A stretch of 64,000 nucleotides of DNA. It comes from Candidatus Lindowbacteria bacterium RIFCSPLOWO2_12_FULL_62_27. Its GTDB lineage: Bacteria > Lindowbacteria > 2-12-FULL-62-27. The position numbers and the translations under genes are program-made. This document shows positions 1-64,000 of the stretch, piece by piece (the first letter of the stretch is position 1; every line of letters begins with the position of its first letter). The DNA lies in assembly GCA_001784175.1 (NCBI GenBank), contig MFPR01000040.1:59046-123045 (forward strand), read 5' to 3'. A model generated the notes under the pieces. The model was not told where the DNA came from and ran no database searches. It worked only from the letters and a program-made list of their open reading frames with translations.

Positions 1-324
1 ATGAATGCGTTCGACGGCGATGCGAAAACCCGCTGGTCGTCCCCGCATGCCGACCACCAGTGGCTGGTGGCGGATCTCGGGTCGGACCGCACCGTGATCG
101 GTGTCAAGCTCGTGTGGGAGGCCGCGTTCGGAGAGGAGTATCGCGTGGAGGGATCCTTGAACAACGAGGATTGGTCCAAACTCGCAACGGTCCGGGGCGG
201 GGACGGCGAGGAGGACCAGATCGAGTTTCGCCCGGCCAAGCTGCGGTACCTGCGGATCAACTGTGTCCGCCGCGGCACGGAGTATGGATTTTCCCTGTAT
301 GAGGTCCAAGTCTGGGGATTTTAA
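1..324 (+). CDS. C-terminal end of a discoidin (F5/8 type C) domain protein, 5' truncated
   Basis: The frame is open from the first base of the window, so this is the tail of a larger gene that begins upstream. The 107 visible residues form most of one F5/8 type C (discoidin) carbohydrate-binding domain: the early 'FDGDAKTRWSS' strand, the middle 'LVWEAAFGEEYRVEGS' and the closing 'YGFSLYEVQV' match the other discoidin copies in this window. Such domains usually anchor secreted glycosidases to polysaccharide. The stop at 322-324 is followed by a repeat-rich gap and then the GH144-type gene at 471, in the same direction. The catalytic part, if any, lies outside the window. Confidence 0.85.
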   Translation: MNAFDGDAKTRWSSPHADHQWLVADLGSDRTVIGVKLVWEAAFGEEYRVEGSLNNEDWSKLATVRGGDGEEDQIEFRPAKLRYLRINCVRRGTEYGFSLYEVQVWGF

Positions 325-341
325 AAAACATGTGCGCCATT

Positions 342-457
342 CACCTCCTCTCCCCCCGCAGGGGGGAGAGGATTGAGGTGAGGGGGGTGGCCGGCGTCGA
401 TAAAATCCTGCCACCCTCACCCCAACCCTCTCCCGCCAGAGGCGGGAGAGGGGGGAC
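342..457. repeat. CTCTCC-type double inverted repeat in the intergenic gap
   Basis: Two small hairpins built of CTCTCCC/GGGAGAG arms (about 345-372 and 437-456) sit inside a larger imperfect inverted repeat whose outer parts pair TGAGGTGAGGGGGGTGG with CCACCCTCACCCCA. The same core recurs at 5301-5335 and, truncated and in coding frame, at 8339-8364. Elements of this look are common in environmental genomes as non-autonomous intergenic repeats. A frame through it is open (from 330), which would add 47 residues of repeat-derived sequence to the next gene; this is probably not translated. Confidence 0.8.
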
Positions 458-470
458 ACAGTTGCGAAAC

Positions 471-3400
471 ATGATATTTTGGAGTCTGAGCTGTCTCCTC
501 CTGTCATCGGCCACGGTCGCGGACGCGGTCGAGTCGCTCCGGAACGTGTCGCTGTCCGCCAAGCCAACCGCGTCTTCTCAGTTCGATGCCGCGTCGGGCC
601 CGCGCAACGCCATCGATGCGTCGCGGCGATCCACCTGGATCCCCGCGACCGCCGGGTCAGCGCCTCCGGCCGGAGAGGAGTGGCTGCTCCTTGAATTCGA
701 CCGCGAGGAAAACCTGCGGCGCGCGGTCCTGAACTGGGAGTTTTCCCTCAAGGCGAACTGGCGCATCGAAATTTTGCGCGGCGGGATGTGGACCGAAGCG
801 GCGCGCGGCGTCAAGGACGGAACCGCAACGCGGATCGTCGAACTTGGAGGAAAGCGCGCGGACAAGGTGAAGCTCGTCTGCTCGGGCGCCACGCCCATGG
901 CCTGCTCGCTGGCGGACTTCCAAGTCTGGGCGGTCGAATCGGATGTGTTTGGCGGGACGTTGGAACCGGCGGCACCGGCGCCGCCAAAATCTGAACCGGC
1001 GAAACCCCAGCCGTCCGCACCAGTCCCTGTCTTCGTCCCCGTTCCGGCGCCACCCAAGCCTCCGAAACCCGCTCCTCCACCACCGGCCGTTCCGAAACGC
1101 GAACCGGCGCCGATCCTGTCCCGGGTTCAGGCTCCGTCCAAACTCCTCGCGCCCCCGCCGCCGGCCGCAAAGAAAGCGAGCGCGCCCAGCCCCAGCCCGA
1201 TTTTGCCGATCCCTTCTCCGGTTTCTCCCCCCTTTACAAGGGGGGATCAAGGGGGGTCCGGTCTCGGGTCACGGCCGCCGGCCGACGTTCGGCCGCATCT
1301 CACGACGCTTGTAGAATCGTTTGACAATATATTGGAAAGCGTGCCCTTGGGCGCCGCGCCGGTGGCGGAGGCGTCCGAAGGCTGCGTGATGCAGGGCGCC
1401 GTGACGGGTGGCGGCTGGGGCCGGGGCGGAAGGGGCGAGGCGTACCGGGCGCGGTTCGTGGTCGTGCCGGACGGCGTCGCGACGCTGAGCCAGAAATTGA
1501 AATCGTCGGCCCCGAGCGGATGGTCGGAACTCTCCTTCTGGGTCAGAGGGTCATGGGCGGCCGGCGCCCCGCTCGAAGTCGTTCTCGCGGACGACGCAAA
1601 CCAACAGGCGGCCTTGGCGGCGCCCGGAACGGAAGGCGGCAGTGCGCTCTGGCGCCAGATTAAAATCCCAGCCGGCGCCGTCAAGAAAATCAATCGCGAC
1701 CGCATCAAGTCCTATATCCTCCGGTTCACGCCGGCGCATCAGGCGGGAGAAGTCTACATCGACGACATTTATCTCCACGGCGGCGCCGCACCGGGGAAGC
1801 CCCGCTCCTCCGCGGCGGATCCAAAGAAGGCTTCCGCCTCCATCTCTCCAGAACCTCCGGCCTCTATCCCTGTTTCCGACCTCGATCCGCCAGAATCTAA
1901 AATCCAAAATCCAAAATCCAAAATCTCAAATGTTTTACCGGAGGTTCGCCCCTTCACCTACGACCCCAAAGACCGGCAGGCGGTCCACGAGATGCTGTTG
2001 GCGGCCGCCATGAACGACCCGAAAACATCGGAGGGCCTCTCGGACGACGAATTTCTTGATCTGGTCGAACGCCGCGCGTTTTTGTATTTCTGGTATGGCG
2101 CCAATCCCGAAAACGGGATCACGCTGGATGGCGCGAAAAACTGGAAACCGGACGATGACCTCGACTGGAATTCGATCGCGGCGGTCGGGTTCGGCCTCAC
2201 CGCCATCTGCATCGGCGCCGAACGCGGGTGGATCTCCAAAGAGATGGCTTACGAGCGGTGCCGCGTGACGCTCGACGCCTACTTGAACAAAATACAGAAC
2301 AACCACGGGTTTTATTATCATTTCACCAATCGCAAGGGCATGAACGACCGCAATACCGAGCTTTCGTCGATCGACTCCCTCCTCATGTTTTGCGGGATGC
2401 TCTTCGCCGCTGAGTATTTCAAGAGCACGGAGGTCGAGAAAATGGCCCGGCAGATTTTTGAGCGGGTCGACTGGCGGTGGATGCACGACAACCGTAAGTT
2501 CGCGTCAATGGCGGTGGACCCCGGCGGTAAATTTAATCCCGCAAGCTGGGACCGGCACTGCGAAGGGCAGATCCTGTCCATCCTCGAACTCGGGCATCCC
2601 CAAAACATGCCGACAGACCTCTGGTTCGACATGCCGGAACAATACGGCACATATCGGGGGTACCGCAGCCTCAACCAGGGGCCGCTCTTTACGTTTCAGT
2701 TTCCGTCCAACTGGATCGATTTCAGGGACCGCAACGACGGGGCCGTCAATTTCTGGGAGAACGGGATCGAAGCGACGCTGGCCAACCGCTTTTACGCCAT
2801 TGAAAAAATGCCTGAACGCAAGGGGTACGGCCCGAACTCGTGGGGATTCACCGCCGGCGATTTCCCCGGCGGATACCATGCGTTTGCCGCTCCGCCCTCT
2901 TATCCGGGCGAGGACGGCACCGTCACGATCAACGCGGCGGGCGGATCTGTCATATTCACGCCGCATCTGTCCACCCAGGCGCTCCGATGGATGTACGACA
3001 ACCTGCACGACAAAGTCTGGGGCAAGTACGGGTTTACGGACGGATACAACCTCGACAAGAACTGGTCCTGCGACCGCGTGATCGGGATTGGCACAGGACC
3101 CGTTCTCCTCTCCATTGAAAATCACCGCACCGGATTCGTCTGGAAATATTTCATGCAGAACGACTATGTCAAACGCGGCATGGAACGCGTTGGCTTTAAG
3201 GACGAGCCGCGCCGGACCGCCAAAGCCCGGCCGCTGGACCTTGCCGGATACTGGAAATGGAAACCCGGCGACAACAAAACGTGGAGCAAGCCCGAGGTCG
3301 ACGACTCCGGCTGGCGCGACATGTACGCGCCCGACAAGTGGGAAGTACAGCTCACGCAGGACGGCGACCGCAAGATGGCCGAGTACGACGGGTTCGGCTG

Positions 3401-3776
3401 GTACCGCCGCCGCTTCACCGTGCCGCTGGATACGTGGGAATCCTGGAAAGGTCAGGACCTGTTTTTCCACGCCGGCGCGATCGACGACGCCGACGAGGTC
3501 TTCCTGAACGGCGAGAAGATCGGTTCGACCGGATCGATGTCCGCCGGGTCAGCGTCTCCGACGCCCCAAGTGTCGGCGTCTCCGACGCCGACCGGCGGGG
3601 AGAGCGCTTGGGAAAAACCGCGCAAGTACGCAGTCCCGCGCAAGCTCGTCAAGGTCGGCGAAGACAACGTGATCGCCGTGCGTGTCTTCGACGCCGCCGG
3701 CGGCGGCGGCCTCTGGATGCGCCCGGTCGAGCTGGGCCCGTTCCTGCCGCTCGATTTCAAACCCTGGAAGCTATAA
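471..3776 (+). CDS. Secreted multidomain GH144-type (Glycoamylase family) glucanase with discoidin, CBM and sugar-binding domains
   Basis: The start at 471 (MIFWSLSCLLL) is preferred because it opens a signal peptide, while the frame upstream is repeat sequence. Rough layout: signal peptide 1-24; divergent discoidin 25-155; Pro-rich linker 163-247; jelly-roll CBM-like domain 280-436 ending in 'YIDDIYLHG'; repeat-derived linker near 476-487; Glycoamylase (PF10091/GH144-like) alpha-toroid about 527-910, seen from 'RRAFLYFWYG', 'IAAVGFGLTAICIGAERG', 'PLFTFQFPSNWIDFRD' and 'LLSIENHRTGFVWKYFMQ'; and a GH2-like sugar-binding domain about 920-1100, homologous to the next gene. The family includes endo-beta-1,2-glucanases, so beta-1,2-glucan is the likely substrate. 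Three short repeat families are inserted in frame in the linkers. Catalytic residues were not assigned. Confidence 0.85.
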   Translation: MIFWSLSCLLLSSATVADAVESLRNVSLSAKPTASSQFDAASGPRNAIDASRRSTWIPATAGSAPPAGEEWLLLEFDREENLRRAVLNWEFSLKANWRIEILRGGMWTEAARGVKDGTATRIVELGGKRADKVKLVCSGATPMACSLADFQVWAVESDVFGGTLEPAAPAPPKSEPAKPQPSAPVPVFVPVPAPPKPPKPAPPPPAVPKREPAPILSRVQAPSKLLAPPPPAAKKASAPSPSPILPIPSPVSPPFTRGDQGGSGLGSRPPADVRPHLTTLVESFDNILESVPLGAAPVAEASEGCVMQGAVTGGGWGRGGRGEAYRARFVVVPDGVATLSQKLKSSAPSGWSELSFWVRGSWAAGAPLEVVLADDANQQAALAAPGTEGGSALWRQIKIPAGAVKKINRDRIKSYILRFTPAHQAGEVYIDDIYLHGGAAPGKPRSSAADPKKASASISPEPPASIPVSDLDPPESKIQNPKSKISNVLPEVRPFTYDPKDRQAVHEMLLAAAMNDPKTSEGLSDDEFLDLVERRAFLYFWYGANPENGITLDGAKNWKPDDDLDWNSIAAVGFGLTAICIGAERGWISKEMAYERCRVTLDAYLNKIQNNHGFYYHFTNRKGMNDRNTELSSIDSLLMFCGMLFAAEYFKSTEVEKMARQIFERVDWRWMHDNRKFASMAVDPGGKFNPASWDRHCEGQILSILELGHPQNMPTDLWFDMPEQYGTYRGYRSLNQGPLFTFQFPSNWIDFRDRNDGAVNFWENGIEATLANRFYAIEKMPERKGYGPNSWGFTAGDFPGGYHAFAAPPSYPGEDGTVTINAAGGSVIFTPHLSTQALRWMYDNLHDKVWGKYGFTDGYNLDKNWSCDRVIGIGTGPVLLSIENHRTGFVWKYFMQNDYVKRGMERVGFKDEPRRTAKARPLDLAGYWKWKPGDNKTWSKPEVDDSGWRDMYAPDKWEVQLTQDGDRKMAEYDGFGWYRRRFTVPLDTWESWKGQDLFFHAGAIDDADEVFLNGEKIGSTGSMSAGSASPTPQVSASPTPTGGESAWEKPRKYAVPRKLVKVGEDNVIAVRVFDAAGGGGLWMRPVELGPFLPLDFKPWKL
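1225..1262. repeat. CCCCCC-TTTACAA-GGGGGG palindromic repeat inside a coding linker
   Basis: A perfect C6/G6 hairpin around TTTACAA is followed by GATCAAGGGGGG. It lies in the reading frame of the GH144-type gene, in the linker between the Pro-rich tract and the CBM-like domain, and encodes low-complexity residues. Similar elements are normally intergenic in environmental genomes. Confidence 0.7.
1893..1927. repeat. AAAATCC heptanucleotide tandem repeat, in frame
   Basis: About four to five units of AAAATCC lie in the linker before the GH144 domain and encode 'KIQNPKSKIQNPKSKI'. Because 7 is not a multiple of 3, three units make a seven-residue peptide repeat and all frames stay open. Sister copies are at 12371-12404, 17413-17448, 20035-20058 and 33417-33453. 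Confidence 0.85.
3538..3603. repeat. CCGGGTCAGCG[CT]CTCCG family repeat inside a coding region
   Basis: A GC-rich palindromic tract interrupts the C-terminal sugar-binding domain and encodes 'SAGSASPTPQVSASPTPTGG'. That peptide is absent from the homologous small proteins at 3780 and 5377. Related cores occur at 649-675 ('AGSAPPAG') and about 13384-13405 ('AGSAPPAPPG'), both also in frame. I read it as an intragenic mobile palindrome. Confidence 0.6.
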
Positions 3777-3779
3777 ATC

Positions 3780-4316
3780 GTGGAACCGAAAACTTGGGGC
3801 GTGAGCGTGATTGTTGCGCTCCTCATGAACATCCTGGGTCTTGGCGCCGGGCTTGAGCCGCCCCGGTATGAGATGTCACTCGAAGGGCAGTGGAAGCTGT
3901 CGGCGGGGGACAACTACGAATGGAAATCGCCCGAGTTCAATGATGAGAGCTGGAAAAACGCGCAGGTGCCCGCCGCTTGGGAGTCCCAGGGGCTGACCGA
4001 TTACAACGGATACGGCTGGTACCGCTACACGTTCGTCGTTCCCAAAGAGTGGGAAAAAACGGCGCGTGGGTTCATCCTCGACGCGGGACAGATCGACGAC
4101 GAGGACATCACGTTCGTGAACGGCCATGACGTCGGCTCCTCCTCGGGCTGGGACGTGTCCCGGTCCTACGGCGTCCCCAAATCTCTCATCAAGTTCGGCG
4201 AAAAAAATGTGATCGCCATCCGCGTCTACGACCGCACCGGCGGCGGCGGGATCCACAAAGGCCCGGTGAAGCTACGCAGCGGCGTCGTCGGCCGGTTCGA
4301 CGTCGAAGGCTATTGA
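3780..4316 (+). CDS. Small secreted GH2-like sugar-binding domain protein, copy 1
   Basis: The start is GTG at 3780, three bases after the previous stop. It is supported by alignment of the N-terminus with the paralogue at 5377 (MEPKTWGVSVIVALL versus MAPKTCGIGVIVSLL). An N-terminal hydrophobic segment of about 20 residues is a signal peptide or anchor. The rest (about 25-178) is one beta-sandwich resembling the N-terminal sugar-binding domain of GH2 enzymes: 'GDNYEWKSPEFNDESWKNA', 'GWYRYTFVVPKEW', 'DDEDITFVNGHDVGS', 'NVIAIRVYDRTGGGGI'. It matches the C-terminal domain of the gene just upstream and the N-terminal domain of the gene at 42470. There is no catalytic domain, so a glycan-binding role is inferred. 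No clear ribosome binding site; coupling to the upstream gene is likely. Confidence 0.8.
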   Translation: MEPKTWGVSVIVALLMNILGLGAGLEPPRYEMSLEGQWKLSAGDNYEWKSPEFNDESWKNAQVPAAWESQGLTDYNGYGWYRYTFVVPKEWEKTARGFILDAGQIDDEDITFVNGHDVGSSSGWDVSRSYGVPKSLIKFGEKNVIAIRVYDRTGGGGIHKGPVKLRSGVVGRFDVEGY

Positions 4317-4371
4317 TGTTTGGATTTCCCGTCAGTCCTTGGGTGTGGAGATAGATCAATCGTTTCGATCG

Positions 4372-4393
4372 TTTCTGAACACAAGTTCAGAAA
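4372..4393. other. Perfect 9-bp inverted repeat upstream of the tail-fibre-like gene
   Basis: TTTCTGAAC and GTTCAGAAA flank the loop ACAA, 24 bases before the ATG at 4417 and outside any gene. There is no downstream T-run, so an intrinsic terminator on the plus strand is not well supported. A protein-binding site or leader hairpin is as likely. Confidence 0.5.
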
Positions 4394-4416
4394 AATAAAG
4401 TAGGAGGTGATTCCAG

Positions 4417-5250
4417 ATGAGAGTAGTTATTTGTTGTCTTATGCTTGTTGCAGTTTTATCCGTGACAGCGTTTGCGGTCGATGTATTCTACGACGATGTA
4501 TTAATTTCAGGTTCAACAGGATTTAACGCACCTGGAGAAACTGCCACTTTGTACCTAGGAGATTTCAATAACAGAGTGAATGCTGTTTGGGGATCTGGTT
4601 TGCGTTTTTCCGCATACAATGCGGAAGACCTACTTGTGTTAAATGAAGTAACGGGCAATGTGGGTATCGGGACAGTCTCTCCACAACATAAAATTCATGT
4701 TTTCGATGACACCAATCCCCGAATTGAGATCGAGGCCAAGTCGGGTATCGTCCCGCTCAGTTCCGAATTGAACCTTGTCACACAACAAGGGGACAGCCCC
4801 GCAAAATTTGTCAATCTCTTTGCAGACGAGCAAGGGAAATTCGGCATTTGGACCGGAGGGCCGGGTGGTGCAGGCTCCACAAAGCTGACTTTGACCTCAC
4901 AGGGGGACCTAGATGTTACAGGAAAGATCAACAGCGGGAGTAAAGGCTTGGTCTACTCCACGACAACAGGTTTGAAGAAAATGGTGACTACATCCGTCAG
5001 CGTCAACACAAGTATTTCAGGTGGCTCCTCGGGTGGCGCTCCTGCGACTGTGTCCTTTAATTTCTCTGAATCGTTTTCAGGAACACCTGTCGCTTGGGTT
5101 GGAGATATCACTGCTGGATTACCAAGTTTTTTCATTTTCACTCTCAAAGATGTCACCAGTACCGGTGGAACGCTCTCTATATCGAATCCAACATCTAGCT
5201 CCGCAACGTGTAATGTGACCATAAGAATCGTGGCGTTGGGTTCAGAGTGA
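4417..5250 (+). CDS. Secreted tail-fibre-like hypothetical protein, A+T-rich
   Basis: A strong ribosome binding site (AGGAGGTGA at 4402-4410) fixes the start. The 277-residue product has a signal peptide (MRVVICCLMLVAVLSVTAFA) and the motif 'NVGIGTVSPQHKIHV' near residue 88, which is typical of phage tail-fibre-like and bacterial surface beta-helix proteins. Ser/Thr/Gly-rich strands fill the C-terminal half. No enzyme motif is visible. Base composition and codon use are clearly more A+T-rich than both neighbours, and the gene sits between two near-identical copies of the sugar-binding gene, so acquisition by transfer is likely. The exact role is unknown; an extracellular fibre or adhesin is a guess. 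Confidence 0.75.
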   Translation: MRVVICCLMLVAVLSVTAFAVDVFYDDVLISGSTGFNAPGETATLYLGDFNNRVNAVWGSGLRFSAYNAEDLLVLNEVTGNVGIGTVSPQHKIHVFDDTNPRIEIEAKSGIVPLSSELNLVTQQGDSPAKFVNLFADEQGKFGIWTGGPGGAGSTKLTLTSQGDLDVTGKINSGSKGLVYSTTTGLKKMVTTSVSVNTSISGGSSGGAPATVSFNFSESFSGTPVAWVGDITAGLPSFFIFTLKDVTSTGGTLSISNPTSSSATCNVTIRIVALGSE

Positions 5251-5300
5251 AGCATTCCACATATTATTGATAGCTGTTAGAGCGTTTGGTTTGCCTTAAA

Positions 5301-5335
5301 TTATCCCTCTCCCGTCCTATGCGGGAGAGGGATAA
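5301..5335. repeat. CTCTCCC hairpin repeat
   Basis: A perfect 14-bp stem (TTATCCCTCTCCCG / CGGGAGAGGGATAA) with a 7-base loop lies between the A+T-rich gene and the second sugar-binding gene. It shares the CTCTCCC/GGGAGAG core with the element at 342-457. It could also act as a terminator for the gene ending at 5250, but there is no T-run after it. Confidence 0.75.
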
Positions 5336-5376
5336 AAGGGGAATGGATATGACAAGAAGGGAGGGACTTTATAGAT

Positions 5377-5910
5377 ATGGCGCCAAAAACTTGTGGTATT
5401 GGTGTAATTGTTTCGCTTCTGATCAGTATTCTCGGATTAGGAACCACCTTTGAGCAACCGAAATTCGAGATTGGCTTGGAAGGACAGTGGTTGTTGTCGG
5501 CAGGGGACAATTACGAATGGAAGTTGCCCGAGTTTCATGCCGAGGGCTGGAAGACCACGCAGGTGCCTGCCGCGTGGGAGTCCCAAGGACTGACCGATTA
5601 CAACGGGCATGGCTGGTACCTGTACACCTTTGTCGTCCCCAAAGAGTGGGAGAAAACAGCCCGCGAGTTTATCCTCGACATGGGCCAGATTGACAACGAA
5701 GATGTCACGTATGTAAACGGCCAAGACGTCGGTTCTACCAGCGGCTGGAACGTACTCCGTTCCTACGGGATACCGAAACCCCTTGTGAAATTCGGAGAAA
5801 AAAACGTCATCGTGGTCCGCATCTACGACCGCACAAGCGGCGGCATTCTTCGGGGTCCGATCAAACTCCGCAGCGGCGGCGTTGGCCGATTCGACGTCGA
5901 AGGCTATTAA
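5377..5910 (+). CDS. Small secreted GH2-like sugar-binding domain protein, copy 2
   Basis: This paralogue of the 3780-4316 product is alignable from end to end, and both finish 'GRFDVEGY'. AGGGAGGG about 12 bases upstream supports the ATG at 5377. It has a signal peptide or anchor over the first 20-25 residues and then a single sugar-binding beta-sandwich ('GDNYEWKLPEF', 'GWYLYTFVVPKEW', 'DNEDVTYVNGQDVGS', 'NVIVVRIYDRTSGG'). It is slightly more A+T-rich than copy 1 in its first half. Glycan binding is inferred from the fold; no catalytic residues are present. Confidence 0.8.
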   Translation: MAPKTCGIGVIVSLLISILGLGTTFEQPKFEIGLEGQWLLSAGDNYEWKLPEFHAEGWKTTQVPAAWESQGLTDYNGHGWYLYTFVVPKEWEKTAREFILDMGQIDNEDVTYVNGQDVGSTSGWNVLRSYGIPKPLVKFGEKNVIVVRIYDRTSGGILRGPIKLRSGGVGRFDVEGY

Positions 5911-5935
5911 AATCAAAGCCGACAATTCCAAAACG

Positions 5936-8335
5936 TTGCCTCCCTGCAACAAATTTCTGGTTGTGTCTCTCGCGCTGGTCCTTTCGGCCATCGGCGTTCT
6001 CCCGGACCCTGCCCGGGCAGACTACCGGGAAGTGTTTGACATCAGTGGCAACCACGTTTTCGCTGGTGAAGAACTCCTACGGATGGAGGGTACGTCTACG
6101 ACCGGTCCAGGGTCTGGTGCGTTTGATTTTGTCAATGACCAGCGTCTGTACCGGGACTGGGGTGCAACGGTCAACGTCACGGAATGGGTCAACAATATGC
6201 AGTACAATCTCGATTTTGGCCGTGTCGGTACATGGTTCACGCCGCTGACCCTTCACAAGGAACGGTTCCGGCCCGGATACGCGAATAAGTTATACGACCG
6301 CTGGTGGGACCAGCGCACCGTGCGGTTCCGGCTGTCCAAGGCCGACCGGGAAACCACCATGCTGTTCGCCAAGACCGCGAACGCCAACGACGACGATGAG
6401 TGGTGGGGAAACACCGCCGCGTACGACAACATCGACATCGACCGCTACTTTTTCGCGTTCCGCCACCGCTTCAACCTCGCCGGCCAGACGCTCGGGTTTT
6501 CCTTCGCCAATGAGCATTTCTCATCCTTTAAAGGCGGCGGGATCGACCTCGAATCGCCTCTGCAGGGCGACATCCCGGACGATACACCGGTGGTCATCGC
6601 GGTGCTCGTCCGGGATGATTCGCCGCTGGACAAGGACGGCAATACCGACCAGGCCGGCGCCGCCGTGTACAACATCAGAACCTTCGTGGATGGCGCGGAG
6701 GACGCCTCCTTGGCGATCACCAACGGCGATCCCGCGGGCGCCAATACCGTGCGGTACGGCAATTTCATCGAGTCGGCCGACCGCGTTGAGATGATCGGTC
6801 CGACGTCCACCGGTTTCTCGCACTTTGTGGTCTTCTATTTCCTGCCCCCCACCACCGCCAAATCCGTGAAATTCTTCATCGATGTGGCCGGCGATTACAA
6901 CATCATCGCCGCGCCCATCTCTCTGGCCGATTTCAACGGCCGAAGCCTCACCCCGTTCAGCCTGCCGTTTCTCAAGACCACGCGCGCGAAAGGGAACATC
7001 CGCGATAACTCGAACCGGCAGACCGTTGAGGTGTCGGTCAACAAATTGACTGGCCAGAGCGTCTTCGGCATCGATCTCCATGGGCTTGTCCCCTGGGTCA
7101 ACGTCGCCTTTAACGCCGAAATCGCGCGTTCGTTTCGGTACGGCAAATATCCCGTCCAGAAGGGCATCCAGACCTCGGAACACGCCGATGCCCTCTATCT
7201 GGAGCTTTCAAGGGATTTCGGCAAGGTCCTCATGGTCACCAAGGCCTGGGATTTCGATCTCGACTACGACGCATCCTTCGCCGTGGAGGACAACGACGAC
7301 CGCGACGATCAGCCGGATGTCGTCGATTACTACACGTCGAATCTGCCGGGCATCGACCGCAACAACGAGAGCGGCCCGGATTACGAGGAGGACTGGCTGC
7401 TCTTTACGGTCGACCCGCCCGTGTTTCTGGAGGGCGTCGATTACAACAACAACGACGTGCTCGACAACCTCGAAAACGACGCCAAGCCGGACTACCCGAA
7501 CGGCTGGATCGTCGGCACGCGCGGGTTCCACAGCACCCTCGCATGGAAGCCGGTGGCGGGGCTTCGGCTGACGGGCGGGTACCGGGACGAGAAGCGGGCC
7601 GTCGATGAAACCTCCAACCGCCTGCATCACGCCCGGGCCCGGTATTCGTTCGGCCTCCCCGGCGGCGACGCCGTCCTGCGTTACGATTTCAAACGCGCGA
7701 AAGACACGATCAACAACGACCTCGTGACGATCCCGTACGATTACGCCCAGCGCACGGAAAACCAGACGGACACCTTGGTGTTTCGCGACGCCATTCGCCA
7801 GCAGGCCGACGTCACCCTGAATTTCCGGCCGGTCGAAAAACTGCCGATCACCGCGCGATACGCGCACGTGTTCCAGCGGCGGAAATACAACACGAGCATC
7901 GTCAACCAGGGCATCGCGATTCTGCGCGGGCAGTACGAGAACTGGCATCCGTTCCGGAGCGTCGGGTTTCTCGCCGACTGGCAAATCCTGCCGCTGTTCA
8001 AATTCCAGCGTGAATTTTCGTTTTCGGAGGCGGCCCAGAAACGCACCCACCTCTCCGACTTCTTCACCCAGTCCTTCGGAATCGAGGCCATCCGGAAGCT
8101 TTCGGACAAGACCAAGTTTTTCATGGGACACCAGATCCAGAGCCAGTCGAATTTCCTGTCGCAGACCGACTATGACCGGGGCGTGACGGCCTTCCAGCTT
8201 GTTCACAAGAACCGGTTCCGGGACAAGGAGGTTGTCATCACCACCGGCGTGAACATCATCTCCAAACGAAGCGAAAACGCCGCCGACAACCTCGAAACGA
8301 TCTTCTCGTATTTCAGGTCGTACTTCCAATGGTAA
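5936..8335 (+). CDS. Large outer-membrane beta-barrel protein, possible glycan porin
   Basis: The frame is open from 5882 and several non-ATG starts are possible (TTG 5882, TTG 5936, GTG 5963). TTG 5936 gives the most typical signal peptide (MPPCNKFLVVSLALVLSAIG... ending 'ARA'). No ribosome binding site decides it. The mature protein of about 770 residues has alternating polar/aromatic strands throughout, many Asp/Asn-rich turns and a C-terminal aromatic residue ('SYFQW') as in barrel proteins folded by the Bam machinery. The middle holds acidic, calcium-like loops ('DRDDQPDVVDYY'). It overlaps the next gene by 7 bases. No TonB box or plug domain is seen, so it is not a SusC-type transporter. 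Oligosaccharide uptake or surface anchoring is inference from context. Confidence 0.7.
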   Translation: MPPCNKFLVVSLALVLSAIGVLPDPARADYREVFDISGNHVFAGEELLRMEGTSTTGPGSGAFDFVNDQRLYRDWGATVNVTEWVNNMQYNLDFGRVGTWFTPLTLHKERFRPGYANKLYDRWWDQRTVRFRLSKADRETTMLFAKTANANDDDEWWGNTAAYDNIDIDRYFFAFRHRFNLAGQTLGFSFANEHFSSFKGGGIDLESPLQGDIPDDTPVVIAVLVRDDSPLDKDGNTDQAGAAVYNIRTFVDGAEDASLAITNGDPAGANTVRYGNFIESADRVEMIGPTSTGFSHFVVFYFLPPTTAKSVKFFIDVAGDYNIIAAPISLADFNGRSLTPFSLPFLKTTRAKGNIRDNSNRQTVEVSVNKLTGQSVFGIDLHGLVPWVNVAFNAEIARSFRYGKYPVQKGIQTSEHADALYLELSRDFGKVLMVTKAWDFDLDYDASFAVEDNDDRDDQPDVVDYYTSNLPGIDRNNESGPDYEEDWLLFTVDPPVFLEGVDYNNNDVLDNLENDAKPDYPNGWIVGTRGFHSTLAWKPVAGLRLTGGYRDEKRAVDETSNRLHHARARYSFGLPGGDAVLRYDFKRAKDTINNDLVTIPYDYAQRTENQTDTLVFRDAIRQQADVTLNFRPVEKLPITARYAHVFQRRKYNTSIVNQGIAILRGQYENWHPFRSVGFLADWQILPLFKFQREFSFSEAAQKRTHLSDFFTQSFGIEAIRKLSDKTKFFMGHQIQSQSNFLSQTDYDRGVTAFQLVHKNRFRDKEVVITTGVNIISKRSENAADNLETIFSYFRSYFQW

Positions 8336-10923
8336 CTATCCACCTCCTCTCCCCCCGCAGGGGGATGCGATGTTGGCCGGCCGTCCTTGTCCTCGCCTTG
8401 ATGTGCATGTCTCCATCGGCGGTCCATGCGGCCGGGCTCATTGACAGTTTTGAAAATGACAATGCTCTTTCTGACGGTTCTGGCGCAGACGGTAAATGGG
8501 TTGTCGGATCCGGGACTTATACGCTGACTTACGAATCGAACCGAACGTTTTTTTCGAAAGGCGCGATGCGTGTCGATTATAACAAGGCAGGCACGGCTTA
8601 TACTTGGATTGAAATTAAGGGTGTCGATACAAACATTGGCGCCAATTTCTCCAACGACACATTCATGACGGCTCGAGTTTTTGGCGCCGTCTCCATCCTG
8701 GCTAAATTCCGCGATGACGACTGTGAAAGTGATGTGCAGGTCGCCACGACTACGAATGCGACGGGATGGTCGCTTGTCACTTGGAAATATAATCCCAATG
8801 CACAGGTAGTTGGCTTATGTACCATCAATCCGAATAATATAAAAGATATGCTGTTCTTTGTGGCTCCGGGGGATACTGCCCCATCCGGAACCTTTTACAT
8901 GGACAACCTCTGGCTCGGGTACGGCTATCCGAACGCCCCCGACACCGTGACCAACCTCATCGCCGTGCCGGGACCCAAAAACGGGCAGGCGCGCCTGAGC
9001 TGGACCGCGATCGGGGACACGAACGGGCAGGACCGCGTCAAGCAGTATCTGATCCGGCAGAGCACGAGCACCATCACAGAGTCCGGGTTCAATTCCCTGA
9101 CGGACCTGACCGGTATTCCGGCGCCGTCGGCCGCCGGAACGCTCGATTCGATGATCGTGTCCGGCCTCACGGCCGGCCAGACCTATTATTTCGCCATCAA
9201 GGCGGTGGATACGAACAGCCAGACCGACAGCCTGTCCAACGTGGCCCAGTCGGCCGCGCTGTCCTCCTCGGCCGGCAGCCTCGTCTTTGACGATTTCTCC
9301 GATGGATACACCAAGCCAAACGGATTCGGCAAGGACGTCGGCCAGTGGTCCAGCGGCGGCGCGACCATTTTCATCTCGACGGCCGCTCCCGCCAATTCGC
9401 TCGGCAACATCGGCGGCGCGCTGGATATCACCTACAACCGAGGCACCGGCGAGTGCGGGTACTATTCCGTCTTGGGCGAAACGGACCTCTCCGCCTACAA
9501 GGGCATTTCTTTCTGGGCGCGCGGCGCCCTCGGTGGGGAGGAATTTCTGATCGGGTTGAAATCGGTTGTGAACGGCAAGGAATCGAAACTGCGCGCCCAC
9601 GTCTATCTCAAGCAGGCGCGGATCACGGCGGCGTGGCAGAAAATCGTGATCCCGTTCGCCGCCTTTAACAAACTCGATCCCAGCGAGGTCGCCACGAGCG
9701 GGACGCCGACCAATCCGCTGACGAAAATGGAAAACGTGTCGTTCACGTTCGGCACCCAGACGGCCTCCGCCTCCGGACAGGTCTTCATCGACGACATCGC
9801 GTTCGTGAAATCCGTGCCGGTCGTCTTCCTCGAAAATTTCGACACCACGGCCGATCCGTCCGAAGGCACCCACGCGGCGGGCGGAAACGAGGGCGACCTC
9901 AATACGAACAACGACGATCCCTTCATAGTGGAAAACGGACACGCCAAACTCACGTCGACCATCGCCAACCAGGGGGTATTTCTGACCCTGCTCCAGTTCG
10001 GCGACAGCACCGGACTCGGGGACAAGACGACGCCCTTCATCGAGGCGACGCATATTTCCTTGTACGCGCGCGGCAACGTCGGCGGAGAATCGCTCGAGAT
10101 CAACCTTCAGGACAAGTACAATCAAAGCCGGGCTGTGAACGTGCGGGACGTTCTCGGCACGGCCCTTCCCGCCGTCTGGACAAAAGTGTCGGTTCCGCTG
10201 ATCCTGTTTCCCGGGGTCGACATGACGTTCATGGACGCCGTCCATATCCGTCTGGCCGAGGCCGGCAAGATCGCGTTCATCGATTCGATCGTCTTCGACG
10301 ACAGCGCCACGCCCACCGCGCCGTCCAATCTCCTCCTGAACGGCGTCCTCGCCACCGCCAACGCGCCCCTCACGACCCGCAACACCCTCAGCGTCACGGC
10401 CGACGACGGCGCCACGGACGTCAGCATGCAGGAGGTCCGCTTCGAGTACTCGACCACCGGCGGGTCGGACTGGAGCCTGATCGGTGTCGACCGAGACGTC
10501 GCCGATAACACGTACCAGGTAATCTGGGTCACCCGCAACATCGCGGGCGCCCCTTTCTACGCGGCTGTTCCCGTCAACCTCTCCTACCGCGCCGTCGCCG
10601 TGGACGTCGCGGGCAACACCACCGCCACGGCCGCGCTGGCGGCGTCCACGATCAACACGAGCAACGTGGTCGTCTATCCCAATCCCTACTATCCGTTGCA
10701 GGGCGGAAAAATGAAAATCACCAACCTGTCGACCGGCGCGACGGTCAATATCTACACGCTCTCGGGCGAGCTGGTTGTGCAGCTCCTGGATTCCGACAAC
10801 GACGGCCAGGTCGACTGGACGGGCGTCAACAAGGGCGGCGACCGCGTCGCCAGCGGCCTGTACCTCTACGAGGCGATCCTCTCGGCGGGTAGAGAGCGCG
10901 GAAAGCTGGTTGTAATTAAATGA
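8329..10923 (+). CDS. Secreted multi-CBM protein with Fn3 domain and FlgD-like C-terminal module
   Basis: The ATG at 8329 overlaps the stop of the barrel gene (ATGGTAA). A second ATG at 8365 would drop 12 residues encoded by a CTCTCC repeat ('IHLLSPRRG') and also leaves a good signal peptide. Layout: CBM-like jelly roll about 36-202 ('LIDSFENDN' to 'YMDNLWLGYG'); Fn3 203-308; two more CBM-like domains 318-495 and 500-658, each opening with a DDF/ENFD strand and closing with 'FIDDIAF' or 'FIDSIVF'; an Ig-like region 661-778; and a C-terminal FlgD/T9SS-type module ('VVVYPNPYYP', 'VNIYTLSGELVVQL', 'GLYLYEAIL'). No catalytic domain. It probably sits on the cell surface and binds polysaccharide. 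It overlaps the PorV-like gene by ATGA. Confidence 0.8.
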   Translation: MVTIHLLSPRRGMRCWPAVLVLALMCMSPSAVHAAGLIDSFENDNALSDGSGADGKWVVGSGTYTLTYESNRTFFSKGAMRVDYNKAGTAYTWIEIKGVDTNIGANFSNDTFMTARVFGAVSILAKFRDDDCESDVQVATTTNATGWSLVTWKYNPNAQVVGLCTINPNNIKDMLFFVAPGDTAPSGTFYMDNLWLGYGYPNAPDTVTNLIAVPGPKNGQARLSWTAIGDTNGQDRVKQYLIRQSTSTITESGFNSLTDLTGIPAPSAAGTLDSMIVSGLTAGQTYYFAIKAVDTNSQTDSLSNVAQSAALSSSAGSLVFDDFSDGYTKPNGFGKDVGQWSSGGATIFISTAAPANSLGNIGGALDITYNRGTGECGYYSVLGETDLSAYKGISFWARGALGGEEFLIGLKSVVNGKESKLRAHVYLKQARITAAWQKIVIPFAAFNKLDPSEVATSGTPTNPLTKMENVSFTFGTQTASASGQVFIDDIAFVKSVPVVFLENFDTTADPSEGTHAAGGNEGDLNTNNDDPFIVENGHAKLTSTIANQGVFLTLLQFGDSTGLGDKTTPFIEATHISLYARGNVGGESLEINLQDKYNQSRAVNVRDVLGTALPAVWTKVSVPLILFPGVDMTFMDAVHIRLAEAGKIAFIDSIVFDDSATPTAPSNLLLNGVLATANAPLTTRNTLSVTADDGATDVSMQEVRFEYSTTGGSDWSLIGVDRDVADNTYQVIWVTRNIAGAPFYAAVPVNLSYRAVAVDVAGNTTATAALAASTINTSNVVVYPNPYYPLQGGKMKITNLSTGATVNIYTLSGELVVQLLDSDNDGQVDWTGVNKGGDRVASGLYLYEAILSAGRERGKLVVIK

Positions 10924-12365
10924 GAATACTTGTTTCGTCGCTCCTCGTGGTCTGTGCCTGTTTCAACGCGTTTGCCGGCGGCGTCGGCACCACCGGCGCG
11001 AATTTCCTGAAAATCCCCGCCGGCGCGCGCGGGATGGCGGTGGGCGGCGCGTTCGGTGCGGTGGCCGACGACGCGTTCGGCGCGTACTGGAACCCGGCCG
11101 GGATCGTGGAGACGGCGCGCGCCCAGACAGGATTCAGCCACGTCGAATGGTTGGAGGGGATCAGTTACGAACACGTCAGCGCGGTGGTCCCGCTCGGCCG
11201 CGGCCGCATCACCTCCCTGCCGCTTCTGGTCGACGATTTCGACGACGGCGCCGATCCCAACGCCCTCGGCGGGCCCATCGGCGCATGGTCCGATCAGGAC
11301 GCCGGCGGATCGTCCATCCTCACCACCGGATATCGCGCCGAAAGACGCGGGCGGTCTTATCGCGTCACCTATCTGGTCCAACCCAGGCCGGACGGCAAGC
11401 CCGGTGCGGCCGGATGGTGGATCGGGATGGAGGGCCGGAACGTGAAGAGCTACCGGTTTCTGGCGTTTCGCATCCGCGGCGCCTACGGCGGGGAGACCGT
11501 GACCATCGGCCTGAAGGACAAAAAGCAGGTTGAAACGCGGGTGGCGCTCTCCGCCTACGGCGGCGTGACGGCGTCCTGGCGAGAGGTGCTGATCCCGCTG
11601 GCCGATTTCAAGAACGTCGATCTTACCCAGCTTGACAATATATCGCTGGCCTTCGCCGGGTCCGGCGCGGTGTATCTCGACGACCTCATGTTTTCCGGCA
11701 AGCGGTCCAGCGTCCACGGCCTCGGGGTTTCCGCCGGGTATCTCACGTCCGGCAAAATCCCGAGAACGGTCGAGATCGCCGCGTTTCCGTTTTATCAGGA
11801 GGTCGGCAGTTTCGATGTCGGCGCGTCGGTCCTCGGCGTCACGTACGGCCGGGGATTCCTGCTCGGCCCCGTCTATATGCCGGCCGGATTCACCCTGAAA
11901 TACATCGGCGAGAATCTCGCCGAGGAACACGCCTCCGGATACGCCCTCGATGTCGGGCTTCTCCTCTCCCCCGCCGACAGCCGCCGGTTCCGGTTCGGCG
12001 TGTCCATCCAGAACATCGGATCGATGAAAGCCTTTGTCCAGGAAGCCGACCCGCTGCCGCTCAACGTCAAAACATCGTTTCTCCTCAAGTCCGATTCCGG
12101 CCGCACCCTCTTCTCGGCCGACATGGACCTTCCCGTCGACGAAGAACCCAGGTTCCGGCTGGGCATCGAGTCGTGGCTCTTCAGATTCTTCAGCCTGCGC
12201 GCCGGGTATGCCTTCGGCGAAAAAGGCGAAGGACTGCGCGGCGCCGCCGCCGGCCTGGGCGTTCAACTCGGCGGCGTCGTGATCGATTATGCGTTTACCC
12301 CGTGGGGCGATCTGGGCGACGCCCACCGGTTCTCGGCCACGCTGGTGTGGGGACAGGCCCGATGA
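10920..12365 (+). CDS. PorV-like outer-membrane barrel with an inserted CBM-like domain
   Basis: The start overlaps the previous stop (ATGA). After a signal peptide, the first 80 residues carry the PorV/UPF0164 signature 'GANFLKIPAGARGMAVGGAF' and 'WNPAG'. Barrel strands resume at about 260 ('GLGVSAGYLTSGKIPRT', 'SVLGVTYGRGFLL', 'FRFGVSIQNIG') and run to the end. Between them, about 103-260, lies a complete CBM-like jelly roll opening with 'LLVDDFDDGADPN' and closing with 'VYLDDLMFSGK', like the CBM modules of the neighbouring surface proteins. PorV proteins elsewhere are barrels that help deliver type IX secretion substrates. A barrel displaying a glycan-binding domain in a loop is unusual. 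The next gene overlaps by ATGA. Confidence 0.82.
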   Translation: MRILVSSLLVVCACFNAFAGGVGTTGANFLKIPAGARGMAVGGAFGAVADDAFGAYWNPAGIVETARAQTGFSHVEWLEGISYEHVSAVVPLGRGRITSLPLLVDDFDDGADPNALGGPIGAWSDQDAGGSSILTTGYRAERRGRSYRVTYLVQPRPDGKPGAAGWWIGMEGRNVKSYRFLAFRIRGAYGGETVTIGLKDKKQVETRVALSAYGGVTASWREVLIPLADFKNVDLTQLDNISLAFAGSGAVYLDDLMFSGKRSSVHGLGVSAGYLTSGKIPRTVEIAAFPFYQEVGSFDVGASVLGVTYGRGFLLGPVYMPAGFTLKYIGENLAEEHASGYALDVGLLLSPADSRRFRFGVSIQNIGSMKAFVQEADPLPLNVKTSFLLKSDSGRTLFSADMDLPVDEEPRFRLGIESWLFRFFSLRAGYAFGEKGEGLRGAAAGLGVQLGGVVIDYAFTPWGDLGDAHRFSATLVWGQAR

Positions 12366-13585
12366 GAAGGAGATTTTGGATTTTGGATTTTGGATTTTGG
12401 ATTGTCGGGATACTTCTGTGCTGGAGCCTCTCGGCCGTCGCCGCGCAGCCGCCCGCTGCGACGCTCCTGTTTGCGCCGCCTGGCGCCGGGAGCGTCGGTA
12501 TGTCGGCCGCCGGCGCCGAGGACATCGGGTCGGCCCTCTGGCACAACCCGGCCGGACTTGTGCATCTGCGGTACCGCGAGATCGAGGCCGGGTTTGGCAG
12601 CAACTCGAACGGATTCGACGCGCACGCCGGATATTTCGACCCGGGTAAACCCATTCTCGGTTTGCCGATGGCGTTCCGCTTCGACGCGCTGACCTCCAAC
12701 GTCCTTCTCAGCGACACCAGCCCGGATCGGAAGTTCGGCGACGGCCATCTGATCGCCGTTTCCGCCGGCGCCGGTTTTTACGCCGCTTCGCGGTTGTCGC
12801 TCGGTGCGGCCACGCGGTTCTTCCATCTGAAAGCTCCGGCCGGAAACGGCGTTGGCGCCGTCGCGGATCTCGGCGCGATCTACCGCCCCGGCGAATTGAT
12901 CCGATTCTCATACGGCATCAAAAACCTTGGCTTCGTATCCAGCATTCCCGGTAGCCAGGGCGACATGCCCGTGACCCAGCTTTTGGGCGTTCACGTCAAA
13001 TCCCCCGCGCGGGGCAACATCGCGATGGACGCCGTCCTGGGCTGGCCGGCCGACCTCAAGGGCTTCTGGAGTGTGGCCGGGACCTACCGGTTCACGGAGT
13101 CGTTGGGCATGCGATTTCATCTGGCCGAGGCCAAAGACATCCCGGTCATCGACGGGCGCGGGATTGGATTCTTTCTAAACACATATTGGGGCAAGTTCGA
13201 TCTGTCGTATCAGTTGGCGGAGCTTGGAAATTTCCTCAGGTTCACCTGGATCCGCCGATCGAGCCGGCCCCCTGAAACCTACCCACCCCTCCTCCGGAGC
13301 CGGCCGCGTCCCCCCCCCGCCGCGGGCTCTATTATATATGGAGAGGCGGAAGGTGAACCTGCGAAGGAAAAGACCGGGTCGCCGGCCGGATCAGCGCCTC
13401 CGGCGCCGCCCGGGCGGATCAAGGATGCCGAAGGCACCCCGGCGGTGGCGACGCCGGTGGACGCGGAACCGCCGTCCACGGAGGAGTTTTTCCGTCCGGC
13501 CCCCAAGCGTCCTTCTGTGCCCGAAGGTCCGGCCGCCGACGCCGACGCCCCGGCGGCCGTCGCTGTCCCGGTGGACGAACGATGA
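12362..13585 (+). CDS. PorV-like outer-membrane barrel protein with Pro/Ala-rich tail
   Basis: The ATG at 12362 overlaps the previous stop (ATGA), which decides the start although the frame is open further upstream. Residues 1-28 are a signal peptide whose hydrophobic core ('FWILDFGFWIVGILLC') is partly encoded by the heptanucleotide repeat. The mature N-terminus 'FAPPGAGSVGMSAAGAEDIG' and 'WHNPAGL' mark a second, more divergent PorV-family barrel, ending near residue 300. The last 100 residues are low-complexity Pro/Ala/Glu sequence and include a GGGTCAGCG repeat peptide ('AGSAPPAPPG'). The function probably pairs with the upstream PorV-like protein. Confidence 0.75.
   Translation: MRRRFWILDFGFWIVGILLCWSLSAVAAQPPAATLLFAPPGAGSVGMSAAGAEDIGSALWHNPAGLVHLRYREIEAGFGSNSNGFDAHAGYFDPGKPILGLPMAFRFDALTSNVLLSDTSPDRKFGDGHLIAVSAGAGFYAASRLSLGAATRFFHLKAPAGNGVGAVADLGAIYRPGELIRFSYGIKNLGFVSSIPGSQGDMPVTQLLGVHVKSPARGNIAMDAVLGWPADLKGFWSVAGTYRFTESLGMRFHLAEAKDIPVIDGRGIGFFLNTYWGKFDLSYQLAELGNFLRFTWIRRSSRPPETYPPLLRSRPRPPPAAGSIIYGEAEGEPAKEKTGSPAGSAPPAPPGRIKDAEGTPAVATPVDAEPPSTEEFFRPAPKRPSVPEGPAADADAPAAVAVPVDER
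12371..12404. repeat. GATTTTG heptanucleotide repeat inside a signal peptide
   Basis: About four units of ATTTTGG encode 'FWILDFGFWI', the start of the hydrophobic core of the PorV-like signal peptide. The orientation is opposite to the copies at 1893 and 33417. Confidence 0.85.
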
Positions 13586-13610
13586 AAAAGGATCCGTTGC
13601 CGTACTTCAC

Positions 13611-13628
13611 CGCAATGACAATATTGCG
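13611..13628. promoter_or_regulatory. CGCAAT-N6-ATTGCG inverted repeat upstream of the LacI-family gene
   Basis: A perfect 6-bp inverted repeat with a 6-base spacer lies 31-48 bases before the LacI-family start, in the short gap after the PorV-like gene. It differs from the AGCGCT operators elsewhere. It may be an operator or a chance hairpin. Confidence 0.3.
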
Positions 13629-13658
13629 AACCCATGCTATAAAGGAGGTTCTACCGAT

Positions 13659-14708
13659 ATGATCAAGAAGAAACTGCTCCAGAACGGGGCGTCCCGCAAG
13701 TCCAACATCTATGACGTGGCCGAGGAGGCCGGCGTGTCCATCGCGACCATTTCCCGCGCCATGAACAATCCCGCGATCGTCTTTCCCGAAACTCTCAAGC
13801 AGATCGAGACGGCCATGAAAAAGCTCCGGTACCGGCCCAGCCCCGAGGCGAAATGCCTCGCGCAGCAGAAGAGCGACCAGATCGCCGTGTTCCTGTCGCC
13901 TCACGATGAGGTCCACTATGCCCTCGTCGTCATGAACTTTCTCGTCGGCATCATCTGGGGCGCCGAAAAGAACCGGCTTCGCATGACGGCGCATATGCTG
14001 TTCAAGACCGAGGAGGAAAACGCCGCCGTGGACGTGACGACTTCCCTGGAAGGCGCGATCATGATGGCGGACATGAAGCGCAGCGGGGCCTTGAGGGAAC
14101 TCGAGCAAAACAAAGTCCCGGTCGTCTATTTGAACTGCACCGACCATCCCAAAAAACACCGGATCACGGTGGACGACGCCGCCGGCGCCGGACTGGCGCT
14201 GGAGCATCTCATCCAGCTCGGCCACGAGCGTATCGCGTTTCTGACCGGCGAGATGACCACGATCAGCGGCCTCGCCCGCGCCCGTGGCTGCCAGGAGACT
14301 TTGAAAAAGCATGGCCTGCTCGAAGCGACGGAAAAGAACAGGTTTTTCCGAAACGCGCGGTTCGACCAGAAGATCGCCTACGCCGAAACCCATGACCTCC
14401 TCCGGCAAACCCCGCGGCCCACCGCCATCTTCGCCGCCAGCGACTGGATGGCCCTCGGGGCCATCACCGCGATCCGCGAAAAAGGCCTGGCCGTGCCCCG
14501 CGACGTCTCCGTGGTTGGATACGACAACTCCATCCTCGCCTCCCAGGTCACGCCGCCGCTCACCACGGTCCACCAGCCGTTCGTGGAAATGGGCAAGGAA
14601 GCGGTGGCGGCCATCCTGAAGATCCGCGAGGAATCCGGCCGCGTCTATCACAAGACGCTGGAGCCGAGTCTCGTGATCCGGGAAACCACGGCGCCGCCGG
14701 CCAAATGA
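13659..14708 (+). CDS. LacI-family transcriptional regulator
   Basis: The start at 13659 is set by an AAAGGAGGT ribosome binding site at 13641-13649; the frame extends upstream without support. The 349-residue product has the family helix-turn-helix at about 16-37 ('IYDVAEEAGVSIATISRAMN'), a hinge ('YRPSPEAKCLA') and a periplasmic-binding-protein-like effector domain with family motifs ('LIQLGHERIAFLTG', 'PTAIFAASDWMALGAI', 'VSVVGYDNS', 'LTTVHQPFVEMG'). Members repress or activate sugar-use genes from palindromes with a central CG. Eight sites matching G[TAG]AAGCGCTT[AT]C lie before or within the start of glycosidase genes downstream, so this protein is the obvious candidate to bind them. No such site precedes its own gene. 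Confidence 0.93.
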   Translation: MIKKKLLQNGASRKSNIYDVAEEAGVSIATISRAMNNPAIVFPETLKQIETAMKKLRYRPSPEAKCLAQQKSDQIAVFLSPHDEVHYALVVMNFLVGIIWGAEKNRLRMTAHMLFKTEEENAAVDVTTSLEGAIMMADMKRSGALRELEQNKVPVVYLNCTDHPKKHRITVDDAAGAGLALEHLIQLGHERIAFLTGEMTTISGLARARGCQETLKKHGLLEATEKNRFFRNARFDQKIAYAETHDLLRQTPRPTAIFAASDWMALGAITAIREKGLAVPRDVSVVGYDNSILASQVTPPLTTVHQPFVEMGKEAVAAILKIREESGRVYHKTLEPSLVIRETTAPPAK

Positions 14709-14732
14709 ACCGCCGGCCCGACGGGTTCTGAA

Positions 14733-16265
14733 ATGCGGCTCGTCAAGAAGGATCTCCTCGGGAAAATCCTCCTCACCACCAGGATCATTTCCAAAGATCA
14801 GCTCCGCGAGGCTTTGGAGCGCCAGCAGAAGTCGCCCCTCAAACTCGTCGGCGAAATCCTCATCGAACTCGGATACGCCACCCAGGCCGACGTGCTCACC
14901 GCCTACGCCCTTCAACACGGCATCCGGTATGTCAACCTCGACGACACCGACCTCCCTCATTCCTCCATCGCCGGCCGCTTGCCCGCCAAATTCGCCTGCA
15001 AGTACTGCATCCTGCCGCTCAAGGAGGACGACGCGACATTCACCATCGCGTCCCACATGCCCAAATACGTCGACAAGACCATCGTCGACGATCTCGAATT
15101 GATCCTGGACAAAAAAATCGAGCTGGTGATCTGCGGCAAAGACCAGCTCATCGCCAAAATATGCGAGTTCTACCGCATCGCACGCGAGGAATATGACCGG
15201 CTGCGGTCCATCACCGACCGCGTGGCCATGGAGCTGCCGGACCTGGCGGAAGATCTGGCGCAGGAACCGTTCGACGGCGACCGCCTGGCGGTCGTCAAAA
15301 ACAGCCCCAAGATGGCCGCGCTCTATGAAACGATTCTGAGAGTTGCCAAAAGCAACGCGGCCGTCCTGCTCCTCGGCGAAACCGGCACCGGCAAGGAGGT
15401 TTGCGCCAAGGTCATCCATCAGAACAGTCTGAGGAAGGACAAGCCGTTCATCAAAGTCAGTTGCGCCGCGCTGCCGGAGACGCTCCTCGAAAGCGAGATG
15501 TTCGGTTACGAAAAAGGCGCGTTCACCGGCGCATACAGCCGCAAGCAGGGCCGGTTCGAGCTCGCCAGTGGCGGCACCCTCTTCCTCGACGAAATCGGCG
15601 AGATTACCATGCCCGTCCAGATCAAGCTCCTGCGCGTCCTCCAGGACGGCGAGATCGAGAGGCTCGGCGGCGTCCACTCCATCAAAACCGACGTGCGGAT
15701 CATCGCGGCGACGAACCGCAACCTCGAACAGGAAGTCAAGGCGGGCCGGTTCCGGCAGGACCTCTTTTACCGGCTGAACGTGGTCGCGTTCCAGATCCCG
15801 CCGCTGCGCGACCGCAAGGAGGACATCCCGTACCTGATCGAGCATTTCATCCAGAAGTTCAACCGGAAGAACGACCGGCACGTAAAGTACGTGTCGCCTA
15901 AGGTCACCGACCTTTTGATGGAATACGACTGGCCGGGAAACATCCGGGAACTCGAAAATTGCATCGAACGCATGATCGTCACGTGCACCTCCGACAAAAT
16001 CCTCGTCGAACACATTCCGTTCCACTTGAAATCGCTCCAGATGCAGGTCGCCTACAGCGGGATTTCGGACGACACGGCCGCATCTCCAGCCGGGCCGGCG
16101 CCCGGCCATGCTCCGTCTGCCGGTCCGGCAACATCGGCGGCGCTCTCCCGAGAACAGATCGAGGAAGCCCTGCGGAAAACCAGGTGGAACAAAGTCCGCG
16201 CGGCCAAACTCCTGAACATCCACCGCAACACGCTGATGAAAAAAATCAAGGACCTCGGGTTGTAA
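14733..16265 (+). CDS. Sigma-54-dependent activator with MshEN-type N-terminal domain
   Basis: This 510-residue protein follows the LacI-family gene by 24 bases. The N-terminal 1-150 resembles the GspE_N/MshEN domain, known elsewhere as a cyclic-di-GMP sensor: 'LLGKILLTTRIISKDQLREA' followed by a second 'LVGEILIELGYATQADVLTA' repeat. The AAA+ domain spans about 188-420: Walker A 'GETGTGKE' 215-222, the sigma-54 contact loop GAFTGA 262-267, Walker B 'LFLDEI' 283-288, and 'WPGNIRELEN'. An Ala/Pro linker leads to a Fis-type helix-turn-helix at about 468-510. There is no receiver domain, so it is not a normal two-component regulator. A sigma-54 promoter at 17334-17349 is a likely target. The first arginine of the classic RLG motif is Leu here, so ligand binding is uncertain. 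Confidence 0.9.
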   Translation: MRLVKKDLLGKILLTTRIISKDQLREALERQQKSPLKLVGEILIELGYATQADVLTAYALQHGIRYVNLDDTDLPHSSIAGRLPAKFACKYCILPLKEDDATFTIASHMPKYVDKTIVDDLELILDKKIELVICGKDQLIAKICEFYRIAREEYDRLRSITDRVAMELPDLAEDLAQEPFDGDRLAVVKNSPKMAALYETILRVAKSNAAVLLLGETGTGKEVCAKVIHQNSLRKDKPFIKVSCAALPETLLESEMFGYEKGAFTGAYSRKQGRFELASGGTLFLDEIGEITMPVQIKLLRVLQDGEIERLGGVHSIKTDVRIIAATNRNLEQEVKAGRFRQDLFYRLNVVAFQIPPLRDRKEDIPYLIEHFIQKFNRKNDRHVKYVSPKVTDLLMEYDWPGNIRELENCIERMIVTCTSDKILVEHIPFHLKSLQMQVAYSGISDDTAASPAGPAPGHAPSAGPATSAALSREQIEEALRKTRWNKVRAAKLLNIHRNTLMKKIKDLGL

Positions 16266-16283
16266 TCGCCGGGCGGTGGAACC

Positions 16284-16655
16284 CTATTTCACATCCACCG
16301 TCATTTTTCGGAGGTCGAAGGTTGCGATCCGGCCCGTGATGATTTCCATGCCGACGAGTCCGACTTCGGCGTCGGTCAGACTCAGAAGCACAACGATCCG
16401 GCGGCCGGAAACTTGAAGTGTCCCTCGATATAAAATGTCCTGCACGACGCTGCCGTCCGCCAATTGATATTGGGTCCGGTTGAAAGGCTCCAACCGCGCG
16501 CGCCGGCCGATCTTTCGCGGCAACACGAGACTGCCGTTGAATCCGGTGTCCAGGATCGCGTTGAATTGAATGCGCTCACCCCTCATTCCAAGAATGGACA
16601 CGTCTTCGAGCATCGGTTCGAGATTGGCCGTGATCTGGCCTTTCAGGAATGTCAC
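16284..16655 (-). CDS. Retropepsin-like aspartic protease
   Basis: Read on the minus strand, a GTG at 16655 overlaps the stop of the partner gene (GTGA), which fixes the start and gives 123 residues. The single-domain clan AA signature is clear: catalytic 'AILDTGFNGSLVLP' at about 25-38 followed by 'LADGSVV', strand pairs and 'LVGMEIITGRIATFDL' near the end. Such proteins work as homodimers with one Asp from each chain. No signal peptide, so it is probably cytoplasmic. It converges on the sigma-54 activator, with 18 bases between stop codons. The biological substrate is unknown. Confidence 0.8.
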   Translation of the reverse strand: MTFLKGQITANLEPMLEDVSILGMRGERIQFNAILDTGFNGSLVLPRKIGRRARLEPFNRTQYQLADGSVVQDILYRGTLQVSGRRIVVLLSLTDAEVGLVGMEIITGRIATFDLRKMTVDVK

Positions 16656-16912
16656 CTGAAGCGAAAGAACGGGGTATGGATCTTGAAGGCCGTCGGATAC
16701 CCGACGCGGATGAGGCGCACGTCGCTGCCGTTTTTCATCGGCGGGCAACTCCGGACAATGTCGGACCCGCAGAAACACCGGCCGCTTTTTATATCCACCG
16801 CCACCAATATCCCCTTGCGAAGCCTCCGGCCTTTGAAAAATTTCCGGGCGGCCAAAAGCGCATCCCTATTCCAAGCCGCCGGCGTTTTGGAACTCCGTAC
16901 GGATCGTTTCAT
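16652..16912 (-). CDS. Small protein paired with the retropepsin-like protease
   Basis: An 86-residue basic protein whose stop overlaps the GTG start of the protease gene, so the two are translationally coupled. The central part 'KGILVAVDIKSGRCFCG' and the ending 'VRLIRVGYPTAFKI' look like small partners (DUF5678-like in appearance) seen beside similar proteases in other bacteria; this is recalled from general pattern and not verified. No signal peptide or membrane segment. The start ATG at 16912 has only a weak AAGG upstream. It could be a chaperone, substrate or antitoxin-like partner. Confidence 0.55.
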   Translation of the reverse strand: MKRSVRSSKTPAAWNRDALLAARKFFKGRRLRKGILVAVDIKSGRCFCGSDIVRSCPPMKNGSDVRLIRVGYPTAFKIHTPFFRFR

Positions 16913-16985
16913 GACCTTATGCTATCCCCGGGTTGTCCGAAAGGCAAGCTCGCAAATGAGAAAACGGAAATGCATCGTCTCGCTC

Positions 16986-17137
16986 AGAACGTGTGAATAA
17001 ATCCCTTATCCACGAAGGAGCACGAAGGGGCACGAAGAAACATTTAGATAACATATTGAATATCTGGATTCCCTTCGTGTCAGCTTCGTGTCCCTTCGTG
17101 GATAAAAAGTGGTTTATTCAATTTTTTCACACGTTCT
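16986..17137. repeat. Large CACGAAGG inverted-repeat element
   Basis: The outer arms AGAACGTGTGAA and TTCACACGTTCT are perfect complements. Inside, GAATAAATCCCTTATCC and tandem CACGAAGG(A/G) units on the left pair imperfectly with CTTCGTG units and GGATAAAAAGTGGTTTATTC on the right. The element occupies the start of a 490-base gene-free stretch (16913-17403) ahead of the sigma-54 promoter. No ORF is credible within it. A related, looser element lies at 45130-45290. Confidence 0.75.
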
Positions 17138-17164
17138 CACCGAACGGCGGAACTAAACAGCATA

Positions 17165-17184
17165 ATGCACATATAATTGTGCAT
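17165..17184. promoter_or_regulatory. ATGCACA-N6-TGTGCAT inverted repeat, candidate activator site
   Basis: Perfect 7-bp arms separated by TATAAT lie about 150 bases upstream of the sigma-54 promoter, the distance usual for enhancer sites of sigma-54 activators. A further TATGCACA half site follows at about 17214-17222. Assignment to the activator encoded at 14733 is inference. Confidence 0.4.
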
Positions 17185-17268
17185 ATAGCCTATATATCTG
17201 CCGTGAATATGCAGTATGCACACATCATCAAGCGTGCTTTCACGATGGGCGCCCACTTTGGCGCATTC

Positions 17269-17284
17269 GAAACCTTAAGGTTTC
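17269..17284. promoter_or_regulatory. 16-bp perfect palindrome GAAACCTTAAGGTTTC
   Basis: A fully symmetrical sequence between the candidate enhancer site and the sigma-54 promoter. It is a possible binding site for another regulator. No second copy was noticed in the window. Confidence 0.3.
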
Positions 17285-17315
17285 AAATGATTTGTGAAAA
17301 TTCCACGTTTTAACA

Positions 17316-17327
17316 GTAAGCGCTTTC
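17316..17327. promoter_or_regulatory. LacI-type operator GTAAGCGCTTTC
   Basis: It lies 7 bases upstream of the sigma-54 promoter element. It matches the AGCGCT consensus shared by eight sites in the window and has the central CG expected for LacI-family operators. Its centre is 43 bases, about four helical turns, from the next operator. Confidence 0.7.
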
Positions 17328-17333
17328 ATCACC

Positions 17334-17349
17334 GGGCATACCCTTTGCA
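17334..17349 (+). promoter_or_regulatory. Sigma-54 promoter GGGCAT-N5-TTGCA
   Basis: GG and GC are exactly 10 bases apart, with GGGCAT and TTGCA against the consensus TGGCAC-N5-TTGCA (two mismatches). Transcription would start near 17360, inside the second operator, and lead into the malectin-GH144 gene at 17404. The activator encoded 1 kb upstream carries the GAFTGA loop needed for this sigma factor. Confidence 0.65.
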
Positions 17350-17358
17350 AGAGATGGA

Positions 17359-17370
17359 GTAAGCGCTTAC
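17359..17370. promoter_or_regulatory. LacI-type operator GTAAGCGCTTAC
   Basis: A perfect 12-bp palindrome covering the predicted start point of the sigma-54 promoter. Together with the site at 17316 it brackets the promoter, an arrangement suited to repression by looping or by blocking open-complex formation. Confidence 0.75.
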
Positions 17371-17403
17371 AAGCGCCAAACAAAAATGGGGTGGAGGTCA
17401 GAC

Positions 17404-20016
17404 ATGAAAACTGAGATTTTAGATTTTAGATTTTGGATTTTGGATTCCAATAAGGGCGGTTTGAGATGGGCTACCGCGATTCTCATCCTGCTGCTCTGCG
17501 CCGGCCTTCCTGAGGCTCAGGCCGCGCTCAGCAAATCATCGCCGACCGGCGAGGAGGTCTGGCGCATCAACTGCGGCGCCACCGCCGCCGATTACGCCGA
17601 TCCGGCCGGGAACACATGGGTCAAGGACGAGGATTTCTACTCCATTTACCGCTGGGGCTACATCAACGGCAACACCGCCTCCACCACCTCCAACATCACC
17701 AACACCTCCACGCCCGAAATTTACAAGTCCAGCCGCTGGGGCGGAACGAACCTGTCCTACAAGGTCGAAGTCCCCAACGGCACCTACCGCGTCCGGCTCA
17801 TGTTTGCGGAGACGTACTGGAACCAGGCCGGCAAGCGCGTGTTCAACGTGGCCCTCGAAGGCAACACGCTGTGGTCCTTCGTCGACATCTGGGCCTGGGC
17901 CGGCAATGCGATGAACAAGGCGATGGACCTGACGGCCGACGTGACGGTGACGGACGGCGTCCTCGACGTGACGTTTCCCGTCGTTCAGATGGACAACGCC
18001 TGCATCAGCGGGATCGAGGTCAAGGTCCTCACGCTGGCCGACGACGCGTTCCTCGATTTCGTGCAGAAAAAGATGTTCTGGTTTTACTGGAACGAGGCCG
18101 ACGTTCAGACCGGCCTCGTCAAATGGGGCGAGAACAATTTCGCCCAGGGGTACGGCAACACCTCCAGCATCGCCACCGATGGGTTCGCCCTCTCCATCTA
18201 TACGATCGCCGCCAGCCGCGGATGGATCACGCGCCAGCAGGCGTACGATCGCGTCATGAAAATGCTGAATACGTTTGAGACTGTCATCCAGAACGTGCAT
18301 GGTTTCTGGTGGCATTTCGTCTACACCGCCACCGGCGCGCGCGAGGGCACAACCGAAATCTCGACCGTCGACTCCGCGCTCTTTATCATGGGCGCGCTCC
18401 AGGCCGGCGAGTTTTTCCGAAGCGACCATCCGGACGTCGCGTCCAAGGCGGACCTTCTGTACCGCCGCATGGAGTGGAGCTGGTTTCTGAACGTCAATGC
18501 CGGCGATCCGTATCTGAACCGGTTCGTCAACATGGGCTGGAAGCCCGAGTATCAGCCGGGATCGCCGCACGGCTACGTCATCGCGAGCGGCCGGCCCGAA
18601 GGCGGTTATTTCGTGAACGACTGGTGGAACCGGTACAGCGAATCGGTCTTCGTGAACTTCCTCGCGCTCGGCTCGCCCACCTACTCGGCCGGTCCGGCGG
18701 CTTGGACGGACATGGGCAAGCCGTGGGTCGACGATTTTGGCTATCACTACGTGAACGAGCCGCCGCTTTTCACGCACCAGTTTCATCATCTCTATTACGA
18801 CATGCGAAACCGGCACGACGGCAAGGTCGACTACGTCGACAACACCCGCAAGGCCACGCAGGTCAACCGCCTCACGTGCGAGAACGACAGCCGCTATGAG
18901 CCCAAACGCTGGGGGCTGTCGGGTTCCAACGGGCCGACGGGCTATCAGGCCTACGGCGCCGGCACGGGCGGGTTCCACGACGGCACGGTCGATCCGGCCG
19001 CGCCCGCCGCCACGATGAACATCACGCCCACGGAGTCGATCCAGGCCACGCGGTTCATGTTCTTCCAGTACAAGCATCACATCTGGGGCCAGTACGGGTT
19101 TTCGGACGCGTTCAACGTGAGCGCCGACTGGAAGGACTGGCTCTTCGACGGCCTCAGCGCCGGCGCGCTCGTCATTGGCATCGAAAATTACCGCACCGGC
19201 ATGGTGAGAAACGAGTTCATGAAAAATCCATACCTTGCGACCGCCTACGCTCAGGCCGGCATCAAGACCTTCGGCCAGTCCGCGCTCTACAACGCATCGA
19301 CCGGCAGTGACGCGCCGAACGCGTTCGACAACAACATGACCACGCGCTGGGGCTCGGCCTTCGCCGACCCGCAGTGGCTCGAAGTCGACTACGGCGCCGG
19401 ACGGACGTTCAACAAGGTCACGATCAACTGGGAGGCGGCCTACGGCAAGGACTACAAGATCCAGGCGTCGTGGGACGCGAACACGTGGTGGGACGTCGCG
19501 ACCGTCGTGAACGGCAACGGCGCCACGGACATCCTGACCTTCCCGATGAACACCGCCCGATACTGGAGAATGTACGGCACGAAACGCGGCACGGCGTGGG
19601 GCTATTCGATCTGGGAGATGAAATTCGAGAACACGGTGAATCTCGCTCTGAACAAGCCGGCCACGTCCTCATCCAACGAAAACTCGGGCGTCACGGCGCC
19701 GAAGGCCTTCGACGGCAGCTTCACGACGCGCTGGGCGTCACTGTGGAGCGACCCGCAGTGGGTCCGGGTCGACCTCGGCTCGAACCAGAACGTGAGCCGC
19801 GTGATCCTGCACTGGGAGTACGCGTACGGCAAGGACTACAAAATCCAGACCTCGACGGACAACATCAACTGGACGGACCGCTTCACGGCGGTCAACGGCG
19901 ACGGCGGCGTCGATGAGTGCCCGTTCACGGCCGTGAGCGCCCGGTACATCCGCATGTACGGCACCGCGCGCGGCACCGGGTTCGGGTATTCGCTGTGGGA
20001 GATGCAGGTGCAGTGA
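17404..20016 (+). CDS. Secreted malectin-GH144-discoidin2 glucanase
   Basis: GGAGGT five bases before the ATG at 17404 favours this start over an in-frame ATG at 17386. The 870-residue product has a signal peptide whose n-region is partly repeat-encoded ('ILDFRFWILDSNKGG') and ends 'EAQAA'. Next come a malectin domain about 50-210 ('EEVWRINCG', 'YRVRLMFAETYW'), a Glycoamylase/GH144-type domain about 213-622 ('FVQKKMFWFYW', 'YFVNDWWNRYSESVFVN', 'PLFTHQFHHLYYDMRN', 'IGIENYRTGM'), and two discoidin domains about 627-742 and 745-869. The family includes endo-beta-1,2-glucanases. It is nearly collinear with the product at 25222. It is first in an operon behind the sigma-54 promoter; its stop overlaps the next GTG. 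Confidence 0.88.
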   Translation: MKTEILDFRFWILDSNKGGLRWATAILILLLCAGLPEAQAALSKSSPTGEEVWRINCGATAADYADPAGNTWVKDEDFYSIYRWGYINGNTASTTSNITNTSTPEIYKSSRWGGTNLSYKVEVPNGTYRVRLMFAETYWNQAGKRVFNVALEGNTLWSFVDIWAWAGNAMNKAMDLTADVTVTDGVLDVTFPVVQMDNACISGIEVKVLTLADDAFLDFVQKKMFWFYWNEADVQTGLVKWGENNFAQGYGNTSSIATDGFALSIYTIAASRGWITRQQAYDRVMKMLNTFETVIQNVHGFWWHFVYTATGAREGTTEISTVDSALFIMGALQAGEFFRSDHPDVASKADLLYRRMEWSWFLNVNAGDPYLNRFVNMGWKPEYQPGSPHGYVIASGRPEGGYFVNDWWNRYSESVFVNFLALGSPTYSAGPAAWTDMGKPWVDDFGYHYVNEPPLFTHQFHHLYYDMRNRHDGKVDYVDNTRKATQVNRLTCENDSRYEPKRWGLSGSNGPTGYQAYGAGTGGFHDGTVDPAAPAATMNITPTESIQATRFMFFQYKHHIWGQYGFSDAFNVSADWKDWLFDGLSAGALVIGIENYRTGMVRNEFMKNPYLATAYAQAGIKTFGQSALYNASTGSDAPNAFDNNMTTRWGSAFADPQWLEVDYGAGRTFNKVTINWEAAYGKDYKIQASWDANTWWDVATVVNGNGATDILTFPMNTARYWRMYGTKRGTAWGYSIWEMKFENTVNLALNKPATSSSNENSGVTAPKAFDGSFTTRWASLWSDPQWVRVDLGSNQNVSRVILHWEYAYGKDYKIQTSTDNINWTDRFTAVNGDGGVDECPFTAVSARYIRMYGTARGTGFGYSLWEMQVQ
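17413..17448. repeat. GATTTTA/GATTTTG heptanucleotide repeat at a gene start
   Basis: About five units directly after the start codon of the malectin-GH144 gene encode 'EILDFRFWILDS' in the signal-peptide n-region. It has the same orientation as the copies at 12371 and 20035. Confidence 0.85.
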
Positions 20017-21659
20017 AAAAACCTGAGATTTTAGATTTTAGATTTTCGATTTTTCTTCCATTCTGTCCAAAGTCGTCGAAGGAGTCGTTGGCCATAGTCT
20101 TACTGGCGTGCGCCGTTGTGATGTGCCCGGAGGCAACTTGGGCAACGCATCTGGGCACCTGCCATGACAGCAATCACGTGACATGTTTCTCGACGGCCCC
20201 CAGTCACACTCAGGAATTCATCAGCATGGGCTGGCTTAGCTACCATGACATCGCGTTCGGATTGCTGATCAAACCGGGATGGAAACAGGGAATCCTGAGC
20301 GCATATAATTGGAGTCCGCACGTTCCCAACCATATCACGGAGGTAACCAGTGTGGATCTGGTGCGATGGGATGTTTTCGGCGATTTTCCAGGCTATTATC
20401 GAGACGCGCTGGCTTCAGGAATCCCAGTTCCGATCGCATCGGGTGGGGGCACCGTAGGTTCCTTCTTGCCAACGCGCGGGGGAACATTTTATACGGGAAC
20501 GAAGATAAACATCTCCGCACGCTATGAGGGTTATTATCCATGGCTGGAGCCGCTGGGCGGATATAATTCAGACGGATCGGCCAACAAAGGTCCCATCGAG
20601 TTCACCAATCCAGAGTGGGGCGTGGGACCCCAATTCGACGAATGGGGGTTTGAGGTGAGACCATGGTGCATCGCATTGCAGATGCGGCTTGAGAATTTGA
20701 CCCCCGGGGACCTGAATCCGCCGGAAGAGGTTCAGCCAAAGAACGCCGATCCGGGCGATCCCACGAATGAGAAATCGAAGGTCCGATCCAGGTTGTCCGG
20801 AACATCTGTGCCGTCCTTGCTGGCGGGGGGTGCATACGTGGGGTGGTATATCGAAGGAGAAGGCGGGGGACATGAGGAAGCGCATCACGCCACACCAAGA
20901 CCGGTCGGCACGTTTGAGAATGGCCAGTGGCTGCATTTCGAACACGTGCCGACGGGGCAGACCGTCGATCTCACTCGGACATATACCGCTGGCGAATTCG
21001 GGGGCGACGAGCGAATCAAGGTTGTGGTCAGCGACAAGCCGTTGACTGCTTCGAGCCTTCCGAGATCGACGCTTGCGGAACAGGCGTCGGCCCGGGAGGT
21101 ATTGAAGCAGGAGGGTATCGCGGCGGCGGGAAACGACGAAGGCGTCCGCGGCGACGGCACCGGCTGCGCGTTTGGGACCGACGTCTACGTTTTCTGGCCG
21201 GGCCTTCAAGAAATCTCGGATGGGGCGGATTACGAAAAAACGGGACAAACCCCTTCACACCCTCGGAACCACCATGGAACCTCAGATTTGATTATGGCTA
21301 TTGAGAAAGTAGCCTTTAAATATAGAGAAACCACGAAGAACAGCCCCGGTCTTGATGAAGCCATTATCCGTGTCAATGACATGAGTCTTGAGAATGGCGG
21401 AGCGTTTGATATTTGCGCCACGTGGGATATACACGATAATAGTTGTTTGTCTGATCCCAAACCGCCGACGGCTCACAATCGTCACAGAACGGGAAAGAGT
21501 GTGGATATCAGTAAATTCCATAAAGTGATATCTACTGGGTCCGTGGTCCTCCTCGGGAATAATACCTTTCTGGTACAACAATTATTTACAAATGAAAATC
21601 TAAATATTTCTTCACAATTATTTGCGCAATTCGGAAGACTGCATTTTGAACTGCAATGA
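20013..21659 (+). CDS. Putative secreted LAS-type zinc metallopeptidase
   Basis: The GTG at 20013 overlaps the previous TGA (GTGA) and is followed by a heptanucleotide repeat encoding 'EILDFRFSIF'. A hydrophobic stretch 'SLAIVLLACAVVMC' then acts as the signal segment. The 548-residue protein has no obvious known N-terminal domain. Near the C-terminus 'NDMSLENGGAFDI' precedes 'HNRHRTGKSVDI', an H-x6-D pattern as in LAS (M15-like) zinc peptidases, and the last residues 'RLHFEL' could supply the final His ligand. If so it would cut peptide or peptidoglycan bonds outside the cytoplasm. The 3' third is more A+T-rich than the 5' part. It overlaps the next gene by ATGA. Confidence 0.6.
   Translation: MKKPEILDFRFSIFLPFCPKSSKESLAIVLLACAVVMCPEATWATHLGTCHDSNHVTCFSTAPSHTQEFISMGWLSYHDIAFGLLIKPGWKQGILSAYNWSPHVPNHITEVTSVDLVRWDVFGDFPGYYRDALASGIPVPIASGGGTVGSFLPTRGGTFYTGTKINISARYEGYYPWLEPLGGYNSDGSANKGPIEFTNPEWGVGPQFDEWGFEVRPWCIALQMRLENLTPGDLNPPEEVQPKNADPGDPTNEKSKVRSRLSGTSVPSLLAGGAYVGWYIEGEGGGHEEAHHATPRPVGTFENGQWLHFEHVPTGQTVDLTRTYTAGEFGGDERIKVVVSDKPLTASSLPRSTLAEQASAREVLKQEGIAAAGNDEGVRGDGTGCAFGTDVYVFWPGLQEISDGADYEKTGQTPSHPRNHHGTSDLIMAIEKVAFKYRETTKNSPGLDEAIIRVNDMSLENGGAFDICATWDIHDNSCLSDPKPPTAHNRHRTGKSVDISKFHKVISTGSVVLLGNNTFLVQQLFTNENLNISSQLFAQFGRLHFELQ
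20035..20058. repeat. GATTTTA heptanucleotide repeat at a gene start
   Basis: About three units just after the GTG start of the putative peptidase gene, coding 'EILDFRFSIF'. It is the third copy in which this repeat directly follows a start codon. Confidence 0.8.
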
Positions 21660-22744
21660 AAAAAACAAACGTGGTGTTATCTCTGATTCCATTTTCGGTG
21701 GTCATCGTTACCAACTGTTGGGCATTTGAACCAAGAGAAAATTTGCCGGTTCTCAGACAGATACGATTATCGTCCACGATTGCTAAGATTGCCGGGTCGA
21801 TAGATTATTATGAATATGACTACTCATTATACAATTCCAACACGAACAGTGGAAGTGTCATGTCAATTGTTATCGATCTGACGGAGCGGGCGAAGAGAAT
21901 ACAACAATTCAATAGTTCTGTCGGATTTGTGGACAATCGTATGGCGGGGTTTGGAAAGGAGCATGGATATCCCCCAATTGTGGCGGTGAGCGATCTAAAA
22001 ATTCCAGACCGCTGGTTTGGCTTTTTAGGATCGGTTGCCGTCAACTGGGTTGTGCATGGAAGTCAGGATGATCATCCATGGTTGGTAGTCCCCGGAAAAT
22101 CATTGCAAGGTCTTGGATTTAAGTCACCGGCGGTGCCGGGTATTACAACATTCGTGGTAACACCTGTCTTGGATCTTTCCAAGTTCTATCCGGACATTCA
22201 TGATGTTACCGGTGGATTGGAAGAAGAAAACGCTTTAATGCGACAGATAAATCAAGATCGTGATGCCATTAAATTTACCGGCAGGACATTGGGACCTGTG
22301 GCTCCACCGGTTGATTTATCAGAACTATGCGATACATTTATCCTCGACCTGATCGGCCAAGTGCGAGAGGCGGAGGTATTGGGCTGGATCAAGCACGACC
22401 TGCGGAAAGACCGGGACGACGATGACGACCACGGCAAGCGGACGGTCGACGAGAAAGGCAAGAAGAAAGGCCGCGACAAAGACGATGACGAAGACGACGA
22501 CAACGGCGATGACGACGATTCCGACCTCGACGAGAAGAACAGGGGCCTGCCGGGTGTGGCGAAGTCGATCATCAAGAAGCTGACGAAGGTGCGTCAGGAG
22601 TGTCTGCGTGAGAAGTTCGGGATCGCCCGTGAGAAACTGCGGGCGCTGATCAAGCAGGTGAGCGCGCAGCGAGGGAAGCACTTGACCGATGAGGCCTATT
22701 ATCTGATCCGATTCAACGCGGAATTTCTGCTTGAAAAAATATAA
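21656..22744 (+). CDS. Secreted hypothetical protein with acidic low-complexity linker
   Basis: The ATG overlaps the upstream stop (ATGA). The 362-residue product has a signal peptide (MKKTNVVLSLIPFSVVIVTNCWA), a beta-rich N-terminal half without recognised motifs, then an Asp/Lys-rich tract at about 245-300 including 'DDDEDDDNGDDDD', and a helical C-terminus ('ALIKQVSAQRGKHLTDEAYY'). The first two thirds are A+T-rich compared with flanking genes and the last third is not, suggesting a composite gene. The acidic tract may bind calcium or act as a spacer. The partner is probably the upstream peptidase-like protein, since the two share an operon. Function unknown. Confidence 0.65.
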   Translation: MKKTNVVLSLIPFSVVIVTNCWAFEPRENLPVLRQIRLSSTIAKIAGSIDYYEYDYSLYNSNTNSGSVMSIVIDLTERAKRIQQFNSSVGFVDNRMAGFGKEHGYPPIVAVSDLKIPDRWFGFLGSVAVNWVVHGSQDDHPWLVVPGKSLQGLGFKSPAVPGITTFVVTPVLDLSKFYPDIHDVTGGLEEENALMRQINQDRDAIKFTGRTLGPVAPPVDLSELCDTFILDLIGQVREAEVLGWIKHDLRKDRDDDDDHGKRTVDEKGKKKGRDKDDDEDDDNGDDDDSDLDEKNRGLPGVAKSIIKKLTKVRQECLREKFGIAREKLRALIKQVSAQRGKHLTDEAYYLIRFNAEFLLEKI

Positions 22745-22781
22745 GACGGTCGCCCCAATATGCTTGGTGGCCGTCCCTTTT
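22745..22781 (+). terminator. Intrinsic terminator-like hairpin
   Basis: A 10-bp stem (22745-22754 with 22766-22775, two G-T wobbles) and an 11-base loop are followed by CCTTTTCC. It begins right after the stop of the acidic-linker gene and would end the first glucanase operon. The T-run is short, so termination may be partial. Confidence 0.5.
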
Positions 22782-22849
22782 CCATTTGGATGACAAACTT
22801 GGCCCACTTGCGGCTCTGGAGTTGCCAAAACAATAATGGAGGATGAGTC

Positions 22850-25225
22850 ATGAGAAACGACCTGCCAACATTTTTTTTTGGCATCACGAAGAAAGCGCTT
22901 ACAATACTCATACTGTCTGTGGTCGTCCTGTCACGCGCATGGGCGGCCTCCGACTATCTCCACACCATCGGCAACCGCGTGTACGACGAGAACAACACGG
23001 AGGTGTTCATCACCGGCGTCAACTGGTTTGGATTCGAGACCACCGATTACGTGTTTCATGGTCTGTGGGCCAGAAACATGAACGACATGCTCAATCAGAT
23101 GGCGGGACTGAAATTCAACGTCCTGCGCGTGCCGCTGTCGAGTGAGTTCATCAAGAAGGTCCGCACCGGGCAGACGGTGAAGCCCGGCAAGAGCAAGATC
23201 AACCGGAACGTGAATCCTGATCTGGTGGGGAAAACGTCGATCGAAATCCTCGACATGGCCATCGCCTACTGCCGGACGATCGGCCTCAAGGTCATCCTCG
23301 ACATGCACCGAACGCCCGCGTCCGGCATGATCGACCTCTGGTACAACTCGTCGATCACCGAAGAGGACTGGATGCTCAACTGGGAGTGGCTGGCTGGCCG
23401 CTACGGAGGCAACGACGCCGTCATCGGCGCCGACATTTTCAACGAGCCGCACGGCGTCGCGCGCTGGGACGGATCGAACTCGGCCGTGGACTGGCGGCGC
23501 GCGGCGCAATTGTGCGGCAACCGGGTCATAGCCATCGAACCGAACTGGCTGATTTTCGTCGAAGGCGTCGAGACGCCGGACGGCGCCACCTACGGCTGGT
23601 GGGGCGGGAACCTCCGCGGCGCCGCCTCGTATCCCGTCACGCTGAGCCGGCCCGACAAGCTCGTCTATTCTCCGCACGAATACGGGCCGGCGGTCTACAA
23701 TCAGTGGTGGTTCCATAACGGCAGTTTTTCCTATGACTCACTGATGAGCGAGCACTGGAAACCGAGCTGGCTCTTCATCAACGATCAGGCCGACGTGCAT
23801 CCCCTCCTGATCGGCGAATGGGGCGGCCGCGAATACGACCTCGCGAGCGACAGCGGCCGATGGTTCAACTATCTTGTTCAGCTCATCGCCAACAAGAAAC
23901 TCAATCACACCTTCTGGTGCTGGAACCCCAACAGCGGTGACACCGGCGGCGTCCTGAACGACGACTGGACGACGGTGAACTGGGGAAAATACAACGTCAT
24001 TCTGGCGACCCTGTTCGGCAATGGACTCGGCCATACCGTCGGACTGGGCGGCGGCGCGCCCTGGCCAGGGTTCACTCAAAGCTGGCCCCGGGCCGTCGCA
24101 TCGACCTACGACGGAAACGGGGTGGAGCCGGCGAACGCCATCGACGGCAATTACAGCTCGCGCTGGAGTTCGACCTTCAACGACAATCAGTGGATCTCCA
24201 TCGACTTTCAATCGAACCGTTCCTTCGACGGCGTGACGCTGACCTGGGAGGCGGCCTATGGCCGCGCGTATGAAATCCAGGTGTCGGCGGACGGCGCCAA
24301 CTGGATGACCGTGGCGGCCGTGACCGACGGCGACGGCGGACAGGATGTGGTCTCATTTTCGCCGCAGACGGCGCGGTACGTGAAAAAGAAGGGCGTGACG
24401 CGGGCGACATCGTGGGGATACTCGCTCTATGAGTTTCAGATCAACGAGGTAATCCCCTCCATTTTCCCGATCGTCACCGAATCCTCCTACGAGTCCGCCG
24501 ACCGGGACGGCCGCAAGGCCTTCGACGGCAGCATGGGCACGCGGTGGGCCTCAGAGTGGAGCGACCCGCAGTGGATCAAGGCCGATTACGGGACGGAGAC
24601 GACCTTCAACAAAATCACGATCGACTGGGAGTCCGCCTACGGGAAATCCTACGCGGTGGAGATGTCGCACAACAATTTCAACTGGACGCCCGTCTATTCG
24701 ACCGCGACGGGTGACGGCGGGCAGGACCTCCTCACGTTCGAGCCGGTCTCTGCGCGGTACGTGCGGCTGTACGGCACCGAACGGGGAACAACGTATGGAT
24801 ATTCGATCTGGGAAATAAAAATCGAAAACACGATGGCCGCCATCTCCAATCTGGCGCTCGGTCGCACGGCCTACGCCTCCTCCATCGAGGATTCGGGCAT
24901 GGAACCCATCAGCGCCTTCGACGGCAACATCTCCACGCGCTGGGCCTCGCAGTGGTCCGACCCGCAGTGGCTGGCGGTCGACCTCGGGTCGGCGAAGACC
25001 GTCAGCCAGGTGACGCTCGACTGGGAATACGCGTCGGCACGGTCGTACAAAATCCAGGTGTCGCAGGACATGTCGAGCTGGACGGACGTCTACTCGACGA
25101 CCACAGGCGATGGCGGATACGACGATATCACTTTCCCGGCAGTCAGCGTGCGGTACGTGCGGATGTACGGCGCCCAGCGCGCCACGACGTTCGGGTACTC
25201 GCTGTGGGAGATGCAAGTACGGTGA
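22850..25225 (+). CDS. Secreted GH5 glycosidase with three discoidin domains
   Basis: The start is fixed by TGGAGGA at 22834-22840. The 791-residue product has a signal peptide ending 'SRAWA', a GH5 TIM-barrel about 30-390, and three tandem discoidin domains about 410-530, 535-660 and 665-790, the last ending 'GYSLWEMQVR'. The GH5 acid/base is in 'IFNEPHG' (Glu199) and the nucleophile in 'LIGEWGG' (Glu323), so the enzyme should be active on a beta-glucan or beta-mannan; the subfamily cannot be told by eye. A LacI-type operator lies inside the signal-peptide codons at 22891-22902. The stop overlaps the next GTG. Confidence 0.9.
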   Translation: MRNDLPTFFFGITKKALTILILSVVVLSRAWAASDYLHTIGNRVYDENNTEVFITGVNWFGFETTDYVFHGLWARNMNDMLNQMAGLKFNVLRVPLSSEFIKKVRTGQTVKPGKSKINRNVNPDLVGKTSIEILDMAIAYCRTIGLKVILDMHRTPASGMIDLWYNSSITEEDWMLNWEWLAGRYGGNDAVIGADIFNEPHGVARWDGSNSAVDWRRAAQLCGNRVIAIEPNWLIFVEGVETPDGATYGWWGGNLRGAASYPVTLSRPDKLVYSPHEYGPAVYNQWWFHNGSFSYDSLMSEHWKPSWLFINDQADVHPLLIGEWGGREYDLASDSGRWFNYLVQLIANKKLNHTFWCWNPNSGDTGGVLNDDWTTVNWGKYNVILATLFGNGLGHTVGLGGGAPWPGFTQSWPRAVASTYDGNGVEPANAIDGNYSSRWSSTFNDNQWISIDFQSNRSFDGVTLTWEAAYGRAYEIQVSADGANWMTVAAVTDGDGGQDVVSFSPQTARYVKKKGVTRATSWGYSLYEFQINEVIPSIFPIVTESSYESADRDGRKAFDGSMGTRWASEWSDPQWIKADYGTETTFNKITIDWESAYGKSYAVEMSHNNFNWTPVYSTATGDGGQDLLTFEPVSARYVRLYGTERGTTYGYSIWEIKIENTMAAISNLALGRTAYASSIEDSGMEPISAFDGNISTRWASQWSDPQWLAVDLGSAKTVSQVTLDWEYASARSYKIQVSQDMSSWTDVYSTTTGDGGYDDITFPAVSVRYVRMYGAQRATTFGYSLWEMQVR
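22891..22902. promoter_or_regulatory. LacI-type operator GAAAGCGCTTAC within coding sequence
   Basis: It matches the AGCGCT consensus and falls 41-52 bases after the first base of the GH5 start codon, where it encodes part of 'KKALTI' in the signal peptide. A repressor bound here would act as a roadblock just downstream of the promoter. No convincing promoter was found before this gene. Confidence 0.6.
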
Positions 25226-27846
25226 AAAAAGACGCGGGCGGCAGGGTTCGCGATTCCGGAGAGTGGATAATCGGTGTCGGGCTGATCCTGGTTGCGGCCG
25301 GATTTCTCGCTCTGTTCCTCTTATTTGTCGGCGCCCGGCAGGCCCACGCGGCCCTCAGCAAATCCTCGCCGGCCGGCGAGGAGGTCTGGCGGCTGAATTG
25401 CGGCGGAGCGAATTACGATTATACGGATCCCGCCGGCAACTGGTGGACGAGGGATGAGGCCTTTGCGTCCCTCTACCGCTGGGGCTATGCCAACGGATCA
25501 AATCGCTCGACGGGGAACGCGATCTCCGGGACGACTCAGGGGCCCGTCTATCAGGACTGCCGCGAGGGCGGGACGACGTTGTCGTACAAAATCGAAGTAC
25601 CGAACGGCACGTACCGGGTGAGGCTCATGCTGGCGGAACTGCGCTGGACGGCCGCCGGAAAGAGGAAATTCAACATCGCGCTCGAGGGAACGACCCTGTG
25701 GACCAACGTCGATCCGTACGCACTGGCGGGCGGCCGGCACAAGGCGGTGGACTTGACGGCCGACGTGACGGTTAGCGACGGAGTGCTGGACGTGACGTTT
25801 CCGGCCGTGTACGCAGACAAGGCGTGCCTGAACGGGATCGAGATCAGGCCGCTCGGCGTGCCCGACGGCGCGTTTCTGGATTTCATTCAGAAAAAGATGT
25901 TCTGGTATTTCTGGAACGAAGCCGACGTCCAGACCGGGCTGGTCAAATCGACGGAGAACAACTGGAAAACCGGATACGGCACCGTGTCGAGCATCGCCGT
26001 CGACGGGTTTGCCCTCTCGGTCTACACGGTCGCCGCCGAACGCGGCTGGATCACGCGGCAGACGGCGTACGACCGTGTCATGAAAATGCTGACCTCGTTC
26101 GAAACGCGCCTCCAGAACGTCCACGGATTCTGGTATCACTTCGTCAACATCGGCACCGGCGCGCGCGAGATGAACAGCGAAGTCTCCACCGTCGATTCGG
26201 CGCTCTTCATTCTCGGCGCGATTCAGGCCGGCCGGTATTTCTTGAGCGACCATCCGGATGTCTGGGCGAAAGCGGACCTCCTGTACCGCCGGATGGACTG
26301 GACGTGGTTTATGAACATCGGCAGTGACTGGCAGAAGCGGTTCGTGAACATGGGATGGAAACCGGAAAACGACGGGTATTCCTATATCATCTCCAGCGGT
26401 CGGCCCGAAGGCGGGTTTTTCTGCAACGACTGGTGGAACCGGTACAGCGAATCGATTTTCGTCACGCTTCTTGCGCTCGGATCTCCGACGCACTCGATCG
26501 GCCCGGCGGCTTGGACCGACATGGGTCGATGGTGGGCCGAGGCGTTCGGATACCGGTTCATCCAAGAACCGCCGCTCTTCACGCACCAGTACCACCATCT
26601 CTACATCGATCTGCGAAACATCCACGACGGCGGCGCCGACTATTTCGAAAACAGCGTCCGGGCGGCGCAGACCAACCGCTTGACGTGCGTGACGGACGCG
26701 CAGGCGCGATACGAGCCGGACCGCTGGGGCCTGACGGCCTGCGTCGGGCCGGACGGCGCCTATCACGCGTATGGCGGGTCGCCGGGCGGATCCCATGACG
26801 GCACGGTGGCGCCGACGGCTGCCGTGACCTCGGTGATGCTGACCCCGGCCGAATCGATCCGCGCGGCGCGGTACATGTTTTTCCAGTACAAGCATCACAT
26901 CTGGGGCCGGTACGGGTTCACGGACGCGTTCAACGTCGGTCAAACCTGGAGAAGCCAGTTCGTGGACGGCCTCAATCAAGCGCCGATGATTCTGGCGATC
27001 GAAAACTACAACGCCGGCCTCGTGCGAAACACGTTCATGAGCAATCCCTACATTCAGTCCGCCCTGGCGTTGGCGGGCTTCAAACCGTTTTCGGAAGAGC
27101 CGTTGGTGTCGTCGTCGACCTTCGAAGCGCCCGAACGAAACGGCGCGAAGGCGTTCGACGGGGATCCGAACACGCGGTGGGCCTCGCAGTGGTCCGACCC
27201 GCAGTGGCTCGAGATCGATTACGGGGGCGGGCGCACCTTCAATCAGGCAACGATCGACTGGGAATACGCGCATGGCCGGTCCTACAAGATCCAGTCCTCC
27301 TCGGACGGCGCGACCTGGGTCGATGCGTTCTCGACGTCGTCCGGAGACGGCGGTCAGGATGCGGCGGCGTTCGGCGAGATGACCGGCAGATTCTGGCGTC
27401 TCTATGGAACGGAGCGCGGGACGCCGTACGGCTACTCGATCTGGGAAATGAAATACGAACACTCAGTCAATCTGGCGCTCAACAAAGTGGTGGCGGCATC
27501 CTCGATCGAAGACTCCGGCATGGAGCCGGCCCGCGCGGTGGATGGAGACTTGGGCACGCGGTGGGCTTCGCAGTGGAGCGACGCGCAATGGATATGGGTG
27601 GATCTCGGCTCGCCGCAGGCCATCCGCCGGGTGACCCTGCACTGGGAATACGCCTATGGGAAGGACTACACCCTCCAGACGTCGGACGACAGCTTCAACT
27701 GGACGACCCGCGCGACGATCGTGGGGGGTGACGGCGGCGTGGATGAGGTGCCGCTGGCGGGTGTGACCGCGCGATACGTGCGGATGGATGGCACGCGCCG
27801 CGGCACGCCGTACGGTTACTCACTGTGGGAATTTCAGGTTCAATAA
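25222..27846 (+). CDS. Secreted malectin-GH144-discoidin2 glucanase, second copy
   Basis: The GTG at 25222 overlaps the upstream TGA (GTGA), so the true start lies well inside the longer open frame. The 874-residue product has a signal peptide ending 'ARQAHA'. It is then collinear with the protein at 17404: 'ALSKSSPAGEEVWRLNCGG', malectin about 51-211, Glycoamylase/GH144-type domain about 214-623 ('FIQKKMFWYFWNEADVQTG', 'PLFTHQYHHLYIDLRN', 'LAIENYNAGLVRNTFM') and two discoidin domains. The paralogues diverge enough to suggest different chain-length or linkage preference, which cannot be judged here. Co-transcribed with the GH5 gene. Confidence 0.88.
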   Translation: MKKDAGGRVRDSGEWIIGVGLILVAAGFLALFLLFVGARQAHAALSKSSPAGEEVWRLNCGGANYDYTDPAGNWWTRDEAFASLYRWGYANGSNRSTGNAISGTTQGPVYQDCREGGTTLSYKIEVPNGTYRVRLMLAELRWTAAGKRKFNIALEGTTLWTNVDPYALAGGRHKAVDLTADVTVSDGVLDVTFPAVYADKACLNGIEIRPLGVPDGAFLDFIQKKMFWYFWNEADVQTGLVKSTENNWKTGYGTVSSIAVDGFALSVYTVAAERGWITRQTAYDRVMKMLTSFETRLQNVHGFWYHFVNIGTGAREMNSEVSTVDSALFILGAIQAGRYFLSDHPDVWAKADLLYRRMDWTWFMNIGSDWQKRFVNMGWKPENDGYSYIISSGRPEGGFFCNDWWNRYSESIFVTLLALGSPTHSIGPAAWTDMGRWWAEAFGYRFIQEPPLFTHQYHHLYIDLRNIHDGGADYFENSVRAAQTNRLTCVTDAQARYEPDRWGLTACVGPDGAYHAYGGSPGGSHDGTVAPTAAVTSVMLTPAESIRAARYMFFQYKHHIWGRYGFTDAFNVGQTWRSQFVDGLNQAPMILAIENYNAGLVRNTFMSNPYIQSALALAGFKPFSEEPLVSSSTFEAPERNGAKAFDGDPNTRWASQWSDPQWLEIDYGGGRTFNQATIDWEYAHGRSYKIQSSSDGATWVDAFSTSSGDGGQDAAAFGEMTGRFWRLYGTERGTPYGYSIWEMKYEHSVNLALNKVVAASSIEDSGMEPARAVDGDLGTRWASQWSDAQWIWVDLGSPQAIRRVTLHWEYAYGKDYTLQTSDDSFNWTTRATIVGGDGGVDEVPLAGVTARYVRMDGTRRGTPYGYSLWEFQVQ

Positions 27847-27882
27847 GACGATCGGCAACCCCTTGATTTCTCTCCTCGGAGT

Positions 27883-30342
27883 GTGTTTGATGCACGGGTG
27901 ACCAAATATCCGATGACCCTACGAACCATTCTCCGTCTGACGATCTGGATGGCCGCATTCGGTCTCTGCCTCTTTTATCCGACCGGCGCATCGGCAGATC
28001 GAGGCAAGAGAATCGTTGTGACAATGGAGGCGGTTTCTCAAGGGGCGGTCGAATTCTTCAGCACCCTGTCGACGGTGGATTTTCGGATGTCACCCGTACG
28101 GCCGCCGAAACTCCGTGAAGAGCCGCCGACCGGGGGACGCATGAAACAGTTTGGCGCGCTCCGGCTTGGAACGGAACAGGCGGAATTTGCGGTCATGGAA
28201 GACGTGATCGCCGAACCCTTGCTGATCGATCTTGTCCCGTCGCCCGAGTCGCAGGCGATGCGCGTGACGGGGCTTGGAAGGCGGTTTCTGCCTAGTTTGA
28301 AGGATTTTCGGTCTTATCGGGCGTTTCCAACCCGCCTCCTCAATTCGGACTGGGAAGTCGAAGCGACCTTTGCGGGGAACGCTTCGGGGGCCGCCGATCC
28401 CGTCGTGGTCCGCAACAAAAATGACGGTGGACGGGTGGCCGTCCTTTACCAAACCGACAACGACAGTCTTCCGCGCGCCGCGGTTCTTCGCGAGTTTTTT
28501 ACCCGCTGGGCGCCGACCGTTGCGCCGCTCGCCAAAATGGACATCGCGCTGTACATCGATCAAACGTGGTGGATTTCAAAGCCTGCGGCCGTGCGCGTCG
28601 CAAAGAACCTGATCCGGTCTCTGCAAAAAATAGTGAGGAGCATCGCAATCGTTTCGGAAGAAGATATGCCGGCGTGGGCGCAGCGAAACACGGGCGACGG
28701 CGACTTCGATGTCCTCGCGCTCTTTGGAGATTTCCCTCAATCGATCTATCCGTCCAACAACACCCAGCCGGACGGTTCGCCGGCGGAGCGCTTTCTCGAG
28801 GATGGCAACATGATTCTCAACACGGCGGACTACATTTTTTGGGGTCAGGGACGAAACGCCGCCGAGGGACTCATCCACATGATGGACAACCCGGGCAAGA
28901 CCGACCTGTATGTGGACCGGGACGCGGACGGCGTCCTGACGGCGGCCGACCGGGTGGAATGGTCGCCGTGGACAAAAAGTGACAGAGTCCTGGCGGGGTC
29001 TGCGGTATTGAGTGTGCCATACAGGATCGGCAAGAACGCGTCGAATTTGCCGTGCGGAATCCAGTTCATCCGGCGTCCAGGCGACGGGACTCTGCGGCCG
29101 CTTATCATTCCAGACTATTACCGCCGGGGCGCCGTCAAATTGGGAACTCAAACGTATACGGTCGCGCTCAGAAACGCTGCGGGCGATGGGCTTTTCAACC
29201 GGATGGAGGGGAATGCCAATCGCGTGTCGATCGATCTCAACAGGAACGGGAAAATTGAAGCGGACGTGGAGGAACGGGATCTCTCCCAGTATTTTGTGAT
29301 CGGGGACCGGACATATCAGGTGGCGGACATCACGCCGGATGGACTGAAACTGACGTTTGTCGAACGGCGGTTCGGGGATTCCGAACGCAAAACTTCCCGA
29401 CGCCCGTCCAAACCGGCCTATCCGGTTACGTTTCGGTTTACATTTGCCGGCGCCAAACAGGTCTACCTGCTTGGATCCTTTAACGACTGGGACCCCTCCA
29501 GAGCTTCGGCCATGCGATTTCGCAAAGGGGAGTGGACCGCGACGCTGAATCTTGACACAGGCATTTATGCCTACAAATTCAAAGTCACTTCCGACTCGCC
29601 GCTTCCGGACGACGGATGGATGCGCGATCCGGGAAATCCCCTGGTCGCCGAAAACCAGTTTGGGACATTGAATTCACTGGTGGCGGTTCCGCCCGGTTTC
29701 AAACCGGACACCGGGGCGCTCCTCGCCGCTTTCCGCGAGGCCCTCAAGGACGAGGTTGAGGCGCTCGGAAATATCGTAGGCTATCATCTGGCGCAAAACG
29801 ACGTTCCTGCGGCAGAGCGGACATACAACCGGATCCGGCAGTCGATGGATGAGGACTTGAGCGAACACGCCGGCCGCATGGTCTGGACGGCCAAACAGCG
29901 GGAGAAAAAGCGGAAATACACAGCCCGGGAGGCGCCGGACATTCGCGGCACGACGCTGGCCGGCCGCCCTCTGGCGCTCTCCGATTTTCGAGGGAAAATC
30001 GTGCTGATTGATTTCTGGGCAACCTGGTGCGGGCCGTGCATGTACGAACTTCCGAACGTGAAAAGAATCTACGAGACCTACAAAGACAGCGGACTGGCGG
30101 TCATCGGCATCGGCCTCGACCATGACACGGATCAACTCAATAAAACGATCAAGGACAAATCGATTCCCTGGCCGCAGATGTTTGACGGCAAGGCCTGGGA
30201 AGGCCCGCTGGTCAAAGCCTACGGAGTCGACGGCATTCCCGCGACCTATCTGCTCAATTCGAGCGGCCAAATCGTCGCGATGGATTTAAGAGGCGGGGAG
30301 CTGGAAAAGAAAATTGGAGAGATGCTCGAGGGTATTAAATAG
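27883..30342 (+). CDS. Secreted CBM48-thioredoxin (TlpA-like) fusion protein
   Basis: GTG 27883 opens the frame; ATG 27913 (MTLRTILRLTIWMAAFGLC) gives the neater signal peptide and may be the true start. No ribosome binding site decides. Residues about 45-500 are an unrecognised region with calcium-loop-like segments ('DRDADGVLTAADRVEW', 'DLNRNGKIEAD'). About 513-603 is a CBM48/AMPK-type glycogen-binding domain ('YLLGSFNDWDP', 'YAYKFKV'). After a helical linker, a TlpA/AhpC-type thioredoxin fold fills about 685-819, with the active site WCGPC at Cys716-Cys719 and cis-Pro in 'GIPATYL'. A glycan-binding, exported disulfide reductase or oxidase is implied. It follows the GH144 gene by 36 bases. 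Confidence 0.8.
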   Translation: MFDARVTKYPMTLRTILRLTIWMAAFGLCLFYPTGASADRGKRIVVTMEAVSQGAVEFFSTLSTVDFRMSPVRPPKLREEPPTGGRMKQFGALRLGTEQAEFAVMEDVIAEPLLIDLVPSPESQAMRVTGLGRRFLPSLKDFRSYRAFPTRLLNSDWEVEATFAGNASGAADPVVVRNKNDGGRVAVLYQTDNDSLPRAAVLREFFTRWAPTVAPLAKMDIALYIDQTWWISKPAAVRVAKNLIRSLQKIVRSIAIVSEEDMPAWAQRNTGDGDFDVLALFGDFPQSIYPSNNTQPDGSPAERFLEDGNMILNTADYIFWGQGRNAAEGLIHMMDNPGKTDLYVDRDADGVLTAADRVEWSPWTKSDRVLAGSAVLSVPYRIGKNASNLPCGIQFIRRPGDGTLRPLIIPDYYRRGAVKLGTQTYTVALRNAAGDGLFNRMEGNANRVSIDLNRNGKIEADVEERDLSQYFVIGDRTYQVADITPDGLKLTFVERRFGDSERKTSRRPSKPAYPVTFRFTFAGAKQVYLLGSFNDWDPSRASAMRFRKGEWTATLNLDTGIYAYKFKVTSDSPLPDDGWMRDPGNPLVAENQFGTLNSLVAVPPGFKPDTGALLAAFREALKDEVEALGNIVGYHLAQNDVPAAERTYNRIRQSMDEDLSEHAGRMVWTAKQREKKRKYTAREAPDIRGTTLAGRPLALSDFRGKIVLIDFWATWCGPCMYELPNVKRIYETYKDSGLAVIGIGLDHDTDQLNKTIKDKSIPWPQMFDGKAWEGPLVKAYGVDGIPATYLLNSSGQIVAMDLRGGELEKKIGEMLEGIK

Positions 30343-30422
30343 GGAGATCATCACCCGCGAAAATTCTGCATGTGGTAACAATCGCAATAACAGGTAGTTA
30401 AAGGCTTTTCGTTTTGGCGGCC

Positions 30423-30451
30423 TTGACTTTGTGTGCTACATGGTGTAAACG
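30423..30451 (+). promoter_or_regulatory. Possible housekeeping promoter TTGACT-N17-TAAACG
   Basis: In the 233-base gap between the CBM48-thioredoxin gene and the discoidin/Ig gene, a good -35 hexamer is spaced 17 bases from a weak -10 that lies inside the operator at 30444. Repressor binding would cover the -10. The rest of the gap (30456-30565) holds only the GGGACGCTGTC motif at 30531-30541, also seen near 45350. Confidence 0.35.
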
Positions 30452-30455
30452 CTTA
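30444..30455. promoter_or_regulatory. LacI-type operator GTAAACGCTTAC
   Basis: One mismatch from the perfect palindrome at 17359. Its centre is 137 bases, about 13 helical turns, from the operator at 30581, which would place both on the same DNA face. Confidence 0.6.
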
Positions 30456-30575
30456 CATGAGGGTCGGGAACGTGTCGGTCAAAATCGAGAGGTCGGGTCT
30501 GACAACTTTTGAAATTGAATAGATCGGGTTGGGACGCTGTCTTTTAGAAACGACAAAAAGAGATTAAAGGAGATT

Positions 30576-33500
30576 ATGATGAAAGCGCTTTCAACAACGA
30601 GGTATCCGGAAATCCGATGGGCGACGATTGGGCTGGTCAGTGCACTCATACTTTCCTGCTGGTTTTGTATCGCCTATGCTTCTCCGAATCTGGCGTTGAA
30701 CAAGTCCGTCACCGTGTCGAGCGCGGAAGGCGGGAACGTCGGATCGAACGCGGTCGATGGGAATTCCGGAACCCGCTGGAGCAGCGATTTCAGGGATCCG
30801 CAATGGATACGGGTGGACCTCGGGTCGACGGCGGCGGTCAACCGCGTTGTTCTGAACTGGGAGGCGGCCTACGGGCGGGAGTATCGGATTCAGGCTTCTT
30901 CCAACGGCGTCGATTTTACGGACATCCTCTATATTAATAATGGCGATGGCGGATTTGACGACCTCGGGTTTGCTCCGGTTCAAACGCGATATGTCCGGTT
31001 GTACGGGATCGCGCGCGGCACGCCCTGGGGATACTCGCTGTGGGAGCTCGAAGTCTACGTCGATGACGAGTCGCCGGCCGCGCCCGTCGTGAACGCGACG
31101 TCGGCGTGGTCGAACATCGAGATGGAGGCGCGGACGATCAGCGGGACGGTGGAGCCGAACGCGACGGTGATCCCGTACGTAGAGGTGTTCGGGTCGTCGT
31201 ACGAGCAGACGAACGTGCAGGCGGGCGGCGACGGCAACTGGAGCGCGCCGGTGAACATCTGGGGACCGGACGGGACGGAGTTCAAAGTCTACGCGGCCGC
31301 GCGGGACGCGGCCGGCAACTGGAGTGGGCGGTCGAACGAGCAGATCATCCGAAAAGATTTGTCGGCGCCGGCGGCGCCCGTCGTGAACGTGACCTCGGCG
31401 TGGTCGAACGTGGAGCAGGAGGCGCGGACGATCAGCGGGACGGCGGAGGCGAACGCGACCGTGATCCCGTACGTCGAGGTGTTCGGATCGTCGTATGAGC
31501 AGACGAACGCGCAGGCGGGACCCGACGGGACCTGGAGCGCGACGGTGAACATCTGGGGTCCGCACGGGACGGAGTTCAAAGTATATGCGGCGGCGAGGGA
31601 CGCGGCCGGCCACTGGAGCGGGCGGTCGAGCGATCAGACGATTCGAAAAGACCTCCTCGCGCCGGCGACGCCTCTTCTTTATCCGATGTCGCCCTGGTCC
31701 ACCACTGAAAACGAGGTCCGGATTATCTCGGGCCGCGCTGAGCCTTACACGACGATCGTTCCGTATGTTTCGGTTCTCGGCAACGGCACCTTCGAGCAGA
31801 CGAGCGTGCGGGCCGACACGAGCGGTTCGTGGCTGGCCACGGTCAATCTGTTCGGGCCTGACGCATCTGAATTTGATATTTATGTTCAGGCCTTGGACGA
31901 CGCGGGCAACGCCAGCCCCCGCTCGAACTTGGATCACGTCCGCAAGGATGTCTCGGCCCCGGCCGCGCCGGAGGTGTTCGCGACATCGGAGTGGTCGAAC
32001 ATCGAGAACGAGGCGCGGACCATCAGCGGCGTCACGGAACCTTACGCGACGGTCGCGCCGTTTGTAGAAGTGGTCGGCATCGGCACGTGGGAACAGGCGA
32101 ACGTTGCGGCCGACGCGTTCGGCGCCTGGAGCGCCTCCGTCAATATCTGGGGGCCCGACGCCACCGAGTTTCATATCTACGGCGTCGCCAAAGACGCGGC
32201 CGGCAATGTCGGGCCGCGGTCGAACGCGCTGACCGTCCGCAAGGACCTCGTCGCGCCGGTCATCACGATCGATGCGGTCGAAAGCCCGACCGATCAGGAC
32301 GTGACGCTGCGGTATACGGTGGTGGACGCCAACCCGACGGCCGTCACGGGAGACAACAGTCCCTACACGGCCGAGGGCGAGCACACCGCGACGCTGACCG
32401 CGACCGACGCGGCCGGAAACAGTTCGAGCGCGTCCATCACGTTCGTCATCCATCGCGCGCCTCCGCCGCCGGTCGACGGCGCCGCGCCGGTGACGACGCT
32501 TTCCATCGATCTCATCAACGAATCCACCAAGACCGCGATCTCGCAGAGCCTGGTGACGCTGAGCGCAGAGGACGCCGCGGGCGAGGGCGCCTCGGGCGTG
32601 GCGGCGATCGAGTTCCGGTTTGACGACGGCGCATTTCTGAACTACGCCGGCGCATTCACTCTGGAGGGGTTGGCCTTGGGCGCGCACACGCTGGAGTACC
32701 GGAGCCGCGACGTGGCCGGCAATGTCGAGACGGCGCACCGGCTGGAGTTCAGCGTGGCCGACGCGCTGGCGATTTCGCGACAGACCAACGAGGGCATCGC
32801 GCCGAACCTCCTCGTGTGGCTGAACTACCGGGAGGGCAAGGGATCGAACAGCGGCAAGCTCTTTGCGGATGGTGAGGATGAGGTCGACGTGGCGCTCCTC
32901 GATCAGGTTCTGGCGGACGCCGGCGCGCTGTCGGTCACGAAGGTCGTGTCGCGCCAGGATTACGTCAAGGCGCTGCGCAGCGGCGATTACAACGCGTATC
33001 TCATTTTGGGCAACCGGTCGAACTCAAAGAACGCCGGCACGTACGACGAGGAGCTTCGCGAGCGCGTGCGCCGCGGAGAAGCGGTGGTGGCATCATTCTG
33101 GCGGAGCGGCCGGCTGGCCGACGCGCGGGTGGAGGGCCGCAGTGTGTGGGGCGCGCTGGTGCGCGACGGCAAGACCGGGAAGCGCGATCTGACCGCGACG
33201 TTTTTCGGCGGCAACCTCGTGGCGGACACGCTGTCGATCCAAGCCGACGGCAAGACGCGGCGGGTGAGTCTGAGCGCCAAGGATCAGAGTCCGGACGTGT
33301 CCGTGATCGGCGTCGTCGACTGCGGCGCCGGCGCTCCGGACGACGAGTGCGAGGACCCGGACGGCGGCGATGACGACGAGTGCGGCGACGACGACGGCTG
33401 CGGGGACGACGGCCCTGAAATCCAAAATCCAAAATCCAAAATCCAAAATCTCAATCAGAGCGTGGCCGTGAGCAACTCGTATCATCAGGGGCGCGCCGTT

Positions 33501-34238
33501 TACGTGCCGTTTGACTTGGGCGCGGCGCTGACGGCGGGCAACGCGGGTCAGATCAAGGACGTGCTCCGGTCGGCTCTGACGTTCTCGCGACCGGAAGTGA
33601 CGACCGTGGTGGAAGGCCAGAGCGTGATGGTGTCGATTCAAGTGTCCTCGCCCGTCGTGGATCTTCTGACGAAGACTGAAGTGTCCCTGCCGGCGCAGGT
33701 CGCCGTGGTGAACACTTCGGCCGGCGCGGACTTGGGCGAGGCCGGCAAGATCAAGTGGCTGGTGACGGTGGCGGCGGGCGGGGGCGCGAATCTTATGTTC
33801 ACCGTGAAATTCCCGGACGGCGACCGCTCGGCAGCGGCCTTCACGACCACCGTTTCCTACTTCGTGCGCGGCCGGTTCTATCCGGTCTCGAATTCGTTTA
33901 TCGTTGTCGTCGACGGCGGCGACGTGGACGCGCTCGTTCAGGCCGCCTCGGCGGACATTTCGGCGTTGGCGGTGAGCGGCAAGAAGGACCGCCATTACCA
34001 GGAAAAGGCCGTTCGGGAGCTGGCCCGGATCAAGGACCGCCATCTGGACGGGGCCGGAAAAGTCCGCGACGCGCTCAGGAACTGGAAGGACGCCGTGTAC
34101 GGCAACCTCCTGCGGATCGAGACGGCGGACCCCGCCGCTTTGAGCGCGATCCGCGACCGGCTGACGACCCTGATGCTGGTGCTGGAGCGGAAGTTCGTGA
34201 CAGCCGCCGCCACCCATGGAGACCTGGCGAGCAACTGA
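30576..34238 (+). CDS. Large secreted discoidin/Ig-repeat protein with GATase-like domain
   Basis: AAAGGAG at 30566-30572 supports the ATG at 30576 (a second ATG follows). The signal peptide ends near 'CIAYA'. Layout of 1,220 residues: discoidin 38-162; four Ig-like repeats of about 98 residues ('AAPVVNATSAWSNIEMEART', 'VNIWGPDGTEFKVY'), the first two nearly identical; two further Ig-like regions to about 730; a glutamine-amidotransferase-like fold about 745-900 ('LLVWLNYREGKG', 'YNAYLILGNRSNS', 'RRGEAVVASFW'); an Asp/Cys-rich tract about 912-947 and a heptanucleotide-repeat peptide; then a beta-domain and a helical C-terminus. No glycosidase motif. A surface adhesin or scaffold for the enzyme set is inferred. 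Terminated by the hairpin at 34276. Confidence 0.78.
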   Translation: MMKALSTTRYPEIRWATIGLVSALILSCWFCIAYASPNLALNKSVTVSSAEGGNVGSNAVDGNSGTRWSSDFRDPQWIRVDLGSTAAVNRVVLNWEAAYGREYRIQASSNGVDFTDILYINNGDGGFDDLGFAPVQTRYVRLYGIARGTPWGYSLWELEVYVDDESPAAPVVNATSAWSNIEMEARTISGTVEPNATVIPYVEVFGSSYEQTNVQAGGDGNWSAPVNIWGPDGTEFKVYAAARDAAGNWSGRSNEQIIRKDLSAPAAPVVNVTSAWSNVEQEARTISGTAEANATVIPYVEVFGSSYEQTNAQAGPDGTWSATVNIWGPHGTEFKVYAAARDAAGHWSGRSSDQTIRKDLLAPATPLLYPMSPWSTTENEVRIISGRAEPYTTIVPYVSVLGNGTFEQTSVRADTSGSWLATVNLFGPDASEFDIYVQALDDAGNASPRSNLDHVRKDVSAPAAPEVFATSEWSNIENEARTISGVTEPYATVAPFVEVVGIGTWEQANVAADAFGAWSASVNIWGPDATEFHIYGVAKDAAGNVGPRSNALTVRKDLVAPVITIDAVESPTDQDVTLRYTVVDANPTAVTGDNSPYTAEGEHTATLTATDAAGNSSSASITFVIHRAPPPPVDGAAPVTTLSIDLINESTKTAISQSLVTLSAEDAAGEGASGVAAIEFRFDDGAFLNYAGAFTLEGLALGAHTLEYRSRDVAGNVETAHRLEFSVADALAISRQTNEGIAPNLLVWLNYREGKGSNSGKLFADGEDEVDVALLDQVLADAGALSVTKVVSRQDYVKALRSGDYNAYLILGNRSNSKNAGTYDEELRERVRRGEAVVASFWRSGRLADARVEGRSVWGALVRDGKTGKRDLTATFFGGNLVADTLSIQADGKTRRVSLSAKDQSPDVSVIGVVDCGAGAPDDECEDPDGGDDDECGDDDGCGDDGPEIQNPKSKIQNLNQSVAVSNSYHQGRAVYVPFDLGAALTAGNAGQIKDVLRSALTFSRPEVTTVVEGQSVMVSIQVSSPVVDLLTKTEVSLPAQVAVVNTSAGADLGEAGKIKWLVTVAAGGGANLMFTVKFPDGDRSAAAFTTTVSYFVRGRFYPVSNSFIVVVDGGDVDALVQAASADISALAVSGKKDRHYQEKAVRELARIKDRHLDGAGKVRDALRNWKDAVYGNLLRIETADPAALSAIRDRLTTLMLVLERKFVTAAATHGDLASN
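30581..30592. promoter_or_regulatory. LacI-type operator GAAAGCGCTTTC within coding sequence
   Basis: A perfect palindrome overlapping codons 2-6 ('MKAL') of the discoidin/Ig gene, 8 bases after its ribosome binding site. With the site at 30444 it could close a 137-base loop over the promoter, or block translation-coupled elongation. Confidence 0.7.
33417..33453. repeat. AAAATCC heptanucleotide tandem repeat, in frame
   Basis: About five units encode 'EIQNPKSKIQN' directly after the Asp/Cys-rich tract of the discoidin/Ig protein. The peptide is almost the same as that encoded at 1893-1927. Confidence 0.85.
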
Positions 34239-34275
34239 CATGGCATGATTCGGAACACTTATTTGTCCACGACCC

Positions 34276-34320
34276 AACCTCTGTCCCTAGCCCTCCAAGG
34301 GACAGGGGTTGAATTTTTTA
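34276..34320 (+). terminator. Rho-independent terminator
   Basis: A 13-bp stem (AACCTCTGTCCCT with AGGGACAGGGGTT, one G-T wobble) and a 9-base loop, followed by GAATTTTTTA, 37 bases after the stop of the discoidin/Ig gene. It separates this gene from the operon that starts at 34478. Confidence 0.8.
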
Positions 34321-34367
34321 TCCGCGGATGCGTCACTGCCGGCGTGGAGAGACGAAAAAGACGAAAA

Positions 34368-34436
34368 GGGGCCGGGTATTGACTAAAGTGACTTATTTCA
34401 GGCTGGAACAAGTCAATAAAGTCAATACCCGGCCCC
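34368..34436. repeat. 17-bp perfect inverted repeat with partly paired interior
   Basis: GGGGCCGGGTATTGACT (34368-34384) is the exact reverse complement of 34420-34436, and the 35 bases between them pair partly again, giving a long hairpin. It is followed at once by three to four degenerate GTATGCGGCCCC units up to the start codon at 34478. This fills the 239-base gap with the terminator. It could be a leader structure or the remnant of a small mobile repeat. Confidence 0.75.
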
Positions 34437-34477
34437 ATATGCGGCCCCCGTATGCGGCCCCGTATGCCCCGGCCCGT

Positions 34478-35890
34478 ATGCGTGTGAAACGCCTATTATA
34501 TTTCTGGTTTCTGTTCACCGTCATTGTCTGGTCTGCGTCCCAGGAAGCACTGGGACTTTCGGTCGGATTCACCGCACCGGAATTTTCCGCCGATGATCTT
34601 TATGGCCGGCCCCTGAAACTCTCGGATCACCGGGGCAAGTGGATATTTCTGGATTTCTGGGCAACCTGGTGCGGTCCCTGCCGATCGGAGACGCCGCATC
34701 TGATGGATGCGTATCGCCAGTATCATGGGCATCCGATTGAATTTGTTTCGGTGAGCCTTGACAACGACAAGGAGGAGTTGATCCGGTACACACAGGAACT
34801 TGGTTTGCCCTTCCGGCAGATTTTTTCCGGCAAGGGTTGGAATGATCCCATCTCCAGACTCTACGGCGTGCGGGCCATCCCCGAAAATTTTCTGATCGAT
34901 CCAACCGGCCGAATTCTGGCGATGAGTCTGAGGGGTGGAGCTCTTCAGGAAAAGCTCAGAGACATTTTTTCATCCGCCAAGCCCGTCAAACGATCCCAGC
35001 CGGAACTTGAGATTCCGCCGAGCGGCGCGCTTGAGGTTCTCGACCGGGAAAGGGCCCTTTTAAAGGGAGACCTCCAAGTCAGCGCGTCCCGCGAAGTGGA
35101 CGAGCGCGGGATGCTGACGGTGGAAGACCGGCAGATACAGTTGCCCGGCGGAGCATTCATTTCGAATCCCGGGCCGGAACTGCCCGAATCCGAGCAGGAA
35201 TTTCTGGCAAGATCGCAATTGACAGAAATGCCGCCGAGTCCATTTGGAGGGATATGGGTGTACATTAAAACACCCCATCAACCGACGTTTACCCTGCATG
35301 CCTTCGATGCCGAAGGCGCGCTGAGATTCAGTTATCATGTCTCGCCGATTTCGAAGCCGGTCTGGTATGACCGGGTCGAAGGCGATTTGGTTCTGGGCTC
35401 GGCCCGTGACAATCTCCTTTGGACGCCGCCGTGGGAGCAACCGGGTCTGGGCGTTGTGATCGCCCGCGCGCTGCGAAAACAAACCAACTCGGATGTGGGC
35501 CTCTATCCGGCACTGGCCATCCGGGGAAACATTCCCAAAGGAGATGTCCGGCGCTCTCATCTCGAGGATGCAATCGTCGGATCAGATTCCGTGGTTGTAT
35601 TATTCATGAAGGGTACCATTCTAACGAACCTTTTGAGCCAAGCGCACTCGAATGAGAACTGGGTTCATGTATCGGGCGCATCGGTTGAATCTCGAGAGAT
35701 GGGACCGGGGATGCCTTTGATGACCACCCGTCTCGAAGATGGAACGATGGCAGGTCTTTCGAAATCCTATACCGTCGCGGCCCCGGCTTGCATGGCGGCA
35801 ACAATAAAGGCGGCCACCGTAAAATGGGTCGGATCAAACGTAGTGGAAACCGTGTCCAATTACGTCTCTTCGGTCAGGCAAATCCCGTGA
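34478..35890 (+). CDS. Secreted TlpA-like thioredoxin with unknown C-terminal domain
   Basis: The ATG at 34478 (MRVKRLLYFWFLFTVIVWSA) gives a standard signal peptide; the frame upstream runs through the inverted repeat and is rejected. A TlpA/AhpC-type thioredoxin domain spans about 28-165, with the active site WCGPC at Cys65-Cys68 and cis-Pro in 'AIPENFL'. The remaining 300 residues have no recognised motif; they include a beta-rich part ('FGGIWVYIKTPHQPTFTLHA') and an Ala/Thr/Val-rich end. The second exported TlpA-type protein in the locus, it heads the operon leading to three glycosidases, and its TGA overlaps the next GTG. Extracytoplasmic disulfide exchange is inferred. Confidence 0.78.
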   Translation: MRVKRLLYFWFLFTVIVWSASQEALGLSVGFTAPEFSADDLYGRPLKLSDHRGKWIFLDFWATWCGPCRSETPHLMDAYRQYHGHPIEFVSVSLDNDKEELIRYTQELGLPFRQIFSGKGWNDPISRLYGVRAIPENFLIDPTGRILAMSLRGGALQEKLRDIFSSAKPVKRSQPELEIPPSGALEVLDRERALLKGDLQVSASREVDERGMLTVEDRQIQLPGGAFISNPGPELPESEQEFLARSQLTEMPPSPFGGIWVYIKTPHQPTFTLHAFDAEGALRFSYHVSPISKPVWYDRVEGDLVLGSARDNLLWTPPWEQPGLGVVIARALRKQTNSDVGLYPALAIRGNIPKGDVRRSHLEDAIVGSDSVVVLFMKGTILTNLLSQAHSNENWVHVSGASVESREMGPGMPLMTTRLEDGTMAGLSKSYTVAAPACMAATIKAATVKWVGSNVVETVSNYVSSVRQIP

Positions 35891-38800
35891 TCGCCTTTTT
35901 GAGAAGCGCGTGTATTGGCATCCTGATCTGGTGGTCCTGCGTTTCGGAGTGTGTGCACGCGCAGGTGACCGCGACGGCGTCGAGCGAGGACAACGCCGAA
36001 CTCGCGGCGGACCGTGCTGTCGACGGGAACGTGCAGACCCGGTGGTCGAGCAAGTTCGAGGACAAGCAGTGGCTGGAGATCGATCTCGGAGAGGCCCGGG
36101 ACATTTCCGGACTGTACATTTTCTGGGAAGCCGCGTACGCGAAGGAATATGATGTTCAGGTTTCGACTGACCGGGCGGACTGGAGTACCGTCCATTCGAC
36201 GCGGGACGGCCGGGGCGGGACCGACAAGCTTTTTTTCTCAGGCCGGCCGGTCCGTTACGTCAAGATCGACTGCCTGAAGCGTGGCACGGACTGGGGGAAC
36301 TCGATCTATGAAGTCCAGTTCAGGTCCGCCGAGCCTGCCGCCGCGGGTGGCGCGGGGGGGATGCGTCTTCTCGAGGATTTCGAATCGACCGACGGCTGGG
36401 CCGAGATCAAATCCCAGGGCGCGGAGTTTCGCCTGTCGACCGAGCGCGGGCCCGAGGATAAAGCGCTTGGACTGAACTTCGAGTTTCCTTCACCGCTCGG
36501 CTACGTCGTGGCGGGCAAGGACGTGGACCTGTCCCTTCCGGAGGATTACAAGCTGTCGTTTCTCGTCAAGGGCGAAGGCCCGCCGAACACGATCGAGTTC
36601 AAGCTGATGGACGAGGCCGGCAACACCTACTGGAAGAAATTCGAGGAATTTGAATTTCCGCCGGACTGGAAAGAAATATCGGTCCGGAAAAAACAGGTTG
36701 TCTTTGCGTGGGGTCCGTCCGGCGGCGGGTCCATCCGGGACGTCCGGCGGATTGAATTCGGCGTTTCGTGCGGCCAAGGCGGTAAGGGCCGGCTCCTGAT
36801 CGACAAGCTGTCGATCACGGATGTCTCCGCGTCGAAAACGCGCTTTTCCCCGAGCGTGACCGCATCGACGTCCGAGAAAGACGAATTTAGCGCGGCGCGC
36901 GCGGTCGACGGCGACCGAGGCACGCGGTGGTCGAGTTTGTTCGAGGACGGCCAGTGGCTGGAGCTGGACTTGGGCGAGGTGCGGGAATTCGTCGGGCTGA
37001 CCATTCACTGGGAAGCGGCGCACGCGAAGGAGTACGATGTATCGATATCGACCGACCGCGAGAGCTGGACGCGCGTGTATACGACGGACGCAAGCGAGGG
37101 TGGCGTGGCGGACCTGTATTTCAAAAAGCGGACGGCGCGGTACATCCGGATCGACTGTCGCAAGCGCGCGACAGGGTGGGGGAACTCGATCTGGGAGGTA
37201 GAGCTGAAGGGGCCGGAGGAGGAAGTGCGGCTGAGCGCGTCGTCGTCGGATGATCTGGCCGAAAACGCGCTGGACGGCGACCTGACCACGGCGTGGAGCA
37301 GCGGGCCGTCCGACAGCGCCTGGATTATGTGCGATCTGGGCCGGCCGCGCGACATCGGGGCCGTCTTTATCTCGTGGTCCGAGGATTTTGCGCGTTCCTA
37401 TGACGTGTATTTTTCCCGGGACCTTGCGCAATGGGACCGCCGGTTTTCGAGCCGGCGTGGCAACGGCGGCCGCGACCGGCTGGTGTTCAAAGATCTGGAG
37501 GCGAGGTACGTCATGATCCACGGGCAGGAAGGCGCGGGCGGGCGGGGAATCGGGGTCCGCGAGATCGAGGTGAAGGGATCGGAGTATTCCGGCGACCGCA
37601 ACACCTTTTACGAGATCGCGGCCGAAGAGGCGCCGCGCGGATTTTATCCGAAGTATTTTTCCAAACAGCAATCCTACTGGACGGTCGTCGGCGTGAGCGA
37701 GGACAAGGAGGAGGCGCTGATCAACGAAGAGGGCGCGTTCGAAGTCGGGCGGGAGCAGTTTTCGGTGGAGCCGTTTGTGTACGTGAACGATCGGCTGATC
37801 ACTTGGGCGGACGTCACGGCGTCGCAGTCGCTTGAAAAAGACTATCTGCCGATCCCGTCTGTTCAGTGGACGCATCCGGAGGTCGGGTTGACCGTCCAAC
37901 TGTTCGCGCATGGCCCGCCCGGCGGGTCTTCGATGTATGCCGGCTATCGGGTGAGCAATCCGACCGAAGAGAGGCTTCAGGGGAAACTCTTTCTGGCCAT
38001 TCGGCCGTTTCAGGTCAACCCTCCGTGGCAGACGCTGAACCAGAAGGGAGGCGTGGCGATAATATCCAGTATCGAGTATGGCGGCGGCGCCGTGTCCGTC
38101 AACGGCGGAAAAAAAGTGATTCCGCTGGTTCGACCGGCAGGGTTCGGCGCGGTCTCGTCCGCGTCCGGTGATGTTACGGATTATCTGCAGAACGGCCGGG
38201 TGCCACCGGAAGGGTCGGTCACCGATGGGGATGCTCTGGCATCGGGCGCGTTGGAATTTCCGTTCGATCTCGGCGCCGGCGAATCGGCGTGGGTTTATCT
38301 GGCCGTTCCGTTTCATGACCGCATGCCGGCCGGCATCGGAGACGCTGGCCCGGCCGCAAGTCCAAACATGGAGGTGGACCGCGCGAGAGAATTGTATGAG
38401 AAGCGCCTGGCGGAAACGGCGGGCTGGTGGGACGACCGGCTGAGCCGGGTGACGTTCAAGGTTCCGGAGAAAGCGCAAAAATTCGTGAACGCGCTGAAAT
38501 CCAATCTCGCCTACATTTTCATCAACCGGGACGGCTACCGGATCCAGCCGGGGTCGAGGTCCTACCTGCGGTCGTGGATCCGGGACGGGGCGATGACGTC
38601 GTCGGCGATTTTGCGGATGGGAAACATCCAGGAGGTGCGGGAGTATCTCTCGTGGTATGCGCCCAACCTGTTCGAAGACGGCCGTGTCCCCTGCGTGGTG
38701 GACGACCGGGGCGCGGACGGCACGCCGGAGAACGACTCGAACGGCGAGTTCATCTACGGATTTTTGCAGTACTATTATTTCACGCAGGACAAGGCGTTCC

Positions 38801-39918
38801 TGAGGGAGCATTTCCCGAGCCTCCGGAAAGCCGCGGATTTCATCATTCAGATGCGGAATCAGCGAAAGACCGACGAATACAAAAACGGCGGGCCCGAAAA
38901 GCGGATGCTGTACGGGCTGGTGCCGGAATCGATCAGCCACGAAGGTTATTCGGCCAAGCCGGCCCATTCGCACTGGGACAATTTCTTTTCGCTGAAGGGC
39001 CTGAAGGACGCCGCGACGATCTGCGAGATTCTCGGGGAATCCGACATGGCCGCGAGCTACCGGCGGGAGGTCGACGATTACCGGGCGTGCCTGTACGACT
39101 CGATCCGCCGATCGATGGAATTTTTCAAGACCGATTTCATTCCGGGCGCGGCCGATCTCGGAGACTTTGACGCGACGTCGACGTCGATCGGTGTTTTCCC
39201 CTGCGGCGAGCTTGGCCACATTCCGCAGGAGGCGTTGATACGCACATTCGACAAATACTACGCCGATCTCGAAAAGCGCCTGATCCCGGGAAACAACTGG
39301 GGCGAGGCCTACACGCCGTATGAAATCCGAAGCTGCCGGACGTTCATGATCATGGGGCAGAAGGATCGCGCGGCCGTCATGTTCGACTTTTTCTTCAACG
39401 ACTGCCGCCCGCGCGCGTGGAACCACTGGGCCGAGGTCGTCTGGCGCCTTCCGGAGACGCCGCGGTTCATCGGCGACATGCCGCACACGTGGATCGGGTC
39501 GGACTACATGAACACGGTCCGGAGCATGTTCGTGTATGAGCAGGAGGAGGACCGCTCATTGATTTTGGGCGCCGGGATTTTCGAGGATTGGCTGGACGGC
39601 GGGGAGGAAGTCGGCATCGAACGGGCGCCGACGTACTGGGGATCGGTGAACTTCTCCATGAAGCGCGCCGGCGATCAGACGCTCCTCGTGCGGGTCTGGG
39701 GGGACGCTGCGCCGCCAGGGAAGATCTACGTCCGCCCGCCGCTCAAGGCGCCGATCCGGTCGGTGAAGATCGACCAAACGCCGGCTGGTGAGGTGGCGTA
39801 TGAGCCGCCGCGTACGGATTCAAAGGATTGTGCGTCGTGTCCGAAGGGAAGCGGGACGTGGGCGTCAGCCGGGATCCGGGTGGATCAACTGCCGGCGGAT
39901 ATCCAGATCAATTATTAA
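35887..39918 (+). CDS. Secreted discoidin-rich six-hairpin glycosidase
   Basis: The GTG at 35887 overlaps the upstream TGA and opens a signal peptide (VIAFLRSACIGILIWWSC, ending 'CVHA'); the frame extends further up without support. Of 1,343 residues, discoidin domains lie at about 25-148, 319-442 and 443-565, and a CBM-like jelly roll at 158-315 ('LLEDFESTDGW' to 'LLIDKLSI'). The rest, about 568-1295, has a beta-sandwich followed by an (alpha/alpha)6 toroid ('SYLRSWIRDGAMTSSAILR', 'ENDSNGEFIYGFLQYYY', 'HSHWDNFFSLKGLKDA', 'GNNWGEAYTPYEI'), as in GH63/GH94/GH15-clan enzymes. The exact family is not certain. The stop overlaps the GH3 start by one base. Confidence 0.82.
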   Translation: MIAFLRSACIGILIWWSCVSECVHAQVTATASSEDNAELAADRAVDGNVQTRWSSKFEDKQWLEIDLGEARDISGLYIFWEAAYAKEYDVQVSTDRADWSTVHSTRDGRGGTDKLFFSGRPVRYVKIDCLKRGTDWGNSIYEVQFRSAEPAAAGGAGGMRLLEDFESTDGWAEIKSQGAEFRLSTERGPEDKALGLNFEFPSPLGYVVAGKDVDLSLPEDYKLSFLVKGEGPPNTIEFKLMDEAGNTYWKKFEEFEFPPDWKEISVRKKQVVFAWGPSGGGSIRDVRRIEFGVSCGQGGKGRLLIDKLSITDVSASKTRFSPSVTASTSEKDEFSAARAVDGDRGTRWSSLFEDGQWLELDLGEVREFVGLTIHWEAAHAKEYDVSISTDRESWTRVYTTDASEGGVADLYFKKRTARYIRIDCRKRATGWGNSIWEVELKGPEEEVRLSASSSDDLAENALDGDLTTAWSSGPSDSAWIMCDLGRPRDIGAVFISWSEDFARSYDVYFSRDLAQWDRRFSSRRGNGGRDRLVFKDLEARYVMIHGQEGAGGRGIGVREIEVKGSEYSGDRNTFYEIAAEEAPRGFYPKYFSKQQSYWTVVGVSEDKEEALINEEGAFEVGREQFSVEPFVYVNDRLITWADVTASQSLEKDYLPIPSVQWTHPEVGLTVQLFAHGPPGGSSMYAGYRVSNPTEERLQGKLFLAIRPFQVNPPWQTLNQKGGVAIISSIEYGGGAVSVNGGKKVIPLVRPAGFGAVSSASGDVTDYLQNGRVPPEGSVTDGDALASGALEFPFDLGAGESAWVYLAVPFHDRMPAGIGDAGPAASPNMEVDRARELYEKRLAETAGWWDDRLSRVTFKVPEKAQKFVNALKSNLAYIFINRDGYRIQPGSRSYLRSWIRDGAMTSSAILRMGNIQEVREYLSWYAPNLFEDGRVPCVVDDRGADGTPENDSNGEFIYGFLQYYYFTQDKAFLREHFPSLRKAADFIIQMRNQRKTDEYKNGGPEKRMLYGLVPESISHEGYSAKPAHSHWDNFFSLKGLKDAATICEILGESDMAASYRREVDDYRACLYDSIRRSMEFFKTDFIPGAADLGDFDATSTSIGVFPCGELGHIPQEALIRTFDKYYADLEKRLIPGNNWGEAYTPYEIRSCRTFMIMGQKDRAAVMFDFFFNDCRPRAWNHWAEVVWRLPETPRFIGDMPHTWIGSDYMNTVRSMFVYEQEEDRSLILGAGIFEDWLDGGEEVGIERAPTYWGSVNFSMKRAGDQTLLVRVWGDAAPPGKIYVRPPLKAPIRSVKIDQTPAGEVAYEPPRTDSKDCASCPKGSGTWASAGIRVDQLPADIQINY

Positions 39919-42461
39919 TGTTCCGGCGATTCTTCCCGATCGGTATGGTCCTGTTTTCGATCGTTTTTCCGCGCACCGACCTCCCGGCGGCACCGGCCGG
40001 TGTTACCCCCAGCGTGGCGGCCTCCAGTTACCGCAATCCGAAAGTCGACGTCGAATCCCGCGTCTCCGATCTTCTGGCGCGCATGACACTCGAGGAAAAA
40101 GTCAGCCTGCTTGCCGGAAGCGGGCGCGAGAACGGATTCAACACGCGAGCCATCGAACGGCTCGGCATCCCGGAACTCAAGATGACGGACGGACCGCAGG
40201 GAGTTCGATGGGAGAGCGCGGTGGCCTTCCCGTCCGGAATCGCCATGGCTTCCACGTGGGACCCAGGTCTCGTCCGGCGTCTCGGAGTTGCGCTCGCGGA
40301 GGAGACGAAAGGCCGCGGTCGGCATGTCCTTCTCGGGCCGTGCGTCAACATTCACAGGCTTCCCCTCGGCGGGCGGAACTTCGAGAGTTTCGGAGAGGAC
40401 CCGTATCTTGCGGCGCGGATTGCCGTGGGATACATCGGTGGCGTGCAGAGCAAGGGCGTCGTTGCCACCGTCAAGCACTTTGCGTGCAACAATCAGGAAC
40501 ATTCCCGCGGGGAGGTCGACGTCACCCTCTCCGAACGCGCGCTTCACGAAATTTATTTTCCCGCGTTCCGGGCGTCGATTGAGGAAGCCGGATGCTGGGC
40601 CGTCATGTCCGCATACAACAAGGTCAACACATTCTGGTGCGCGGAGAATGAATATCTCCTGCATCAGACGCTCAAGATGCGCTGGAAGTTCCGCGGCCTC
40701 GTCATGTCCGACTGGGGCGGCGTGCACAGCACCGCCCCGACGCTGAACGCCGGACTCGACATCGAAATGCCGGCCGGCCGAAACCTCGACCACAAGGTCA
40801 TCGACGAAATACGTAATGGCGTCATCGCCGCGTCGGCTGTCGACGACGCCGTTCGGCGGACGCTCCGCGTGATCTTTTCAATCGGCCTCTTCGATCAGCC
40901 CATCGAATCGGACAATTCGCAGGTCAACAGCAAGGCGCACCGTGAAATTGCCCGGCGCGTGGCGGAGGACGGGCTCGTGCTTCTCAAGAACGACGGCGCG
41001 GCGCTGCCGCTGGAGGCCGGCGCGGTGGAACGTATCGCAGTCATCGGCCCGAACGCCGCGCAACTTCGGTTTCACGGCGGCGGAAGCGGCCATGCCGAGC
41101 CTGTGCAGACGGTTTCACCCCTGGACGGCATCCGGGCGCTGGCCGGGCGCAAGACGGAGGTCATCTATGCTCCAGGGACGATGATGGAAAACGAAATCGA
41201 TCCGATCGAACCGGAACATCTGTCACCGCCGGCCGGCGGCGGCGCGCGCGGGATTCGAGCGGAGTACTTCGCCAACCAGACTATGGAGGGGAAACCCGCG
41301 CTCGTCCGCATCGATCCGCAAATCAACTTCAACTGGGGCGGCGGATCGCCTGCGCCGGAGATTCCCGTCGATCATTTTTCCGCGCGCTGGGCCGGAAATC
41401 TGACGCCGACCGAGAGCGGCGAGTATGAGATTGTCGCGAGCAGTGACGACGGGATTCGCGTGTTTCTCGACGGGAAAAAAATTCTCGACATCTGGCGCGA
41501 CCACGCGGAAGAGGCCGCGCGCGCCCGTGTTTCCCTCACGGCCGGCCGGCGATATGCGGTACGGGTGGAATACTACGAGAACGGGGGCGGCGCGATTGCG
41601 CGTCTGGGATGGAACCGGATCGAGGATGTCACGAACCGTCTTGAAGCGGCGGTGCAGGCCGCAAAGGATGCGGACGTTGCGATTGTCTTCGCGGGTCTCA
41701 CCGAACGCCACGAGACGGAGGGCAGGGACCGCGACACGCTCGCTCTACCCGCGGGCCAGGACGAACTCATTGTTGCGGTTTCACGGGCGAATCCAAAGAC
41801 GATCGTTGTCCTGAACAACGGCGGGCCGCTTCTGATGGACCGCTGGCTCGACAAGGCCGCCGCCGTGGTTGAGGCGTGGTATCCGGGGCAGGAGGGCGGC
41901 GCGGCCGTCGCCCATGTTCTTTTCGGCCGTGTCAATCCGTCAGGGAAACTCCCGATGACGATGCCGAGAAGCTGGGAATCGTCGCCGGCCTATGGAAATT
42001 ATCCCGGAGAAAACCTGCGCGTGGAATACGCCGAAGGCATCTACGTCGGCTACCGATACTTCGACGCAAAACATCTCGAACCTCTTTTCCCCTTCGGCCA
42101 TGGCCTCTCCTACACGTCCTTCGAGTACAGCAATCTGACAGTCGCGCCCGGCAAGACGGTGAAGGTTTCCTTCGATATTAAGAACACGGGGAAGCGTGAA
42201 GGCGCGGAGGTGGCGCAGGTCTATGTTGCCGAGGATTCGCCGCGCATCGACCGGCCGCCGAAGGAACTCAAGGCATTTCGAAAAATCGCTCTCGCGCCCG
42301 GGAAGAAGACGCGCGTAGAAATCGATCTGGGGCGTGACGCGTTTTCCTATTTCGATCCCGTCCAGAGGGACTGGGACGCCGCAGCGGGAATGTTCACGAT
42401 TCTCGTAGGCAGTTCGTCCAAAGACATCCGGCTTCAACAGAAAGTCGAGTACATGCCCTGA
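39918..42461 (+). CDS. Secreted GH3 beta-glucosidase with PA14 insert
   Basis: TAATG overlap fixes the start at 39918. The 847-residue protein has a signal peptide (MFRRFFPIGMVLFSIVF), a GH3 TIM-barrel with 'LLARMTLEEKVSLLAGSG', 'ASTWDP', 'GRNFESFGEDPYLAA', 'KHFACNNQE' and the nucleophile Asp265 in 'VMSDWGG'. A GH3 alpha/beta domain is split by a PA14 domain about 442-561, and a fibronectin-like C-terminal domain follows ('SYTSFEYSNL', 'GEVAQVYV'-type). PA14-bearing GH3 enzymes are usually beta-glucosidases that trim oligosaccharides from the non-reducing end. With GH144-type endo-enzymes nearby, release of glucose from beta-1,2-linked oligosaccharides is a reasonable inference. Confidence 0.93.
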   Translation: MFRRFFPIGMVLFSIVFPRTDLPAAPAGVTPSVAASSYRNPKVDVESRVSDLLARMTLEEKVSLLAGSGRENGFNTRAIERLGIPELKMTDGPQGVRWESAVAFPSGIAMASTWDPGLVRRLGVALAEETKGRGRHVLLGPCVNIHRLPLGGRNFESFGEDPYLAARIAVGYIGGVQSKGVVATVKHFACNNQEHSRGEVDVTLSERALHEIYFPAFRASIEEAGCWAVMSAYNKVNTFWCAENEYLLHQTLKMRWKFRGLVMSDWGGVHSTAPTLNAGLDIEMPAGRNLDHKVIDEIRNGVIAASAVDDAVRRTLRVIFSIGLFDQPIESDNSQVNSKAHREIARRVAEDGLVLLKNDGAALPLEAGAVERIAVIGPNAAQLRFHGGGSGHAEPVQTVSPLDGIRALAGRKTEVIYAPGTMMENEIDPIEPEHLSPPAGGGARGIRAEYFANQTMEGKPALVRIDPQINFNWGGGSPAPEIPVDHFSARWAGNLTPTESGEYEIVASSDDGIRVFLDGKKILDIWRDHAEEAARARVSLTAGRRYAVRVEYYENGGGAIARLGWNRIEDVTNRLEAAVQAAKDADVAIVFAGLTERHETEGRDRDTLALPAGQDELIVAVSRANPKTIVVLNNGGPLLMDRWLDKAAAVVEAWYPGQEGGAAVAHVLFGRVNPSGKLPMTMPRSWESSPAYGNYPGENLRVEYAEGIYVGYRYFDAKHLEPLFPFGHGLSYTSFEYSNLTVAPGKTVKVSFDIKNTGKREGAEVAQVYVAEDSPRIDRPPKELKAFRKIALAPGKKTRVEIDLGRDAFSYFDPVQRDWDAAAGMFTILVGSSSKDIRLQQKVEYMP

Positions 42462-42469
42462 TCCGGGGA

Positions 42470-44305
42470 ATGGAAGGGTGGAAAGGAGCCGGGATATGGC
42501 TTCCCGCAGCCTTTGGCGTGCTCCTCGGAAGTCTGCCGGCGCTCGCGCTGGACATTCATGACGGCTGGGGATTTCAGACCGGAGACAGGAATGAATGGGC
42601 GTCGCCGGCGTTTGACGATTCGGCATGGCGGAAAATCCGGGGCGGCCGGTCGTGGGAGGATCAGGGACATGCCGGATATGACGGCGTGGCCTGGTATCGG
42701 AAATGGATCAGCATTCCGAAGGAATGGTCCGGCCAGGACTTGATTCTGGAACTGGGTCCGATCGATGACGCCGACGTCACGTACGTCAACGGGCGAATCG
42801 TCGGCTCCTTCGGAGGATTCCCTCCTGCCTTCCGAAGCGCCTGGACAGCGGCGCGTGTCTATCGGATTCGGGCCGACCATGTACGGCCCGGCCGGCGGAA
42901 CCTCATCGCCATCCGAGTGTACGACGGCGGGGGCGGCGGCGGTCTGCATGGATGGCCATATCTCATCAGTCCCGATTCCGAATATCAGCAGAAACGAAAG
43001 TTGGCGGACCGGCCTCACCCGTCGCTGATAATTCCTTCGAATGTTCAATCCATACTGGAACAATCCGAACCTGAACTGAAAGGCGCCGATCTGGACGATG
43101 ATCGTTCGTTTGTCATCCGCCGCGCGGTCGCCGCCATTCGCGCGGCGACGGTCCGGGAAGGCGCCGCGGCCGGACAGATTCGCGCCAGCCTGCCGCCCGG
43201 CGAATACCGGGACACGGCATGGGCGCGCGACATGGGCTACGCCCTGTTGGGCCTTTTGGATGCGGCGAGTTTGGGCGCGCAGGGCGTGCTTGACGACGTC
43301 CGGCGAGGACTGGATTTCTTCATGCGGGCCGAAGCCGGCACGTACAAACAGTACGTCTGGAACGGTCTGGACCGGGGGGTCGGCAAGCCGTATCGCATTT
43401 CGGTCTGTCGCTATTCCGCCGGTGGTCGCGAGTATTCGGACATGGATGCGTCTCGTGGCCCGAACATCGAGCTGGACGGATTCGGTCTGGCGCTCAGCGT
43501 GTTTGAACGATACGTCGAACAATCGGGGGATCGGACGTTTTTGCGCAAGCACTGGCCTGTGATTTCCAAGGAAATCGCTGACGTGTTGATCCATACGACG
43601 GATCAGGCAACGGGATTGATCCGGCCCGAATCCGGAATCTGGGAGGTTCATCTGCCCGGCATGCGTTTTCTGCACACAAATGTGCTGGCTGCCGCCGGGC
43701 TTTTTTCCGCCGCGCGGATGGCGGCCGCGCTGAATGACGGGGCCTCCCGGGAGAAATACCAGCGCGCGGCCGAGTTGTTGGCGGAATCCATTCGCTCGCG
43801 GCTGGTTGAACCCAACACGGGCGTCCTCGCGGGAAATCTGGAACATTTGAATGAAGGCCGGGCGCTGGAGGAATACGCGGGCTCGGCCGGCCCGGGCGTG
43901 GCGGACGCAATCCAGTTTGAAGTTTTCGATACCGGCGACGCTGTGGTTCAGGCGTCGCTGGATCGCATCGCCGCCGAACTTCGGTGGGCCGGCGCCTACG
44001 CGCGTCTGGACGGCGGCGGGACGGTAGAGGAATTTTCGTTTACGTCGTTGCGCCTGGCTGCGGCGTTCCTTCGGGCCGGCAGAAAAAAGGAGGGCGAGGC
44101 TCTCTTGAACTGGGCGGAGCAGAACGCCCGCCAAAACCAGGGCTTGTTCGCTGAAGTCTACACGCGCGATGCGGGCGATTACGCCGGATCGTCGCCCTTG
44201 GTCGGGATGGGCGCCGGCGCCTATTTGACGGCCGTCGCGCAGCTTGTTCCGGGCGTGTCCTTCGGGCCAACCTCTGACCACGAAATTGAATTGATTGTGA
44301 AGTAA
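42470..44305 (+). CDS. Secreted GH15-like glycosidase with GH2-type sugar-binding domain
   Basis: Starts 8 bases after the GH3 stop and ends the operon. The 611-residue product has a signal peptide (ending 'LPALAL'), a GH2-like sugar-binding domain about 27-164 homologous to the stand-alone proteins at 3780 and 5377 ('GWGFQTGDRNEWASPAFDD', 'IDDADVTYVNG', 'NLIAIRVYDGGGGGG'), and an alpha-toroid of the glucoamylase type about 188-607 ('RDTAWARDMGYALLGLLDA', 'PNIELDGFGLALSVFERYVE', 'LFAEVYTRDAGDYAGSSPL'). The Arg-Asp and late Glu motifs resemble GH15. The substrate is unknown; an exo-acting glucanase role fits the context. No clear terminator follows. Confidence 0.8.
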   Translation: MEGWKGAGIWLPAAFGVLLGSLPALALDIHDGWGFQTGDRNEWASPAFDDSAWRKIRGGRSWEDQGHAGYDGVAWYRKWISIPKEWSGQDLILELGPIDDADVTYVNGRIVGSFGGFPPAFRSAWTAARVYRIRADHVRPGRRNLIAIRVYDGGGGGGLHGWPYLISPDSEYQQKRKLADRPHPSLIIPSNVQSILEQSEPELKGADLDDDRSFVIRRAVAAIRAATVREGAAAGQIRASLPPGEYRDTAWARDMGYALLGLLDAASLGAQGVLDDVRRGLDFFMRAEAGTYKQYVWNGLDRGVGKPYRISVCRYSAGGREYSDMDASRGPNIELDGFGLALSVFERYVEQSGDRTFLRKHWPVISKEIADVLIHTTDQATGLIRPESGIWEVHLPGMRFLHTNVLAAAGLFSAARMAAALNDGASREKYQRAAELLAESIRSRLVEPNTGVLAGNLEHLNEGRALEEYAGSAGPGVADAIQFEVFDTGDAVVQASLDRIAAELRWAGAYARLDGGGTVEEFSFTSLRLAAAFLRAGRKKEGEALLNWAEQNARQNQGLFAEVYTRDAGDYAGSSPLVGMGAGAYLTAVAQLVPGVSFGPTSDHEIELIVK

Positions 44306-44347
44306 ATGTCAAAAAGTGTGGGCCTGTCTTGTCTATCAACCAACTTT

Positions 44348-44758
44348 TTATGCCGGATCGAAGGGGTTTACGACAGGACGCAGGAGAAAATGGAAATGGC
44401 CGATGTTGCGAGTTGAAAGGATGAGATCATGAGCGACGGCCGTGGCCGCGATCAGACCGTCCGCAGTAGAAAGCTGAGACTGGCGCGAAGAGAGGCGTCC
44501 CCATTCTTTGGCGACGGCTTTGTCAATCGAGAGAAATCGATTGCTGAACCGCTCCTGAATTTGTCCGAACCAGAGCATCAGATCATTTCGGCGGCGGCCG
44601 GTTTCCATGCCCTCCATGCCCTTCTCTATTTCGCCCAGGGTGATGACGCTTATAAAAATGTCATCATCGGCGATCGATTCAAACCACCGCTTGACCCGGG
44701 ATTCCGGCCGGAGCTTTGACATTTCTGAAATAATATTCGTGTCGACCAGATATTTCAT
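44348..44758 (-). CDS. PIN-domain toxin (VapC-like)
   Basis: The ATG at 44758 overlaps the antitoxin stop (ATGA); the open frame further upstream is a shadow. The 136-residue product begins 'MKYLVDTNIISEMSKL' and contains 'ITLGEIEKGMEGM' and 'STADGLIAATAVAHDLILST', the spaced acidic residues of PIN RNases that bind metal. It ends 'NPFDPA', typical of such toxins. It should cleave RNA, in many relatives initiator tRNA or rRNA, when free of antitoxin. Convergent with the glycosidase operon; an AAAAAGT...ACTTTTT pair at about 44312-44351 may be a weak shared terminator. Confidence 0.93.
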   Translation of the reverse strand: MKYLVDTNIISEMSKLRPESRVKRWFESIADDDIFISVITLGEIEKGMEGMETGRRRNDLMLWFGQIQERFSNRFLSIDKAVAKEWGRLSSRQSQLSTADGLIAATAVAHDLILSTRNIGHFHFLLRPVVNPFDPA

Positions 44759-45006
44759 TTGAGCTTGATGCCGCGATGCGGCCGATTGTCGCGTTCCAAC
44801 TTGATCCCGCTGCCGACCATGGGTGACTGACGAATCAAGTCCCAAAATTTTCTGCCGGTCAGGCGGTTTTCGCCGTAATCCTCGACGGCCGTGACGACGG
44901 CAACGGGTTTGCCATGGACGGTGATCTCCTGGGGGCCGTCTTTTCGCGCGGCCGCGACAAGCGCGCTCAACTTCGCCTTGGCGGTCTGCATCTGCCATTG
45001 TTCCAT
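44755..45006 (-). CDS. Phd/YefM-family antitoxin
   Basis: An AAGGAGGA ribosome binding site precedes the ATG at 45006. The 83 residues start 'MEQWQMQTAKAKLSALVAAA' and include 'GPQEITVHGKPVAVVTAVED', the Phd/YefM DNA-binding fold; the C-terminal 'GSGIKLERDNRPHRGI' is the toxin-binding tail. It neutralises the PIN toxin encoded 4 bases overlapping downstream and represses its own promoter. Standard two-gene module. Confidence 0.93.
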   Translation of the reverse strand: MEQWQMQTAKAKLSALVAAARKDGPQEITVHGKPVAVVTAVEDYGENRLTGRKFWDLIRQSPMVGSGIKLERDNRPHRGIKLK

Positions 45007-45036
45007 GGGTATCCTCCTTATAGTCAGATTGGTCAG

Positions 45037-45065
45037 ATTGTCCTCGAGGACCAGGCATTTGTCAA
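45037..45065 (-). promoter_or_regulatory. Toxin-antitoxin promoter with palindromic operator
   Basis: On the minus strand TTGACA (45065-45060) is spaced 17 bases from GACAAT (45042-45037). The perfect palindrome GTCCTCGAGGAC at 45040-45051 overlaps the -10 and is the likely antitoxin binding site. The antitoxin ATG is 31 bases downstream. Confidence 0.65.
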
Positions 45066-45129
45066 GCGCAACCCCGGGTCCCTTTCGGGGCCCAGGCAGG
45101 GGGTTGGGGGGGCCTTTCCATTACCCACA

Positions 45130-45290
45130 ATTTATCACCACGGAGGCACAGAGACACTGAGAATATAATTTTCGCATCTGCTCAGGCTGATTATGTGGGA
45201 ATTTACCACGAATAAGAGATGTTCGAAGTTTGAACCATAAAAAAATTCGTGTCCATTCGTGCTCAGCATTCGTGGAAATTGTTAATGTCC
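45130..45290. repeat. Degenerate CACGGAGG/CACGAAT repeat region
   Basis: Tandem-like CACCACGGAGGCACAGAGACACTGAG-type sequence is followed by an inverted pair CCACGAAT (45206-45213) and ATTCGTGG (45268-45275), with extra ATTCGTG units between. It resembles the element at 16986-17137. With the promoter block to its right it fills the 721-base gene-free gap 45007-45727; small open frames there look random. Confidence 0.5.
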
Positions 45291-45314
45291 CCTCTATCGA
45301 CCCGGTTACATAAT

Positions 45315-45326
45315 GTAAGCGATTTC
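45315..45326. promoter_or_regulatory. Weak LacI-type operator GTAAGCGATTTC
   Basis: It matches the consensus except one base in the centre. It sits two bases upstream of a TTGACA hexamer. Its centre is 137 bases from the next operator, the same spacing as the pair at 30444 and 30581. Confidence 0.45.
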
Positions 45327-45328
45327 AC

Positions 45329-45357
45329 TTGACAACCGGGTACCGACGTGGGACACT
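45329..45357 (+). promoter_or_regulatory. Promoter-like TTGACA-N17-GACACT, unit A
   Basis: A perfect -35 with a weak -10 lies immediately after the first operator. The whole block is repeated about 243 bases downstream (unit B), including the distance to the next operator. Confidence 0.45.
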
Positions 45358-45451
45358 GTCGTGGTGGGTGGTCAGCGGGAATGCCTGCCAAAGAGACTTC
45401 TGCACAATTGAATCGCCGGATGGAAGGAAGGCTATTTTTTTACAGTGCGCA

Positions 45452-45463
45452 GGAAGCGCTTAC
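45452..45463. promoter_or_regulatory. LacI-type operator GGAAGCGCTTAC, unit A
   Basis: Good consensus match in the leader of the giant gene, 123 bases after the unit A -35 hexamer. It is preceded by TATTTTTTTACAG, which is conserved in unit B. Confidence 0.65.
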
Positions 45464-45571
45464 ATCATTTTGGGGAGCAGGCTGTAGGTGTCATCTGGAT
45501 CGGCAAAACTCTTCACATGAAGGGTGCAATAACATGGATATATATCTGTATATAATTACAAAAGTATTTCC

Positions 45572-45600
45572 TTGACAAACCATATACCGACTAGGACAAT
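45572..45600 (+). promoter_or_regulatory. Promoter TTGACA-N17-GACAAT, unit B
   Basis: The same hexamers and 17-base spacing as the toxin-antitoxin promoter, and a diverged copy of unit A (shared TTGACAA, TACCGAC, GGACA). It is the best housekeeping-type promoter for the giant gene at 45728. Confidence 0.55.
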
Positions 45601-45695
45601 CATGGGGTTAGGATAGTGGGACCGTGAGGGTCCGGCGTAATTTGGGGCGCTTGGAGAGAGGCAGGGGGTTGGTTGTTATTTTTACAGGCGTTGTT

Positions 45696-45707
45696 GGAAG
45701 CGCTTAC
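45696..45707. promoter_or_regulatory. LacI-type operator GGAAGCGCTTAC, unit B
   Basis: Identical 12-mer to the unit A operator, 244 bases further on and 20 bases before the giant gene's start codon. Repressor here would act as a roadblock. Confidence 0.7.
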
Positions 45708-45727
45708 AACACAACCGGGGGGCCGTA

Positions 45728-48700
45728 ATGCCGAACGCGGGGTTGAACGGGAGGACCCGAACTGATTTGAGGATACTGGCAACGATGACGGTGGGGGTCT
45801 GCCCGTTTGTTCTGATGCTGCTGTGGGCGGTGGATGGCTGGGCGACGCCATTTCAGTATATGGGGTTCAACAATGGGACCGTGTATCGGGTGAATGTGGG
45901 GTCGACGTCGAATTACACCGACACCGGCGGGAACATCTGGTACGCGGACCGGGCGTACGACACGAACAGCACGGACGGGTTCGGGTATTCGGCGGGGAAG
46001 GGCGGGACGGCGGACACCGTGAGCGCGGACATCACGAGCACGACGCTGGATCCGCTGTATGCGTCGCACCGGTGGGGGGCCGAGATCGAGTACCGGTTTG
46101 ACGTGCCGTCGGCGGGCTGGGACACGGGCGGGATTTACGAGGTGATGATCCGGATCATCGAGCCGTTTTATCAGGCCGGGGGCCAGCGGGTGTTCAACAT
46201 CTATTTCAACGACCTCAGCATCTCGGCGCGCGGGTATCTGATGTTTCAGAGCGTGGATCCGTATTCGTGGTCCGGCGCGCGGTACAAGGCGATGGACATC
46301 ACGGTGCCGTATTTTCCGTGCAACGAAGGGACGCTTCGGATCACGTTCGTGCCGAACGGCGGGGACAACACGGCGCTGGTGTCGGCGATCCAGGTGCGGA
46401 AAGTGCCGTACATCGTGGACAACCTGAATATGACGAACGAGCAGTTTCTGGACAGTTACGAGCGGAAGATATTCAACTGGTTTTACACGGAGGTGATCGA
46501 CAATCAGTATTATCTACCCCCGTCGGAAGGGGGCTATGACGTGCCATGGAACGAAGCCTTTACGAGCATTGCCTCGATCTCTCCTGCGATTGCCGCGTAC
46601 GTGATCGGCCATTACCGGCAGTATCCGAAGCCGGGTACGACCCAGGCGTTCAGCTACAATGACGCGTACACGCGGGTGCTGGGCATTCTCAAAGGCGTGG
46701 GACAATTCGTCAAAGGCCCGAACGATCAGGACACGCCGGAGTGCACGGGCGGTCCACGGGCGTGTGATACGGTCTATTCGACGACCAGCATCTATTCGGA
46801 TCCAAGTCTCTATAAGAATCATTACACACAGACCTATCATCACCACTATCACCGCGAGCCATGGTGGAAATTCGGCCATCCGTTTCCGGGCTTTGACAAG
46901 TGGCGGTCGATCGACGACAACGGTGATCTGATGATCGGCATGATGCTTGCCGCCGAATATTTCAAAAACACTGAAATCGAGCTTAGAGCCCGCCAGCTTC
47001 TGGAGAGCATCAACTGGGGGAATTACTGGTTTGATCCGTGCTACTGCGAGCGGATGATGGCGTTTCTCGAATCGGCCGGTCAGCCCAGAGACGACCGCCG
47101 AACTGCGAATGACATCAACGCTTGGAACAATGCGTACTGGCAAGGCAATTACGGCGCCGCGATCTACTGGCACCAGTGGCAAAATCTCTGGTACGACGGC
47201 CGCAACACGCAGACCACGCAGGGCACTCAGGTAGGCCGAAATGATTTCAACGCGGATCAACAGCTCACTTTGGAGTTGCGCAAGCGTCAACAGGATATGT
47301 GGAAATACTTGCCCGATTGGTATAACACTTACGACTGGGATGCATGGGGCATAACGGCCGCTTCGCAGACGAACAGTTGTTACGGCGTAAACGGCTGGAT
47401 ACTTCCCACAAACAACTCAACTGACGCGGCGGCGATGAATGGCCAGGCCGGGTTTTGCGGAACGAACGAGTCAAGGAGCTACGGAGGCAACCTCAATCCC
47501 TTCGCCACCGTCGCGTCTCTGCCGTTTGCTCCGACAGAGGTTCTCAACGCAATGCGTCACATGTTCTGGCGTTTTGGTCCAACGTCTGAAGGAGGCTTGG
47601 GATATCCGCAATACATGGGAGGCCCCATCACCAGCACATACGGTTTCGCTCAGACGTACAACATTGGCGATCAGCCAGATGGTTCCCTTTGGTACAGGGC
47701 CACCGGCAACGCCGGATTCGACAATGGCCCGCAGATCATGGCAATCGAAAATTACCGCACCGGCCTGATTTGGAATTACATGATGCAAAGCGACTACATG
47801 AAGCGCGCGATGTGGCGGTTCAAGATGCAGGGCTTCAGCGATTCGCCGGCGCTGCCGATGAACACTGTCACCGGCATCCCCGGCGCCGTCCACGCGTCGA
47901 ATTCGACCGCGTCGCCCACCGACTGGGACGGGTACGGGCCGCCGCAGTCGTCGGGCAAGGCGATGTACGCGTTCGATCTTGACAAGATGAAGCGGTGGCA
48001 CGCGATGAAGGCGGACGCGGACACCGGAAACGTGACGCTGTCGGTGACGTTTCCGAACGGGAGCGAGCAGACGGTGGGGAGCGTGATTTTATGGTGGCAT
48101 GACGAGTACGCGACGGCCTACGACATTCGCGTCAAATCGACATCCGACACGTGGCACACCTATTATACGACGACGAGCGGCGACGGCACGGTCGACCGTC
48201 TCACCTTTTCGCCACCGATCGCCAACGCGCGCGCGGTCGAAATCGTGATGAAGACGCGCGTGAACGCAACGCTCGGTTATTCGATCTGGGAGGTCGAAAT
48301 CTACCCGGACGTGCTGGTGGCGACGGGCGCGCTGGTGGACGATTTTGAGGTGACGAGCGGCAAGAACCGTCTGGGCGGATCGATGGATCACTGGCCGTCC
48401 GGCACGACCTACGCGAACCACGCGTACGCGAGCGACAATTACTACGCCGGCAGCAAGGGCATGTGGATCTGGTATGACGTTCGCGCAGGGAATCCCTCCG
48501 GGGAGGCAGGATACTGGACGCAGGTCGCCAATTACGACGCGCGCAACTACAAATATCTGTCGCTTTGGGCGAAGGGATCGACCGGGACGGAAAATTTCCG
48601 TGTGCGCCTCAAGACGGAGCTGACGCCCGGCAATTTTGTCGAGGACGCCGGCGACACCACGTTCACCGCGTCGACGACGTGGACGCAGGTCATCATTCCG

Positions 48701-51700
48701 CTGGTCGTGTACGACGCGTCGAATTTGGCGGACTTGGACAACATCAACGTGTATTTTCACAACAGTTATGGCGGAAATCAAAACAGCCAGATCTGGATCG
48801 ACGACGTGCGGTTCGTGCAGGAGGAGGACCTTCCGCCGCCGGCGCCGACGGGCGCGGCGTCGGCCGCGTCGGGCGGGGACAATCTGATCACGTGGACGGC
48901 GATCCCCTCGCAGTATCAGGCGAATCTGGCCGGCTACAACGTGTACCGGAAGAAATGGACCACGACCGACACGGCGACGAAACTCACGGCCGTGCCGTTT
49001 GCCGGCACGACGTACAGCGACGCGTCGCTGCCTGCGGCCGACAGCACCGTGTGGGAGTATTACGTGACGGCGGTCAGTTCGAAGGGCCCGGAATCGGCGA
49101 AGAGCGGCACCGTGACGGCCATCCAGGGCAACGTGGATTTGAATTACAGCGACAGCCGGACGACGAACGCCTTCGGGCAGAACGACCTTGGCGCCTGGGG
49201 CGGCGCGATCAACACGTGGATCGACACGACGCAGAAAGACGGGTCGACCGGCAAATCGCGATACGTCAGCGCCGCGAACGGCGCCGGCGTATTTTCGTCC
49301 CTGCTGGACGTGGGCGTGACGGCGGACGGCGTGGTGGCACTGACGTTCGACGCGAAGGGAGCATCGGGCGGCGAGACGTTTCTAGTGGGGTTCAAGGACG
49401 GCGACGGCGTGTCCCCGCTGGAGGTGCAGGTGTCCATCGCCACATACGGCGGCGCGCTGACGACGTCGTGGAAGAGATACTCGATCCCGCTGGACGATTT
49501 CACCGGGATCAATTTTACGAAGCTCGACAACATTTCGTTCAGCCTCGCCGTCCCGTCGGCGAATTTTATGATCGACAACGCCGCGTTCAGCCCGTCGGAC
49601 ACGTCGACGGTGGTGATGGACCATTTCGACGACGGCATCACCGATTTCAATCCGGCGATCTCCGGCGGCGGCGAGTTCAGCTGGGGCGGCGCGGGCCGGA
49701 GCAAATCGCAGGGCGGCGCCCAGTTCTGGCGCTCGCCGCCGTACGGGCTGAATGTGAGCATCGTGTCCGGCGCGGGGCAGGGATTCGGCCAGTCGGTTCC
49801 GAGCTACAACGTATCGACGACCAAGTACCTCAGCCTCTGGGTCCGGGGGAGCGACCACTTTCAGAACGAGGACGTGCTGATCGGACTCAAGAGCTACACG
49901 GGCCCGACGGAGACGTATGTGCTTTTGTCGAAATACGTCACCCTCACCGACTCGGAGTGGCGCCGCGCGGTGATCCCGCTCAAAGACGTGAGCATCGACA
50001 CCAAGGCGATGGAGAACTGGTCGCTGCAGTTCCGGAGCGACAACGGCTATCGTGTACCGGGCAAGGGCGGGAACATTTACATTGACGACATCATGTTCAA
50101 GGCCGGCGCGCCTCAGACCCACACGAATTTCGACGTGATCTCGCCGGACACCATCACGATCGGCGAAACGTTTTCCGCCACGTTCAAGGCGACGCACCAG
50201 GACCGCGGAGTGCTGTCGACGTCGACGTACTCCGGCACCGGCGTGATCAGCCTGACCGGCATCGGCATCGACACGTATTTGCCCAAGTCGCTTGCGGCGT
50301 TCGCGAACGGCCAGCGCAGCGACTCGATGATCGTTTTCACCGACACGCCCGGGTACATCACGATCAAGCTCACGCATCCGACCGACTCGCTGATTTACGG
50401 CCACAAGGTTGTGCGGGCGATCAGCGGGAAGATCCGGCTGGAGGTTCTGACGGACCCGGTGTATTCCGGACGGCCGATCAATCTTCGCGCGACGGCGCTC
50501 GATTACAAGGGCGACACGCTGGCGTCGTTCAAGCAGTCCGCCGGGTTGGGCGTTTCGGGCGGCGTGGTCACGCCGGGGGGCACGTCGGCATTCGATACGG
50601 GCGTGTGGACCGGCGCTGCGACGGTGCATGCCGGGGGCACGGTGACGATCCGTGTGGAGAAGGACGGCTCGCAGGGCACGGCCGTGATATTTGTGCGCGC
50701 CCCGATTCAGATCGAAGAAGGCGCGGACGGCGGCAGTCCCAATTTGCTCGGCGGATGGACCTTCACGTGGCCCGACCCGAATTTCTCGATGACCTACTCG
50801 CAGACCCGGTCGTTCAACGACAGTTACGCTCTTCGATATTCCTACAACGTGCAGAGCGCGGGCTCGGGCGGCGGTTTCGGCCAGAGCCTGCAGAGCATCG
50901 ACATCCGGACGGCCTCGACGCTGTCGTTCTGGATTCTCGGGGAGAACGGCCTGGGTCTGAGCGGAGATCTGCGCGTGGGGATCAAGGACTCGAACGGGAT
51001 CGAAACACTGAAGGTCGTGACCGATTACGTTGTGCCTCGGCCGGACACATGGCGGCGGGCCATCATTCCGCTTACGGCGTTCACGGGCGTGGACACGTCG
51101 AGGATGGACAACTGGAATTTTCAGGTCGCGCCGACCGTCGGGCCGGCGCTTGTGACGGGGTACATCGATGACATTCGGTTCGACACGCACGTGCCGGATA
51201 CGTATGTGACGTTTGAGGTGGAGGCGCCGGCGACGGTCGTGACCGGGGAGACATTCATTTTGAAAGTGTGGGCGGTGCATCGAGACAGCGGCGTTTATTA
51301 TCCGGCGAACGAGACCGTCGCGTTTTCGGTATCGAGCGGGAGCATCCTGCCGTCGTCTCAGGCGCTGAAAGCCGGCGTCATCCGGGACTCGTTCAGTGTA
51401 AGCACGCCGGGCCAGATCGTGATCACCGCGACAGCGAACGGCCGGAGCGGCACGGCGACCGTGACGGTGTTGCCGGCGGGCAACGTGATCGTGGATGACT
51501 TTGAGGACGGGGATGCGGCGTACAACAATCTGGGCAAGACGACCGCGACGTGGAGCGTGCCGACGCGGGCGACGACCATCGATTCGCCCACGCGGGGCGG
51601 GATATCCGCCAAGTTCAGCTTCACGGCGACGAACACCCAGAACGGCGGGTGGGAGGAGCAGGTGGCGGCGAGTCCGGGCATGAACATTTCGTCCTTGAAT

Positions 51701-54700
51701 TCCCTCGCATTCTGGGCGCGCGCCGCGACGGCGACCCCTGAAAATTATTCAAAGATCGTCTACACGAGCGTTCGTGACACCGCGAACGTCGAGGCGCCGA
51801 ACCTGCCGCTGGACAGCTTCGTGCTCCTGAAGACCGGAGAATGGCGTCGCGTGATCATCCCGCTCGGGAACTTCACGGCGGACACGCGGCACATCAAGGA
51901 CATGAACATCCTGCGGATCGACAACCAGACCGGCGCCACCGTCACCGGATCGGTTTACGCGGACGACATCCATTTCACGTCAGACACGGGCGACGGCCTG
52001 AACGATTTCGAGGTCATCGCGCCGGCGACAGCGATGCTGGGCGAGACGTTCGCGATCAAGATCTACGCGCGGCACAAGGAGAAGGGGATTCTTTCCACGT
52101 ACAAGGACACCGTGACGTTCGATTCGCCCGCGGGCGTGCGGCCGGTTGCATCGGACTCGTTCGCCGGCGGGATCGTGCGGCAGCTCATCAGCCTGTCCGA
52201 AACAGGCATCCTGCAGCTTGTCGTGAAGTCCGGCGGGCGGTCCGGGACCGCGACGATCCGTGTCTATGACACGGCGACGGGACTGGCGATCCACACGATG
52301 GACACGGGCGGAAATCCCACGACGACGAATGATCTCGGGCAGGGGACGCTGACGTGGCTGGGCGGCGCCGCGGCGCCTGCCTACGACCGGTTCGACACGG
52401 TGACGCCGGGCCGCGCGAGCGCGACGGCCGCGAAATTCACGTTCGTCACGGACGCGGACGGCACGGATGGCGGGTACGAGGAGCGGTTTGCGTCTCCGTT
52501 CGACGCGAGCACGTACAGGTATCTGACCTACTGGCTGAAGGCCGGCGACACGGCGCAGCGGCTGAACGATCTCAAGACGTCGATCCGGGACGTCAACAAC
52601 AATGAAGTGACTTTGAATCTCAAGGATTACGTGCGCGCGAGCGCGAAGGAATGGCGGCGGGTTGTGGTGCCGTTCACGGATTTCGGCGCGGCGGTCGACA
52701 CGAAGGCGCTGAAGGACATGAACTGGGTGAGGTTCAGCGTGAGCGCGTCGCCGTCGACGATGACGCAGATGTATCTGGACGATCTGGCGTTCGCGGGCTA
52801 TCTGCCGAACGCGCTGTCAGGCTTTGAGATTTCGGCGCCGTCGAACGTGGTTCAGGGCGAGACGTTCGCGATCACGATCTACGCTTTCAACGAAGACAGC
52901 GGCATTTTGCGGTCGTTCACGTCGACCGCGAGCCTCTCCGGCTGTAGTCCGGCGATCACGGGCAGTTTCGAGACCGGTGTGCGGACGGAGTCGGTGTCGG
53001 TGAGCGGCACGGGAACGCTCACGATCACCGTGACGAGCGGCGGCAAAACGGGAAGTGTGCAGGTGCGCTCGATCGACACGGGCGCGCGTCTATTCGACGA
53101 CTTCAACAACGGCGTGGACCCGAACGAATTCGGCGGCGGCAATTTCACCTGGGGGTCGTTCACCACCGCCTACCATGCAGACGTCACGTATGCCGGGTTA
53201 TATTCGCAGAAGATGACCTATTCGACCGCCGCCGGCGGCGGATTTTTGATGTCTTTTGCCGCGGGCGACTCGAACGTGCGCCCGTACACGCATCTGTCCT
53301 TCTGGATGCGCGGCGACTTTGGCTACGAGACGGCCGCGAATCTCCGGATCGCGCTGAAGGACGCGACGGGCCTGGAGCTGTTCCAGTCGTATTCGAATTA
53401 CATGGACGTCGACACGGCCGCGTGGCGTTTGGCGGTCGTGCCGTTGAATCATTTTGCCGTGGACACGAGCCGGATGGACAACTTCAATATGCAGTTTGCC
53501 GGCACGCCGCTGAAATCGGGCGCCGGGTACATCGATGAGGTCTGGTTTCTGAAGAAGGACCCGGGGACGGACCACCTGGACGTGATCGCGGCGGACACCG
53601 TTTACGCGAGCGAGACGTTCACGCTGAAGGTGAAGGCGCACAACTACGGGCACGGGATCGCGACGAGTTTCGCCGGGACGGCGTCGCTTGCGCTGAACAC
53701 CGGCACGATCACGCCGGCGACGACGAACGCGCTCGGGACGGGTTCGGTCACCGTCAGCGCGTACATCGCCGTGCCGGGAACGGCGACCATCACGGCGACG
53801 TCCGGGGCTTATTCCGGCACCCGGACGATTCAGGTGGTAGGCGGTCCGTTTGCGAAGTTTTCGTTGTGGACCGACACGACGTTCCGGACGGCGGGCACGC
53901 CGTTCGCGCTGACGATTACGGCGACGGACACGCACGGATTCCGCACGCGATACCTGTCGGATTCGGCGCGGTTGTCGACGACGTTTGGGACAGGCTCGAT
54001 CCGGCCGGAGACCTCCGGGCTGTTCAACGGCGCTGAAACGGTGTCTGTCACGGTGACGTGCACCGCATCCGGCAGTCTGAATCTGATCGCGACGGCGACG
54101 AACGGCGAGACGGGCGGTCTTCTGATCAGCTTCGCGCCCGATTCGACCGTGCTGACCCAGCCGGCGCTGACGACGACAGAAACGCAGCCCACGTTTGCGT
54201 GGTCGGCGGTGACGGGCGCTGACACCTATCATTTCCAGATCGACGACGACACGACGTTCGCAACGCCGGTATACAGCGCCGACACGCTGACGGCGACGTC
54301 GTTCGCCTATCCCGCGGCGCTGGTGGCGAAGACCTACTACTGGCGGGTGCGCGCCGGCGAGCGGGATAACGGGCTGTGGAGCGGCTGGAGCGACACGCGG
54401 GCGCTGACGGTGGACACAGCGCCGCTGGTGAGTGTACTTTCGCCGGTGGACACGCACGAGACGAACGACACGACGCCGTCGTTTACGTGGAGCGGCAGGG
54501 CCGACACGTACGTTTTCCAGATTTCGCGGGTCGACACGTTTTCGCCGCTGATCGACAGCAAGACCCAGAGCGGGACGAGCTACACGCCGTCGGGCAGCGT
54601 CTCGTATGCGGCCGACACCTATTTCTGGCGGATCGTGGCCGGCGACAGTTTGGGCAAGATCGACACAAGTCCCGCACGGTTTCTGATCGTGGACACTATC

Positions 54701-57700
54701 ACGACGATCACGCTGACGGGGCCGGCCGACACGACGACCAGCGCCGATACGACGCCGGCGTTTTCGTGGGCGGGCGACGGCGACACGTTTGTGTTTCAGA
54801 TCGCGAAGGACACGGCATTCAGCAACGTCAGGGACACGAAAATAACAGCGGCGTTTTCGTACGCGCCGGACAGCGGCTATTCCGAGGACACGTATTTCTG
54901 GCGCGTTCTCGCGCTGGACATCGCCGGCAACGCGGACACCCCCGCGCACCGGATGGTTGTGATTGACACGCGCGCCACGGTTGCGCTGTCGACGCCGGGG
55001 GACTCGCACGAGACATCGGACACGACACCCGCGTTTACGTGGAGCGGCAGGGCGGACAGCTTTACATTCCAGGTTTCGCGCCTGACGACGTTCGACACGC
55101 TGATCGACAGCGCGACGCAGGCGGGGACAAGTTACACGCCGGCCGGAAGCGTCTGGTATGCGGCCGACACGTACTGGTGGCGCGTCGTCGCGAAAAACAT
55201 TGCGGGGAATTTCGACACATCGTCGCGCTGGATGCTGGTGGTGGACACGAAGGTTGCGGTGACGTTGGCGTCGCCGGTGGACGGCGTTGTGAGCAACGAC
55301 TCGACGCCTTCGTTTACGTGGACAAGCGACGGCGACACGTTTGTGTTTCAGATCGCGCGGGACACGGCCTTTGGAAACGTGCGGGACACGAAGACGACGG
55401 CGGCGCTGTCCTATACGCCGGATACCGGATACGCCTATGACACCTACTTCTGGCGCGTCTTGGCGCTGGACATCGCGGGGAACGCGGAGACCGCCGCCTA
55501 TCGGACGCTGGTGATCGATTCGCGCGTGTCGGTGACGCTGACGGGCCCGGGGGATTCGTATGAGACGAACGACACGACGCCGGCGTTCACGTGGGTCGGG
55601 ACCGGCGACAGTTACACGTTTCAGATTTCCCGGAGCGAGACGTTCGCGACGATCGCGGACAGCCAGATGGCGTCCGGGACCACGTACACGCCGTCGGGCG
55701 GCGTCTTCTACGCGGCAGACACATACTTTTGGCGGGTGATCGCGAAGAACATCGCCGGCAACATGGACACAGCCGCGCGGCGGATGATCGTGGTGGACAC
55801 GATCGTGAGTGTGACGCTGGAGAGTCCCGTGGATTCGGCCGTCGTGAGCGACACGACGCCCACGCTGATCTGGACGAGCGACGGGGACACGTTCACGGTG
55901 CAGGTGTCGAAATCGGCCGCGTTCACGGCGCTGGTGGACAGCAAGACGACGACCGCGTTGACGTACACGCCGTCGGGCGGATATGGCGCCGATACCCATT
56001 ACTGGCGGATCGTTGCGACAGACGCGGCGGGCAACACGGACACGAGCGCGTATCGAAAATTCGAGATCGACACGAGTTTGAGCGTGACATTGTCGAGCCC
56101 GGCCGATTCGACGGAGACGAACGACACGACGCCCACGTTTGCCTGGTCGGGCGACGCCGACACCTTCACGGTCCAGATTTCGAAATCCGAAACTTTCTCG
56201 GCGATCTTTGACAGCAAATCCGCGGCGGCATTGAATTATACGCCGTCGCCCGGCTACGCCGCCGACACCTATTTCTGGCGGGTGCTGGCGACGGACAGGG
56301 CCGGCAACGCCGACACGACCGCCTATCGGAAACTCGTCATCGACACGATCGTCACGGTGAGCCTGTCGAGTCCGGGAGATTCGGCGGAGACGAACGACAC
56401 GACGCCGGCGTTTACGTGGAGCGGCACGGGCGACACGTACACGATTCAGGTTTCGAAGTCAGACACGTTCGACGGCATCGTTGACAGCAAGACGACCGCG
56501 ACGACCGGTTACACGCCCTCGTCAGGGTATGTCGCCGACACGTACTTCTGGCGGGTGATCGCCGGCGACAAGGCCGGAAATCTGGACACGTCCGCGCGCC
56601 GCCGGTTCGTGGTCGACACGATCGTCGCCGTGAGTCTGCTCTTGCCGGCGGATTCGACGGAGACGAACGACACGACGCCGGCGTTTACGTGGAGCGGGAC
56701 CGGCGACACCTACACGATACAAGTCTCCCGGACGACAACCTTCGGCACGATACATGACAGCCGAACGGCGAGCGCGGCGAGTTACACGCCGCCTGCGGGG
56801 TACGTCGCGGACACGTACTTTTGGCGAGTCATCGCGTCGGATGACGCCGGCAACCATGAGACGTCGGCCTACCGGATGGTGGCCGTGGATACCGGCGTGA
56901 CGGTGAACCTGTCGAGTCCTTCCGACACGTATCGAACGAACGACACGACGCCGGCGTTCGCGTGGACCGGCACGGGCGACACATACGTGGTTCAGACGTC
57001 GCGGACCGCCGCGTTTTCGACGATCTTCGACAGCAGGACGACTTCCGCTCTGAGTTATACGCCGTCCGGCAGCGTCTATTATTTCGCGGACAGTTATTAC
57101 TGGCGTGTGATCGCGCAGGATGACGCGGGGAACTACGAGACGGCGTCGGCGCGTGCGCTGATCGTTGACACGCTGGTGACGGTGAGCGCGAGCAGTCCCG
57201 CGGATTCATTGGAGACGCGGGACACGACCCCGACGTTCACGTGGACGGGCGACGGCGATACCTACGTGCTTCATATCTCGAAGGCCGACACGTTCGAGCC
57301 GCTGTTCGATGGGCTGACGACGACGGGGCTGACATACACGCCGAGTCCCGGTTATGCGCCGGCAACGTACCACTGGCGGGTGATCGCGCTGGACGTTGCG
57401 GGCAATCAGGAGACGACGGCGGCCCGGCGGGTGATCGTCGACACTTCCGTGACGGTGGGTTTGACGTCTCCCGCGGATTTGGCGGAGACAAACGACACGA
57501 CGCCCGCGTTTACGTGGACGGGGGACGGAGACACGTATGTGGTGCAGGTATCGAGGGAGGCGGGATTCGGGACAATCGCGGACAGCAAGACCACGATCGC
57601 GGCGACGTACACGCCGAGTCCGGGGTACGGAGCGGACACGTACTATTGGCGTGTCATCGCGAGTGACGATGCGGGGAACACGTCGGCGACGGGATACCGG

Positions 57701-60700
57701 ACGCTGTACGTGGACACGGGCGTGACGGTGAGTCTGACGAGTCCGGCGGACGGGCACGAGACGAAGAACGTGACGCCGGGATTCGCGTGGAGCGGGGACG
57801 CAGACACGTACGTGGTGCAGGTATCGAGGCAGACGAGTTTCGGGACAATCGCGGACAGCAAGACGACCAATGGGTTGACTTACGCGCCGGTAAGCGTGTA
57901 TGCGGCGGACACGTACTACTGGCGTGTGATTGCGAGCGACGATGCGGGGAACACGTCGACCGCGGGATATCGAGTGCTGGTGGTGGACACGAAGGTGAGC
58001 GTGAGCCAGTCGCTGCCGTTGGACGGTCACGAGACGCGGAACGTGACGGTGCGGTTCGAGTGGACGGGGGACGGGGATACGTACGTGGTGCAGGTATCGA
58101 AGCAGGCGACGTTCGGGACGGTGTATGACAGCCGGACGACGAGTGGGGCGAGTTACACGCCGTCAAGCGGGTATGCGCACGACACGTACTACTGGCGAGT
58201 GATCGCGAGCGACGATGCGGGCAACTACGAGACGACGGTGGCCCGCACCCTGACGATCGACACGAAGGTGAGCGTGAGTTTAACCGCGCCGGGGGACACG
58301 TACGAGACGAAGAACGTGACGGTGCAGTTTGTGTGGACGGGGGATGGAGACACGTACGAGGTGCAGGTTTCGAAGACGGCGGGATTCGGGACGATCCACG
58401 ACAGCAAGACGACGACGGGCGTGAGTTACATGCCAGCGAGCGGATATCCGCAGGACACGTACTATTGGCGAGTGGTGGCGCGGGACGAAGCGGGGAACTT
58501 TGAGACGAGCGTGACGCGGGCGCTGGTGATCGACACGTCGGTGACGGTGAGCCTGACGAGTCCGGGGGACACGGCGGAGACGAACGACACAACGCCCGCG
58601 TTTGTGTGGAGCGGGACGGGGGACACGTACGTGATCCAGGTATCGAAGTTCAGCGCGTTCAGCGTTCTGTTTGACGCGTTGACGACAGGCGCAGTGACGT
58701 ACACGCCGAGTGCGGGCTATGCGTCGGCGACATACTACTGGCGGGTGATCGCGCAGGACGACGCGGGGAACTACGAGACGGCGTCGGCGCGGTCGCTGAT
58801 CGTGGACACTTCTGTGACGGCGAGTCTGACGACGCCGGCGGATTTGGCTAAGACGAACGACACGACGCCTGCGTTTACGTGGACGGGAGATGGAGACACG
58901 TACGTGGTGCAGGTATCGAAGGAGGCGGGCTTCGGGACGATCGCGGACAGCAGGACGGCGAACGGAGTGACGTACACGCCGAGTCCTGGGTACGGGGCGG
59001 ACACGTACTATTGGCGGGTGATCGCGAGCGACGATGCGGGGAACACGACGGTGACGGGATACCGGACGTTGTACGTGGACACGGGAGTGACAGTGAGTTT
59101 GACGAGTCCGGTGGACGGGCACGAGACGAAGAACGTGACGCCGGGATTTGCGTGGAGCGGAGACGGGGACACCTACGAGGTGCAGGTATCGAAGCAGACG
59201 AGCTTCGGGACGATGGCGGACAGCAAGACGACGACGGGGCAGAGCTATGTGCCGGTGAGCGTCTATGCGGCGGACACGTACTACTGGCGAGTGATCGCGA
59301 CGGACCAGGCGGGGAACACGACGGTGGCGGGATACCGGACGCTGGTGGTGGACACGAAGGTAAGCGTGAGCCAGGCGGTGCCGTTGGACGGGCACGAGAC
59401 GCGGAACGTGACGGTGCGGTTCGAGTGGACGGGGGATGGAGACACGTACGTGGTGCAGGTATCGAAGCAGGCGGGTTTTGGTGCGGTGTATGACAGCAAG
59501 ACGACGGGGGTGACGAGCTACACGCCGTCGAGCGGGTATGGGCACGACACGTACTATTGGCGCGTGATCGCGCAGGACGACGCGGGGAACTACGAGACGA
59601 CGTCGGCGCGTGCGCTGATGATCGACACGAAGGTGAGCGTGAGTTTAACGGCGCCGGGGGACACGTACGAGACGAAGAACGTAACGGTGCAGTTTGTGTG
59701 GACGGGGGATGGGGACACGTACGAGGTGCAGGTCTCGAAGACGGCGGGATTCGGGACGATCCACGACAGCAAGACGACGCCGGGCGTGAGTTACACACCG
59801 GCGAGCGGATATGCGCAGGACACGTACTTTTGGCGGGTGATTGCGCGGGACGAAGCGGGGAACTTTGAGACGAGCGTGACGCGTGCGCTGGTGATCGACA
59901 CGTCTGTGACGGTGAGTCTGACGAGTCCGGGGGACACGGCGGAGACGAACGACACGACGCCGGCATTCACGTGGACGGGGACCGGTGACACATACACGAT
60001 CCAGGTATCGAAATTCAACACGTTCAGCGTTCTGTTTGACGCGGTGACGACGGTGGCGTCGACGTACACGCCGAGTCCGGGGTACGGGCCGGCGACGTAT
60101 TACTGGCGAGTGATCGCGTGGGACGACGCGGGGAACTACGAGACGGCGGAGGTCCGAACGCTGATCGTGGACACGAGCGTGAGCGCGAGTCTGACGAGTC
60201 CGGCGGACCTGGCGAAGACGAGCGACACGACGCCGGCGTTCACGTGGAGCGGGGACGGGGACACGTACGAGGTGCAGGTGTCGAAGCAGACGACATTCAG
60301 TACGATCACGGACAGCAAGACGGCGAACGGAGTGAGTTACACGCCGACGCCGGGATACGGCGCGGACACGTACTACTGGCGAGTGATCGCGCGGGACGAC
60401 GCGGGGAACACGGCGGTGACGGGGTATCGAACGCTGTATGTGGACACGGGTGTAACGGTGAGTCTGACGAGTCCGTCGGATGGGCACGAGACGAAGAACG
60501 TGACGCCTGCGTTCACGTGGAGCGGAGACGGGGACACGTATGAGGCGCAGGTGTCGAAGCAGACGACATTCGGGACGATCTATGACAGCAAGACGACGAA
60601 CGGAGTGAGTTACGCGCCGATCGGCGTATACGCGGCGGACACCTACTACTGGCGGGTGATCGCGTCGGACGCGGCCGGGAACACGACGACGGCGGCATAC

Positions 60701-63700
60701 CGGACGCTGGTGGTGGACACGAAGGTGAGCGTAAGCCAGACGCTGCCGTTGGACGGCCACGAAACGAAGAACTTGGCGGTGCAGTTTGAGTGGAACGGCG
60801 ACGGAGACACGTACGAGGTGCAGGTGTCGAAACAGACGACCTTCGGAACGATCCACGACAGCAAGACGACAACAGGCGCGAGCTACACGCCCGGGAGCGG
60901 ATACGCGCACGACACGTATTATTGGCGGGTGATTGCGCGGGACGACGCGGGGAACTACGAGACGACGACGGCGCGGACGCTGACGATCGACACGAAGGTA
61001 AGCGTGAGTCTGACGGCGCCGGGGGACACGTACGAGACGAAGAACGTGACGGTGCAACTGGTGTGGAGCGGGGATGGGGACACATACGAGGTGCAGGTAT
61101 CGAAGGCGGCGGCGTTCGGGACGATCCACGACAGCAAGACGACGACGGGGGTGAGTTACACGCCGGCGAGCGGATACCCGCAGGACACGTACTATTGGCG
61201 GGTGATTGCGCGGGATGACGCGGGGAACTACGAGACGAGCGCGATACGAGCGCTGGTGATCGACACCCTCGTGACGGTGAGCCTGACGAGTCCGGCGGAC
61301 ACGGCGACGACGAACGACACGACGCCTTCGTTTGTGTGGACGGGGACCGGGGACACGTACACGATCCAAGTATCGAGGTTCAGCACGTTCAGTGTTCTGT
61401 TTGACGCGGTGACTGGTTCGTCCCAGAACTACACACCGACCGGATATCCTCAGGACACATACTATTGGCGGGTCGTTGCGTGGGATGACGCCGCCAACTA
61501 TGAGACGACGGCCTCCAGAAAACTGATCATTGATACGGATGTGGCCGTCACCCAGAGCAATCCTTCGCATCTCTACAAAACAGGCGATACGACTCCGGCT
61601 TTTACATGGACCGGCGACGCCGACACGTACGTTTTTCAGATATCGACGAGCAACGCCTTCATCACGATTTATGACAGTCTGACAACGGCGGCGTTGACGT
61701 ATACGCCCACGACCGGTTATCCGGTGGATACGTATTACTGGCGGATATCCGGAATCGACTTGTTGGCCAACCAGGAGACGACGTCGGCCCGCACACTCTT
61801 TGTGGATACTGGGCTTACGGTGAACCTGGTCAGTCCGGAAGACACCTATATCACGAACGACACGACTCCCACATTTGTGTGGAGCAGCAACGGCGATACC
61901 TTTCTCATTGAAATCAGCCGCAACTATAATTTCTCCACGATCTTCGACAGCAAGAATACGACAGGCACCACCACGTATACGCCGTCGACCGGATACACGT
62001 CCGATACGTATTACTGGCGGGTGGCGGTCGCCGACAATACCGGGAAGGCGGACACCGCTCTGCCCTACGGCATCCCGCAGGTTCTGATCATCGATACGGC
62101 GCCGCCCGGCGCTCCAACGCTGACCGCGCCTGCCGATTCAAATCAAACGAAGAACAAAACGCCCGCCTTTACGTGGTCGGGAGATGCCGACACCTATGTC
62201 ATCGAGATTTCAAAAAGTTATTCGTTCGGCTCGACCGTTTACGCGGAAACCACCCTGGCGACGATCACTTCCTCGGCCTCATTCACCCAAGACACCTATT
62301 ACTGGCGTGTCAGGGGATACGACCACGCGCGCAATGCCGGACCCTCCAGTGAGACCCGAACCCTACATATTGATACGCAGCTCAGCGTGACACTCTTGAC
62401 GCCGGCGGAATTGACGGAGACGAACGACACGACGCCGGCATTCGCGTGGAGCGGCGACGGGGAGACGTATACGTTTCTGCTGTCAAAGACCGTTACGTTC
62501 AGCGCCATTTACGACAGCAAGACTACGGCGGCATCGACGTACGCCCCGGATACGGGTTACCCGACGGATACGTATTACTGGCGCGTGAACGCTCAGGACC
62601 GGGCGGGGAATTCAGAGACAACCTCCATTCGCAGTGTATGGGTGGACACGGGGGTATCAGTGAGTTTGACGTTGCCGGCGGACGGGCATGAGACGAGGAA
62701 CGCGACGGTGCAGATGGCATGGAGCGGAGACGCGGACACGTACGAGGTGCAGGTATCGAAGGATACGGGGTTCGGAACGATCTACGACAGCAGGACGACG
62801 ACGGCATTGAGTTACACGCCGGCGAGCGTGTACCCGCAGGACACGTACTGGTGGCGTGTGACGGCGCGGGACGATGCGGGGAACCAGGAGACGACGGGGT
62901 ACCGGAGGCTGATGGTGGACACGACGGTGACGGTGAGCCAGACGAGCCCGTCTGACACGGCGGAGACGAACGACACGACGCCGGCGTTCACATGGGCGGG
63001 TACGGGAGACACGTACGTGGTGCAGGTCTCGAATCTGGCGACGTTTGCGACGATCTTGGACGTGGCGACGACGACGAGCGCGACGTACACGCCAAGTCCG
63101 GGGTACGGGCCGGGCCTGTATTACTGGCGAGTGGTGGGGTGGGACGATGCGGGGAACTACGAGACGACGGCGACGCGAGTGGTGACGGTGGACACGAAGG
63201 TGAGCGTGAGTTTGAGCAGTCCGGTGGACACGGCGGAGACGAACGACACGACGCCGACGTTTACGTGGACGGGAGACGGAGAGACGTACGTGGTGCAGGT
63301 ATCGACGAGCGCGGGATTCGGGACGATTTACGACAGCAAGGCGACGGGGGGACTGACGTACACGCCGAGTCCGGGGTACGCGACGGACACGTACTATTGG
63401 CGCGTGGTGGTGAACGACACGGCGGGGAACTACGAGACGGCGTCGTCGCGGCGGTTGAAGATCGATTTGGGAGTGAACGTGAGTTTGACGAGTCCAGTGG
63501 ACGGGCATGAGACGAAGAACGTGATCCCGACGTTTGAATGGAGCGGAGACGGGGACACATACACGATCCAGATATCGAAGTCGAGCGCGTTTGCGACGAT
63601 CCATGACAGCGTGACGACGACGGGATTGAGTTACACGCCGGCGAGCATCTACCCGGCGGACACATACTACTGGCGTGTGAGCGCACAGGACAACGCTGGG

Positions 63701-64000
63701 AACAGCAACACGGCGACTTCACGGACGCTGTACATGGACACGATCGTGAGTGTGAGTTTGGCGGGACCCGGGGATGGGCATGAGACGAAGAACACGACGC
63801 CGACGTTCGTGTGGGCGGGAGACGGTGACACGTATGTGGTGCAGGTGACGAAGCAGGGGACGCTGTATGACAGCAAGACGACGACCTCGCTGAGCTACAC
63901 GCCGTCGGCGGTGTATCCGACGGACACGTACCAGTGGCGTGTGATCGCGCAGGACGACGCGGGGAACTACGAGACGACGGGGTACCGGAGCGTGTGGGTG
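45728..64000 (+). CDS. Giant secreted malectin-GH144-like multimodular protein, 3' end beyond the window
   Basis: One frame stays open from ATG 45728 to the last base, 6,091 codons; I checked the phase at several points. The first 39 residues form a signal peptide (basic n-region 'RTRTDLR', core 'VCPFVLMLLWAVDGWA'). Then: malectin about 40-231 ('YRVNVGSTSNYTDTGG'); divergent Glycoamylase/GH144-type domain about 235-712, linked to its paralogues by 'PQIMAIENYRTGLIWNYMMQ'; discoidin-like about 715-862; CBM-like and one Fn3 module to about 1,460; alternating CBM-like and Ig-like modules to about 2,800; and 36 Fn3-like repeats of about 91 residues. An alternative ATG at 45785 lacks basic residues before the hydrophobic core. 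It is probably a cell-surface enzyme on a very long stalk. The C-terminal anchor is unseen. Confidence 0.88.
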   Translation, partial: MPNAGLNGRTRTDLRILATMTVGVCPFVLMLLWAVDGWATPFQYMGFNNGTVYRVNVGSTSNYTDTGGNIWYADRAYDTNSTDGFGYSAGKGGTADTVSADITSTTLDPLYASHRWGAEIEYRFDVPSAGWDTGGIYEVMIRIIEPFYQAGGQRVFNIYFNDLSISARGYLMFQSVDPYSWSGARYKAMDITVPYFPCNEGTLRITFVPNGGDNTALVSAIQVRKVPYIVDNLNMTNEQFLDSYERKIFNWFYTEVIDNQYYLPPSEGGYDVPWNEAFTSIASISPAIAAYVIGHYRQYPKPGTTQAFSYNDAYTRVLGILKGVGQFVKGPNDQDTPECTGGPRACDTVYSTTSIYSDPSLYKNHYTQTYHHHYHREPWWKFGHPFPGFDKWRSIDDNGDLMIGMMLAAEYFKNTEIELRARQLLESINWGNYWFDPCYCERMMAFLESAGQPRDDRRTANDINAWNNAYWQGNYGAAIYWHQWQNLWYDGRNTQTTQGTQVGRNDFNADQQLTLELRKRQQDMWKYLPDWYNTYDWDAWGITAASQTNSCYGVNGWILPTNNSTDAAAMNGQAGFCGTNESRSYGGNLNPFATVASLPFAPTEVLNAMRHMFWRFGPTSEGGLGYPQYMGGPITSTYGFAQTYNIGDQPDGSLWYRATGNAGFDNGPQIMAIENYRTGLIWNYMMQSDYMKRAMWRFKMQGFSDSPALPMNTVTGIPGAVHASNSTASPTDWDGYGPPQSSGKAMYAFDLDKMKRWHAMKADADTGNVTLSVTFPNGSEQTVGSVILWWHDEYATAYDIRVKSTSDTWHTYYTTTSGDGTVDRLTFSPPIANARAVEIVMKTRVNATLGYSIWEVEIYPDVLVATGALVDDFEVTSGKNRLGGSMDHWPSGTTYANHAYASDNYYAGSKGMWIWYDVRAGNPSGEAGYWTQVANYDARNYKYLSLWAKGSTGTENFRVRLKTELTPGNFVEDAGDTTFTASTTWTQVIIPLVVYDASNLADLDNINVYFHNSYGGNQNSQIWIDDVRFVQEEDLPPPAPTGAASAASGGDNLITWTAIPSQYQANLAGYNVYRKKWTTTDTATKLTAVPFAGTTYSDASLPAADSTVWEYYVTAVSSKGPESAKSGTVTAIQGNVDLNYSDSRTTNAFGQNDLGAWGGAINTWIDTTQKDGSTGKSRYVSAANGAGVFSSLLDVGVTADGVVALTFDAKGASGGETFLVGFKDGDGVSPLEVQVSIATYGGALTTSWKRYSIPLDDFTGINFTKLDNISFSLAVPSANFMIDNAAFSPSDTSTVVMDHFDDGITDFNPAISGGGEFSWGGAGRSKSQGGAQFWRSPPYGLNVSIVSGAGQGFGQSVPSYNVSTTKYLSLWVRGSDHFQNEDVLIGLKSYTGPTETYVLLSKYVTLTDSEWRRAVIPLKDVSIDTKAMENWSLQFRSDNGYRVPGKGGNIYIDDIMFKAGAPQTHTNFDVISPDTITIGETFSATFKATHQDRGVLSTSTYSGTGVISLTGIGIDTYLPKSLAAFANGQRSDSMIVFTDTPGYITIKLTHPTDSLIYGHKVVRAISGKIRLEVLTDPVYSGRPINLRATALDYKGDTLASFKQSAGLGVSGGVVTPGGTSAFDTGVWTGAATVHAGGTVTIRVEKDGSQGTAVIFVRAPIQIEEGADGGSPNLLGGWTFTWPDPNFSMTYSQTRSFNDSYALRYSYNVQSAGSGGGFGQSLQSIDIRTASTLSFWILGENGLGLSGDLRVGIKDSNGIETLKVVTDYVVPRPDTWRRAIIPLTAFTGVDTSRMDNWNFQVAPTVGPALVTGYIDDIRFDTHVPDTYVTFEVEAPATVVTGETFILKVWAVHRDSGVYYPANETVAFSVSSGSILPSSQALKAGVIRDSFSVSTPGQIVITATANGRSGTATVTVLPAGNVIVDDFEDGDAAYNNLGKTTATWSVPTRATTIDSPTRGGISAKFSFTATNTQNGGWEEQVAASPGMNISSLNSLAFWARAATATPENYSKIVYTSVRDTANVEAPNLPLDSFVLLKTGEWRRVIIPLGNFTADTRHIKDMNILRIDNQTGATVTGSVYADDIHFTSDTGDGLNDFEVIAPATAMLGETFAIKIYARHKEKGILSTYKDTVTFDSPAGVRPVASDSFAGGIVRQLISLSETGILQLVVKSGGRSGTATIRVYDTATGLAIHTMDTGGNPTTTNDLGQGTLTWLGGAAAPAYDRFDTVTPGRASATAAKFTFVTDADGTDGGYEERFASPFDASTYRYLTYWLKAGDTAQRLNDLKTSIRDVNNNEVTLNLKDYVRASAKEWRRVVVPFTDFGAAVDTKALKDMNWVRFSVSASPSTMTQMYLDDLAFAGYLPNALSGFEISAPSNVVQGETFAITIYAFNEDSGILRSFTSTASLSGCSPAITGSFETGVRTESVSVSGTGTLTITVTSGGKTGSVQVRSIDTGARLFDDFNNGVDPNEFGGGNFTWGSFTTAYHADVTYAGLYSQKMTYSTAAGGGFLMSFAAGDSNVRPYTHLSFWMRGDFGYETAANLRIALKDATGLELFQSYSNYMDVDTAAWRLAVVPLNHFAVDTSRMDNFNMQFAGTPLKSGAGYIDEVWFLKKDPGTDHLDVIAADTVYASETFTLKVKAHNYGHGIATSFAGTASLALNTGTITPATTNALGTGSVTVSAYIAVPGTATITATSGAYSGTRTIQVVGGPFAKFSLWTDTTFRTAGTPFALTITATDTHGFRTRYLSDSARLSTTFGTGSIRPETSGLFNGAETVSVTVTCTASGSLNLIATATNGETGGLLISFAPDSTVLTQPALTTTETQPTFAWSAVTGADTYHFQIDDDTTFATPVYSADTLTATSFAYPAALVAKTYYWRVRAGERDNGLWSGWSDTRALTVDTAPLVSVLSPVDTHETNDTTPSFTWSGRADTYVFQISRVDTFSPLIDSKTQSGTSYTPSGSVSYAADTYFWRIVAGDSLGKIDTSPARFLIVDTITTITLTGPADTTTSADTTPAFSWAGDGDTFVFQIAKDTAFSNVRDTKITAAFSYAPDSGYSEDTYFWRVLALDIAGNADTPAHRMVVIDTRATVALSTPGDSHETSDTTPAFTWSGRADSFTFQVSRLTTFDTLIDSATQAGTSYTPAGSVWYAADTYWWRVVAKNIAGNFDTSSRWMLVVDTKVAVTLASPVDGVVSNDSTPSFTWTSDGDTFVFQIARDTAFGNVRDTKTTAALSYTPDTGYAYDTYFWRVLALDIAGNAETAAYRTLVIDSRVSVTLTGPGDSYETNDTTPAFTWVGTGDSYTFQISRSETFATIADSQMASGTTYTPSGGVFYAADTYFWRVIAKNIAGNMDTAARRMIVVDTIVSVTLESPVDSAVVSDTTPTLIWTSDGDTFTVQVSKSAAFTALVDSKTTTALTYTPSGGYGADTHYWRIVATDAAGNTDTSAYRKFEIDTSLSVTLSSPADSTETNDTTPTFAWSGDADTFTVQISKSETFSAIFDSKSAAALNYTPSPGYAADTYFWRVLATDRAGNADTTAYRKLVIDTIVTVSLSSPGDSAETNDTTPAFTWSGTGDTYTIQVSKSDTFDGIVDSKTTATTGYTPSSGYVADTYFWRVIAGDKAGNLDTSARRRFVVDTIVAVSLLLPADSTETNDTTPAFTWSGTGDTYTIQVSRTTTFGTIHDSRTASAASYTPPAGYVADTYFWRVIASDDAGNHETSAYRMVAVDTGVTVNLSSPSDTYRTNDTTPAFAWTGTGDTYVVQTSRTAAFSTIFDSRTTSALSYTPSGSVYYFADSYYWRVIAQDDAGNYETASARALIVDTLVTVSASSPADSLETRDTTPTFTWTGDGDTYVLHISKADTFEPLFDGLTTTGLTYTPSPGYAPATYHWRVIALDVAGNQETTAARRVIVDTSVTVGLTSPADLAETNDTTPAFTWTGDGDTYVVQVSREAGFGTIADSKTTIAATYTPSPGYGADTYYWRVIASDDAGNTSATGYRTLYVDTGVTVSLTSPADGHETKNVTPGFAWSGDADTYVVQVSRQTSFGTIADSKTTNGLTYAPVSVYAADTYYWRVIASDDAGNTSTAGYRVLVVDTKVSVSQSLPLDGHETRNVTVRFEWTGDGDTYVVQVSKQATFGTVYDSRTTSGASYTPSSGYAHDTYYWRVIASDDAGNYETTVARTLTIDTKVSVSLTAPGDTYETKNVTVQFVWTGDGDTYEVQVSKTAGFGTIHDSKTTTGVSYMPASGYPQDTYYWRVVARDEAGNFETSVTRALVIDTSVTVSLTSPGDTAETNDTTPAFVWSGTGDTYVIQVSKFSAFSVLFDALTTGAVTYTPSAGYASATYYWRVIAQDDAGNYETASARSLIVDTSVTASLTTPADLAKTNDTTPAFTWTGDGDTYVVQVSKEAGFGTIADSRTANGVTYTPSPGYGADTYYWRVIASDDAGNTTVTGYRTLYVDTGVTVSLTSPVDGHETKNVTPGFAWSGDGDTYEVQVSKQTSFGTMADSKTTTGQSYVPVSVYAADTYYWRVIATDQAGNTTVAGYRTLVVDTKVSVSQAVPLDGHETRNVTVRFEWTGDGDTYVVQVSKQAGFGAVYDSKTTGVTSYTPSSGYGHDTYYWRVIAQDDAGNYETTSARALMIDTKVSVSLTAPGDTYETKNVTVQFVWTGDGDTYEVQVSKTAGFGTIHDSKTTPGVSYTPASGYAQDTYFWRVIARDEAGNFETSVTRALVIDTSVTVSLTSPGDTAETNDTTPAFTWTGTGDTYTIQVSKFNTFSVLFDAVTTVASTYTPSPGYGPATYYWRVIAWDDAGNYETAEVRTLIVDTSVSASLTSPADLAKTSDTTPAFTWSGDGDTYEVQVSKQTTFSTITDSKTANGVSYTPTPGYGADTYYWRVIARDDAGNTAVTGYRTLYVDTGVTVSLTSPSDGHETKNVTPAFTWSGDGDTYEAQVSKQTTFGTIYDSKTTNGVSYAPIGVYAADTYYWRVIASDAAGNTTTAAYRTLVVDTKVSVSQTLPLDGHETKNLAVQFEWNGDGDTYEVQVSKQTTFGTIHDSKTTTGASYTPGSGYAHDTYYWRVIARDDAGNYETTTARTLTIDTKVSVSLTAPGDTYETKNVTVQLVWSGDGDTYEVQVSKAAAFGTIHDSKTTTGVSYTPASGYPQDTYYWRVIARDDAGNYETSAIRALVIDTLVTVSLTSPADTATTNDTTPSFVWTGTGDTYTIQVSRFSTFSVLFDAVTGSSQNYTPTGYPQDTYYWRVVAWDDAANYETTASRKLIIDTDVAVTQSNPSHLYKTGDTTPAFTWTGDADTYVFQISTSNAFITIYDSLTTAALTYTPTTGYPVDTYYWRISGIDLLANQETTSARTLFVDTGLTVNLVSPEDTYITNDTTPTFVWSSNGDTFLIEISRNYNFSTIFDSKNTTGTTTYTPSTGYTSDTYYWRVAVADNTGKADTALPYGIPQVLIIDTAPPGAPTLTAPADSNQTKNKTPAFTWSGDADTYVIEISKSYSFGSTVYAETTLATITSSASFTQDTYYWRVRGYDHARNAGPSSETRTLHIDTQLSVTLLTPAELTETNDTTPAFAWSGDGETYTFLLSKTVTFSAIYDSKTTAASTYAPDTGYPTDTYYWRVNAQDRAGNSETTSIRSVWVDTGVSVSLTLPADGHETRNATVQMAWSGDADTYEVQVSKDTGFGTIYDSRTTTALSYTPASVYPQDTYWWRVTARDDAGNQETTGYRRLMVDTTVTVSQTSPSDTAETNDTTPAFTWAGTGDTYVVQVSNLATFATILDVATTTSATYTPSPGYGPGLYYWRVVGWDDAGNYETTATRVVTVDTKVSVSLSSPVDTAETNDTTPTFTWTGDGETYVVQVSTSAGFGTIYDSKATGGLTYTPSPGYATDTYYWRVVVNDTAGNYETASSRRLKIDLGVNVSLTSPVDGHETKNVIPTFEWSGDGDTYTIQISKSSAFATIHDSVTTTGLSYTPASIYPADTYYWRVSAQDNAGNSNTATSRTLYMDTIVSVSLAGPGDGHETKNTTPTFVWAGDGDTYVVQVTKQGTLYDSKTTTSLSYTPSAVYPTDTYQWRVIAQDDAGNYETTGYRSVWV
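54149..64000 (+). repeat. Array of 36 Fn3-like 91-residue repeats, continuing past the window
   Basis: Each unit is about 273 bases and reads like 'ETNDTTPAFTWSGDGDTY' ... 'DTYYWRVIA' ... 'DDAGNYET' ... 'VDT'. Early units (54149 to about 57445) are more diverged, while those from 57446 are very similar at DNA level. The DAGN motif recurs every 273 bases exactly from 57665 to 58757. Unit 36 is cut by the window end. Confidence 0.92.
57446..61537 (+). repeat. Three tandem copies of a five-unit superblock
   Basis: Blocks 57446-58810, 58811-60175 (each exactly 1,365 bases) and 60176-61537 (1,362 bases, one codon lost in its last unit) repeat the same order of five distinguishable Fn3-like types. 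These open respectively with 'TSPADLA(E/K)T', 'GVTVSLTSP.DGHETKNVTP', 'KVSVSQ..PLDGHET', 'KVSVSLTAPGDTYETKN' and '(S/L)VTVSLTSP.DTA.TNDTTP'. Confidence 0.88.

Follow-up and report, generated by a model that had tools for sequence, protein, structure and literature searches.

Sigma-54 promoters need an activator and, to our knowledge, dedicated repressors acting on such promoters have rarely been shown. CcpA is a LacI-family protein and uses the same type of operator as the locus described here. In Bacillus subtilis, the levanase (lev) operon is controlled by SigL, LevR, and CcpA, with a cre site (TGAAAACGCTTAAC) located at -45 of levD; CcpA bound to this site prevents the interaction between LevR and the polymerase (PMC3463425, PMC3796520). 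In the cel operon of Bacillus thuringiensis, which is controlled by Sigma54 and CelR, the -24/-12 element is accompanied by three activator sites, and the cre site (TGAAAGCGTTAACA) for CcpA lies next to this element, on its upstream side (PMC10864463). Beyond these systems, LacI-family regulators typically use even palindromic operators centered on a CG pair, and operators inside coding starts made up under 1% of the sites in a survey of the family (PMC4052901).

We analyzed a 64-kb stretch of DNA from a Candidatus Lindowbacteria genome (hereafter, the window). On balance, with a little better than even confidence, we read positions 17316-17370 as the region that controls an operon for secreted glucanases, which would be repressed by a LacI-family protein and activated through sigma-54 in an AND gate operated by the neighboring regulators. 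The locus resembles B. subtilis lev in its predicted sigma-54 promoter for glycan-hydrolase genes, its candidate upstream activator site, and its LacI-family site just upstream of the -24 element, and it shares with B. thuringiensis cel a (here predicted) -24/-12 element and a site for a LacI-family protein, which in cel is CcpA. However, both Firmicutes operons rely on the global catabolite regulator CcpA, acting at one site in lev, whereas the Lindowbacteria locus has a local repressor and two bracketing sites; moreover, the activator is of the PTS-domain type (LevR) in lev and PTS-controlled in cel, versus MshEN-type here. Local LacI-family sugar regulons of the RegPrecise type are similar in their even, central-CG palindromes and in having a carbohydrate regulon beside the repressor gene (PMC4052901), but differ in that the principal regulated promoter of the Lindowbacteria regulon appears to be sigma-54-dependent and some of its operators lie inside coding starts. 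The first-pass annotation had described the combination of LacI repression and sigma-54 activation as unusual, a view that is weakened by the Bacillus precedents (PMC3463425, PMC3796520, PMC10864463). That a LacI-family repressor and a sigma-54 activator can jointly control a glycan operon is thus already known in principle; what is new here is the local repressor, the two bracketing operators, and the MshEN-type activator.

The LacI-type operators are firmly supported. Two palindromes flanking the predicted promoter, noticed from the letters alone at the outset, were found again as O1 (17316-17327; GTAAGCGCTTTC), at about -44 to -33 relative to the predicted start, and O2 (17359-17370; GTAAGCGCTTAC), at about -1 to +11 and overlapping that start; their centers are 43 bp apart, with the -24/-12 element between them. 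The operator class is enriched: with up to two mismatches, the 12-mer occurred 21 times in the window versus 5.3 expected, and 0 of 100 shuffles reached 21. A genome-wide search for the operator returned nine sites matching the 14-mer TGTAAGCGCTTACA with up to two mismatches in the 4.39-Mb source genome, eight of them within the window and the ninth preceding an ABC sugar transporter/GH35 operon. Further operators were located at 22891-22902 (GAAAGCGCTTAC; within the signal-peptide codons of a GH5 gene), 30445-30456 (GTAAACGCTTAC; with a TTGACT box 16 bp upstream), 30581-30592 (GAAAGCGCTTTC; at the start codons of an F5/8 protein gene), and 45315-45326 (GTAAGCGATTTC; with TTGACA just downstream, at 45329), as well as at 45452-45463 and 45696-45707 (both GGAAGCGCTTAC), the last of which precedes a large gene with a PF10091 domain. 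The sites are even palindromes with a central CG pair and are concentrated beside carbohydrate genes in the vicinity of the repressor gene, and the spacings between them (43, 136, 137, and 168 bp) are all near whole helical turns. The operators of the GH5 and F5/8-domain genes lie within the first codons, a position that suggests roadblock repression.

Similar sites were present in a second Lindowbacteria genome (G001), which belongs to the same family but to another genus: a perfect TGTAAGCGCTTACA precedes the ortholog (68% identical) of the GH5 gene of the window, and TGTAAGCGTTTACA precedes a GH144-type gene.

The repressor gene (13659-14708, plus strand) is preceded by a ribosome-binding site (AAGGAGGT) at 13642-13649 and encodes a 349-aa protein with Pfam LacI and Peripla_BP_3 domains, that is, a LacI-type HTH and a periplasmic-binding-protein-like effector domain. 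Its closest solved relatives are LacI, CcpA, and PurR. Two LacI-like proteins were found in the source genome, one of which is encoded in the window. The ortholog in G001 is 59% identical overall, with an identical recognition segment, VSIATISRAMN. Based on these sequence comparisons, the predicted link between the window LacI repressor and its operator sites can be regarded as established by computation. We also considered looping by a tetrameric repressor. Judging from lengths, however, the protein is too short to include a C-terminal tetramerization helix like that of E. coli LacI; two independent dimers at O1 and O2 are therefore more likely than a looping tetramer, despite the near-whole-turn spacings of the operators.

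Downstream of the repressor gene, a 510-aa sigma-54 enhancer-binding activator is encoded at 14733-16265 on the plus strand (Pfam PF00158, PF05157, and PF02954). This protein combines an MshEN-like N-terminus, a Sigma54_activat AAA+ domain with GAFTGA and Walker A and B motifs, and a Fis-type HTH. It had been proposed that the LacI-family and activator genes stand just before the promoter; Pfam confirmed both identities, but the genes are not immediately upstream, as about 1.07 kb separate the end of the activator gene (16265) from the promoter, an interval that holds an opposite-strand ORF and a 164-bp repeat. This repeat (16980-17143) is an imperfect inverted-repeat element with CACGAAG motifs; near-full copies were present on contigs C31 (97%), C4 (88%), and C28 (83%), and it therefore resembles a MITE-like dispersed repeat.

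In G001, the activator ortholog (72% identical) is encoded directly behind the LacI ortholog, with overlapping stop and start codons, and this adjacency indicates that the pair is inherited as a unit. The G001 contig with the regulators also encodes an ABC-transporter ATPase and a homolog, judged by eye, of the GH35-type protein; the regulator pair and the conserved glycosidase operators are on different contigs. Among the 80 activator-type loci examined, a relative of the window LacI protein was found only at the Lindowbacteria locus. One may tentatively go further, at rather less than even confidence, and see in the two genes a dedicated LacI and MshEN-type activator module that is passed on intact within Candidatus Lindowbacteria and responds to beta-glucan and, through the divergent MshEN domain, to a second internal signal, with twin operators bracketing the -24/-12 element.

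The N-terminal domain is shared, at the level of Pfam MshEN, with known c-di-GMP receptors; however, its c-di-GMP motif is degraded, and all four activators of MshEN type lacked a match to the motif even in a relaxed form of the published pattern (PMC5013675). We therefore discarded control by c-di-GMP through this domain as the default, and the domain should not be taken to sense c-di-GMP. In both Lindowbacteria genomes, a second sigma-54 activator of MshEN type was observed, divergent from a phospholipase-D-like nuclease gene (L060 6475-9294 and L061 3521-7354); the G001 intergenic region at that locus contains a good -24/-12 site (TGGAACACTAGTTGCA; L061 5290).

The predicted sigma-54 promoter (GGGCATACCCTTTGCA; 17334-17349, plus strand) consists of GGGCAT (17334-17339), ACCCT, and TTGCA (17345-17349), with exactly the GG-N10-GC spacing reported in the first-pass annotation. 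Taking GC as -13/-12, transcription would start near 17360. Compared with TGGCACG-N4-TTGCW, the site departs from the 12-position consensus at three positions; with an approximate sigma-54 matrix, it ranked fifth among all window positions. The probability of an equally good match was about 0.0006-0.002 in the 31 bp between the operators and about 0.04 when the whole 260-bp intergenic region was considered on that strand, both values being post hoc and somewhat overstating the significance. Taken alone, the -24/-12 match is only moderately significant. The strict sigma-54 consensus was matched nine times genome-wide versus 22-25 times per strand in the reversed control; since real matches were rarer than control matches, motif counting cannot prove sigma-54 use, and single contexts are more telling. 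One of these is L184 of the source genome, in which a perfect TGGCACGCAAGTTGCA (1501-1516) stands between an activator gene and a target gene whose secreted product has no match in NCBIfam, which indicates that the organism uses such a gene order. RpoN itself is encoded at full length in the source genome and carries the RpoN box RRTVAKYRE. In the comparison, which covered three genomes of the phylum, the G001 contigs searched yielded no ortholog of the gene at 17404 whose upstream region could be aligned with the promoter. No strong -24/-12 site was found beside the conserved G001 operators.

Two palindromes upstream of the promoter are candidate activator sites; for bacterial enhancer-binding proteins, such palindromes are expected some 80-150 bp before the start. 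An inverted repeat about 150 bases upstream, already noticed in the initial reading, is present at 17165-17184 (ATGCACATATAATTGTGCAT), accompanied by a further ATGCACA, the third, at 17216-17222, and is the sole perfect copy in the source genome; in shuffles, and judged post hoc, an inverted repeat of this type had P = 0.15, and three copies of the 7-mer had P = 0.03. The initial reading had missed a closer palindrome at 17264-17289 (CATTCGAAACCTTAAGGTTTCAAATG), with its center near -84 relative to the predicted start. Among the uninterrupted palindromes of the window it is in the top two, a post hoc ranking that somewhat overstates its significance, and it was unique within three mismatches in searches of the source genome and G001. 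Neither palindrome was found in G001. From its sequence, the palindrome at 17264-17289 appears to be the stronger candidate for the activator site.

Together, these features outline a possible mechanism. The LacI-family protein encoded at 13659-14708 would bind O1 and O2, a step that is strongly supported by the sequence. As O1 abuts the -24 element and O2 covers the start, two dimers bound in the absence of the sugar ligand should flank and occlude both the -24/-12 element and the start, such that sigma-54 RNA polymerase could not load or could not be contacted by the activator. A glucan breakdown product would then bind the repressor and release it from the DNA, while the MshEN-AAA+-Fis activator, bound to an upstream palindrome (most likely 17264-17289), would loop over and use ATP to open the promoter. 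Expression would thus depend on both sugar-dependent derepression and an active sigma-54 activator. Most of the other operators of the regulon are near TTGACA-type (sigma-70) boxes, for example those at 30445 and 45315 (TTGACA or TTGACT), and similar boxes were present near the G001 operators; sigma-54 control would therefore be specific to the glucanase operon. If this mechanism is correct, secreted glucanases in a candidate phylum that lacks model organisms would be governed by a compact AND gate, built from a local LacI repressor and its own activator. A further outcome of the analysis is a predicted regulon and operator for an uncultured lineage.

The same boxes also lend weight to a different explanation, in which GG-N10-GC arose by chance, transcription starts from a weak sigma-70-type promoter (for example TTGCAA-N17-TACAAG at 17345-17373, overlapping O2), LacI is the sole control, and the activator serves other genes. 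The sigma-54-like motif class indeed showed no enrichment in the window (20 matches versus 17.5 expected), and in G001 the activator gene lies away from the conserved glycosidase operators. Nevertheless, TTGCAA-N17-TACAAG matches just four of six positions per hexamer, and a promoter scan of the plus strand of 16266-17500 found no sigma-70 promoter; furthermore, the sigma-54 match sits exactly between the operators, and the activator and LacI genes are paired across genera. We consider this explanation rather unlikely. It is improbable that the operon is sigma-54-dependent and LacI-repressed but activated by an enhancer-binding protein other than the MshEN-type one. The 33 candidate activator-like genes counted at first look in the source genome would leave room for such a protein, as would the dispersed repeat that separates the activator gene from the promoter, but the window activator adjoins the repressor, in a place kept in G001, and activators often control their neighbors, as at L184.

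A start farther upstream is very improbable. It would lie in the AT-rich stretch at a perfect TATAAT (17172-17177) within the upstream inverted repeat ATGCACA-N6-TGTGCAT, which would then be the operator of a third regulator, and LacI bound at O1 and O2 would be a roadblock within a long leader, a mode of action known for LacI-family proteins (PMC3463425). However, this TATAAT has no -35 element at 16-18 bp, and the -24/-12 match and the palindrome at 17264-17289 would be left unexplained. The combined LacI and sigma-54 interpretation is thus strongly supported in its first part, the link between operators and regulator. In its second part, a sigma-54 promoter controlled by the adjacent activator, it is plausible on the basis of one genome and modest statistics, and is now better supported because rpoN is present, the activator is intact, no sigma-70 promoter was detected here, and the palindrome at -84 is unique. 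Repression of the glucan-degrading cluster by the nearby LacI-type protein is almost certain, and its activation through the sigma-54 promoter by the neighboring activator is probable; the sigma-54 component of glucanase-operon control is probable, not proven.

The genes downstream of the control region are polysaccharide genes, as originally annotated. The first of them (17404-20016, plus strand) has a ribosome-binding site, GGAGG, at 17392-17396 and an ATG at 17404, and according to Pfam it encodes a secreted protein with malectin, PF10091 (GH144-type glucanase), and F5-8 type C domains. The enzyme set of the cluster comprises PF10091/GH144-type, GH3, GH35, and GH5 proteins, which suggests that the substrate may be a beta-1,2-glucan or a related compound; this agrees with a GH144/GH35 cluster described in Ignavibacterium (PMC8861115). 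By the same reasoning from the GH144-type and GH35 genes, the effector of the repressor is perhaps a beta-1,2-gluco-oligosaccharide (PMC8861115).

Two other repetitive features were observed in the window. Tandem arrays of a 7-bp unit, ATTTTGG or ATTTTAG, were present at 1894-1931, 12373-12403, 17416-17446, 20028-20051, and 33419-33449 (15 matches versus 0 expected); these arrays are inserted at the starts and ends of genes and are translated as ILDFGFWILDF. Moreover, long minus-strand open frames with Arg/His-rich repeats were observed at 57000-63600, and are probably the shadow of a highly repetitive coding sequence on the plus strand.

Follow-up and report, generated by a model that had tools for sequence, protein, structure and literature searches.

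A giant open frame probably encoding a GH144-like surface glucanase on a stalk of Ig-like repeats, with its likely type IX secretion tail on another contig

The window, that is, the whole stretch of 64,000 nucleotides analysed here, corresponds to positions 59046-123045 of contig C40 (123,045 bp), and the contig stops at the window's final base. The host genome comprises 4.39 Mb in 44 contigs and is 94% complete. Besides the giant gene that is the subject of this work, the window constitutes a carbohydrate-degradation cluster encoding three further PF10091 enzymes, a GH5 enzyme, a GH3 protein with PA14 and a GH15-like protein, together with discoidin proteins, thioredoxin-like proteins and a sigma-54 activator. 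The coordinates of the relevant features are collected in Table 1.

Table 1. Features of the giant gene and its surroundings (positions in the window unless a contig is given; residues are those of the giant protein)
Feature	Coordinates	Strand	Basis or remark
5' part of the giant gene	45728..64000	+	6,091 codons; runs off contig C40
Putative signal peptide, residues 1-40	45728..45847	+	basic n-region, hydrophobic stretch, small residues before the mature part
Malectin domain, residues 52-208	45881..46351	+	PF11721, 45.7 bits (cut-off 23), E 8.7e-12
GH144-like (alpha/alpha)6 putative catalytic domain, about residues 235-712	46430..47863	+	PF10091, clan GH-S structures, E441/D397
Discoidin-like (F5/8 type C) domain, residues 748-838	47969..48241	+	PF22633, 26.6 bits, cut-off 27.8
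About seven CBM30-like modules with interspersed Ig/Fn3-like modules, residues 871-2804	48338..54139	+	PF21582, C-terminal motif
36 tandem Ig-like repeats, mostly 91 aa	54140..64000	+	hmmsearch and lag analysis
Likely 3' part of the giant gene	G000:C44:58735-64488 (L033:2733-8489:-)	minus	1,918 codons and stop
Operator-like palindrome TTGTTGGAAGCGCTTACAACAC	45691..45712	.	LacI/GalR-type look, just 5' of the giant's start codon; putative role
PF10091 enzyme, 1,148 aa	330..3776	+	PF10091, 175.5 bits
Smaller T9SS cargo, 864 aa, CBM30 and type A tail	8329..10923	+	TIGR04183, 25.6 bits, cut-off 23
PorV/PorQ-family gene overlapping the stop codon of 8329-10923	10920..12365	+	NF033709, 126 bits, cut-off 90
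Ordinary-sized paralogue, 876 aa, malectin-PF10091-discoidin	17386..20016	+	Pfam
Ordinary-sized paralogue, 964 aa, malectin-PF10091-discoidin	24952..27846	+	Pfam
GH3 beta-glucosidase-like protein with PA14	39828..42461	+	Pfam

The sequence-only reading that preceded this analysis had described one uninterrupted frame of more than 6,000 codons from position 45728 to the last base, and the frame was indeed free of stops and of N (0 of each in 6,091 codons). The open frame itself begins at 45641, upstream of the ATG, and reaches 6,120 codons, a length with a chance probability of about 1e-89 given the base composition of the window, from which the longest open run expected is about 250 codons. 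Third-position GC stayed between 0.78 and 0.88 all along the giant frame, as expected of a true coding frame. A spurious frame or an assembly artefact was ruled out by the length, the codon-position GC, the coherent domains and the regular 91-aa repeats. Since contig C40 ends where the window ends, the gene is cut by the assembly, within the repeat array.

Palindromes around AAGCGCTT occurred at two sites only in the 4.39 Mb (≤2 mismatches), one being the operator-like site upstream of the giant and the other lying at 30576-30597, where it overlaps the annotated start of ORF 30576-34238; this second site may be a chance occurrence.

The N-terminal part of the giant protein is modular. The putative signal peptide was read by eye from the sequence, and the start codon and the cleavage site are approximate. 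Profile checks of this region gave a Pfam match over the cut-off for the malectin domain (PF11721), as earlier proposed, and also bore out the proposed CBM/Ig modules, the CBM30-like family PF21582 matching two stretches of the giant (61.6 bits) and the C-terminal motif giving a count of seven such modules. The discoidin domain was present at the place assigned to it, but its score fell slightly under the cut-off; the same domain occupies the equivalent place in the neighbouring paralogues. The Pfam search of the giant gave no domain directed at peptidoglycan.

Between the malectin and discoidin domains, residues 235-712 had been attributed to PF10091. The match is significant (62.8 bits, cut-off 27; E 4e-17) but Pfam covers residues 461-688 only, whereas the GH144-like fold spans the longer range according to profile and fold comparison. 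A profile built from the giant and the three window paralogues, which carry most of the signal, matched GH144 structures over their full length (8xul, E 1.5e-82; 5gzh, E 4.7e-61); with the giant alone as query only 4gl3 was found (E 2.8e-7). An AlphaFold model of residues 222-745, built on the four window sequences, was of low confidence (pLDDT 40.5, pTM 0.53); a scan of viral contigs supplied no further rows for the alignment, and one of a collection of genome contigs with the catalytic domain had no hits. The ten best PDB rows of this low-confidence model nevertheless all belonged to clan GH-S (Z 14.9-21.9), the next row dropping to Z 9.1, and GH144 structures stood at the top, with rows within 1 Z counted as tied. 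By sequence profile and comparison of the predicted fold, the domain has a GH144-like fold of clan GH-S.

In the characterised enzyme CpSGL, the general acid is E211 and the candidate base E142, and E211, F268 and Y330 are clan residues (PMC12102758). An alignment in agreement with the published numbering of CpSGL places E441 of the giant at the general acid, D397 at the candidate base and Y480 at the pocket residue F268; Y330 corresponds to Q573, a position that adjoins an insertion and where the alignment is uncertain. Judged from these positions, the domain is probably catalytic. Activity on beta-1,2-glucan is plausible only, because two pocket residues are changed. The giant had the lowest PF10091 score among the seven matches in the host genome. 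Another of the PF10091 paralogues, at C40:49847-50479 (175.6 bits), carries G at the catalytic acid position and W in place of the conserved F, and is possibly a non-catalytic or altered enzyme.

The repeat array starts at residue 2805, and hmmsearch together with lag analysis recovered exactly the 36 repeats previously counted. Their earlier description as Fn3-like was less accurate, as they score as the bacterial Ig-like family Big_13 and match the BIg domains of SiiE best, with Fn3 folds close behind. A three-repeat segment was predicted as all-beta domains (pLDDT 95), and its best solved match, both by fold and by sequence profile, was Salmonella SiiE (2yn5, 2yn3), followed by many Fn3 arrays. 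Identity among repeats 14-30 peaked at every fifth repeat (74% at lag 5 and 67% at lag 10, vs. 53-60% at other lags), a higher-order periodicity that is a sign of block duplication. The array contains no cysteine. A Bacteroidota O-glycosylation motif, D[ST][AILVMT], was observed 57 times in the array as compared to 35 by shuffling; as the repeats share descent, no claim is drawn from this moderate enrichment.

These features could also be read as those of a giant adhesin, whose modules and repeats bind polysaccharide along the whole length and whose GH144-like domain is non-hydrolytic or acts on another polymer. The low PF10091 score and the two altered pocket positions (F to Y, Y to Q) are in agreement with this, as are the about seven CBM30-like modules and the fact that SiiE, the closest fold of the repeats, is itself an adhesin (PMC6272769). 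We consider it unlikely, since the positions of the general acid and of the candidate base are both retained and the gene is surrounded by active-looking glucan enzymes; the acid lost in the paralogue at C40:49847 indicates that such a loss is possible, but it did not take place in the giant.

The gene had been expected to continue past the window, and its continuation was sought genome-wide through the repeats. Those nearest to the end of C40 lie on contig C44, in a minus-strand frame that enters from the right end of that contig. Among the giant frames compared, all 16 repeats of C44 had their best external match in the giant gene, and 34 of the 36 repeats of C40 had theirs in C44. Repeats 1 and 2 of C44 were 83 and 77% identical to repeats 33 and 34 of C40, respectively (83% DNA identity over ~530 bp), whereas repeat 3 of C44 had no match to repeat 35 of C40; the two contigs therefore do not overlap, and the possibility that C44 is an overlapping variant of the C40 end was ruled out. 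Taken together, the two parts amount to at least 8,009 aa (~861 kDa) and at least 52 repeats (36 + 16), plus the gap between the contigs. From these repeat comparisons, the 3' part of the giant very probably lies on C44 and the gene is probably at least 8,009 codons long. The size and the anchor, which lay beyond the sequence-only reading, are in this way largely resolved, the likely anchor being a type IX secretion system (T9SS) type A tail reached through C44.

The C44 frame might instead be the end of a different giant gene, the end of our giant being unassembled and perhaps bearing another anchor. The host genome does contain many giant genes broken at contig ends, and the join of C40 to C44 derives from repeat sequences and not from reads. 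The reciprocal best repeats (16/16 and 34/36) and the two syntenic repeats at 77-83% identity make this improbable; moreover, the C44 frame has the correct orientation and reading frame for the join, and other contigs are far off, the complete, internal gene of C6 reaching only ~53%. Most other giants with a visible end also finish in a T9SS tail, so even if C44 belonged to another gene the same mechanism would probably apply.

The C-terminus of the C44 frame matched the T9SS type A sorting domain TIGR04183 (24.5 bits for the tail and 29.2 in the genome search; cut-off 23). It is followed by a PorV/PorQ-family gene (NF033709, 196 bits, cut-off 90), whose start overlaps the stop codon of the frame (ATGA). 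The smaller cargo of the window and the PorV-family gene at 10920-12365 are arranged in the same way. Tails over the cut-off numbered 28 in the host genome, many of them on giant frames; tailed frames include some of 9,114, 7,200, 5,498, 5,224, 5,038, 4,954, 4,540, and 4,115 codons. Seven tailed genes had a PorV-family gene directly downstream, six of these exceeding the NCBIfam cut-off and one scoring 87.5 against 90; four examples of PorV-family genes adjoining cargos gave 196, 186, 174, and 126 bits (cut-off 90). Three other large T9SS-tailed frames were directly followed, with a 4-base overlap, by members of a second protein family with a 'RRERLETLEELRRT'-like start after a signal-like stretch (L067:1600-3087, L069:10732-12177, and L079:9650-11068); this family gave no NCBIfam match and is possibly a second class of partner.

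Regarding the secretion machinery, a frame of 1,826 codons was SprA-like (E 1.3e-19 over ~316 aa; 69 bits, in contrast with a curated cut-off of 200); it matched neither a Pfam family nor a PDB sequence. Searches for a PorU-type peptidase/sortase and for the GldM motor gave no match in the host genome, nor did they in the control genomes. In Bacteroidota, PorV recognises type A tails, whereas type B cargos, including the giant adhesin SprB, rely on PorP/SprF-like partners whose genes are often linked to theirs (PMC12618676, PMC9143113).

Giant frames carrying PF10091 were scarce. In 386 genomes, nearly all PF10091 frames measured either 236-1,618 aa or about 2,100-3,100 aa, the latter class being of the size of cyclic-glucan synthases, and the earlier statement that GH144-type enzymes usually have a few hundred residues was broadly right. 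Partial matches in frames of 10,168 and 11,357 aa were found in two other, unrelated genomes of that set (G286:C89 and G357:C3; L178-L182); from their ends and the PF10091 region, these two giants look unrelated in build. A PF10091-bearing giant is therefore rare, not unique. No orthologue of the giant was found in the family relatives G001 and G002, both fragmented genomes, and T9SS tails were present in both. In draft genomes, giant genes of this type break within their repeats onto separate contigs and are consequently under-counted.

Other large frames of the host deserve mention. The opposite end of C40 is occupied by an open frame of at least 10,454 codons that runs off the contig (G000:C40:1-31362, minus strand; L058, L059), with FlgD_ig and CHU_C-like domains located internally, at about residues 2068-2152, in its N-terminal third. 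A PF10091 frame of at least 2,757 codons (G000:C28:2-8272; L061) has the size of cyclic beta-1,2-glucan synthases, and the host itself may make a beta-1,2-glucan. An 8,313-codon frame (G000:C6:121122-146060; L064, L034, L035) combines a GH13 alpha-amylase and GH57 with Ig/Fn3 repeats. Its C-terminus imperfectly resembles a type A tail (TIGR04183, 20.8 bits, below the cut-off), it is followed by a PorV-family gene and, as far as its predicted domains indicate, it is built to the same plan as the giant glucanase.

The first 493 aa of the host RpoB had best matches of just 35-40% identity, in Kryptonia, KSB1, Calditrichales, Ignavibacteria, Zixibacteria, Bacteroidota and other records of a collection from which near relatives may be absent; the host can thus be placed no finer than deep FCB-like. 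As a tentative proposal, for which we claim rather less than even confidence, a deep-branching lineage outside Bacteroidota would possess a divergent T9SS exporting many giants, each type A cargo with its own downstream PorV-family partner rather than one shared PorV, and the giant glucanase and the 8,313-aa GH13/GH57 protein would be members of a set of long-stalked surface enzymes.

All these factors taken together make it likely that the giant is a GH144-like glucanase of clan GH-S that sits at the N-terminal, distal end of a stalk of Ig-like domains, is exported by the T9SS and is anchored through its C-terminus. The N-terminal signal peptide would send the chain through Sec, after which a T9SS with the SprA-like translocon would recognise the type A sorting domain encoded on C44, and the PorV-family protein encoded immediately downstream would receive and hold the tail. 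With the C-terminus anchored, the repeats, at least 52, would form the stalk and the malectin/GH144-like/discoidin/CBM30-like part would stay outermost, some 170-200 nm away if the chain is extended, on the scale of SiiE, whose 53 Ig domains measure 175 nm (PMC6272769). That the enzyme is held far from the cell on a stalk had already been suggested, and the Ig-like array, its SiiE-like fold, the T9SS tail and the PorV-family neighbour argue for it. The outermost head would then bind and cut a beta-glucan of other cells or of the matrix, beta-1,2-glucan or a related polymer being the most likely, and the smaller enzymes of the cluster (PF10091 paralogues, GH3, and GH5) may carry digestion further. 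As for its origin, the order malectin-PF10091-discoidin is common to the giant and to two neighbours (876 and 964 aa), so the giant probably derives from such an enzyme; a copy of the ordinary-sized enzyme would have been fused to a T9SS-tailed repeat array grown by tandem duplication.

The target polymer could alternatively belong to the envelope of prey or partner cells, the enzyme serving as a contact weapon, a role already suggested for other giant proteins of bacteria, and not for nutrient scavenging. Giant ORFs with carbohydrate-degrading domains occur in suspected predators (PMC10066038, PMC12057145), and a T9SS-secreted grappling-hook protein works in ixotrophy (PMC11205867). Nevertheless, the neighbours look like those of polysaccharide digestion (GH3, GH5, and the three further PF10091 enzymes of the window) and the giant lacks a peptidoglycan-directed domain in the Pfam search, which renders a weapon very unlikely.

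Most giant ORFs have few annotated domains, and in this case a giant bacterial surface enzyme gains a concrete anchor, a size estimate and a candidate partner. If the stalked glucanase proposed here is true, the T9SS can display glycoside hydrolases far beyond the cell surface, and type A cargos may have dedicated PorV-family shuttles, as type B cargos have PorP/SprF.

As compared with GH144 enzymes (CpSGL, 5GZH/5GZK; XcSGL, 8XUL) and clan GH-S, the giant is alike in fold, in PF10091 and in the positions of the acid and the candidate base. It differs from these compact enzymes in two changed pocket residues, in an insertion of ~35 residues near residues 330-365, and in carrying thousands of stalk residues. 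SiiE shares with it a rod of more than 50 bacterial Ig-like domains (PMC6272769; 2yn3, 2yn5), the 52 of the giant including the repeats of C44; in contrast, SiiE is an adhesin that leaves the cell by type I secretion and carries no enzyme. The SprB-SprF pair of Flavobacterium johnsoniae likewise consists of a giant repetitive T9SS cargo and an outer-membrane partner encoded nearby. The tail of SprB, an adhesin, is however of type B and its partner PorP-like, whereas in the giant, a probable enzyme, the tail is of type A and the partner of the PorV family; membership of the SprB-SprF type was ruled out because the tail scores as type A and the partner belongs to the PorV/PorQ family, and the two systems would only work alike.

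Multi-modular cellulases linked to the T9SS were already known in Ca. Paraporphyromonas, with which the giant has in common the plan of a glycoside hydrolase, binding modules and a T9SS tail (PMC5831590). It is at least four times longer than the ~1,900-aa example described there, has its PorV-family partner encoded next door, and comes from a lineage that RpoB places far from Bacteroidota. Giant ORFs with carbohydrate-active domains are known in Omnitrophota and other PVC bacteria (PMC10066038, PMC12057145), and resemble the present one in their thousands of residues, their carbohydrate-active domains and their uncultured hosts; the giant belongs to a different lineage and combines a T9SS tail with a defined stalk of Ig-like domains, with no multi-spanning membrane regions reported. 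What is new is the combination of a GH144-like head, an Ig-like stalk, a T9SS type A tail and an adjacent PorV-family gene in a lineage divergent by RpoB (≤40% identity to the named records matched).
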